A stretch of 33,727 nt of DNA from Thermoleophilaceae bacterium (GCA_030447905.1 JAUJNZ010000010.1:67166-100892), one strand, 5' to 3'; numbered from the stretch's first letter, positions 1 to 33,727 are shown. The notes: generated by a model not told the origin, from the sequence alone. A program made the numbers and translations.

Positions 1-216
1 TCAAGCCTAAGGGTAAATGAGACGTCGAGCCAGCGAGGTCGGCGGGCCCGTCAGGAGCTGGGGAGCGCCGTTGCGCGCGCGGGCGTCCGAGCAGCAGTGC
101 GACGCCCTCCCGACGGTCGCGACGACGACGCGGCTGATCCGAGCCCCGAGCTGACCTCGAAAGACCCCTGCAGCCCGGTGCCGACCCAGCGGCCCCGCCC
201 CTATCGTCGCGCCGCC

Positions 217-1542
217 ATGGCCCTCTCCGTCCCCCGAGCGCTCACCCGCCGCCTCCCGAGGTCGACCGCGGGTGCCCTCGTGGCCGGCGTCGGCTTTATC
301 GCGCTCGCGACGATTGCCGTGGGCACGATCGTCGTTCTCGGCGGACGCGACATCGGCGCGCCCCTGCCCCCGACGCTGTTTCGCCTCCGCCCCGAGCTGA
401 GCCTCTTCGCCCTGCCGGCGGCGGCCCTGCTGGCCGTCGCCGTGCCCCTCGCCCGGCGGGTCAGCCTGCCGTCGGTCGCGCCCGGGACGTTCGTGCTCAC
501 CGCCCTCGGCCTCGCCCTCGTCCTGCGCTTGGCGCTCAACGCCGCGCGCAACGGCCCATCGGACTGGTGGATCTTCTTCGATCCGCGCTTCGGCGAGGGA
601 ACGGTCGAATACCTCTCGGCGCTGCCCGCGCTCGACTTCGGCGTGCCGCTCTTCCTCGACCGCTTCGCCGAGACCGCCACCGCGCTTCCCGTCCACGCCG
701 TGGGCCACCCGCCCGGACTGCTGAGCGTGGTGGGGGTGCTGGGGATCGAGACCGCGCCCGCCTTTGCGGCGCTCATCATCGCCGCCGGTGTGCTGTGCAC
801 TCCGCTCGTCTACCTGCTCGCCCGCGAGCTGCTCCGAGAGGAGTGGAGCGCGCGAGCGGCGACCCTGCTCTTCGTGTTCGCACCCAACGCGCTCGTCTAC
901 GGCGCGAGTGCCGCCGACGCCCTGTACGCCACGCTCGGCGCGCTCGCCGCCCTCGCCCTCGTGTCGCGACGGCGCCTGGTCCGTCACCTCGCCGGTCCCG
1001 CCGCTCTCGCCCTCGCCACCTTCTTCTCCTACGCCAACCTCGCCGTCGGTGCTTTTGGGGCGCTCGTCGTCTGGCTGCGCGAGGGCTGGCGCCCGGCTCT
1101 GGGTGTGGCCGCGTCCGCTGCCGCGGGACTCGTCGTCGCCTACGTCGCCATGTTCGCCGTCTTCGGGTTCGACATCGTCGGGGCGCTTTCCGCCACCGCG
1201 GATGTCTATCGGGCCAGCATCGCGCGGATTCGCCCCTACTGGTACTTCCTGTTCGGCTCGCCGGTGGCGTGGATGCTCGCGCTCGGGCCGCCGATCGTCC
1301 TCTTCTGGCTGCGCGCGGTGGCCGCCCGCCAAGCTGTGGCGCTCGCCCTCGGCGCCGTGGTCCTGATCAGCTCCCTTGGCGGCTTCACCAAGGCGGAGAC
1401 CGAGCGGATCTGGCTCTTCCTGGTCCCGTTCGCGTGCGTGGCGGCGGCGGCGGTGCTGCCGCGGCGCCGGCTCGTCCCGGTGCTCGGCGCGCTCGCCGTG
1501 CAGGCGTTCCTGATGCAGGTGCTGCTGGGGACGGTGTGGTGA
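217..1542 (+). CDS. Polytopic membrane protein, GT-C glycosyltransferase-like
   Basis: A hydrophobic protein of about 441 residues with roughly ten membrane segments rich in Ala, Leu and Val. After the second or third helix comes a polar extracytoplasmic-looking loop with a DWW..FDPRFGEG stretch, then HAVGHPPG. The His-Pro-Pro-Gly element resembles the loop seen in mannosyltransferase-type GT-C proteins that use polyprenyl-linked sugars, so a lipid-linked sugar transferase is plausible but not proven. An ATG at 97 is also in frame, but the extra 40 residues are Pro/Arg/Asp-rich and look non-coding. I chose ATG 217, just before a basic N-terminus and the first helix; no clear ribosome site is visible for either. 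It stands alone, with a 195-base gap before the heptad-repeat genes. Confidence 0.7.
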   Translation: MALSVPRALTRRLPRSTAGALVAGVGFIALATIAVGTIVVLGGRDIGAPLPPTLFRLRPELSLFALPAAALLAVAVPLARRVSLPSVAPGTFVLTALGLALVLRLALNAARNGPSDWWIFFDPRFGEGTVEYLSALPALDFGVPLFLDRFAETATALPVHAVGHPPGLLSVVGVLGIETAPAFAALIIAAGVLCTPLVYLLARELLREEWSARAATLLFVFAPNALVYGASAADALYATLGALAALALVSRRRLVRHLAGPAALALATFFSYANLAVGAFGALVVWLREGWRPALGVAASAAAGLVVAYVAMFAVFGFDIVGALSATADVYRASIARIRPYWYFLFGSPVAWMLALGPPIVLFWLRAVAARQAVALALGAVVLISSLGGFTKAETERIWLFLVPFACVAAAAVLPRRRLVPVLGALAVQAFLMQVLLGTVW

Positions 1543-1737
1543 GTCACCCGGCTCACGGGTCGGACTGAGACAGCACCCAGGGGGGTCCGACACCGCGCCC
1601 GATCGGGACGAGCGAGTCCTACCGAGGGAACTGCGACCCGATCGTCGAGGGTGTGCCACAATGCCGCCACAGATTGGTTACAGGGAAGTTTCCGACCGGG
1701 GAGCGACGTTGCGAAATCAGGGTCGTAGGGAGTCAGC

Positions 1738-2619
1738 ATGCGGGGGTTGACCGGCTTCAGGGTCTCGAATGCGATCGTGGCGCTCGTCGTCTTGGTGGCG
1801 GCCGGGATCGCTGCGTGGCAGCTCGCGCGGGTTACTTCCGCGGCCCAGTCGATCAGCGGCAAGGCGGAGAACATCTCGCAGACCGGCCGCGGGATCAACG
1901 TCGCCACCGACTCGGTGATCCAGCTCGATCGCACCAACCGCACGGCCACGTCGATCCTCAAGTCCGCCGAGCCGCTCCAACCCAAGCTCAACCGCATCGT
2001 GGGCGAGGCGACAGGCATCGACGGCCTCGCCGGATCGATCAACACCACCGCCGGATCGATCAACAGCTCGGCGGGCACGATCAACAACACCGCCGGCGCG
2101 ATCAACTCGACGGCCGGTGAGATCAACTCGACCGGCGGCGCGATCAACGCGGAGGCCGGTAGGATCAACTCGCTCGCCGGCGACATCGACGGCTCGGCGA
2201 ACGACATCCTGGGCGAAGCCGGAGACATCAACGCGACCGCCGGCGCGATCAACAGCACGGCGGGCGAAATCCAGGGGACGGCGGGCGGTATCAACGGTGA
2301 CGCCGGAGGCATCCTCCGAGAGGCGATCCAGATCGACCGCGACGTCTTCCTGATCAACTTCTTCCTCAACGGCTCGATCGACGTGGCGAACCTGATCAGG
2401 ACCGACACGGCCAACGTCCTCGATTCGGGCATCGCCGCTCACGACACCGCCGCCTGCATCGAGCGCAAGGTCAGCGCCCGATCCGAGCGGGGTAACCTCG
2501 ACGGCGATTGTCGGGGCCGGGGGTCGGACGGCGACTTCGGGCCCGACAACGGACGCGAGAGTGAGGGCACCGCTCGACTCGGCCGCCGGGGCGGCCCCGG
2601 CCCCATGGGAGGGGGATAA
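1738..2619 (+). CDS. Membrane-anchored heptad-repeat protein 1
   Basis: A 293-residue protein of unknown function. Residues 10-30 form one membrane helix after a basic N-terminus (MRGLTGFR), predicting N-in/C-out. From about residue 94 to 205 there are some 15 seven-residue units of the form I-N-x-x-A-G-x. Ile and Ala fall 4 and 3 residues apart, which fits coiled-coil d and a positions, giving an unusually small Ala/Ile core. The only cysteines are C240 and C258, both in the tail, followed by a Gly/Arg-rich end. The start has TAGGGAG a few bases upstream. The next gene begins 2 bases after the stop, so the three related genes 1738-4390 are very likely co-transcribed. A structural or stalk role outside the membrane is inferred from architecture only. 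Confidence 0.85.
   Translation: MRGLTGFRVSNAIVALVVLVAAGIAAWQLARVTSAAQSISGKAENISQTGRGINVATDSVIQLDRTNRTATSILKSAEPLQPKLNRIVGEATGIDGLAGSINTTAGSINSSAGTINNTAGAINSTAGEINSTGGAINAEAGRINSLAGDIDGSANDILGEAGDINATAGAINSTAGEIQGTAGGINGDAGGILREAIQIDRDVFLINFFLNGSIDVANLIRTDTANVLDSGIAAHDTAACIERKVSARSERGNLDGDCRGRGSDGDFGPDNGRESEGTARLGRRGGPGPMGGG
2017..2352 (+). repeat. 21-nt tandem repeat encoding the I-N-x-x-A-G-x heptads
   Basis: About 16 degenerate 21-base units, each beginning ATCAAC or ATCGAC, encode the heptad run of the first repeat protein. Units differ mostly at the two variable codons, so this looks like an old, selected amplification rather than a fresh slippage product. Similar arrays lie in the next two genes. 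Confidence 0.8.
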
Positions 2620-2621
2620 CC

Positions 2622-3530
2622 ATGCAGCCCAGTACGACCGCCCTGAGGTGGATGTGGATCTGGATCACGGTCGCCGCGCTGGTCGTGCTCGTGGTCATCG
2701 GCTTCCTGTTCGGCATCGCTCGCGCCCTCGAGTCGATCGACGCCGCTCTCGCGGAGGCTGACACCGCGGTCTCAGGCGCCGGTGGCGACGTCAAGCCGCT
2801 GCCCGCCCACATCCAGGACATCAACGCGAACCTGCTCGACATCGACACGGCGCTCAAGCCGATCTCCGGGCAGGCGAGCACGATTCGCGGCGAGCTCGGC
2901 TCGATTCGGGGCTCCCTGGGGCGGGTCGACCGATCGCTCGTCGACACGTCGGGATCGCTCGTCGACACCTCGAACTCGCTCGTCGACACCTCGAACTCGC
3001 TCCAGGACACCTCGGGCACGCTCGTCAACACCGAGGGCAGGCTCGAAAGCATCTCCGGCGAGCTCGTCGACATCGATGGAACGCTCAATCGCATCAACGG
3101 CTCGCTCGTCGACACCGACGCCTCGCTCGAGGACACCTCGGGCACGCTCGCGAACGTGACGGGGGGCCTCCGCAGCATCCGCCGCAAGACCGGCCGCATC
3201 GAGCGCCGGCTCATCTTGGCCCAGGACGTCGGCAGCCTGGGCACGAACGGCATCTGGCGGCGTGTCCGGTTCCTCAACGGCGGGTCCTTCGCGGGCGACT
3301 CACGCCGGGCCGCAAGATTTGGCCCGACGCGCATCAACCGCCGGGGCCTGCGCTTCGTCGAGGGCGACGCCGACAACATCCGGCCTCAGCTCGTCCAAGT
3401 GAACCGGCACCTGACGAGCATCTGCCAGCAGCTTCCGGAAGAGACCGGCGACCTTCTGAACCTGCTCCAGAGCGGTGACCTCACTGGGGTACCGGGCCTG
3501 CTGCCCTTGAATTTCCAGGGCCGCTGCTAG
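2622..3530 (+). CDS. Membrane-anchored heptad-repeat protein 2
   Basis: A 302-residue relative of its neighbours. One membrane helix lies at about residues 10-32. Heptads occupy about residues 85-195, with the run from residue 105 reading S-L-V-D-T-S-G/N: Leu replaces Ile, and Asp/Thr/Ser replace Asn/Thr/Ala. Here Leu and Ser/Asp occupy the repeating sites, so the helix is more polar than in proteins 1 and 3. A basic segment (RKTGRIERR) follows, then a tail whose only cysteines are C268 and the very last residue, C302. A GGAGGGGG ribosome site sits just before ATG 2622, which is 2 bases after the upstream stop. Function unknown; co-expression with the flanking paralogs is likely, perhaps forming a hetero-oligomer. 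Confidence 0.85.
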   Translation: MQPSTTALRWMWIWITVAALVVLVVIGFLFGIARALESIDAALAEADTAVSGAGGDVKPLPAHIQDINANLLDIDTALKPISGQASTIRGELGSIRGSLGRVDRSLVDTSGSLVDTSNSLVDTSNSLQDTSGTLVNTEGRLESISGELVDIDGTLNRINGSLVDTDASLEDTSGTLANVTGGLRSIRRKTGRIERRLILAQDVGSLGTNGIWRRVRFLNGGSFAGDSRRAARFGPTRINRRGLRFVEGDADNIRPQLVQVNRHLTSICQQLPEETGDLLNLLQSGDLTGVPGLLPLNFQGRC

Positions 3531-3538
3531 TAGGCGGG

Positions 3539-4390
3539 ATGCGGACGCTAAGGGGAGAACGGGGGCTCGCGCCGGCGCTTCTCGTCGTGATCATCGCCTG
3601 GGCGCTCGCGGCCGTGCTCATGCTCACCGGGACCATCCTCTCCGCCCAGCGGATCGAGGGCGACGTCGGCGCGATCGTCGGCAGCACCTCAGGGATCGAC
3701 GGGGACCTCGACTCGATCCGCCTGGCGGCCAAGACGACCCGGATATCCGCGGACATCCTCACCGCGGCGGAGCCCCTGGTCGGCCAGCTCGACCAGGTGA
3801 TCGTGTCGGCGCGCAGCATCGACCGCCAGGCCCGCTCGATCCTCGACACCGCCAGGTCCATCAACGGAAGAGCCGTGGCAATCAACGCCACCGCGGGCTC
3901 GATCAACACCACCGTGGGCTCGATCAACACCACCGTGAACGCCATCAACGCCAACGCTGGGTCGATCGACGCCAAGACCTCCTCGATCCTGTCGAGGGCG
4001 CGGGGGATCGAGTCGAGGGCCGTGTCGATCAACGCCAACGCCCGGTCGATCAACGGTCGGGTCAACAACATCAACGCCTCGGTCGACTCGATCGACGCGC
4101 GGCTCCGAGGGACGCTCGACGAAGGGCGCACGATCGACCCGGGCGTTGCGGGCATCAACATCCGCGCCAACCGGGTCATCCGCACCGTGCGGCCGGTCAA
4201 GAGCGACTTGAGCAATGTCCTCGACCAGGTCGGCCAGCCCTCGATCAACGGCGGGCACGGTCAGCGGGACGGCGACAAGAGCATCCACGGCCACGCCAAC
4301 GGGATCGACTGCCAGACCGCCTTCCTGCGCAACCTGTCTGGGATTCCGACCACGGGGCCGCCGCCGGGTCAGACCTTCTGCGGGCGGTAA
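3539..4390 (+). CDS. Membrane-anchored heptad-repeat protein 3
   Basis: A 283-residue protein closely parallel to protein 1. It has a basic N-terminus, one membrane helix at about residues 11-33, then a linker with I-L-T-A-A-E-P-L that matches I-L-K-S-A-E-P-L in protein 1 at the same distance from the start. Heptads begin at residue 94, as in protein 1, and run to about 190 with units such as SINTTVG and SINANAR. The only cysteines are C258 and C281 in the tail. Its ATG lies 8 bases after the stop of protein 2. The shared layout (helix, AEPL linker, about 14 heptads, two tail cysteines) makes proteins 1 and 3 clear paralogs. Function unknown; an extracytoplasmic coiled-coil stalk or tether is the simplest reading. 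Confidence 0.85.
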   Translation: MRTLRGERGLAPALLVVIIAWALAAVLMLTGTILSAQRIEGDVGAIVGSTSGIDGDLDSIRLAAKTTRISADILTAAEPLVGQLDQVIVSARSIDRQARSILDTARSINGRAVAINATAGSINTTVGSINTTVNAINANAGSIDAKTSSILSRARGIESRAVSINANARSINGRVNNINASVDSIDARLRGTLDEGRTIDPGVAGINIRANRVIRTVRPVKSDLSNVLDQVGQPSINGGHGQRDGDKSIHGHANGIDCQTAFLRNLSGIPTTGPPPGQTFCGR

Positions 4391-4443
4391 AACCCGTCTC
4401 GCCGACGCCGCGCCGGATCTACCTCTCGCGAATTCGGCTGCCG

Positions 4444-4560
4444 TCAGCGCACGGCGGGCGCAGCGATGCCCGCGATGCGGTCGAAGGTGGTCGCGTAGCG
4501 GCGGAAGTCGTCGGGCGGCAGCGCCTGTAAGACGAGCCTGACCAACATGGCGCTCCTCGG
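4444..4560 (-). pseudogene. C-terminal remnant of a PsbP-like gene
   Basis: On the minus strand, ending at TGA 4446-4444, the frame reads LVLQALP, then DDFRRYATTFDRIA. This matches the C-terminus of the PsbP-like protein at 15490-16185 (IVLQALP, ERRFERFAPDFDRIA). Upstream in this frame the similarity stops at about 4560 and I find no continuation in other frames. It is most simply the 3' end of a second copy left after deletion or decay. It lies close to the delta-type gene at 5271, and the intact copy likewise neighbours such genes, so the whole module was probably once duplicated. Confidence 0.55.
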
Positions 4561-5250
4561 AAGGAGTGGGTTCGCGCGGCAGCTTCGAAGCGACCCGGCG
4601 GGAGGAGTCGAAGGGAAACGGGCCAGGCCGCCGAGCCCGATGCCGTGGCTCGGCGAGCAGGTCGTTCAACCCCCTCCTCGAGGCCCGTGCTCCGATCGAT
4701 GAAGTCGCGGACAGCCCATGGCGGCTCCGGCATCGCACGCGAGGGGTACCGACCCGACCAGCAGAGACGCCAGCACCACTTGTCACGAGCAGGTAGGTCG
4801 ACGTCGCCGGTGCCGCCTGCGCGCCTCAACCCCGGCGGTCTTTCGCGAGCGGTGACTGCGCTTGCCGAGCGGGACGTCGACGGGGTCCGCGGCCAGCTCG
4901 TCGAACGTGCTACTCGACAGGCCGGTCGCGAGCCAGCCCTCGGCCCCGAGGGGAGAGGGAAGAAGTTCCGGGGCCGTGCGTCCGCTCGACGGCCGGACTC
5001 GGTAGGTAGTTGGTCCGCATCGGCGACGCGGCCCGCTCTGCCACCCCGCCTGTGCAACGACCCAGCGGCGTCGAGCCGCGCTCTCGCCGCCTACCTCCGG
5101 CGGGTAGGCATTTGAGTTCGGTCAGTTTGGGGCCGGCGCTGTGCGGCGACCGCTGGTCCGCGTCAGGCGTCGCCGGGGGGCGGCGTGCGGACCGAGGATC
5201 GCCCCGGATCCCCTAACCGTCTCCTGCCCCCCGCCACCCCGCCCGACCCC
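4561..5250. other. Gene-poor interval between convergent operons
   Basis: About 690 bases separate the plus-strand heptad-repeat operon from the minus-strand small-membrane-protein operon. Open frames exist on both strands because of the high GC, but their products are Arg/Pro/Ser-rich, with no recognisable domain or ribosome site. I see no tRNA, CRISPR array or insertion sequence. Decayed sequence linked to the PsbP remnant at its left edge is the likeliest content. Confidence 0.5.
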
Positions 5251-5275
5251 CTACCTACCTACCTACCTACCTACC
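5251..5275. repeat. (CTAC)n microsatellite
   Basis: Six perfect CTAC units plus one base. Read on the minus strand it is TAGG repeats that begin exactly at the TAG stop (5273-5271) of the delta-type gene. TAG recurs in every frame of the run, so copy-number change would not extend that protein. Long pure tetranucleotide runs are uncommon in such genomes. Confidence 0.9.
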
Positions 5276-5573
5276 AGCGCGCCTCGGGCCCGGGCCGCGC
5301 CGGCGGCGCGTCCGGGGCCTGCGAGGAGCCCCCGTCGGCTCGCGACCCGACGTCGAGCGCGCCGGCGACCTGCTCGAGCACCTGGTTTACCTCGCGCAGG
5401 CGCGGGCCGATCGGCTCGGTCTGCTTGTCGATCGCCCGCACGCCGAAGGTGACGAGGCCGAGGGTCTTAGAGACCTGGTGGAGGGTCCCGGCGATCGCGA
5501 TCAGGTAGCCGGCCAAGACGACGACCAGCAGGGTGACCTCGACCAGGGTCAGGACGATGAGGACGGTGTTCAC
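5271..5573 (-). CDS. Small single-pass membrane protein, delta type, copy 1
   Basis: 100 residues: a helix at about residues 3-29 (VLIVLTLVEVTLLVVVLAGY), then a helical segment with IDKQTEPIGPRLREVNQVLEQV and a Pro/Ala/Gly-rich tail. It starts at GTG 5573, which overlaps the TGA of the upstream gene (GTGA), with AAAGGAG upstream. It is the last gene of the operon 6589-5271. It resembles the products of 14529-14792 and 16208-16450: same length of helix, an LTVVE-type motif and an acidic/Gln helix containing L-G-P or I-G-P. Function is not known. Position beside the hydrogenase and predicted cytoplasmic tail suggest a scaffold or anchor subunit. Confidence 0.8.
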   Translation of the reverse strand: MNTVLIVLTLVEVTLLVVVLAGYLIAIAGTLHQVSKTLGLVTFGVRAIDKQTEPIGPRLREVNQVLEQVAGALDVGSRADGGSSQAPDAPPARPGPEARW

Positions 5574-5866
5574 GGTCGGCTCCTTTCGGCCGGCGGGCGG
5601 CGGCGCTCGAGCTCTGCGAGCAGCTCGCCCCCCCGCTGCTTGGTGTTGTCGAGCACGTAGGTGGTCGAGGTGTTCTGGGCCAGGCGGGTGCCCATCGTCC
5701 ACAGCACCTCGACTGAGTCTTTGACCTTGACCACGGTCTGGCGCAGCGCCTCGAGCAGCGCGGTGACCACGAGCGCCACCACGAGCCCGACGCCGAGGGT
5801 GATCCACCACAGCGTCTGGTTTTGGGTGATCGCGAGGATCTCCGGCATCGCTTCCGTCGCGCTCAT
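5570..5866 (-). CDS. Small single-pass membrane protein, gamma type, copy 1
   Basis: 98 residues. After a polar N-terminus come TLWWITLGVGLVVALVVTALL (membrane helix, about residues 18-38) and then a charged helical tail with Lys/Arg directly after the helix, predicting N-out/C-in. The ATG overlaps the upstream stop (ATGA), and its own TGA overlaps the next GTG, so translation is coupled on both sides. The WW-I-x-LxVG entry to the helix is shared with 14789-15061 (FWWIALAVG), its likely paralog in the second set. No enzyme motif is visible. Confidence 0.8.
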   Translation of the reverse strand: MSATEAMPEILAITQNQTLWWITLGVGLVVALVVTALLEALRQTVVKVKDSVEVLWTMGTRLAQNTSTTYVLDNTKQRGGELLAELERRRPPAERSRP

Positions 5867-6138
5867 CGCGGGCTCCCTTCGAGCTGCTCGAGGTCGGGGA
5901 CCAGCCGGGGCACGGTGGCGGTGAGCTCGCGGGTGCGCTCGAGCTCGTCGACCCCGTCGAGGTTGCGGGTGATCGCCAGGCCGGCGTCGAGGATGTCGAG
6001 CGAGTAGCGGCGGATCTCTAACACCGGGCGCAGGACCCGGTTGAACAGGCCGACGACGACCCCCAGGATGACGACCCCGAGCACGAGGCCGACGATGGAC
6101 AGGATGGCCCCGGCGGTGGAGACGGCGAGCGGGGTCAT
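5863..6138 (-). CDS. Small single-pass membrane protein, beta type, copy 1
   Basis: 91 residues: helix at about residues 8-32, then NRVLRPVLEIRRYS and a helical tail containing LDGVDELERTREL. The same tail occurs in 16460-16708 (QPALDVKRG, then LGGVDQLQRTREL), making these the clearest paralog pair among the small proteins. Basic residues after the helix predict a cytoplasmic tail. The ATG overlaps the upstream TGA by four bases (ATGA) and the end overlaps the next ATG. The conserved G-V-D-x-L-x-R-T-R-E-L block is a candidate protein-binding surface. Function unknown. Confidence 0.82.
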   Translation of the reverse strand: MTPLAVSTAGAILSIVGLVLGVVILGVVVGLFNRVLRPVLEIRRYSLDILDAGLAITRNLDGVDELERTRELTATVPRLVPDLEQLEGSPR

Positions 6139-6383
6139 CGCTCCTGCTCCTCGCGCGTGCGGGCCAGCCCGCGCGCCGCGCGGTCGACGGCCAGGTTGGT
6201 CCTAGACAGCTCGAACATCGGCGAGGTGCGCTCGCGCGCGGAGTCGAGCGAGCGGGTTATGTCCTTGGCCTGGCCGACGATCCGCAGGCCGAGGCCGATG
6301 ATCATGAGCAGCAGGACGGCGGCGATCACGACGACGAGCGCGCCGACCGACCAGCCGACGATCCACCCGATCTGGACGGCCAC
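6135..6383 (-). CDS. Small single-pass membrane protein, alpha type, copy 1
   Basis: 82 residues from GTG 6383, two bases after the stop of the DUF1059 gene. An N-terminal helix (IGWIVGWSVGALVVVIAAVL onward, about residues 4-35) is followed by a charged helical tail: SLDSARERTSPMFELSRTNL, then a run rich in Arg/Glu. It resembles 15058-15357, which has AFDAARAGTSPLARLEDTRS in the same place. The shared A-R-x-x-T-S-P block identifies the alpha type. N-out/C-in topology is predicted. First of the four overlapping small genes; function unknown. Confidence 0.78.
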   Translation of the reverse strand: MAVQIGWIVGWSVGALVVVIAAVLLLMIIGLGLRIVGQAKDITRSLDSARERTSPMFELSRTNLAVDRAARGLARTREEQER

Positions 6384-6385
6384 GG

Positions 6386-6589
6386 CTATCTGCCTCCGCG
6401 CCGGCCCGAGTCCTCGCGGATCGCGCTGCGCGCGTAGCGCTCGAGGGTCTTTGCCTGGGTGAGGTCGACCCCGTGGCGCTGGCGCGCGTGGGCGACGGCC
6501 TTGGTTACCACCTCGTCCTCGGTCTGCCCGCTGGCCCGAAAGCCACACCCCACAAGCCCGGCATCGCGGCACGTGAAGGTCTTTGCCAT
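6386..6589 (-). CDS. DUF1059 family small protein
   Basis: 67 residues beginning MAKTFTCRDAG. The pattern FTCRDAG..C.F.A.G.TEDEV..KAV.HA...HGVD is the DUF1059 signature: a small soluble protein with two conserved cysteines (here C7 and C15) and a His-containing helix. Two ATGs are adjacent (6592 and 6589). AGGAGGAG lies only 0-2 bases before the first and 5 before the second, so I prefer 6589. It heads the minus-strand operon that diverges from the hydrogenase genes. The family's biochemical role is not established; metal or redox sensing is only a guess from the cysteines. Confidence 0.88.
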   Translation of the reverse strand: MAKTFTCRDAGLVGCGFRASGQTEDEVVTKAVAHARQRHGVDLTQAKTLERYARSAIREDSGRRGGR

Positions 6590-6592
6590 CAT

Positions 6593-6716
6593 CTCCTCCT
6601 AAGCTTTGCTAGGCGGTCTGTACCCGCCTCCTGCCGACTATATGTACCATGCATAGAGCAGCTGTGGGTCAGAGCGACCGGATGCGGTCAAAGCGACAGC
6701 GAAACGAGGGAGCGAA
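6593..6716. promoter_or_regulatory. Divergent promoter region between DUF1059 and hydrogenase operons
   Basis: 124 bases of lower GC than the surroundings, containing an AT-rich core with TATATG and TATAGT (reverse) and the small palindrome ATGCAT near 6650. A ribosome site (GAGGGAG) lies just before ATG 6717. Both the hydrogenase operon and the small-membrane-protein operon must be driven from here, so shared control is likely. I cannot assign exact -35/-10 pairs with confidence. Confidence 0.5.
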
Positions 6717-8153
6717 ATGGGCATTCTAGGGTCAAGAGGTCGCAACGGAGCCAACGGAAGCGCCCCCAAGACGCCCGCCCAGAAGCTCCTCGACGTGCTC
6801 GGGCCGGTCCCCGATCACTCCATCGACCCCGAGCACGTCGGCGACTTCGGCCTGCCCGCCCGCATCGACATGGAGACGCTGCTCGAGCCCCACGCCAAGG
6901 CCGGCCCCGAGTCGCGGATCGGGCCGATCGAGAAAGTGCACGCGTTCTGGTTTGCCGGCATGAGCTGCGACGGCTGCACGGTGGCCGTCTCGGGCGCCGA
7001 GAAGCCCTCGCTCGAGGCCCTGCTTCTGGGCGCCCACCCGGGCCTGCCGCGGGTCATCCTCCACCACCCGGTCGTAAACCTCGAGGCCGGCCCCAACTTC
7101 CTCAAGGCCCACGAGCGGGCGATCAAGGGCGAGCTCGACGCCCCGTATGTGATCATCCTCGAGGGGTCGATCACCGACGAGATCAAGGCGATGGAGACCG
7201 GCGGCTGGTGGGCCGGCCAGGGCGAGATGCCGTGGGGCCCGGGCGGCGCCGAGCGCGCGGTCACCACCAACGAGTGGATCGCCCGCCTGGCCCCCAACGC
7301 CGCCGCGTCGCTTGCGATCGGGACGTGTGCGACCTGGGGCGGCATCCCGTCGGCGGAGGGCAACCCCACCGGCGCCATGAGCCTGATGGACTTCCTCGGC
7401 TCTCGCTACCGCTCAGCGTTCGGGGTCCCCGTCGTCAACGTCCCCGGCTGTGCGCCGATCGGCGACAACTTCTTCGAGACGGTCGCGGCGATCTGCTACT
7501 TCCTGCAGGGCTTTGGCCCGCTGCCCGAGTTCGACGAGCTCGGCCGCCCGGCCTGGCTGTTCGGCGAGACCGTCCACCGCCACTGCGTGCGCGGCGCCTA
7601 CTACGAGGAGGGCGACTACGCCCACGAGTTCGGCGACAAGGAGTGCCTGGTCGAGGTCGGCTGCTGGGGCCCGGTGGTCAACTGCAACATCACCTCCCGC
7701 GGGGCGATCAACCACGTCGGGGGCTGCATGAACGCCGGCGGCGCCTGCATCGGCTGCACGATGCCGGGCTTTCCCGACAAGTTCACGCCCTTCCACAAGA
7801 CCCCGCCGGGGTCCAAGGTCTCGACGATGGCCTCGCGGATGCTCGGCTCGCTCATCCGGCCGATGCGCGAGTACTCAAACGAGCACCTAAACCGCGAGCC
7901 GCGGTGGGACATCCACCACCACACCCCCTCGGGCTTTTCCTCAGAGCGGGAGGAGCCCGGATGGACGCGCGAGATCGGACACCGCTTCTACGACCAGCTG
8001 CGCCGCTCCACCGACACCTCAAAGGGCGACACCGAGGTGTGGGGCAGTCGCAGCCAATGGACCGAGGCAAAGAACCCCGCCCTCGACTCCCACCCTTCGG
8101 GCACACAGAGACCGCCCGAGGAGCGCCAAGTCGGCGGCCAGGCCCCGAGGTAA
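6717..8153 (+). CDS. hhyS: Group 1h [NiFe] hydrogenase small subunit
   Basis: 478 residues. This is the electron-transfer subunit, carrying iron-sulfur clusters from the NiFe site to an acceptor. The proximal-cluster motif is at residues 79-88 (FAGMSCDGCT, C84 and C87). Further ligands appear in GTCATWGG, VPGCAPIGDN, then HRHCVRG and the Cys-rich block VGGCMNAGGACIGCTMPGFP. The N-terminus lacks a twin-Arg signal and the C-terminus lacks a membrane helix, unlike classic group 1 uptake enzymes, so the dimer should stay in the cytoplasm. The Gly/Trp-rich insertion GGWWAGQGEMPWGPGG and a long basic C-terminal tail fit the actinobacterial high-affinity (atmospheric H2) type. Stop and the next ATG are 3 bases apart. 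ATG 6717 is preceded by GAGGGAG. Confidence 0.95.
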   Translation: MGILGSRGRNGANGSAPKTPAQKLLDVLGPVPDHSIDPEHVGDFGLPARIDMETLLEPHAKAGPESRIGPIEKVHAFWFAGMSCDGCTVAVSGAEKPSLEALLLGAHPGLPRVILHHPVVNLEAGPNFLKAHERAIKGELDAPYVIILEGSITDEIKAMETGGWWAGQGEMPWGPGGAERAVTTNEWIARLAPNAAASLAIGTCATWGGIPSAEGNPTGAMSLMDFLGSRYRSAFGVPVVNVPGCAPIGDNFFETVAAICYFLQGFGPLPEFDELGRPAWLFGETVHRHCVRGAYYEEGDYAHEFGDKECLVEVGCWGPVVNCNITSRGAINHVGGCMNAGGACIGCTMPGFPDKFTPFHKTPPGSKVSTMASRMLGSLIRPMREYSNEHLNREPRWDIHHHTPSGFSSEREEPGWTREIGHRFYDQLRRSTDTSKGDTEVWGSRSQWTEAKNPALDSHPSGTQRPPEERQVGGQAPR

Positions 8154-8156
8154 GCC

Positions 8157-10079
8157 ATGTGCTTTAAGACCCTTCCCGTAGAGATCGACTCCGCCGGCAA
8201 CGCGCAGCTGCGCGGGGGCTTTCCCGACCCCTACTCGGTCTCGACCGCCCGCCCCGAGGTCCACATGACCGAGGCCCAGCGCACCGCCCAGATCGAGCGC
8301 CTGGTCGAGCGAAACGGCCACGTCAAGGACCTCAACATGGACCCCGTGACCCGGATCGCCGGGGCGATGGCCATGCACATGACCGCCGACCTGCGCGAGG
8401 GCCGCTACATCCAGGCCCACTCCCAGGCGCCGCTGTTTCGCGGCTATGAGGTCATCCTCATGGGGCGCGACCCGCGCGATGCCACCTACATCGCCTCGCG
8501 GGCGTGTGGGGTCTGCGGGGGCGTGCACGCCCACGCCGCCGCCTACGCGGTCGAGATGGCGCTCGACCTCGCGCCCCCGCCGATGGGCACGATCGTGCGC
8601 AACCTCGGCGAGACGGCCGAGATGGGCTACGACAACCCCCTCCACCTCTACCTGCTCGCCGGGCCCGACTACTCAGAGCCCGTGGTCAAGGCCACAAACC
8701 CAGAGCTGTGGCCGCTGGCCGAGCGCTGGCGCTGTCCCGGGGAACACCGCCACGGCTTTCGCACGATGGCCGACATCATGACCGCGCTCACCCCGCTGAC
8801 CGGCGAGCTCTACCAGGAGGGGATCCAGTTCACCCGCCTGTCGCGCGAGATGTTCGTGCTCTTTCACGGCAAGTACCCCCACCCCCAGACGATCATCCCG
8901 GGCGGGGTGACCTCGACGGTGACCCTCCAGACCCTGAACGAGTACCACGCCCGCCTCGGCGAGATCTTCGACTACGCCCAGCGGATGATGGCGGTCTGGA
9001 ACGACATCCCCGAGTTCTTCTACGCGGCCGACGAGCGCTACAAGGAGGTCGGCAGCCTGCCGATGAACTTCGTCGACACGGGCTTTTGGGACCAGCCCGA
9101 CGCCTACGACGCCTCGTATGCGAACTTCAACCAGTGGGGCGAGCGGCGCTGGTCGACGCCCGGGGCGATGATCGACGGAGAGCTCGTGACCACGCGCATG
9201 TCAGACCTCAACATCGGCTGGGAGGAGTTCGTCGAGCACTCCTACTACGAGGAGTGGACCGACGGCAACGGATCGGGCGACGGGATGCGCTATCAGACCG
9301 ACCCGCTCGGAAACCCCCTGAGCCCCTACCACCCCTGGAACAAGACCACGCTGCCAAAGCCCCAGGAAAAGAGCTTCAAGGACAAGTACAGCTACTCGAC
9401 GGCCCCGCGCTGGGACCGAAACGTCGTCGAGGCCGGAGCCTACGCGCGGCTGTTTTTGACCGCCAAGGCCCAGAAGATGCCGCCCAACGACTTCATCGAG
9501 GCCACCGGCGACGGCATCCGCATGACGATCCCCAAGGGCCGCTCCCCCGAGACCCAGGTGGAGTGGCGGGTCCCCGAGGTCTGGAACGCGTTCGAGCGAA
9601 ACCGCGGGCGCGCCTACCACTACCTGTTCTCCCAGCTCGTCGGGCTCAACAACCTGCTCGAGGCCTACCGGCTGATGCGCCGCGGAGAGACCAAGGTCGC
9701 CCGGCTGAACTCGAGCGAGCTCGACCGCCACGTCCAGAAGGGCGAGGGCATCGGGGCGGGCTTTTGGGGGGCCGGGCGGGGCTGGCTCACCCACCACGCG
9801 GTCATCGAGGGGGGCAAGCTCACCAACTACCAGATCTGCACCCCCTCGACGATCAACGCCTCGCCGCGCGACCCCTGGGGCCAGCCCGGCCCCTACGAGC
9901 AGGCGGTGATGAACACCCCGATCCTCGAGCAGATGCGCGACCCGAGCGAGTTCACCTCCGTCGACATGCTGCGCGCGCTGCGCAGCTTTGACCCCTGCAT
10001 GCCGTGCACCACCCACGTCTCCACCGGCCACGGCAAGGTGGTGCGGGAGGTAAACACCTGCTCCTGCGGGGCCGAGTAG
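8157..10079 (+). CDS. hhyL: Group 1h [NiFe] hydrogenase large subunit
   Basis: 640 residues; holds the NiFe(CN)2CO centre that splits H2. The N-terminal metal motif is RACGVCGGVHAHA (C117, C120) and the C-terminal one is DPCMPCTTH (C614, C617, H620). All four nickel ligands are cysteine, so this is not a NiFeSe enzyme. After H620 a 20-residue extension (VSTGHGKVVREVNTCSCGAE) remains, which family knowledge says is removed by a dedicated endopeptidase; a candidate protease is encoded at 17416-17925. With the adjacent small subunit the best match is the Hhy type used for scavenging trace H2 during starvation. No auxiliary Fe-S electron carrier follows directly, so the electron acceptor is not obvious from this window. 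Confidence 0.96.
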   Translation: MCFKTLPVEIDSAGNAQLRGGFPDPYSVSTARPEVHMTEAQRTAQIERLVERNGHVKDLNMDPVTRIAGAMAMHMTADLREGRYIQAHSQAPLFRGYEVILMGRDPRDATYIASRACGVCGGVHAHAAAYAVEMALDLAPPPMGTIVRNLGETAEMGYDNPLHLYLLAGPDYSEPVVKATNPELWPLAERWRCPGEHRHGFRTMADIMTALTPLTGELYQEGIQFTRLSREMFVLFHGKYPHPQTIIPGGVTSTVTLQTLNEYHARLGEIFDYAQRMMAVWNDIPEFFYAADERYKEVGSLPMNFVDTGFWDQPDAYDASYANFNQWGERRWSTPGAMIDGELVTTRMSDLNIGWEEFVEHSYYEEWTDGNGSGDGMRYQTDPLGNPLSPYHPWNKTTLPKPQEKSFKDKYSYSTAPRWDRNVVEAGAYARLFLTAKAQKMPPNDFIEATGDGIRMTIPKGRSPETQVEWRVPEVWNAFERNRGRAYHYLFSQLVGLNNLLEAYRLMRRGETKVARLNSSELDRHVQKGEGIGAGFWGAGRGWLTHHAVIEGGKLTNYQICTPSTINASPRDPWGQPGPYEQAVMNTPILEQMRDPSEFTSVDMLRALRSFDPCMPCTTHVSTGHGKVVREVNTCSCGAE

Positions 10080-10098
10080 CCAAAGCGCCCGCCCGTCG

Positions 10099-10893
10099 GT
10101 GACGGTCCTCGTCGGCGGGGTCTTCCAGCTCTACCAGGGAGACCTAGACCTCGGGCGCATCGCCGCCCAGCGCCTCTCAGAAGCCGACCTCGGCCCAGGC
10201 GTCTTGGTCGAGGAGCTCGCCTACGGCGCCGTCGCCGTGGTCCAGCGCCTCGAGGAGCTGCGCCCCAAAGCGCTCGTGCTGGTCGGCGCGGCCGAGCGCG
10301 GGCGCGCGCCCGCGACCGTCGAGCGCCGCCGTTATGAGCCCACAGAGCGCGCCGCCCAGGAGGTCCAGGTGGCCGTCGGCGAGGCGGTGGTCGGCTATGT
10401 CTCGATCGACCTCCTGCTCGAGGTGGCCGCGGGGCTTGGGGCCCTGCCCAAGCGCACGGTGGCGATCGAGGTAGAGCCCGCAAGCCAAGAGCCCTCAGAG
10501 ACGCTCTCTGAGCCCGCCCAGGAGGGCCTCGAGCGCGCCTTAGAGCTCGTGGGCGAGGAGGTCCGCCGGGTGCCCGTGCTCGAGCTCTCAGACCAGCTGC
10601 GAGAGCTCGTGGGCGCCCAAGCCGGCGAGTCCGGCGCCGAGCGCGCCCTGTGCGCCCTGCTCTCAGAGCTCGAGGCGGTCGATCGCGAGGGCGGCTGGAA
10701 GAAGACGTTCTCCCTCCGCGAGCGCCTGCGAGAGGAGATCGCCGCCGGCCACACCCCCGAGGGCATGACCGCGCTCGACTGGGGCCTGTGGTGGACCCTG
10801 ATCGAAGAGCTCGACCGCCTCCAGGCCCCCGAGGAGCGGATCGCGACCGAGGCCTCGCCCGACGGCGGCCCCGCGCCGGCGGCGGGCTCCTAG
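10099..10893 (+). CDS. HybD/HycI-like protein lacking the metal ligands (pseudo-protease)
   Basis: 264 residues, GTG start 19 bases after hhyL. Residues 1-150 align by eye with the hydrogenase maturation protease at 17416: VLVGGVFQLYQGDLDLG matches IVVGCVGNVLRGDDGFG, LVLVGAAERG matches LIVVDAVDRG, and YVSIDLLLEVAAGLGALP matches HLATPERVLSMAKGLGCLP. The GN is lost, one Asp of the DD pair is Leu, the Asp of VVDA is Gly, and the His is Tyr, so the nickel-sensing ligands of the family are absent. A helical C-terminal domain of about 100 residues (LRERLREEIAAGHTPEGMTALDWGLWW) is added. It may have become a chaperone or large-subunit holdase. The alignment and the non-catalytic role are inference. 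Confidence 0.75.
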   Translation: MTVLVGGVFQLYQGDLDLGRIAAQRLSEADLGPGVLVEELAYGAVAVVQRLEELRPKALVLVGAAERGRAPATVERRRYEPTERAAQEVQVAVGEAVVGYVSIDLLLEVAAGLGALPKRTVAIEVEPASQEPSETLSEPAQEGLERALELVGEEVRRVPVLELSDQLRELVGAQAGESGAERALCALLSELEAVDREGGWKKTFSLRERLREEIAAGHTPEGMTALDWGLWWTLIEELDRLQAPEERIATEASPDGGPAPAAGS

Positions 10894-10947
10894 GGCCGCG
10901 CGAGCCCTGGGGCGGCGACGTCGGTGCTTAATCTCTCCTCGCCTGGG

Positions 10948-10953
10948 TAGTAT
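10948..10953 (+). promoter_or_regulatory. Candidate -10 box, leaderless promoter
   Basis: TAGTAT ends 6 bases before ATG 10960, the spacing expected if transcription starts at or next to the A of the start codon. A weak TGCTTA lies 17 bases upstream. No ribosome site is present, which fits a leaderless message, common in Actinobacteria. It implies that the next gene can be expressed separately from the hydrogenase. Confidence 0.45.
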
Positions 10954-10959
10954 CGAGCC

Positions 10960-11493
10960 ATGGCCGACCTGCTTTCCGAAATCCGGGACATGCGCTCAGA
11001 GCTCGACGGGGTCGAGGGCTACCTGCGAAAGGACACCGCCGGGCGGGTCAACGACCTGATCGAGCGGGCCAGGCAGGAACGCTCTGAGGACCGCGTGCTG
11101 GCGGCCATCGGACCGGCGAGCGAGATGCCCTCCGCCCACCCTCACTCCCCGGCGCTCGATCCCTCGTTCTCAGACGTGCGCGGCGACAGCGCGCGGGCCG
11201 AGCTCGCCCAGGTCGAGGCCGCCTGCGAGGACGCCTCCCTGCACGAGCGCGTCCACCGGCTGCGGCGCTCGCTCGAGGGATCCAGCGGGGACCTCCCCAA
11301 GCGGGTCAACGACATGTTCGAGGCCCTGATGAAGCTGGCCCGAGAGGAGCTCCCAGACGCCGAGCGCCTCGAGACGGTCCCCGACCCAGACCCCGCGCCG
11401 CAGTCGTTCGAGCTCTCAGAGCTCACCTACGGCCAGGCCCAGGCCACGCTCGGGCTGATCGAGTGCGAGCTCGAGCACGCAGGGCGGACTTGA
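10960..11493 (+). CDS. Uncharacterised helical protein, hydrogenase-linked
   Basis: 177 residues, mostly charged helix, soluble, with no signal. Two internal segments resemble each other: GYLRKDTAGRVNDLIERARQ (about residues 20-39) and SGDLPKRVNDMFEALMKLAR (about 108-127), each centred on a K/R-x-x-RVND element. A duplicated helical module is therefore possible. Only one cysteine near the C-terminus is visible, so metal binding is not suggested. It is the last plus-strand gene before the convergent accessory operon. I do not recognise the family. Confidence 0.75.
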   Translation: MADLLSEIRDMRSELDGVEGYLRKDTAGRVNDLIERARQERSEDRVLAAIGPASEMPSAHPHSPALDPSFSDVRGDSARAELAQVEAACEDASLHERVHRLRRSLEGSSGDLPKRVNDMFEALMKLAREELPDAERLETVPDPDPAPQSFELSELTYGQAQATLGLIECELEHAGRT

Positions 11494-11539
11494 CGGGCTA
11501 GGGGGCGGGGGGCGCCCAGCCAGGCGCGCGTTCAGCGCC

Positions 11540-12301
11540 CTAAACGTCCTTCGGCGCCCACGCGGGCGTCGAGTCGGCCTCCTCGACCGGCTCGGCGAGC
11601 AGCCCGAGGGCCTGCGGCCTGACCATCACGCGCTTTCCCTCCCCGGTCTCGATGACCAGCGCCCCGTCCTTTAGAGAGCTCACCGCCCGTCCGGTCACCT
11701 CCTGGCCGGTCGGGCCCATGGGGACGAGCCGGGCTCGGACCGTCCGCCCGATCGTCTCACACCGGGGCGTGTAGTCACCGAGGACGGCGCCCGAGGGGCT
11801 TTCGTAGCGCGCCTCGAGGGCCTCCACGATCTCGGCCATGAGCTCGGCTCGCGTCGAGGTCGCGTCGGGGACCATGCAGGTGACCACAGCCCAGTTGTCG
11901 ACATCCGATCCGAGCTCCGCCTGCACGCCCACCGCCCCGGTGCGCTCGCCCTCGCGGCGCACCTCGTCGGGCCACTCGATCGTCGACTGCTCTCCGAGCA
12001 CGTCGGCGAGCGCAGAAGTGGCCAGCGTGTAAAGCCAGCCCTCCCGCTCGGGCGCGAGCCGGGGGCGAAGGACCATGGAGAAGCCGAGGTCCCGACCCGG
12101 CCTGATCTCCCAGGGCAGCCCGCCCCGCCCGCGCGCCGCAGCCTGGTAGTCGGCCACGACGAGCGCTCCCTCCGGCGCGCCCGAGCGCACCCAGGCGAGC
12201 GCATCGGCCTCGGTCGAGAGCAGAGCGGGATAGGTTCGGATCGGCCGTTCGGGAAGGACGTCCATCAGGGCCGGCGCCGAGAGGTCGGGGGCTAGGTCCA
12301 T
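11540..12301 (-). CDS. Degenerate biotin-protein-ligase (BirA/LplA fold)-like protein
   Basis: 253 residues. The layout follows BirA: ALLSTEADALAWV, then LVVADYQAAARGRGGLPW, SMVLRPRL, a helix, IEWPDE, a strand with GVQAELG, and a small SH3-like C-terminal domain (TGQEVTGRAVSSLKDGALVIETGEG). The ligase signatures are altered: GRGRxG has become RGRGG, and the catalytic KWPND is EWPDE, losing the lysine. True biotinylation is therefore doubtful, and a binding or scaffolding role is more likely. ATG 12301 overlaps the end of the TPR gene by 10 bases, implying coupled translation. It is the last gene of the minus-strand hydrogenase accessory operon. Confidence 0.75.
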   Translation of the reverse strand: MDLAPDLSAPALMDVLPERPIRTYPALLSTEADALAWVRSGAPEGALVVADYQAAARGRGGLPWEIRPGRDLGFSMVLRPRLAPEREGWLYTLATSALADVLGEQSTIEWPDEVRREGERTGAVGVQAELGSDVDNWAVVTCMVPDATSTRAELMAEIVEALEARYESPSGAVLGDYTPRCETIGRTVRARLVPMGPTGQEVTGRAVSSLKDGALVIETGEGKRVMVRPQALGLLAEPVEEADSTPAWAPKDV

Positions 12302-13521
12302 TCCTCCTCCTGACCGAGCTGGCGGGTGATCTGGTTGAAGATGTCCTTCAAGCGCATCAGCTGGGGCACGTGGAGGCGCCCCATGGCCATCGAGAACGCG
12401 GACCGTACCCGCTCGCGGTCCTCTTCGTCGCGCTCGGGAAGTGTCTCGAGCAGGCTCGCGACCAGACCCTCGAGGTGCTGGGGCGGCAGCTCGAGCAGCG
12501 CGTCGATCCACGCCTTGGCGAGGTCGGTGGTCGCGTCGGGCCGAGCGAGCTGGCCATCGATCCAGGCCCCGGCCTCGATGCGGCGCTCACGGGCGTCGAG
12601 CTCGACCCAGCGAGCGAGCTCCTCGCGCATAATGGGCTCCCACCGCTCGGCCGGCTCATGGTCGAGCACTCGAAGCACGTCCCCCGGCTCGTCCCCGAGC
12701 CGCTCCAGCAACGCCGCCGCCTGGGCGCGGATCGGGTCGGACGCCGCTGGAACGGCGAGCGCCTGGCGGGACGCCAAGCGAGCGCGGGGAGCGTCGTCGA
12801 GCTGCTCGTGGGCGAGGGCGAGGTTGCCCTTGGCCAGCGCATAGCCCTCGGGACGGATGGTCCTGGGGTAGGCCGTGAGCGCGGTCTGGAACGCCGCGAT
12901 CGCCTGCTGCGGTCGGCCGGCTGCCAGGTGGGTGAGGCCGAGGATGTTTGCCGCGCCGCCGCGCCCAGGTTCGTCGTGCGCCTGCTCGGCCAGCCAGACC
13001 CCACGCTCGAGGGGCTCGACGGCTCGCTCCACGTCGCCGGCCACAAACCGTGTGGTTCCGAGCTCGCGCAACGCGGCTCCCGCCTGTCCACGCAGCCGCG
13101 CTCTCTCCAGCAGCTCCGAGGCCCGCTCGAACGCTCGATCGGCCTCCGGACCGTCGCCGAGCTCCCGGCGCGCGAGGCCCAGGTTGTACCGGGCCGCCCC
13201 ATGATCGGGCGCGAGCCCGGCGGCCTCGAACGACTCGGCCGCAGCCTCGAACGCCTCGGCGGCCTCGTCTAGCCGCCCCGCCAGCCGCAGCATGGCCCCT
13301 AGAGCGTTCCTGACCTTCGCGCGCTCGACGCCGAGGCCATCAGGGCCGAAGCCGCGAAGCGCGGAGGTGAGTGCGACCTCGGCCTGCTCCAGGCGCCCCT
13401 CGTTCGTCAGCGCCACCCCGAGATGGAACTGCGCCGTCGCGTGCTGGACGGGGTAGGTCTCCTCCGGGTAGCGGACCAGGCGCCGCTCGAGCTCGGCTAT
13501 GGTCCCGTCGGCGTCCGCCAC
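12292..13521 (-). CDS. TPR-repeat protein
   Basis: 409 residues starting at GTG 13521, directly after the TAA of the NifU-like gene with no gap. Residues 1-260 contain about six tetratricopeptide repeats, for example HLGVALTNEGRLEQAEVAL, NALGAMLRLAGRLDEAAEAF, YNLGLARRELGDGPEADRAF and NILGLTHLAAGRPQQAIAAF. The C-terminal third is helical without TPR pattern and ends in an acidic stretch. TPR arrays bind protein partners; the operon suggests that these are hydrogenase subunits or maturation factors. No signal peptide, so cytoplasmic. Partner identity is inference. Confidence 0.88.
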   Translation of the reverse strand: MADADGTIAELERRLVRYPEETYPVQHATAQFHLGVALTNEGRLEQAEVALTSALRGFGPDGLGVERAKVRNALGAMLRLAGRLDEAAEAFEAAAESFEAAGLAPDHGAARYNLGLARRELGDGPEADRAFERASELLERARLRGQAGAALRELGTTRFVAGDVERAVEPLERGVWLAEQAHDEPGRGGAANILGLTHLAAGRPQQAIAAFQTALTAYPRTIRPEGYALAKGNLALAHEQLDDAPRARLASRQALAVPAASDPIRAQAAALLERLGDEPGDVLRVLDHEPAERWEPIMREELARWVELDARERRIEAGAWIDGQLARPDATTDLAKAWIDALLELPPQHLEGLVASLLETLPERDEEDRERVRSAFSMAMGRLHVPQLMRLKDIFNQITRQLGQEEEWT

Positions 13522-14046
13522 TTACCCGCGAAACTGTGGAAGCTCGAGGATGACCGAGCTCGGAGGAGGGTGGGGCTCGGCGTCGTCCTCTTCGACCTCG
13601 GTGGCCACAAAGCCGGGCAGGTGCTCTCGCAGCGCCTCGTCGATCCCGTCCTGGAGGGTCACCGCCGATGCGGTGCAACCCGAGCACGCCCCCGACAGGC
13701 GCAGGCGCACGACGCCGCCGCGGACCTCGAGCACCTCCACCTTCCCGCCGTGGGAGTGGATGTAGGGGCGCACCGACTCGAGCGCGGCGTCGGCCTCAGA
13801 CCGCTCGTCGACTCCGACCCGGTAGGCGTCGAACATCCAGGCGATGGCGGGGTCTGAGCCGCGCAGGCGCTCGAGGGTCTGGGGGTCGAGGGCCTCGCCG
13901 AGGGCGCCGAGGGCGGTCCGGTGGATGAGGTCAAAGCCGTCCATGAGCTCGAACACCCGCGCTCTGGTCGCCTCGTCGAGCTCCTCGACCTCGCCCAGGA
14001 GCGCCTCGAGCCGTCTCAGCAGGTCGTCGAAGCCCACTTCGCTCAC
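13522..14046 (-). CDS. NifU C-terminal-domain iron-sulfur scaffold-like protein
   Basis: About 174 residues. The C-terminal half has the NifU/Nfu pattern: ALESVRPYIHSHGGKVEVLEV, then GVVRLRLSGACSGCTASAVTLQDGIDEAL, with the CxxC pair that binds a transient 4Fe-4S cluster. The N-terminal half is helical and of no recognised family. It ends PPSSVILELPQF. It probably supplies or repairs clusters of the Fe-S-rich small subunit. The start is TTG 14049 or GTG 14046; I prefer GTG. Neither has a good ribosome site, and the DUF4383 gene ends 23 bases upstream. Confidence 0.88.
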   Translation of the reverse strand: MSEVGFDDLLRRLEALLGEVEELDEATRARVFELMDGFDLIHRTALGALGEALDPQTLERLRGSDPAIAWMFDAYRVGVDERSEADAALESVRPYIHSHGGKVEVLEVRGGVVRLRLSGACSGCTASAVTLQDGIDEALREHLPGFVATEVEEDDAEPHPPPSSVILELPQFRG

Positions 14047-14068
14047 CAAAAAAGCCGCCGGGTCGCCC

Positions 14069-14500
14069 CTAGGGCGGGACGACCTCGACCTGGCGATCCC
14101 CCAGGTCGCCGCCGAGCAGCCCGACCAGGACGGCCGCAGCGCCCGACACCAGGTGGAGGAAGTTGTCTGAGGCCAGCTTGCCGTCGATCGACAAAAGCGA
14201 GCCGAGGTTGCCGGTAAAGCCGAGCACGGCGGCGAGCAGGTAGACGAGGCCGCCGCCGATCAGGACCCCCTGGGTGATGGTGGGCTCGCGCACGAGCGAG
14301 ACGCCGATCAGGATCGCCCCGACCCCGAGGTGGACGATGTTGTGAAAGCCGTTTAGGTCGAAGGAGAGCATGTCCTCGCGGGTGTCCACCACCCACCCGG
14401 AAAAGCCCGTGACGGCAAAGCCGATCAGGCCCACGGCCAAGTAGACGATCCCCACCGCCAGGGCGGCGAACTGGGCGGGATGGCGCAGCGGACTGCTCAT
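14069..14500 (-). CDS. DUF4383 four-helix membrane protein
   Basis: 143 residues with four membrane segments: AALAVGIVYLAVGLIGFAV, VHLGVGAILIGVSL, GVLIGGGLVYLLAAVLGF and HLVSGAAAVLVGLLGG. The DLNGFHNIVHLGVG and DNFLHLVSG motifs, each with His just before a helix, fit DUF4383. Family function is unknown. The repeated His at the membrane edge could bind metal or haem, and in this operon a link between hydrogenase and quinone pool is thinkable, but that is speculation. ATG 14500 lies 28 bases from the end of the delta-type gene. Confidence 0.87.
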   Translation of the reverse strand: MSSPLRHPAQFAALAVGIVYLAVGLIGFAVTGFSGWVVDTREDMLSFDLNGFHNIVHLGVGAILIGVSLVREPTITQGVLIGGGLVYLLAAVLGFTGNLGSLLSIDGKLASDNFLHLVSGAAAVLVGLLGGDLGDRQVEVVPP

Positions 14501-14528
14501 CGCCTGACCCTGACCGAGGCGCCCCGCG

Positions 14529-14792
14529 TCATACCCGGGCCGCCCGGGTTGCCTTCTCGGCCACCGGCGCGAGCCCCGAGCGCAGGTCTGAGAGCGCGGT
14601 GTTTACCTCCGCCGCCGCCGGACCGAGGTCGCGCAGGCGCTCCTCGGTGGTCTGGACCCGCACGCTCAGCTGCCCGATGCTGTCGGCGATCGCCCGCAGC
14701 TGGCGGGCGAGGATGACCAGGTACACGGCGAGCACGACGACCAGCAAGAGGATCTCGACGACCGTCAGGACGATGTGGACGACCGCGCTCAT
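14529..14792 (-). CDS. Small single-pass membrane protein, delta type, copy 2
   Basis: 87 residues beginning MSAVVHIVLTVVEILLLVVV, so nearly all of the N-terminal third is one membrane helix. A heptad-like helix follows: ADSIGQLSVRVQTTEERLRDLGP and a tail with ALSDLRSGL. It closely resembles 5271-5573 and 16208-16450. The ATG overlaps the TGA of the gamma gene (ATGA). Basic residues after the helix predict a cytoplasmic tail. No catalytic motif. Confidence 0.82.
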   Translation of the reverse strand: MSAVVHIVLTVVEILLLVVVLAVYLVILARQLRAIADSIGQLSVRVQTTEERLRDLGPAAAEVNTALSDLRSGLAPVAEKATRAARV

Positions 14793-15061
14793 CGGGAGGA
14801 GAGCAGATCGTCGTGGACGCGGATCTCGTCGCGGATGTCGCGCAGGACCGAGGCGGTGGCCCGCAGGTCGCCGGCGGCTGAGCCGTGCTCGATGCGCTCG
14901 GCCATCGCGTCGAGGGCCGCCACGCCGAAGCGGATGTCGTTTAGCAGGCGCGAGAGCAGGGCTAACAAGACGACCACCACCCCGACCACGACGGCCCCGA
15001 CCGCGAGCGCGATCCACCAGAAGGTGGCCTGGCCGGGGTCGAGCATCGTCACCGCCGTCAC
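14789..15061 (-). CDS. Small single-pass membrane protein, gamma type, copy 2
   Basis: About 90 residues from GTG 15061, whose codon overlaps the upstream TGA (GTGA); an internal ATG at 15046 is the alternative start. The helix is entered by FWWIALAVG, as in the gamma protein at 5570-5866. A charged helical tail follows (LLNDIRFGVAALDAMAERIE, then ASVLRDIRDEIRVHDDLL). Coupled by overlap to genes on both sides. A structural membrane role is inferred from architecture. Confidence 0.8.
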   Translation of the reverse strand: MTAVTMLDPGQATFWWIALAVGAVVVGVVVVLLALLSRLLNDIRFGVAALDAMAERIEHGSAAGDLRATASVLRDIRDEIRVHDDLLSSR

Positions 15062-15357
15062 GATCTCGCCCCCGGAAGCGCTGCTCGGGCCGAGCGCATC
15101 GCGTTGAGGACCTCCTGGGCGGCGCTCCTTGTGTCCTCGAGGCGCGCCAGCGGGCTCGTCCCCGCTCTGGCGGCGTCGAAGGCCTCGAGCGCGTCCTCGG
15201 TCTGGTCGCTGATGCGCGAGGCATAGGTGAGGATCAGCGCGACCACGATCACGACCACGACGACGACGGCAAAGCCGATGACGAGGCCCGCCCACCAGCC
15301 CGTATAGGGGTTCTGGGCGGTGTGCGCGGCTAGCGTCTCGATCGTCAACAACGACAA
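15058..15357 (-). CDS. Small single-pass membrane protein, alpha type, copy 2
   Basis: 99 residues if translation starts at TTG 15357, which has AGGAGG 10 bases upstream. GTG 15366 is in frame but sits almost on top of that ribosome site. The sequence has a short polar N-terminus (TAQNPYTGWW), a Val-rich helix (GFAVVVVVVIVVALIL), then ISDQTEDALEAFDAARAGTSP and a helical Arg/Ala tail. The ARxGTSP block matches the alpha protein at 6135-6383. It is the first of three overlapping small genes and follows the PsbP-like gene after about 130 bases. Confidence 0.78.
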   Translation of the reverse strand: MSLLTIETLAAHTAQNPYTGWWAGLVIGFAVVVVVVIVVALILTYASRISDQTEDALEAFDAARAGTSPLARLEDTRSAAQEVLNAMRSARAALPGARS

Positions 15358-15489
15358 GTCAGTCACTCCTCCTCGGCGATCCGCAAAGCCCCGGCGTATC
15401 TCGAGGCCCCGGGGCCCGTCGACGCGATCGCGGCGTTTTGCGTCCTGGCCGGATCTTACTACGGCCGCGGCCTTGGGCAAGCCACCAGA

Positions 15490-16185
15490 TCACCGCCGGG
15501 CGCGAAAGCTCGCGGCGATCCGGTCGAAGTCTGGGGCAAAGCGCTCAAAGCGCCGCTCGGGCAGGGCCTGGAGGACGATCGTGATCAACGTTGAGCCCTG
15601 GAACAGAAAGTAGTGGGAGTGGGTCCCGCGCCGGCGCGTCTTTGGATCGCGGAAGGAGTAGAAGTAGAAGTAGCCGGGCAGGCCGCCGAGCTCGATCCGC
15701 CGCGCCTCGGCCAAGAGCCTCACCTGCTGCCCGGAGGCGACGATCCGGTCGGTGAGGGCCTCGACGTTCTCGAGGTCTGAGCGCCCGACCGGATACCGAA
15801 GCGCGATCGTGCGCACGAGCACCGAGGCGGCCTCGCCTCGGGTGACGAGCAGCTTTACGTCAGAGCGCGGGGTCTCTAGCCGCGCCCAGTCGCTTGGGTA
15901 GTCGATCGAAAAGCGCCCCTGCGGCGCCCAAAAGCGCCTAAAGCCCGCAGCGACGGCGGGCGGTCGGGCGGGGGCCGGCGGCGGCGGCGAGGCCAGCGGC
16001 GGCCTGAGCTCAGAGCCGACGCGGTCGCCCGTGCTCTGGCCACAGACTGCGCCCCGGGCGACCGCGCCCGCCGCGGCGCCCACGGCGGCGGCGGCGAGCC
16101 ACCGGGGCCTCTGTCTCAGGGCGAAGGGAAAGAGCCCGCCGGCGCTTTGGTGGTCTCGATCTCCTCGGCCGCTTGGCAGGCCCAA
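15490..16185 (-). CDS. PsbP-like secreted or membrane-anchored protein
   Basis: About 231 residues. The N-terminus has Arg residues and a hydrophobic run (WLAAAAVGAAAGAVARGAVCG), a signal or anchor, then a Pro-rich linker. The folded domain starts at FRRFWAPQGRFSIDYPSDW and continues with VLVRTIALRYP, LPGYFYFYSF, HSHYFLFQGS and IVLQALPERRFERFAPDFDRIAASF, the pattern of PsbP/DUF1795-type proteins. Such domains are small ligand-binding or assembly modules outside the membrane. The start is uncertain: TTG 16185 is the first in-frame option and no ribosome site is clear. A broken second copy lies at 4444-4560. It splits the second set of small membrane genes in two. Confidence 0.75.
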   Translation of the reverse strand: MGLPSGRGDRDHQSAGGLFPFALRQRPRWLAAAAVGAAAGAVARGAVCGQSTGDRVGSELRPPLASPPPPAPARPPAVAAGFRRFWAPQGRFSIDYPSDWARLETPRSDVKLLVTRGEAASVLVRTIALRYPVGRSDLENVEALTDRIVASGQQVRLLAEARRIELGGLPGYFYFYSFRDPKTRRRGTHSHYFLFQGSTLITIVLQALPERRFERFAPDFDRIAASFRARR

Positions 16186-16207
16186 GGCCGCCCGTCCCTT
16201 GAGCCGG

Positions 16208-16450
16208 CTAGCTTCGGGTTTGGGTAAACCGCTGCAGCGAGCGGCGCAGCTGGTCGAGCTCGAGGCTCAAGGTCTCGATGGCGGGGCCCAGCGCCTCTGA
16301 CCGGGGCCCGACCTGGCCGATCGCCGAGATCACCGCCCGCAGGCGCACGTGGACGCGCTGGAGGATCACGGCGAGCGCGATCAGGTAGGCGGCGAGCACG
16401 AGGATCACCACCACCGCCAAGACGATGCTGACGACGGCGACCGCAGACAT
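16208..16450 (-). CDS. Small single-pass membrane protein, delta type, copy 3
   Basis: 80 residues: MSAVAVVSIVLAVVVILVLA begins a single helix, then RVHVRLRAVISAIGQVGPRSEALGP and LELDQLRRSLQRF. The opening MSAVxxVxIVL and the A-x-x-x-I-G-Q-x helix tie it to 14529-14792. It follows the beta gene after 9 bases. Predicted N-out/C-in. Why three delta copies but two of each other type exist is not apparent. Confidence 0.8.
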   Translation of the reverse strand: MSAVAVVSIVLAVVVILVLAAYLIALAVILQRVHVRLRAVISAIGQVGPRSEALGPAIETLSLELDQLRRSLQRFTQTRS

Positions 16451-16459
16451 AAAAGCGAC

Positions 16460-16708
16460 CTAGCGCAGCCCGTCGAGGGCCTGGCCGTAGCCCTCGAGCT
16501 CGACGGCGACCTCGCGCACGAGCTCGCGCGTCCTCTGCAGCTGATCGACCCCGCCGAGGTGGGCGACCAGCGAGTCGCCGCTTGCGGCGAGCTCGTCGGC
16601 GCCCCGCTTTACGTCGAGGGCCGGCTGGAGCATGCGCGTGAGCAACAGGACGACCACCGGGACGATCACCACCAAGATCACGATGTCGAAGATCCACCAC
16701 AGGATCAT
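16460..16708 (-). CDS. Small single-pass membrane protein, beta type, copy 2
   Basis: 82 residues from ATG 16708: helix at about residues 3-24 (WWIFDIVILVVIVPVVVLLL), then MLQPALDVKRGADEL and a tail with LGGVDQLQRTRELVREV. The tail block is shared with 5863-6138 (LDGVDELERTREL). Its ATG is 7 bases beyond the stop of the lipoprotein gene. The conservation of the tail rather than the helix suggests that the tail contacts a specific partner. Function unknown. Confidence 0.82.
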   Translation of the reverse strand: MILWWIFDIVILVVIVPVVVLLLTRMLQPALDVKRGADELAASGDSLVAHLGGVDQLQRTRELVREVAVELEGYGQALDGLR

Positions 16709-16715
16709 CCCGGGC

Positions 16716-17285
16716 TCACCTCGCTGCGACCGCCCCGACCGGCTCGATCCGCCCACAGGCCACGGGCATGTCGGGCACGTACTCGGCGCCCTCCCTTCCG
16801 TCCAGGTTGGCCGAGCGGCCGCGCAGTACGAGCACCCGGCGCTCGAGCGGCCCGAGCTCGCGGGGGTCGACGTCTACGGTCAGGTCCCAGTCGAGGCGGC
16901 CGCTTGGGCCGACGGTGGGGAAGGGCTCGAGCGCCAGCAGGTCGCGCCCGTAGGCGCGCTCTCCCTCCTCGAGGCCCACAAAGCCGTCGGCGTCGGTGTC
17001 GTCTGCGGGCACCGGGCAGGCCGCCTCGCGGGCCGAGCCGCCGACGCCGTGGATGTGCTGGGCGTGGATCGAGCGCTCGAGGCCGCGCGCGTCGATGTCG
17101 ACGGTGAGGTGGTCGTCGGAGAGCGCCATCCTCGCGCTGCCGTCGACGTTCGTGCCGTTTAGGGGCTCTAGGTCTGCGACATAGCGCCGGGGCGCCTCGG
17201 CGCGGTCGGCGGCCTCCTCCTGGCCGCAGGCCGAGGCGAGGGCCAGAAGCAAAGCTAGGGGGGCGAGGACAAGGAGGCGTCTCAT
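16716..17285 (-). CDS. Lipoprotein with CHRD-like domain
   Basis: 189 residues. Signal peptide MRRLLVLAPLALLLALASAC with the cysteine at residue 20 as lipid attachment point. The mature part reads GTNVDGSARMALSDDHLTVD, then ARGLERSIHAQHIHGVG and CPVPADDTDADGFVGLEEG. The gain-of-strand pattern ending in HxQHIHG resembles CHRD domains, which share the HIHG motif with Cu/Zn superoxide dismutase-like folds. The acidic DDTDADGFVGLEEG looks like a calcium-binding loop. It likely sits on the outer face of the membrane. First gene of the minus-strand accessory operon; its start diverges from the maturation protease. Confidence 0.8.
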   Translation of the reverse strand: MRRLLVLAPLALLLALASACGQEEAADRAEAPRRYVADLEPLNGTNVDGSARMALSDDHLTVDIDARGLERSIHAQHIHGVGGSAREAACPVPADDTDADGFVGLEEGERAYGRDLLALEPFPTVGPSGRLDWDLTVDVDPRELGPLERRVLVLRGRSANLDGREGAEYVPDMPVACGRIEPVGAVAAR

Positions 17286-17415
17286 CTCTTCGACCTGACA
17301 TCTTCCTACATCTGGCGACGTTTTGCCACCCCGACCCGCGCTGCGGTCGCCCGGGGCCCTGAGAGGAGCCCCCGGGGCGCCCCCCACGCGCTCGCCCAGA
17401 CCGAAGCCTAAGCGC

Positions 17416-17925
17416 TTGCCCACCCGCCCCCACAGACCTCCGCTGCGGATCGTCGTCGGCTGTGTCGGAAACGTCCTGCGCGGCGACGACGGCTTTGGGC
17501 CCGCGGTCGCCGACCGCCTTACGGCCCTGCCGGTCGGCGTCGAGGTCGTCGAGTCGGGCATCGGGGGGATCGCGCTGCTGCAGGAGCTACTGGCCGGCTG
17601 TGACGGCCTGATCGTCGTCGACGCCGTCGACCGCGGGGCGCCGGCGGGCACGGTGTTTGTCATCGAGCCCGAAGTCTCAGACTACGACCTCGTGCCCGAC
17701 ATGCACCTGGCCACCCCCGAGCGCGTCCTCTCGATGGCCAAGGGGCTCGGCTGCCTGCCCGCCCGCGTGGCCCTCGTGGGCTGCCAGCCCACAGACGCCG
17801 AGGGCTTTGGCGCGGGATTGTCGGCCGCGGTCGAGGGCGCGCTCGAGGCGGCCGCCGAGCAGGTCCTCAAGGTCGTCGAGGAGTGGCGGGCGCAGGGCTC
17901 GGCGCCGGGGCGAGGCGAGCGCTAA
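17416..17925 (+). CDS. Hydrogenase maturation protease (peptidase M52)
   Basis: About 169 residues. The family cuts the C-terminal extension from the large subunit after nickel insertion. The motif IVVGCVGNVLRGDDGFGPAV holds the first acidic metal ligand, LIVVDAVDRG the second, and DMHLATPERVL the His, all intact here. Its expected substrate is the tail after H620 of the hydrogenase large subunit. The start is unclear: the open frame reaches TTG 17323, but the first 31 residues are Pro/Arg-rich and unlike the family, so I place it at TTG 17416. No ribosome site is visible for either. The downstream ATPase starts 10 bases after the stop. Confidence 0.88.
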   Translation: MPTRPHRPPLRIVVGCVGNVLRGDDGFGPAVADRLTALPVGVEVVESGIGGIALLQELLAGCDGLIVVDAVDRGAPAGTVFVIEPEVSDYDLVPDMHLATPERVLSMAKGLGCLPARVALVGCQPTDAEGFGAGLSAAVEGALEAAAEQVLKVVEEWRAQGSAPGRGER

Positions 17926-17935
17926 GATCGCAGGT

Positions 17936-18752
17936 ATGAAGCTTGCGATCGCCGGCAAGGGCGGCTCGGGCAAGACGTCGATCTCGGGGACGATGGCCCG
18001 CGTGCTGGCCCGCACGGGCCACGGGGTCCTCGCCATCGACGGCGACTCGAACCCAAACCTCGCGCTCACGCTCGGCATCCCCGCCGAGCGCATGGGCGAG
18101 ATGCCCACGCTGTCGCGCGACCTGCTGCGGCGCACCGACGAGGGCGCAGAGCTCGCAAAGACCCTCGACGAGGTGTGCGAGAGCCACTCGGTCACCGGGC
18201 CCGACGGCGTGACGCTGCTCGTGATGGCCCACCCCCAGCACGCCGGCAAGGGGTGACTGTGCTCGATGCACGCTACGGTCCGTAGCGTGATCGAGGCCGC
18301 GGCCAACGCGCCGCGAGAGGTCTGCATCCTCGACACCGAGGCCTCCCCGAGCACCTGTCGCGGGGGACCGCCCGCTATGCCGACGCGATGCTCTGCGTCG
18401 TCGAGCCCTACTACAAGTCGCTTGAGACCGGCCGGCGGATGGCCGCCCTGGGCGAAGACCTCGGCCTCGAGCGGGTGGCGCTCGTGGCCAACAAGATCCG
18501 CGACGAGCAAGAGCTCGCCGCGGTGGGGAGTTCTGCGACAGAAACGGCCTCGAGATCGCCGGCGTGGTCCCCTTCGACGAGGGCATGCCGAACGCCGAGC
18601 GCGCCCAGGCCTCCCCGCTTGACTTCTGCCCCGAGGCGCCGGCGGTCACAGCGATCGCCGCGATCGCCGCAGCGCTGGCGAGCCCCGACGGCCAAGACGG
18701 CGCCGCCGGCGCCCACCCAAACGGGGCCCAGACCGCCCCCGCCCGAGGCTAG
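17936..18752 (+). CDS. CooC/MinD-like ATPase A with in-frame TGA (candidate selenoprotein), two frameshifts
   Basis: About 272 residues when repaired. The N-terminus is MKLAIAGKGGSGKTSISGT, the deviant Walker A with signature Lys found in CooC/MinD ATPases; VLAIDGDSNPNLALTLG and ILDTEASP follow. Codon 107 (18254-18256) is TGA, in the context G-K-G-[TGA]-L-C-S-M-H, where CooC relatives have a Cys-x-Cys metal site, so the product would read U-x-C. A hairpin starts 5 nt later. Two single-base deletions follow: near 18344-18348 (TCC CC_ GAG) and near 18525 (GTG GGG _AG TTC). After them the frame reads EHLSRGTARYADAML and EFCDRNGLEIAGVVPFDEG. Both are in C or G runs, as elsewhere in the window, so assembly error is likelier than decay. 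Probable nickel delivery to the hydrogenase. Confidence 0.72.
18262..18295 (+). promoter_or_regulatory. SECIS-like hairpin A after in-frame TGA
   Basis: Starting 5 nt after TGA 18254-18256: CTCGAT, a bulged G, then CACGCTACG, loop GTC, CGTAGCGTG, ATCGAG. That is 9 perfect inner pairs plus 6 outer pairs. The loop G is 22 nt after the TGA, matching bacterial SECIS elements, which have a G (usually GU) at the start of the apical loop about 16-37 nt downstream. The stem uses codons rare in this DNA (GCT, CGT), as if RNA pairing constrained them. Confidence 0.75.
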
Positions 18753-18756
18753 AGAG

Positions 18757-19116
18757 GTGGGCGAGCTCGAGGCCCTGCGGGTCCGCGACGAGGTCCTGCA
18801 GGCGATGTACTGGATGCGCGCAGAGGGCCTCGACGACGCGCCCTCCGCCGAGGTGCTCGCGCGCTTTTTGGCCGTGCCCCCAGACACCCTCGGGGCCTTC
18901 CTCGAGCGCTTCTTAGCCGAGGGCTACCTCGACTCCGAGGCGACCGGCTACTCGCTCACAGACCTCGGGGCAGAGCTCGGAAAGCGCACGTTTGCCGACG
19001 AGTTCGCCGGCCTGACCGGCGCCGCCCACGGCGAGTGCGCCGAGGACTGCTGGTGTCACTCCTCGCCCGAGGAGGCCGCGCGCTGCCTCGAGGACCGGGT
19101 CGGCCATGTCCACTGA
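18757..19116 (+). CDS. Winged-helix protein with Cys-rich C-terminus
   Basis: 119 residues from GTG 18757, 4 bases after the ATPase A stop, preceded by GAGAG. Residues 1-80 look like a winged helix: RVRDEVLQAMYWMRAEGLDD, then SAEVLARFLAVPPDTLGAFL, and EGYLDSEATGYSLTDLGAEL as the wing. The C-terminus HGECAEDCWCHSSPEEAARC has four cysteines and two histidines and should bind metal or an Fe-S cluster, as in FeoC- or DtxR-like regulators. It overlaps the PadR gene by 11 bases. A metal-responsive regulator or a maturation factor for the hydrogenase are both possible; I cannot choose. Confidence 0.78.
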   Translation: MGELEALRVRDEVLQAMYWMRAEGLDDAPSAEVLARFLAVPPDTLGAFLERFLAEGYLDSEATGYSLTDLGAELGKRTFADEFAGLTGAAHGECAEDCWCHSSPEEAARCLEDRVGHVH

Positions 19117-19507
19117 CGCCGCCCTGGCCGAGGTCTGCGCCGAGCCGGCCCCGCCCAAGGACTTCCTGCGCCCGTGCCTGCTTTTGCTCTTGCGCGAGCA
19201 GCCCGCCCACGGCTACGACCTGCTCGAGCGGATGGAGGCCTTCGGCTTTCGGGCCTCAGACCCCGGCCGCCTCTACCGCGCCCTGCGCGCGCTCGAGCGA
19301 GACGGCCTCGTGCACTCGGCCTGGGAGCGATCGGACACAGGACCCGACCGGCGCATCTACCAGCTCACCCGCCCCGGGATGGAGGACCTCCACCGCCGCG
19401 TCTTCGCGCTCGCGCGCACGCGCCGGCTGATGGACGCCTTCCTGGGCCGCTACGAGGAGTTCGTGGCGCTCGACCCCGAGCGCGACCGCGAGCCCGAAGC
19501 GCGCTGA
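19106..19507 (+). CDS. PadR-family transcriptional regulator
   Basis: 133 residues. The winged-helix pattern of PadR is clear: FLRPCLLLLLREQPAHGYDL, then LYRALRALERDGLVHSAWE and GPDRRIYQLTRPGMEDL, followed by a C-terminal dimerisation helix ending at the stop. PadR proteins usually repress nearby genes and respond to small ligands. The ATG lies inside the end of the winged-helix gene, and the TGA stop overlaps the probable start of ATPase B, so it is embedded in the operon and may control it. No operator is identified. Confidence 0.9.
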   Translation: MSTDAALAEVCAEPAPPKDFLRPCLLLLLREQPAHGYDLLERMEAFGFRASDPGRLYRALRALERDGLVHSAWERSDTGPDRRIYQLTRPGMEDLHRRVFALARTRRLMDAFLGRYEEFVALDPERDREPEAR

Positions 19508-20307
19508 GCGCCGCGCCGCGCCTGGCCGTCGTCGGCAAGGGCGGCGTCGGCAAGTCGGTGGTCGCCGGGACGGCGGCGCGCCTTCTGGCTCGCCGCGGCC
19601 ACCGCGTGCTCTGCCTCGACTCCGACCTGATGCCGGGGCTCGCGCGCAGCCTGGGGCTCGGCGGCGGGGCTGACGTCGCTTCCCCGCTCGGGGACGCGGC
19701 CGAGCGGGGAGAGGATGGGCGCTGGCGGCTCAAGAAGGGCGTTGGGCCGGTGCGCGCCGTCCGACGGTACGCGGCGGTGGCCCCAGACGGCGTCCAGCTG
19801 CTTCAGTCGGGCAAGCTGCCCCCGGAGGGCACGGCGGCCATCATGAGCTCGCTGCAGGCCTACTACAAGGTAGTCCATCGACTCCCGCGGGCCCGGACGT
19901 TCGCCGACTGGGCGATGGTCGGCGACCTGCCCGCCGGCCCTCGGCAGGCCGCCTCCAACTGGGCACCCTTCGCGGAGACCTTCCTGATCCTCGTCGAGCC
20001 GACGTGGCAGTCAGCGCTCACGGCACGCCGCGTGGCCCGGGTGGTGCGCTCGCGAGAGGGCAGCGGCACCGTCAGCCTCGTCGCCAACAAGGTGGCCGAG
20101 CCGACCGACGTCGGCCGCGTCGAGGAGCTGGTCGGAGAGGCCGTCGTGGGGGCGATTCCGGCCGACGAGCGAGTCCGGGAGGCCGAGCGAGCGGGGGCAG
20201 CCCTGCTTGACCACGATCCCTCCTCGCCGGCCGCGCGGGCGATCGAGCGGCTGGTCGACGAGCTGGCGAGCGGCGTGCCACCGCGCGCGATAGCATCCGC
20301 GAAGTGA
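19504..20307 (+). CDS. CooC/MinD-like ATPase B, no Cys motif
   Basis: About 267 residues. RLAVVGKGGVGKSVVAGTAA gives Walker A with signature Lys, and VLCLDSDLMPGLARSLGLG follows as in paralogs A and C. At the position of the metal motif it has a long insert (LQAYYKVVHRLPRARTFADW) and no cysteine pair, so it is not a metal-carrying copy. It has TFLILVEPTWQSALTARRVA and VSLVANKVAEPTDVGRVEEL, typical of the fold. Between the PadR sequence and the Walker motif I find no ATG, GTG or TTG in frame. A CTG at 19504 overlapping the PadR stop (CTGA) is the only sensible start. It ends in a GTGA overlap with ATPase C. Confidence 0.78.
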   Translation: MSAAPRLAVVGKGGVGKSVVAGTAARLLARRGHRVLCLDSDLMPGLARSLGLGGGADVASPLGDAAERGEDGRWRLKKGVGPVRAVRRYAAVAPDGVQLLQSGKLPPEGTAAIMSSLQAYYKVVHRLPRARTFADWAMVGDLPAGPRQAASNWAPFAETFLILVEPTWQSALTARRVARVVRSREGSGTVSLVANKVAEPTDVGRVEELVGEAVVGAIPADERVREAERAGAALLDHDPSSPAARAIERLVDELASGVPPRAIASAK

Positions 20308-21041
20308 AGATCGCGGTCGCCGGGAAGGGCGGGGTGGGAAAGACCACGGTGTCGGGCACCGTGGCCCGGTCGCTTGCCCGGGCCGGCCACGACGTGCTCG
20401 CCCTCGACGCCGACGCGAACCCGATGCTCGGGGTCTCGCTGGGCGTCGGGCCCGAGGAGACGGATCGCCTCGCGGCGGTGCGCCAGGCGATCGACGAGGG
20501 GGAGATGGAGCACCAGCGCACGATCGACGAGCTAATCGACGGGTGCGGAACGGACGCTCCCGATGGCGTTCGCCTGGTCGTGGTCTCGCGGATAGATCGG
20601 GCCGACCCGCCCTGTCCGTGATGCGGGGTCTCGCCCGAGCAGTTGCTCGGGGAGCTCGAGACCGAGGGCAGGTTCGTCATCTGCGACCTCGAGGCGGGTA
20701 TCGGCGCCGTCGTGCGCTCCGACCAGGCCGACCTGGTGCTCGCCGTGGCCGAGCCCACGGTCAAGTCGATCGAGGTGGCGCGTCGGGCGGCGGAGATCGC
20801 CGGGGAGCACGCCCCTGTGGTGGTCATCGCCAACCGGGTCCGTGGCGAGGAGGACGTCGACGTGATCCGAGCCGTCCTCGGGGAGCAGGAGCTGGTCGTG
20901 GTGCCCGAGGAACCGGACATCGCGGCCGCCGACCGGGAGGGCGCCGCCCCGATCGACTTCGCGCCGGACAGCGTGGGCGTACGGGCGCTCGTATCGCTCG
21001 CCGAGCGCCTGGGGGAGAGGGCACCCCGAGCCGCCGCCTGA
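20304..21041 (+). CDS. CooC/MinD-like ATPase C with in-frame TGA (candidate selenoprotein)
   Basis: 245 residues with one internal TGA at codon 106 (20619-20621). GTG 20304 overlaps the stop of ATPase B. MKIAVAGKGGVGKTTVSGTV is the Walker A; VLALDADANPMLGVSLG follows. The reading frame stays open on both sides of the TGA: before it LVVVSRIDRADPPCP, after it CGVSPEQLLGELETEG, then RFVICDLEAGIGAVVR and VVVIANRVRGEEDVDVI, all typical of the family. The TGA lies in C-P-[TGA]-C-G, the CooC Cys-x-Cys region, giving C-x-U. A hairpin begins 5 nt later. The gene also ends in TGA (21039-21041), with no comparable hairpin. Selenocysteine is the favoured reading; a nonsense mutation at this exact place is the alternative. 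Likely role: Ni handling for the hydrogenase. Confidence 0.8.
20627..20663 (+). promoter_or_regulatory. SECIS-like hairpin C after in-frame TGA
   Basis: Starting 5 nt after TGA 20619-20621: GGTCTCG, then directly CCCGAGC, loop AGTT, GCTCGGG, a GAGCT bulge, and CGAGACC. That is two perfect 7-pair stems. The loop holds GU at its second and third positions, and the G is 21 nt beyond the TGA. Distance to the TGA, stem strength and loop mirror hairpin A although the two nucleotide sequences are unrelated. Confidence 0.78.
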
Positions 21042-21108
21042 GCGATCTGACCTCCCGTTGGCGTGCGTTCGCGTTTGCACGCGCGCGTTACTGTCTACAC
21101 AGATCACC

Positions 21109-22612
21109 TTGACAGAAGCTGCTCGCCATGGCCGTCCCATTCGCCGCTTCGCGGCCTCGCGTGGGAGGATCCCCCTCCCGCGGGCGCCGATTCGCGGCCT
21201 CGTCCTCGCGGCGCTCCTGCCCGTGTGCGTCGTCGCGGGTGGCTGTGCGTCGAGCGGTGACCGGCCGCCGGCGTCTCGCTCGGATGCGTCGGCCGGTGAC
21301 TGGAGTACCTGGGTGCTCTCGTCGCCCTCGCAGGTCCGCGTTCCACCGCCTCCTCGGCGGGATGCGGCGGGCGCGGACAGGCGGGGGATCGCGCCGCTTC
21401 GAAACGCCGTCGCGTCGGCGCAGCCGGCGGCGGCGGCCCGGAGCGCGGAGACCGCGCTGCCGGCCGAGCCATGGGTGGAGACCGCCTTCGAGCTCGTCTC
21501 CCAGCGGGCCAAGGACCCGCCCGCGGCCTCGCGCGCCTACGCGCTGCTGGCCGTCGCCATGTACGACGCCGTGGTCGCGGCGTCGTACTGGCAGGAGGTC
21601 TATCGCCGGGAGGCGCGATCGGCCGCCCCCGACGACCGAGGGCGTGACGTAGCTGCCTACCCCTCCGAGCACGCCGCCATCGCCGGCGCGGGGTCCCGCC
21701 TGCTCGCGTATCTCTTCCCCGAGCAACCGCCCGCGCGCTTCGAGCAGATGGCCGAGGCGGCGGCCGCCTCGCGGGTCGCCTCCGGAGCGAGCTCCCGCGG
21801 CGACGTGCAGGCCGGGTTGAGGCTGGGACGAGCGGTCGCCGCGCGGGTCATCGCTCGGGCCAACAACGACGGCGCCCGGCGGCGCTGGAGGGGCGACCTT
21901 CCCCGGGGCCGCGGCTACTGGCGCCCACCCCCGGGATCGGTCGGCCGCCCGGTGTCGCCGCTGGCGGGGAACTGGCGGACCTGGGTGCTGCGGTCCGGCA
22001 GGGAGGTCCGGCCGCCACCGCCCCCGCCTTCGATTCCCCGCGCTTTCGGGAGGAGGCCTCCGAGTCGTTCGGGTCAAGCGGCGGCTCACCCCCGACCAGC
22101 GGCGGATCGCCAAGTTCTGGGAGGGCGGTGAGGGGACGGCGCTGCCGCCCGGGATCTGGAACCGGGTTACCCTTGCCTACCTCCGCGACGCACGGCTGAG
22201 CGTGCCCCACTCGACGCGCGCGCTGGCGCTTCTCAACGTGGCGCTGGCCGATGCGGGGGTCGCCGCGTGGGACGCCAAGTACGCTTACTGGGTCCCGCGG
22301 CCCGATACCGCGGTGCGCGATCTCGGGATCGATCCGCGCTGGAAGCCCTTCCTCGCCACGCCGTTATTCCCGGCCTTCGTCTCGGGCCACGCCACCTACT
22401 CCGGGGCGGTGGGCGAGGTTCTCGCCCATCTCTTCCCCGAGGATTCCGGGCTCTTCCGCGCAAAGGCGCGCGAGGCCGCCGCATCGAGGGTCTACGGAGG
22501 CATCCACTACAGGATGGACGGCGACGTCGGCATACGCATGGGGCAGCGGATCGGCCAGCTCGTGGTCGAGCGCGCGCGGCGGGACGGGGCTGAGAAGCGG
22601 TCGGACCGGTGA
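21109..22612 (+). CDS. Vanadium-haloperoxidase/PAP2-like lipoprotein, two frameshifts
   Basis: About 500 residues when repaired. A signal with VCVVAGGC places a lipidated Cys near residue 46. The body is helical: ALPAEPWVETAFELVSQRAK, then AYALLAVAMYDAVVAASYWQ and YPSEHAAIAGAGSRLL. The active-site set follows: KYAYWVPRP, FVSGHATYSGAVGEVLAHLF, and SRVYGGIHYRMDGDVG, which are the Lys/Arg, Ser-Gly-His and Arg/His motifs of vanadium haloperoxidases and PAP2 phosphatases. One base is missing in the C run near 22020-22026 and one G near 22062 (GAG TCG _TTCGG), after which VRVKRRLTPDQRRIAKFW reads well. An internal repeat TWVLSSPSQVRVPPPP / TWVLRSGREVRPPPPP is seen. The start (TTG 21109 or 21058) is uncertain. 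The DM13 gene overlaps its stop. Confidence 0.78.
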
Positions 22613-23433
22613 GCAGGAGGTCAGCGAGGGCAATCGTCGTCGCCGTCGCCTCCGTGGCCGTGCTCGTGCTCAGCGGCTGCGGAGGCGCCCGGGAGCGCGA
22701 GGGGCCGCGGATCGACGCCTTCTCGCAGGTCGAGCAGCGCGCCGGCGCGCGGGGCGGGCCTCCGCGGGCGGCCCCAAGGTGGGAGCGGGTGGGGAAGCTG
22801 GCCGGTAGCGGACCGGCCAGCGAGCGCGTCTCGATCGCCGGGGGAGCGATCCAGTGGCGCGGCCGCTGGCGGTGCCGCTCGGGCTCGTTTCGGCTCTTCG
22901 CCGCGTCCGGGTCCACAGGCCGCCGGCTGCTCAAGCAGGGACGCTGTCCGGGGCGCGGCGAGGCGCAATCGATCGGCACGGGCGGCGTTCGCCTGAGCGT
23001 CGAGGCGTCGGGTCCGTGGCAGCTCCAGGTCGACCAGCAGATCGACACCCCGATCGCTGAGCGTCCCCTGCCCGCTATGCGCTCGCCGGCCGCTCGCCTG
23101 CTCGCGCGCGGGGCCTTCTACGGCATCGAGCGCATGTCGAGGGGCCAGGTGCAGCTCCACCGGCTTGCGGGCGGGCGGCTCGCCCTCCGCCTCGAGGGCT
23201 TCGAGACGTCGCCCAACACGGGTCTCTTCGTGTGGACGAGCCCGGCCGCCCGCCCGCGCACGTCGAGGCAGGCCTTCCGCGCCCCTCACTCGACCGTGGC
23301 CGCGCTCAAGTCGACCGCGGGGAGCCAGAACTACCTGTTGCCCCGGGGCACGTCGGCCCGAGAGGTCCGCTCGGTGGTCATCTGGTGCGAGCCCGTGCGC
23401 ATCGCCTACGCCGCCGCCGCGCTGGCGCGGTAG
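22609..23433 (+). CDS. Lipoprotein with DM13 domain
   Basis: 274 residues from GTG 22609, overlapping the haloperoxidase-like stop (GTGA). The lipobox VLVLSGC puts the lipidated Cys at residue 24. An N-terminal half with IQWRGRWRCRSGSFR and LKQGRCPGRGEA (cysteine pair) precedes a DM13 domain: ARGAFYGIERMSRGQVQLHR, FETSPNTGLFVWTS, LKSTAGSQNYLLPRG and VRSVVIWCEPVRIAYAAA. DM13 domains are extracytoplasmic modules with a Cys thought to act in redox or electron transfer. The product of 24035-24904 is a full-length relative. It may act with the oxidase-like partner at the cell surface. Confidence 0.85.
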   Translation: MSRRSARAIVVAVASVAVLVLSGCGGAREREGPRIDAFSQVEQRAGARGGPPRAAPRWERVGKLAGSGPASERVSIAGGAIQWRGRWRCRSGSFRLFAASGSTGRRLLKQGRCPGRGEAQSIGTGGVRLSVEASGPWQLQVDQQIDTPIAERPLPAMRSPAARLLARGAFYGIERMSRGQVQLHRLAGGRLALRLEGFETSPNTGLFVWTSPAARPRTSRQAFRAPHSTVAALKSTAGSQNYLLPRGTSAREVRSVVIWCEPVRIAYAAAALAR

Positions 23434-23461
23434 GAGGCGGGAACCCGCCGTCGCCCTTCGG

Positions 23462-23902
23462 CTACTCCGTGGCTTGCCGCGTCTCGCGCAGCAGGAGGAC
23501 AAGCGAGGCGACGAGCAGGGGCGGCCCCGCGGAGACGTGCAGCAGGGCAGCCGGCCAGGAGAGGTCCCCGTTCGCGGCGACGGGGAGGACGGGCACGTGC
23601 GTGGCCGTGGCCCAGAAGCCGGCGAGCACGGCGAGCGCGCTCGCGGCCACGACGGCCGCGTCGGGCGACGCCTTCGAGAAACGGCCGCGTCGGGCGAGGC
23701 CCACGGCGGCCGCGATCGCGGCCAGCGCCCCCGGGAGGACGTGGTCGACCACCTCCACGCGCGTGGGCACTCTGGCCGTGAGCTCCCATGCCGGGCCGAG
23801 GTAGGGCACGAGGATCGCCCACCCCGCCGCCGCGAGCAGCACCGCCATGGCGGCCCGGCCGCTGCGCTGGCTGGATCGATGAGAAGGAGTTGCGGGGCTC
23901 AT
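23462..23902 (-). CDS. Small polytopic membrane protein
   Basis: 146 residues with four hydrophobic segments: MAVLLAAAGWAILVPYLG, then LPGALAAIAAAVGLA, VVAASALAVLAGFWATATHV and LLHVSAGPPLLVASLVLLL. His residues sit near helix edges (TATHVPVLP, LLHVSAG), a layout shared with some uncharacterised actinobacterial membrane proteins. It starts at ATG 23902 and lies convergent to the DM13 lipoprotein gene. I do not recognise the family. Confidence 0.7.
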   Translation of the reverse strand: MSPATPSHRSSQRSGRAAMAVLLAAAGWAILVPYLGPAWELTARVPTRVEVVDHVLPGALAAIAAAVGLARRGRFSKASPDAAVVAASALAVLAGFWATATHVPVLPVAANGDLSWPAALLHVSAGPPLLVASLVLLLRETRQATE

Positions 23903-24034
23903 GCTTGCTGGCTCGACGCGGCGGGCGGCCCGTCGCTCGAGCCCCGCAGCCTCCCATAATGGCGGCCGGTGAGCGCCGGCCGGGGTCTACTTCGTCGGGG
24001 GCGGCCGGGCGTGGGCAAAGGCCGGCGCGCCGGC

Positions 24035-24904
24035 TCAGCCCCGAAGTGGCGCGGCCGCGTACGCGTTGCTCGTGATCTCGCACCAGATGACCATCGAGCG
24101 GACCCGATCGCTCAGTGCTCCGGGGGGGATGCGGTAGTTCATGGACCCGGCCGTGGCCCTTAGAAAGACGATGTCCTTGAACGGCGCGCGCGCCACCTGC
24201 CTCGTGCTCTTGGGCCGCTCCAGCTCGCTGAAGCGAATCTCGAGGTCGACGTTCGGGGTGACGTAGAAACCGCCGAGCCGCAGGCTCGTCGAGCCGTCGC
24301 GCTCACGGTAGATCTTGACGCTGCCGGTCCCCTTCTCGTCGATGTCGTAGAAGCGCCCGCTCGCCACCACGCGGGAGTCCCCCGAGGTCATCGCCGGAGT
24401 GGGCGGCTCGGCGAGGGGCACGTCGACCTGCTGCTCGACTACGGCCTGCCATGCTCCCTCGGCTCCGACGTCGAGCTTGAACTGGCCCCCGGCGACCGAC
24501 TGCCCGACGCCCGCCTTGGGGCAGGGATCCGCGCCCGCGAGCTGGTGCCCGTAGGCCTCCCCCGACGGGCGCTGAGGCTGGATCCGGAAGGCCGCGCGCT
24601 CGCAGCGCCATCTGACGCGCCATTGAATCGCCCGCCGGTCGATCGCGAACACCGGAGTGGTGAGTGGACCGGTTCCCTTGAAGCGGCTGACGGGCACCCA
24701 GTAGGGCTGTGACCGCCGCGAGGCAGCCTGCGCGGGAGCCGCGTCCTGATCCACCGCGGTCCCGAACGGCGATGCCGTAGTCCTGCTCGAAGGAGGAGAG
24801 AACCGTTCCCTGAGCCCGAAGAAGCCGCCGCCGTAGATCGCGCTCGCGGCCATAACCACCAGTATCAGGGCGCCGAGCGAGCGACGCGCGGTCTGGCGAG
24901 TCAT
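24035..24904 (-). CDS. Membrane-anchored DM13 domain protein
   Basis: 289 residues. The N-terminal helix LGALILVVMAASAIYGGGFF lacks a lipobox, so it is anchored by the helix. It then matches the DM13 lipoprotein at 22609 throughout: IQWRVRWRCERAAFR versus IQWRGRWRC, VDVPLAEPPTPAM versus IDTPIAERPLPAM, FYVTPNVDLEIRFSE versus FETSPNTGLFVWTS, and VRSMVIWCEITSNAYAAAPL at the end. Both retain the VIWCE cysteine. The ATG overlaps the permease stop (ATGA), so the two are translationally coupled. Confidence 0.86.
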   Translation of the reverse strand: MTRQTARRSLGALILVVMAASAIYGGGFFGLRERFSPPSSRTTASPFGTAVDQDAAPAQAASRRSQPYWVPVSRFKGTGPLTTPVFAIDRRAIQWRVRWRCERAAFRIQPQRPSGEAYGHQLAGADPCPKAGVGQSVAGGQFKLDVGAEGAWQAVVEQQVDVPLAEPPTPAMTSGDSRVVASGRFYDIDEKGTGSVKIYRERDGSTSLRLGGFYVTPNVDLEIRFSELERPKSTRQVARAPFKDIVFLRATAGSMNYRIPPGALSDRVRSMVIWCEITSNAYAAAPLRG

Positions 24905-26061
24905 ATGGCGCTCACGACCAGGCCGCCGATCACGCCGCCGCAGAAGGTCCCGAGGAGCAGCAGTCCTGGCGACCGCCAGCCGAGCTCTCGTCGGGTGATC
25001 CCGAACGTGACCACTCCCGCGGACGGAGCGGTGAGCAGGAGCGCTGTGGCCGGGCCGAGATCGAGGCCCAGGGCGAGCACGCCGAGGACGAGCGGGATCT
25101 CGAACAGGGTGGGGAGCTGCACGAGCGTCCCGAGCGCGGCGGCGGCCACGGTCGCCAGCACCCCGGAGCTCACGGCGTCCGAGAGCCCCTGCGGCGGGAC
25201 CAACGTGAACACCGCCCCGACGGCGAAGCTCGCCAGGGCCATCGGCGGGACCAGGCGGACGGCGTGGTCGAGCGTCGTGCGCCACCACTCCAGCAGGCCG
25301 TCCTTGACCGCCGCCCGCCAGTCGCTCCGCGCGGGCGTCTCGACGGAGGCCTCGATCGACTCCGCCGCGGCAGCCAGCGTCGCGTCGGCCTCTTCGCCGG
25401 TGGGCGCGGGGCAGGCCTCCTTCGCGCGGTCGTGAAGCCGCGCGATGAGCGGTACGAGGCCGAAGATCATCAGGAGCCCGAAGACCACTCGGGCCGCCGC
25501 CATCTTGATCGGCATCAGGAGGAAGACAGCCAGGATCCCCACGGGGTTGAACAGGGCCGAGCCGAGGATCATCCCGAGCGTCGTCTCGAGCGCGGCGCCG
25601 GCGCGGTAGAAGCCGAGGGAGACCGGCGCCGAGCAGGCGCTGCACATGAACAGCGGCAGCCCCATGCCGCCGCCGACCCCGGCCGCCACCGGGCCGCGCC
25701 GGCGGACGAGCCTCTTCAGGCGAAGCCCCGGCGACAGCGCCGTCACGGCGGCGCCGCCCAAGAGGATGGCGAAGAACATACCGACCGCGTTGGCGTCCCA
25801 GAGGTTGACCCCGTAGGCCACCCACCGCAGCCCCTCCGGGAAGGTCGCCGGGTCGAGCACGGTCGAGAAGGTGGAGCGTCCGGCGGCCGAGGCCCCCCGG
25901 TCGAGCGTCGGCAGCTTCTCGACCACGGCGGGCAGCCTGGTCTGGGTCAGGAAGAAGACGAGGACGGCGAGGAAGATGACGCCGCCGACGATCGCCCGCT
26001 TGCGCGCGACGCCGCCTGACCCGTCGTCCGTAGGGGCGGGGGGCACCGCTAAGCCACGCAT
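24901..26061 (-). CDS. ArsP/DUF318-type permease
   Basis: 386 residues from ATG 26061, with AAAGGA about 8 bases upstream; a longer start at 26145 adds residues without signal character. Some eight to ten helices. The family motif is present: GGGMGLPLFMCSACSAPVSL, then LGMILGSALFNPVGILA, repeated in the second half as LGTLVQLPTLFEIPLVLG and TAPSAGVVTFGITRRELG. The C-S-A-C pair in the first half is the likely substrate site in ArsP-like exporters of organoarsenicals or other thiol-binding species. A cytoplasmic loop with CPAPTGEEADATLAAAAESI divides the halves. Substrate here is unknown. Coupling to a DM13 redox protein is unusual. Confidence 0.83.
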   Translation of the reverse strand: MRGLAVPPAPTDDGSGGVARKRAIVGGVIFLAVLVFFLTQTRLPAVVEKLPTLDRGASAAGRSTFSTVLDPATFPEGLRWVAYGVNLWDANAVGMFFAILLGGAAVTALSPGLRLKRLVRRRGPVAAGVGGGMGLPLFMCSACSAPVSLGFYRAGAALETTLGMILGSALFNPVGILAVFLLMPIKMAAARVVFGLLMIFGLVPLIARLHDRAKEACPAPTGEEADATLAAAAESIEASVETPARSDWRAAVKDGLLEWWRTTLDHAVRLVPPMALASFAVGAVFTLVPPQGLSDAVSSGVLATVAAAALGTLVQLPTLFEIPLVLGVLALGLDLGPATALLLTAPSAGVVTFGITRRELGWRSPGLLLLGTFCGGVIGGLVVSAI

Positions 26062-26271
26062 CTCTGTGATCCTTTGCGGTTTAGGTGAATCGGCCACAGT
26101 CTTCGCGGCGACGCCCGACGCCGTCTCCACGCGAGGCGGTCGCACGCTCGGGTGTCGCTCCCCGTCTCAAGTGGAACCGCGAGCCTAGCGATCCGGTAGC
26201 GTCCGCGCGCCCCTGGCTAACTGATAGCGTCGCGCCAGGGGAATGGACTTCTCGATCGGTCGCCGACACCC

Positions 26272-27872
26272 ATGCCAGAGCGGTTGAAGCGGTGGGCGGC
26301 GGTCCCGCCACAGATCTTCATCGGGGCCGCGCTGCTGCTGATCGGCGTGGGGGCGGTGGTGGTCTCGACCGCCTTCGACGGCGCTCCGACACCGCGCGTG
26401 GCCGGCGGCGACGCGCCGGTCAACGCGGGGGCGGGCGACCTGGGCGACATCAGCGCCCACAATTCGCCGGCGGTCGCCGCCAACCCCGTCAACCGCTCGA
26501 ACCTCGCGGTCGCCAACCGCATCGACTCGCCGACCTTCTCGTGCGCGCTGCACGTCTCCCTCGACGGGGGCAGGAGCTGGCGCACCAGACGGGGCGGGCC
26601 GCCGGGCGGGCCCGCCCCGCCACCGGCTCCCTTCCCGATCCCCAAGGGCGAGGAGCCGAAGTGCTACGCGCCGGACGTGACCTTCGCGCCCGACGGGACG
26701 ATGTACATGTCCTTCGTCACGCTGAGAGGAAACGGAAACCGCCCCAACGCCGTCTGGACCGTCAGCTCGAGGGACGGGGGCCGCACCCTGTCAAAGCCGC
26801 GCAAGGCGCTCGGCCGCCTCATGTTCCAGGTTCGCCTCATGGCCGACCCGGTAAAACCCGGGCGGCTCTACCTGACGTGGCTCGAAGGGGCCTCCGGCGT
26901 GGGCCTATACAGGTTCGCGGCGCCCGGCAACCCGATCCGCCTCGCGCGCTCAGACGACGGCGGCAGGACCTGGACGCGCCCCGCGCGCGTGAGCGGATCC
27001 GCCCGCCAGCGGGCGGTCGCCCCATCGCTCGCCGCCGGTCCCAAGGGCGAGCTCTACGTCCTCTACCTCGACCTCGGAGAGGACAGGCTCGACTACGAGG
27101 CCGGCCACCAGGGCAACGGCGGCCCTCCCTACCCCGGGCGGTTCGAGCTCGTCCTCGCCCGCTCGCTCGACGGGGGGCCACCTGGGGAGAGTCGGTCGTC
27201 GACGATGGGATCGTCCCCACCGAGCGCTTCGTCGTCTTCCTTCCTCCCTTCCCGTCGCTGGCGGTCGATCGCCGTAGCGGGCGGGTCTACGCCGGCTTCC
27301 ACGACGGACGGCTGGGCGAGCCCGATGTGTGGGTGTGGTCGCTCCGGCCCGGTCGCGCCGACTGGGAGGGGCCCACGCGCGTCAACGACACCCCCGAGCG
27401 CGACGGCACCTCGCAGTACCTGCCCAGGCTCGCCGTCGCGCCCGACGGCCGCCTCGACGCCGTCTACTACGACCGCCGCGGCGACCCGAGGAACGCACGC
27501 AACGACGTGTCGCTCCAGTCGTCCTTCGATGGCGGCGAGAGCTTCACCGAGCGCGTCGACCTCTCGAGCCGAAACTTCGACCCGGGTGTGGGTTACGGCA
27601 GCGAGCGCGGGATGCCCGACCTCGGCAACCGCATCGGGCTGCTGTCCGACGCCGGCCGGTCCTTCGCCGTCTGGAGCGACACCCGGGCGGGCACTGTCGA
27701 CAACGCCAAGCAGGACCTGTCGAGCGCCCTGGTCGCGTTCTCGACGCCTACCCGCCTGTCCGAGCCGGTCGAGTACGGCCTTCGGTGGGGCGGGATAGCC
27801 CTGGCGCTCGCGGGGGTCGCCGTGCTGGCTACGGGCCTGTGGCGAGCGCGGGCGAGGGCCGCGCTTGGGTAG
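26272..27872 (+). CDS. BNR/sialidase-fold surface protein, one frameshift
   Basis: About 534 residues when repaired. N-terminal helix IFIGAALLLIGVGAVVVSTA, then an extracytoplasmic beta-propeller with several Asp-box units: SLDGGRSW, SRDGGRT, SDDGGRTW, SLDGGATW and SFDGGESF. A C-terminal helix follows (GIALALAGVAVLATGLW) with Arg after it. Near 27172-27178 the run GACGGGGGGCC is one G short: with it the frame reads SLDGGATWGESVVDDGIVPT and continues to TAG 27872, without it the ORF drifts to 27798. The catalytic residues of real sialidases are not clearly present, so adhesion or structural recognition is as likely as hydrolysis. Divergent from the permease. Confidence 0.8.
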
Positions 27873-28023
27873 CTCGGGTGGGTAAGTCGAACGTCGCGCC
27901 GCTCGCACGTCGCAAGCGTGTAGACGCTTGTCAAGTGGCCTGCTACTCTCCCCGGCGCGGGGAAAGACGAAAGCCTAGATTCGCCGCCGAAGGCTCCCGA
28001 AAAACTCCGACAGGGGGATCACC

Positions 28024-28625
28024 ATGAAGCGAAGGACAGGCTTTCCTTGATCTTGGCGGCGCTCGTCCCGCTCGCCGTGGTTTCTACCGCTTACGCGTGC
28101 GCGAACCTCGCCACGCTGTACCTCGACAAAAAGGTCGCTACGCCCGGCACCCCGGTCGACGGGGACGGCCGCAACTACAGCTCCCGCGACGATTCGTCCG
28201 CGGTGACGATTCGGCTCGACAGCCGCGCAGGCCGGATCCTGTGGCAGGGCCGCCCCGGACCGACCGGAAGGATCACGCCCCGGTTCCTCACTCCCAAGAC
28301 GACCGCCGGCTACCACGTGCTTCTCGCCACGCAGCAGCGAGGCCAACGGACAGCCAGTGCAGGGCACGCCCGGGCGCGCCACGATCAAGATTGTCCGAGG
28401 AGCGCCCCAGCCGGGGGCGGCGGCCCCGTGGGGGGCTCCGGCAAGCCCGAACAGCCCGGCGGAACCGGCGGCGCCTCGCCGGCGGTGGGCGAGCTGCCCG
28501 CCCCGGTCATGCTCGGAGGCTTCCTGCTCGCCCTCGCCCTGGCGGGCAGCGGCGTGCTCGCCCTCGCCGGCGCCCGAAGGGGCGACGGCCCGGCGCCGAC
28601 AGCGCCTGCGGGGGTCTCGGTCTAG
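28024..28625 (+). CDS. Secreted protein with C-terminal membrane anchor, several frameshifts
   Basis: About 200 residues if repaired. ATG 28024 follows AGGGGGATCACC. MKRRTGF then needs one T (GGC TTT _CC TTG) to enter LILAALVPLAVVSTAYACAN, the signal peptide. The domain reads LATLYLDKKVATPGTPVDGDGRN and ITPRFLTPKTTAGYHVLLAT. A shift near 28335 leads to ANGQPVQGTPGRATIKIVRG, and a second near 28425 returns to VGELPAPVMLGGFLLALALA and the anchor ending GARRGDGPAPTAPAGVSV. Three indels in one small gene make a pseudogene possible, but two are in homopolymers like others in the window. Family not recognised; a copper-resistance-type beta fold is a guess. Confidence 0.55.
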
Positions 28626-28678
28626 ATCCCCCCGAAAGAAACCCCCGACGATGCTCGTCTGGGTCTCGGTCTAGATCC
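28612..28678. repeat. 18-bp direct repeat pair
   Basis: GGGTCTCGGTCTAGATCC occurs at 28612-28629, spanning the stop of the preceding gene, and again at 28661-28678, 49 bases further on. The second copy is part of the hairpin at 28658-28688. A local duplication is the simplest cause. Confidence 0.85.
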
Positions 28679-28688
28679 GAGACCCAGA
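28658..28688 (+). terminator. Hairpin, probable terminator
   Basis: TCTGGGTCTCGG and CCGAGACCCAGA form a perfect 12-pair stem with a 7-base loop (TCTAGAT). It lies 33 bases after the stop of the 28024 gene. No T-run follows, as is common in high-GC Actinobacteria, so the call rests on stem and position. Confidence 0.6.
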
Positions 28689-28788
28689 GGCATCGCTCCG
28701 TTTCGCGAGGGGCGAGGTTGATCCCGCCCGCCGCCCTTGTCTCTCCGCCCTTGTCGCGCCACTTAGAACCCGGAGGCCCACACTCGCC

Positions 28789-31425
28789 ATGAAGAGTCAA
28801 CTGTCCCTGAACGTCGGCGCGAGGATGCGCGCCGTCCTCATCCTCGCAACGATGGCAGCCGGCTCGCTCCTGCTGGCGTCTGCCGCCGAGGCCCAACTGC
28901 GCACGGGCCCGAACTTCCGGCTCTTCTCAGACGCGACGGACCCCTCGCCGTTCCGGGGTAAGGACGCCGTTGGGCTCGCGGTCAACCCGCGCAACCCGCG
29001 GCACGTCGTCGAGATCCAGCAGGACCTGCTGGAGGGCGAGTGCCAGTTCAACGTGAGCTTCGACGGCGGGAGGACCTGGAGGGGCGGGGACCTCACACCG
29101 CCGGCCGGCTTCTCTCCCCGCCCGTGCACGGTCGGGAATCACCTCGGCAACCAGGTGGACGGCGGGATCAGGTTCGGGAGCGGCCAGAACGTCTACGTCG
29201 CCTTCAGCGGCGCGAGGATCAACCCTGAGGGCTTCGAGGAGGGCCTGTCCGCGATCGTCGCGCGATCGACCAACGGGGGCAGGAGCTTCCAAAGAGGGGT
29301 CGTCGCCCTCTCCGGGGGCGAGCCCGTTGTGCGTGCAACGTCGACCAGCCCGTTCACCGGTGGGCCCGAATTCGCCCTTCCGAAGATCGACGTCGACCCT
29401 GGGCGGGGAGCCCGCGGAAGCGACCGCGTCTACCTGACCGCGGCTGCTGAGGAGGTCCGCGATGGGCGGCGCGACGAGAACACGGCAGTGAGCGCCTCCA
29501 ACAACGGGGGAGCGACGTTCTCTCGGGTTGCCAACGCCAACGACGAAGCCGAGAACGCCATCGAGCAGTCCCAGCCGGTCGTCGGACGCAACGGCCAACT
29601 GTTCGTCGCCTACCGCTCGCGCGGCGAACTCCGCGGCTTCCCCCTGCCCGGTACCGATCCGCGCCGTGCGCAGGGGTTCGTCACCGTCGCGCGGTCGGGC
29701 GATGCGGGCCAGACCTACTCGCGCTCGCGGGCCGCGCAGGTCCAGGGCTACATCCAGGAGAACCCGAGCGGCCAGAACACGGTGTTCACCGGCTCGACCT
29801 TCCCGCGGCTGGCGGCCGACCGCCGGTCGGGCAACGTCTACCTGGTCTACGGCAACGGTCCGAAACCGCCGCCGCAGCCGGTGCCCGGGACCGTCGCCGC
29901 CGCCGACCACTTCATCGATCCGAGCCTGGACGTTTGGTTCCAGCGCTCCACCAACCGGGGGGCCACGTGGTCCGCTCCGAGGAGGCTCAACGACGAGATC
30001 CCGCGGAGCGGCGAGATCAGCCAGACGCGGCACCCGAACGTCTCGGTCGCCCCGAACGGCCGCGTGGACATCGCGTGGCACGACCGCCGGCACTGGTACA
30101 ACCGCCGACCAGGCGAAGGACCGGGAGCTGGTAGAGGGTGCACCGACACCCACAGACAGTGCGACGAGACGCGGCTCGGCGACACCTACTACGTCAACTC
30201 GACGAACGGCGGGAGGACCTTCTCCCGGAATCGTCGCATCACCGACAGGTCGCACGGGAACGACGTCGGGTACGACTACCGGTTCGGGACGTACTGGGAC
30301 TACGGGCCGTTCCCGATCGCGCTCGGCAACGACAGGGTCCTGTTCGCGTGGATGGACTCGCGCGAGGGCAACTTCGAAAACGACAACCAGGACATCTACC
30401 TGGCCCAGACCAACCTGAACGCGTCGGGGCAGGCCCCGGTGTCGACGGTGACCGGGCGCGGCATGTCCGACCTCTCGGTGCGGCTCTCGCGGCTCACCTA
30501 CCCCGGCGGTCCAGAGGCCGTGCTGGGGGGGACGTTCGCCACGCGGCCGTTCACTCGCCTCGTGATCGTCAACGACCGCGACCCCGCCAGGGCTCTCGCG
30601 GGCGGCGTGCTCGCGCGGGCCAACATCGGCACGGTGCTGGCCTCGCCGGCCGGTAGCCTGCCCCGCAACGTGAGGGCCGAGGTACGCCGGATGAGGCCAG
30701 TCGGCGCCTACGTGCTCGGGAACGAGCGAGTGCTGTCGCCGCGGATTGCGAGACAGCTCGCTGGGGCCGGGGTGCCACAGGACCAGATCGTGCGCCTCAA
30801 GGGCGGGAGCCGGGCCGCCAGCGCTGCGCTCATCGCCAGGTCGATGGATCGTCGCGGCCTCACCGAGAAGGCGGCCGGGTCACCCGCCTTCGACGCGGCC
30901 GTGGTCGTCAACCCGGCGAGCCGGGAGGCCGCCTCGGCTGCGGCGCTCGCGGCCCACCGCCGCTTGCCGGTCCTATTCGTCAGCCGCGACGCCGTTCCAC
31001 TGTCGACCCGGAGCGCGCTCTCGGACCTCGGCATCCGGAGCACGCTCGTCATCGGCGGGACACGGGTGATCAGCACGGCGACGGCCAGGAGCCTGCCGTC
31101 GCCGAAGCGCCTCGGAGGGGGCGACGCGTACGCCACCTCCGCGGCCGTGGTCAGTGAGTCGATCGCACGCGGGCTGCCGAGGAACATCGGCTACGTGGCC
31201 GATGCGGGTGGGAGCGCCGCCTTCATGGGCGCAGCCGTGGCCCGTCTCGGCGGCCTGCAGATCCTCTCCCCGAACGCGCAGGCGACCGCGGCTGCGCGTT
31301 CGGATCGCTTGAGGCTGAGGCGGGAGATCGACCGGCTGGTCGTGGTCGGCGGAGGGTCCACATCTCCCGAGGACCGTCGCTTGGCGTGCAAGCTGTTCCC
31401 GCGATCGAACATCGCCGGGTGCTAG
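28789..31425 (+). CDS. Secreted BNR-repeat protein with cell-wall-binding repeats
   Basis: 878 residues. Signal peptide with VLILATMAAGSLLLASAAEA, cleaved after AEA. Residues about 35-570 are a beta-propeller with Asp-box units: SFDGGRTW, STNGGRSF, SNNGGATF, STNRGATW and STNGGRTF. It shares domain type with the 26272 product but is otherwise distinct. Residues about 590-878 are cell wall-binding repeat 2 (CWB2) units: VGAYVLGNERVLSPRIARQL, FDAAVVVNPASREAASAAAL, LVIGGTRVISTATARSL, RLGGGDAYATSAAV and IDRLVVVGGGSTSPEDRR. CWB2 units attach proteins to anionic cell wall polymers. Expected to be displayed on the surface; the propeller's ligand is unknown. The frame is intact. Confidence 0.9.
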   Translation: MKSQLSLNVGARMRAVLILATMAAGSLLLASAAEAQLRTGPNFRLFSDATDPSPFRGKDAVGLAVNPRNPRHVVEIQQDLLEGECQFNVSFDGGRTWRGGDLTPPAGFSPRPCTVGNHLGNQVDGGIRFGSGQNVYVAFSGARINPEGFEEGLSAIVARSTNGGRSFQRGVVALSGGEPVVRATSTSPFTGGPEFALPKIDVDPGRGARGSDRVYLTAAAEEVRDGRRDENTAVSASNNGGATFSRVANANDEAENAIEQSQPVVGRNGQLFVAYRSRGELRGFPLPGTDPRRAQGFVTVARSGDAGQTYSRSRAAQVQGYIQENPSGQNTVFTGSTFPRLAADRRSGNVYLVYGNGPKPPPQPVPGTVAAADHFIDPSLDVWFQRSTNRGATWSAPRRLNDEIPRSGEISQTRHPNVSVAPNGRVDIAWHDRRHWYNRRPGEGPGAGRGCTDTHRQCDETRLGDTYYVNSTNGGRTFSRNRRITDRSHGNDVGYDYRFGTYWDYGPFPIALGNDRVLFAWMDSREGNFENDNQDIYLAQTNLNASGQAPVSTVTGRGMSDLSVRLSRLTYPGGPEAVLGGTFATRPFTRLVIVNDRDPARALAGGVLARANIGTVLASPAGSLPRNVRAEVRRMRPVGAYVLGNERVLSPRIARQLAGAGVPQDQIVRLKGGSRAASAALIARSMDRRGLTEKAAGSPAFDAAVVVNPASREAASAAALAAHRRLPVLFVSRDAVPLSTRSALSDLGIRSTLVIGGTRVISTATARSLPSPKRLGGGDAYATSAAVVSESIARGLPRNIGYVADAGGSAAFMGAAVARLGGLQILSPNAQATAAARSDRLRLRREIDRLVVVGGGSTSPEDRRLACKLFPRSNIAGC

Positions 31426-31459
31426 CGCCCTGCCCCGCGGGGCCCTAGGGTCCCGCGGG

Positions 31460-31495
31460 CCGCCTAGGGCCCCGCTGCGGCGGGGCCCTAGGCGG
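31460..31495 (+). terminator. Strong hairpin terminator
   Basis: A perfect 16-pair inverted repeat (CCGCCTAGGGCCCCGC / GCGGGGCCCTAGGCGG) with loop TGCG, 35 bases after the stop of the CWB2 gene. A weaker GC-rich repeat precedes it. No T-run follows, but the stem is very stable. Confidence 0.8.
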
Positions 31496-31680
31496 GGGCC
31501 GCGGCTGCACGATCACCCGTCGCTCCTGGGCCAAGGAACATGGTCTGCGGCAGCGCCGGGGCCGACGTGATCTCGGCGGCACGAAGCCGTTCGCGGCAGC
31601 GCTGGCCACGCCCGCCTCGAGGAGGAAGGCGGGCGTGGCAGCTGAGCGGCTAGGCCGTACTTAGTGTTCGGGTTCCGCCC

Positions 31681-32140
31681 AGCGCGTCTTCACGCTGGCC
31701 GAGGAGCTCGGCAACGTCTCCGCCGCCCTGCCGCGGGCCATGGGCATCGACCGCTCGACCTAATATCGCTGGAAACGAAGGTCGACCGGCGGGGCTCGAG
31801 GCCCTGCCAGTCAAAGCGCGCCGCCGGCCGCGTATGCCCAAACCAGCTCGGCCCTCACTCGAGCAGCGGGGTGATCGCCCGCTCGCGCGGGCACCCGGGC
31901 TTCGGTCGCGGGGCAGCGCGTCGAGCTTGCGCGCGAGAAGCGGGCGGCCTGCGGCTCTCAGAGCACGGCGTGTGGCGCGTTCTCTCGCTTCGGCCTCTCG
32001 GCGCGCACCAAGCGCCTCGCGCTCATCGCCCGCCACGCCGACCCCTTCGAGCGAAAGCCCGACACACCGCCGCCCGACCGCCACATCGAGGCGACTGAGC
32101 CCGGCGAGAAGGTCCGGATGTACTGCTTCTGCGTCGGTCT
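31681..32140 (+). pseudogene. Decayed integrase-type transposase (IS481/IS3-like)
   Basis: Fragments in shifting plus frames reassemble a transposase: VFTLAEELGNVSAALPRAMG and IDRST, a TAA (31762-31764) where Tyr is expected, then YRWKR. Later come LSEHGVWRV, then RLALIARHADPFERKPDT, PPPDRHIEATEPGEKV and MYCFCVG. The HTH followed by the start of an rve-type integrase core is recognisable, but the Asp-Asp-Glu core is cut off after CFCVG, and at least three frame changes and one stop occur. I could not find terminal inverted repeats. It marks an old insertion between the CWB2 gene and the subtilase. Confidence 0.65.
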
Positions 32141-32745
32141 TCGTGCCCTGGAGGCAAGTAGCTCAGGTCGAGGATCTCCTGGCCGGCGGGACATCCCGGT
32201 GGTGCCGAACTTCATCGCTGGCCCCGGCGGATCGGCCTCCATTCTGGTCGACCGGGCGGGACTCGGCCGCCCGGCGACGCCTCCGCCCTCGCGACGACGC
32301 CCCTCCCACTTGGCGGAAGCCCTGCGGGCTGGCGGCCGTTGGCTCGTCGTCGGGCGAGGCGCCCCCCCCAGCTCCTCGGGAAGGGCGGCTATACCGGAGC
32401 CAGGTGATCGACCGCTGGACGCTGGTCGGCGCGCAAAGGCCCTGCGGCGCAGCCCCCGCTTCACGGGGTAGCGCCGGCGCCTGCCTCACCGAGTTGCCGC
32501 GCCCTCGGCCGATCGGACCGCTGAGGGGCGTCGTCCGACCCGGTGGCCCGCCGCGGCTCGGGCACCTCAGCGCCTGCAGGGCGCTTACGGGTTCGCTCAC
32601 GACCGCAGGGCCCAACGCGGTGGGACCCCGGCCTCCTTGAATACGTCCCCGAGCCTCGACCCTTCCATGGACCAGGGATCGTAGATCGTTTCGGGAGGAT
32701 CGCCGTTTCCCCGATCCCCGGCGCGCGCCACGTATCCCCGGGTAA
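32141..32745. other. Non-coding or decayed interval
   Basis: About 600 bases after the transposase remnant. Open frames on both strands give Arg/Pro/Ser-rich sequences with no recognisable domain and no ribosome sites. It may hold more decayed transposon sequence; I see no RNA gene or repeat array. Confidence 0.5.
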
Positions 32746-32763
32746 GCCCCGGCGCGCCGGGGC
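32746..32763 (-). terminator. Perfect GC palindrome after subtilase gene
   Basis: GCCCCGGCGCGCCGGGGC is an 18-base perfect palindrome 10 bases downstream of the subtilase stop (minus strand). It could fold as a short-loop hairpin and end the transcript. No T-run. Confidence 0.45.
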
Positions 32764-32773
32764 GCGAAGCGCT

Positions 32774-33727
32774 TTACCGGATAACCCTCCGCCGCCGCCG
32801 GGTAAGCCCGAGCCCGCCCGCGACTACGACCACCGCCGCCAGCGCCAGGCCGATCCAAACGAGCCACGGGCGGCCCGAGTCGGCGGCGGCAAGGGCGCTC
32901 GAGGCCTGAACCAAGCCCGCGCCGTACTCGGGGTCCGACGCGGCCGGTCCGAGGTCGTGCGCGCTCGCGAGCAGCGCCGAGCGCACCTCGGCAGGACGCG
33001 TGGCCTGGCCCGAGCCCACGAGGAGCGCAGCCGCCCCGGCGACGTGGGCCGCCGCCGCGGAGGTGGACCCCTGGAAGCAGTAGCAGAAGGTCGACGGGTC
33101 GTCGCGCAGGCTCTGCTGAAGCACACCGTCGCCCGAGCCGTCGCCGTCCCTGTCCGCGCTCCTGTCCCCGCCCGGAGCGACGAGGTCGAGGCCCGTCCCG
33201 TAGCTCGAGTAATAGGCGCGCCGCTGGTCGAGTCCGACCGCGCCCACCGCGATGACCTGCGGGTAGGCGGCCGGGAAGCTCACCGAGGAACGGCCGTCAT
33301 TGCCGGCGGAGGCCACGATGGTCACTCCCTTCGAGGTGGCATAGGCAACGGCGTCAGCCAAGGCCTTCGATCCCGTCGGCCCCGCGAAGCTCATGCTGGC
33401 GACGTCCGCGCCGTGGTCGGCGGCGAAGCGAAGCCCACGCGCGACGGTCTCGAGCGATCCGTTGCCATCACGCCCGAGCACACGGATCGGCATGATCGCT
33501 GCCCTCGGCGCCACGCCCGCCGCGCCCAAGCGGTTGTCGGTGGTCTGCGCGATGATCCCCGCGAGGTGCGTCCCGTGGGCCTGGCGGCCAGGGAGCAGAT
33601 CGTCGTTCGGGTGCGCGTCGCCGTCCACGAAGTCCCATCCCGGCACGAAGCGGGTGCCGGCGAGGTCCGGCGCACGCCGGTACCTCCCTGCGTCCTCGTA
33701 GGCGACCCCGGTGTCGAGGACGGCCAC
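32774..33727 (-). CDS. Subtilisin-like serine protease (S8), 5' end beyond window
   Basis: 317 residues visible; the N-terminus, including any signal and prodomain, lies past 33727. The catalytic Asp is in AVLDTGVAYEDAG at the very edge, the His in QAHGTHLAGIIAQ, the oxyanion Asn in VASAGNDGRSSVSFPA, and the Ser in FQGSTSAAAAHVAGAAALL (GTSMAxPH replaced by STSAAAAH, Ser kept). A C-terminal helix (WLVWIGLALAAVVVVAGGLG) with RRRRR after it anchors it with the protease domain outside. The helix-plus-basic tail is mycosin-like, but no type VII secretion genes are visible. An acidic repeat DRSADRDGDGSGDG probably binds calcium. Confidence 0.9.
   Translation of the reverse strand: MAVLDTGVAYEDAGRYRRAPDLAGTRFVPGWDFVDGDAHPNDDLLPGRQAHGTHLAGIIAQTTDNRLGAAGVAPRAAIMPIRVLGRDGNGSLETVARGLRFAADHGADVASMSFAGPTGSKALADAVAYATSKGVTIVASAGNDGRSSVSFPAAYPQVIAVGAVGLDQRRAYYSSYGTGLDLVAPGGDRSADRDGDGSGDGVLQQSLRDDPSTFCYCFQGSTSAAAAHVAGAAALLVGSGQATRPAEVRSALLASAHDLGPAASDPEYGAGLVQASSALAAADSGRPWLVWIGLALAAVVVVAGGLGLTRRRRRVIR

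What the first reader, a model, noticed from the sequence alone, without database searches (positions are those of the whole stretch)
1738..4390. Three tandem heptad-repeat stalk proteins with paired tail cysteines
Each protein has one N-terminal helix, 14-16 exact seven-residue units (I-N-x-x-A-G-x or S-L-V-D-T-S-x), and exactly two cysteines, both in the C-terminal tail (240/258, 268/302, 258/281). Heptads start at residue 94 in proteins 1 and 3. The predicted coiled coils are Ala/Ile or Leu/Ser cored and extracytoplasmic. Paired cysteines suggest disulfide-linked tips. I recognise no family.
Basis: partly seen in the sequence, partly recalled or inferred. Interest (0 to 1): 0.75.

Follow-up and report, generated by a model that had tools for sequence, protein, structure and literature searches.

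The report
Length-matched stalk triplet beside H2/CO enzymes
Three neighbouring genes in a soil actinobacterium encode membrane-anchored, rod-like proteins that change length together through evolution, so they probably form one shared stalk, and they sit beside the enzymes these bacteria use to burn hydrogen or carbon monoxide, which suggests an undescribed membrane partner of those enzymes.

Summary
Three tightly packed genes, A (1738-2619), B (2622-3530) and C (3539-4390), each encode one N-terminal transmembrane helix, 14-18 consecutive heptads and two tail cysteines.

The triplet recurs in order in 20 genomes of the phylum. The two cysteines are the only ones after the membrane helix in 58 of 59 orthologues; the exception has the pair plus two more. 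TM-to-cysteine length varies from 140 to 260 residues, yet A, B and C change together (rho 0.96-0.97; phylogenetic contrasts r 0.83-0.88). The Cys-Cys spacing, a control, does not. The simplest reading is one parallel hetero-oligomeric stalk.

The triplet is linked to atmospheric-gas oxidation. At 17 of 18 assessable loci it lies near a [NiFe] hydrogenase or a form I CO dehydrogenase, or next to coxG: 16 within 14 kb, one at 29 kb. Five families of small one-TM proteins and a PsbP-like protein travel with it. No Pfam or NCBIfam model describes A-C or the small proteins.

Best reading: the triplet is the extracytoplasmic part of an undescribed membrane module serving cytosolic H2/CO oxidoreductases. 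Linkage and length-matching are shown by comparison; assembly, disulfides and mechanism are inferred.

The parts
1738..2619 (+). Protein A: TM helix, N-module, 18 heptads (Ile/Ala core), C-module with 'HDTAACIE', Cys240/Cys258
2622..3530 (+). Protein B: TM helix, N-module, 14 heptads (Leu / Thr-Ile core), 'HLTSIC', Cys268 and C-terminal Cys302
3539..4390 (+). Protein C: TM helix, N-module, 14 heptads (Ile/Ala-Val core), 'IHGHANGIDC', Cys258/Cys281
5271..5573 (-). small one-TM protein, family gamma (TM plus short helix; resembles the TM and N-module of B); GTG start
   Evidence: (B profile matches it at G000:C20:72520-72699)
5570..5866 (-). small one-TM protein, family beta
5863..6138 (-). small one-TM protein, family delta
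6135..6572 (-). ORF of a small one-TM protein, family alpha; the TM starts near 6377, exact start codon not settled
6386..6592 (-). DUF1059 protein next to the small-protein set
6717..8153 (+). [NiFe] hydrogenase small subunit, no Tat motif seen at the N-terminus
8157..10079 (+). [NiFe] hydrogenase large subunit
14069..14500 (-). DUF4383 membrane protein, recurrent neighbour of the triplet
14529..14792 (-). small one-TM protein, second gamma-type copy
14789..15046 (-). small one-TM protein, second beta-type copy
15058..15348 (-). small one-TM protein, second alpha-type copy
15490..16185 (-). PsbP-like protein with N-terminal anchor, recurrent neighbour of the triplet
16208..16450 (-). small one-TM protein, family epsilon
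16460..16708 (-). small one-TM protein, second delta-type copy

Best explanation
A, B and C are related single-pass proteins (N-in/C-out) whose long helices run in parallel as one hetero-oligomeric coiled-coil stalk, most simply 1:1:1. The stalk is rooted in the membrane by three TM helices and its far ends are stabilised by the conserved cysteine pairs, probably as disulfides. It is the extracytoplasmic part of a larger membrane module with about five small one-TM proteins (families alpha to epsilon, helices probably cytoplasmic) and a membrane-anchored PsbP-like protein. The module is attached to loci for cytosolic [NiFe] hydrogenase or form I CO dehydrogenase; I infer that it anchors and organises these enzymes at the membrane so that their electrons reach the quinone pool. 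Shown by comparison: conserved gene unit, invariant cysteines, length-matching, linkage to H2/CO loci. Predicted: helical fold, topology. Inferred: hetero-assembly, disulfides, docking and scaffold role.
For: Fixed order A-B-C with 2-8 nt gaps in the window; the triplet recurs in Thermoleophilia and in other classes of the phylum. A and C are clear paralogues (hhalign E 4e-36); A and B weaker (E 5e-8, partly repeat composition). TM-to-Cys1 length: rho AB 0.957, AC 0.970, BC 0.972 over 19-20 genomes; phylogenetic contrasts r 0.88/0.84/0.83, sign-flip p 0.005/0.001/0.0009; the Cys-Cys spacing control shows nothing. Between two genomes of one genus all three shift by 14-16 residues (G004 vs G019). 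Core residues alternate large and small between chains (A/C Ile+Ala, B Leu+Thr/Ile). Cysteines. Topology. Location: hydrogenase near the triplet in G000, G002, G004, G019, G050, G058, G420, G691, G643, G556; CoxL 5-9 kb from a triplet in G054, G256, G348, G031, G512, G580 (form I motif AYRCSFR read in all but G580); coxG on the short contig of G600. Random expectation is 0.4-3% per lineage. Contiguous delta-epsilon-alpha-beta-gamma-A-B-C in a cox operon (L122).
Against: No experiment. Hetero-assembly and stoichiometry were not modelled (no multimer prediction available), and B's single-chain model is poor. In G003 the triplet lies on a 28-kb contig without a hydrogenase match. Many hydrogenase-bearing relatives, e.g. 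G207 and family f7, lack the triplet although f7 keeps the small proteins, so the triplet is not required for hydrogenase function in general. The stalk is predicted on the opposite side of the membrane from the enzymes, so any coupling would have to run through the small proteins. Part of the length and location signal is shared ancestry, and a few contrasts carry much of the A-B correlation (sign-flip p 0.005).
Confidence: 0.5

Rival explanations
1. Cell-wall or surface stalk unrelated to energy metabolism: A-B-C tether or space the cell envelope (peptidoglycan, S-layer or neighbours), and their location next to H2/CO genes is a by-product of conserved gene islands.
For: Extracytoplasmic Ser/Thr/Asn/Gly-rich coiled coils resemble trimeric adhesin stalks in sequence (2wpr match at E 5e-4). 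In G003 the triplet lies on a contig without a hydrogenase match.
Against: The partner changes between hydrogenase and form I CODH in different lineages while the triplet stays within about 14 kb of one of them (or of coxG) at 16 of 18 assessable loci. coxG lies at the head of the same gene run in G512 and G600. No wall-binding or adhesion domain found.
Confidence: 0.25
2. Quinone or lipid conduit: A-B-C (with the small proteins) form a tube or ring that handles menaquinone or lipid for the oxidoreductase, as the helical needles of MCE transporters or the HucM tube do.
For: Hydrogenase (Huc) and CODH reach menaquinone through dedicated membrane partners, HucM and CoxG (PMC10017518; PMC13240472). 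A and B match the helical region of TIGR00996 MCE weakly (E 6e-4 and 8e-4, below cut-off).
Against: No MlaD/MCE domain. The core has only two apolar positions per heptad (Ile/Ala, Leu/Thr), which suits a solid small bundle rather than a wide tube. The stalk is predicted on the outer face, away from the cytosolic enzymes.
Confidence: 0.15
3. Redox-sensing rods: the three conserved cysteine pairs switch between thiol and disulfide at the outer face and report envelope redox state to the small cytoplasmic-side proteins.
For: Two cysteines and no others after the TM in 58 of 59 proteins; conserved context around Cys1 (TAACI, HLTSIC, HANSIDC).
Against: No signalling domain in the proteins; a plain structural disulfide explains the same conservation. 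Cys-Cys spacing is loose (7-42 residues).
Confidence: 0.05

Closest known systems
HucM (stalk/scaffold subunit of the M. smegmatis hydrogenase Huc; PMC10017518)
   Same: A helical coiled-coil component encoded with a trace-gas hydrogenase and linking it to the membrane
   Different: HucM is described as peripherally membrane-associated, a tetramer of one chain, on the same side as the enzyme; A-B-C have a TM helix, are predicted outside, are three different chains, have conserved tail Cys pairs, and also occur with CODH
CoxG (menaquinone-binding partner of form I CODH; Pfam PF06240)
   Same: A membrane partner of CODH; a coxG gene lies in the same gene run in G512 and G600
   Different: CoxG is a START-like lipid-binding domain; A-B-C are coiled coils with no such domain
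Actinobacterial MCE proteins (MceA-F; TIGR00996, PF02470)
   Same: Several paralogous single-TM proteins in one operon with long extracytoplasmic helices, forming a hetero-oligomer (from general knowledge)
   Different: No MCE (MlaD) domain, no YrbE permease found in the cluster, three instead of six chains
Trimeric autotransporter adhesin stalks (e.g. PDB 2wpr)
   Same: Extracellular Ser/Thr/Asn-rich heptad coiled coils
   Different: No head and no C-terminal YadA-type anchor; anchored by an N-terminal TM helix; three different chains

Membership tests
MCE family (Mce/MlaD) | MlaD/MCE beta domain (PF02470) after the TM helix | tested here: not met
   no PF02470 match for A, B or C; only a sub-threshold TIGR00996 match in the helical region
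MCE family (Mce/MlaD) | operon with YrbE/MlaE permease genes | tested here: inconclusive
   none among the ORFs annotated in the window and related loci, but not every neighbouring ORF was annotated
HucM | membrane-peripheral tetramer of one chain without TM helix | tested here: not met
   each of A, B, C has a strong N-terminal TM helix; HucM description from PMC10017518
HucM | encoded in a trace-gas hydrogenase gene cluster | tested here: met
   near a [NiFe] hydrogenase in ten genomes; others are next to CODH instead
CoxG | PF06240 COXG domain | tested here: not met
   (no match in A-C); CoxG is a separate neighbouring gene
Trimeric autotransporter adhesin | C-terminal YadA-type anchor domain | tested here: not met
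   no such domain among matches; C-termini are short Cys-containing tails
Parallel hetero-oligomeric coiled coil (structural class) | continuous heptads with apolar core, helical | tested here: met
   for A; B model low confidence; C by sequence only
Parallel hetero-oligomeric coiled coil (structural class) | physical A-B-C assembly | not testable with these tools
   only indirect: length covariation, tight gene order, complementary core residues
Disulfide-linked tip | two conserved cysteines oxidised in vivo | tested here: inconclusive
   the pair is present in 59 of 59 proteins; oxidation state not testable here

The most novel reading that the evidence does not exclude
A-B-C plus the five small one-TM families and the PsbP-like protein form one undescribed membrane complex that serves as a shared docking and electron/quinone interface for two unrelated atmospheric-gas oxidisers, [NiFe] hydrogenase and form I CO dehydrogenase, and carries a length-matched heteromeric stalk on the outer face.
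Probability: 0.3. Interest if true: 0.85.

Novelty: categorically new. Interest (0 to 1): 0.62.

Why it matters
How soil actinobacteria connect cytosolic hydrogenases and CO dehydrogenases to the respiratory chain is known for only a few enzymes (HucM for Huc, CoxG for CODH). A conserved membrane module found beside both enzyme types would offer concrete candidate genes for this coupling in lineages that live on atmospheric H2 and CO. Separately, the length covariation of three related helices is sequence-only evidence for a heteromeric coiled coil that can be tested directly.

Tried and rejected
Pfam and NCBIfam scans of A-C gave only coiled-coil noise below cut-off, and the small proteins matched nothing above cut-off (DUF1059 aside). 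The high-scoring antisense ORF 1236-2432 (-) was rejected as a repeat artefact because orthology and gene order are on the + strand. Misassembly as the cause of the triplet-hydrogenase adjacency was considered, because contig C2 of the same genome duplicates window 4932-19698 at 99.9%; it was rejected because G002 contig C211 shows the same order: end of B, C, small proteins, hydrogenase. 'Triplet = hydrogenase subunit' was rejected because G580 and G600 have the triplet and a close CoxL homologue but no hydrogenase match. MCE, HucM, CoxG and adhesin membership were rejected on domain content (see membership test). A first run of the length contrasts mis-anchored A in G002/G003 and was repeated with a corrected anchor; the conclusion did not change. 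Literature searches for coiled-coil or membrane partners of hydrogenase/CODH found only HucM; the CoxG paper of Kropp et al. 2025 is not held and is cited only through PMC13240472. Foldseek searches were not run: a single long helix would give meaningless matches.

Full report
OBSERVATION. Each has one N-terminal TM helix, then heptads, then a tail with two cysteines at the stated positions. The longest exact 7-spaced runs are 18 Ile (A, from residue 87), 14 Leu (B, from 92) and 14 Ile (C, from 94); 5000 shuffles of each sequence never exceed 5-6. Heptad columns are Ile at 1 and Ala at 5 in A; Ile and Ala/Val in C; Leu at 1 and Thr/Ile at 4 in B.

WHAT THE HOMOLOGUES SAY. The window belongs to a Thermoleophilia/Solirubrobacterales genome: the nearest named relatives are MAGs of that group. 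The ordered triplet is found in 14 genomes of the order, counting G002 and G374 where contig ends cut it, and in six genomes of other classes of the phylum (G691, G643, G556, G600, G512, G580). Counting cysteines after the TM in 59 proteins (20 A, 20 B, 19 C), 58 have exactly two, in the same two places; C of G691 has the pair plus two more. In B the second cysteine is the last residue in 16 of 20 genomes. Conserved contexts are TAACI or similar (A), HLxSIC (B) and GHANSIDC (C). A and C are clear paralogues (hhalign 4e-36); A-B is weaker (5e-8). The strict heptads are an elaboration of Thermoleophilia; orthologues in the other classes have shorter helices but the same TM, flanking modules and cysteines.

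LENGTH-MATCHING. I measured the distance from the end of the TM helix to the first tail cysteine. It ranges over 140-218 (A), 155-260 (B) and 141-244 residues (C), and the three lengths covary: Spearman 0.957 (AB), 0.970 (AC), 0.972 (BC). On a tree of the conserved modules, phylogenetically independent contrasts give r = 0.88, 0.84, 0.83 (sign-flip p 0.005, 0.001, 0.0009), still 0.73-0.84 after dropping the two most influential contrasts. The Cys-Cys spacing, measured in the same proteins, shows no covariation (r -0.06, 0.16, 0.14). Between the congeners G004 and G019 the three chains differ by 14, 15 and 16 residues, i.e. about two heptads each. This is what parallel chains of one bundle must do, and independent homo-oligomeric stalks need not. 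It is indirect evidence. A fixed membrane-to-target distance that three separate stalks must all span would give the same signal; hetero-assembly is the simpler reading because of the 2-8 nt gene spacing and the complementary core residues.

STRUCTURE AND TOPOLOGY. AlphaFold2 on A with four orthologues gives one continuous helix 80-229 (pLDDT about 75-93 for most of it) after the TM helix, and a disordered tail. B is predicted helical (62-200) but with low confidence (mean 46), so its model carries little weight. C was not folded. No beta-solenoid was predicted. The TM flanks are more positive on the N side and neutral or acidic on the C side for B and mostly for C; for A the bias within 15 residues is weak, though N-terminal extensions in some relatives carry more basic residues. 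N-in/C-out is therefore a prediction. The small partner proteins mostly have uncharged or acidic N-termini and basic C-side flanks, suggesting N-out/C-in.

NEIGHBOURHOOD. Downstream lie small one-TM genes on the - strand (5271-6592) and a [NiFe] hydrogenase (6717-8153, 8157-10079). A second small-protein set with a PsbP-like gene and DUF4383 lies at 14069-16708. The small-protein families, which I call alpha to epsilon, recur beside the triplet or the hydrogenase. In L122 (G512) eight genes are contiguous, delta-epsilon-alpha-beta-gamma-A-B-C, preceded by a CoxG-domain gene and followed by a MobA-like gene, inside a cox locus with CoxL (AYRCSFR, form I) and CoxS. Hydrogenase is near the triplet in G000, G002, G004, G019, G050, G420 and, at 29 kb, G058; and, in other classes, 5-6 kb away in G691, G643 and G556. 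A CoxL lies 5-9 kb from a triplet in G054, G256, G348, G031, G512 and G580; the form I motif was read directly in all but G580, whose CoxL is 77% identical to that of G512. In G580 the nearer triplet copy looks degenerate and the intact one is about 14 kb away. G600 has coxG on the same 7-kb contig. Not assessable: G346 and G374 (contigs under 9 kb). Exception: G003, whose 28-kb contig shows no hydrogenase match. That makes 17 of 18 assessable loci. With 1-4 such enzyme loci per genome, a random gene would lie this close with probability 0.004-0.03 per lineage; the lineages are not independent, so I do not multiply them. The change of partner enzyme between lineages argues that the linkage is functional rather than inherited position.

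MECHANISM. Best-supported reading: a heteromeric extracytoplasmic stalk (A-B-C) attached to a membrane module of small one-TM proteins, serving cytosolic H2 or CO oxidoreductases by anchoring and organising them. The small proteins are the part more tightly tied to the hydrogenase: family f7 genomes keep them next to the enzyme without A-C. Shown: sequence conservation, gene linkage, length-matching. Predicted: helix, topology. Inferred: assembly, disulfides, role. At about 0.15 nm per residue, the helix would reach 20-35 nm from the membrane (inference).

KNOWN SYSTEMS. HucM shows that a trace-gas hydrogenase can hang on a coiled-coil stalk (PMC10017518), and CoxG that CODH uses a membrane quinone partner (PMC13240472). 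A-C share neither domain nor predicted topology with these, nor do they meet the domain tests for MCE proteins or trimeric adhesins. Within Pfam, NCBIfam and the open literature searched the module is undescribed; subscription papers and preprints were not searchable, so 'new' means new to these sources. The hydrogenase subgroup (perhaps 1l) was not determined.

CAUTIONS. The own genome is fragmented and carries a second, 99.9% identical copy of window 4932-19698 on contig C2, which may be a strain variant or assembly redundancy. Hydrogenase and CODH matches in relatives were made by sequence similarity, and some MAGs are only 72-88% complete.

Noticed in passing
window 4932-19698: Contig C2 of the same genome carries a 99.9% identical copy (with about 2 kb, window 11513-13507, absent there), ending near 4932; the triplet is not duplicated. 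Strain variant or assembly redundancy.
   Followed up: partly
window 17323-20621: Hydrogenase maturation protease (HycI) and several MinD/NifH-like ATPases plus a PadR-like ORF, conserved near hydrogenases in many relatives.
   Followed up: partly
window 22609-23433 and 24035-25825: Two proteins with DM13 'electron transfer' domains near the hydrogenase island; role unknown.
   Followed up: no
window 28789-31425: 878-aa protein with BNR repeats and a CWB2 cell-wall binding domain.
   Followed up: no
L075, L076, L077, L079: Family f7 genomes have the small one-TM set and a DUF1059 gene directly beside the hydrogenase but no A-B-C triplet.
   Followed up: partly
L123 17675-19375: Second, apparently degenerate or frame-shifted A-B-C copy in G580, about 5 kb from its CoxL gene.
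   Followed up: no
L027 about 8150: B orthologue with an apparent frameshift around a short duplicated stretch; probably an assembly error.
   Followed up: no
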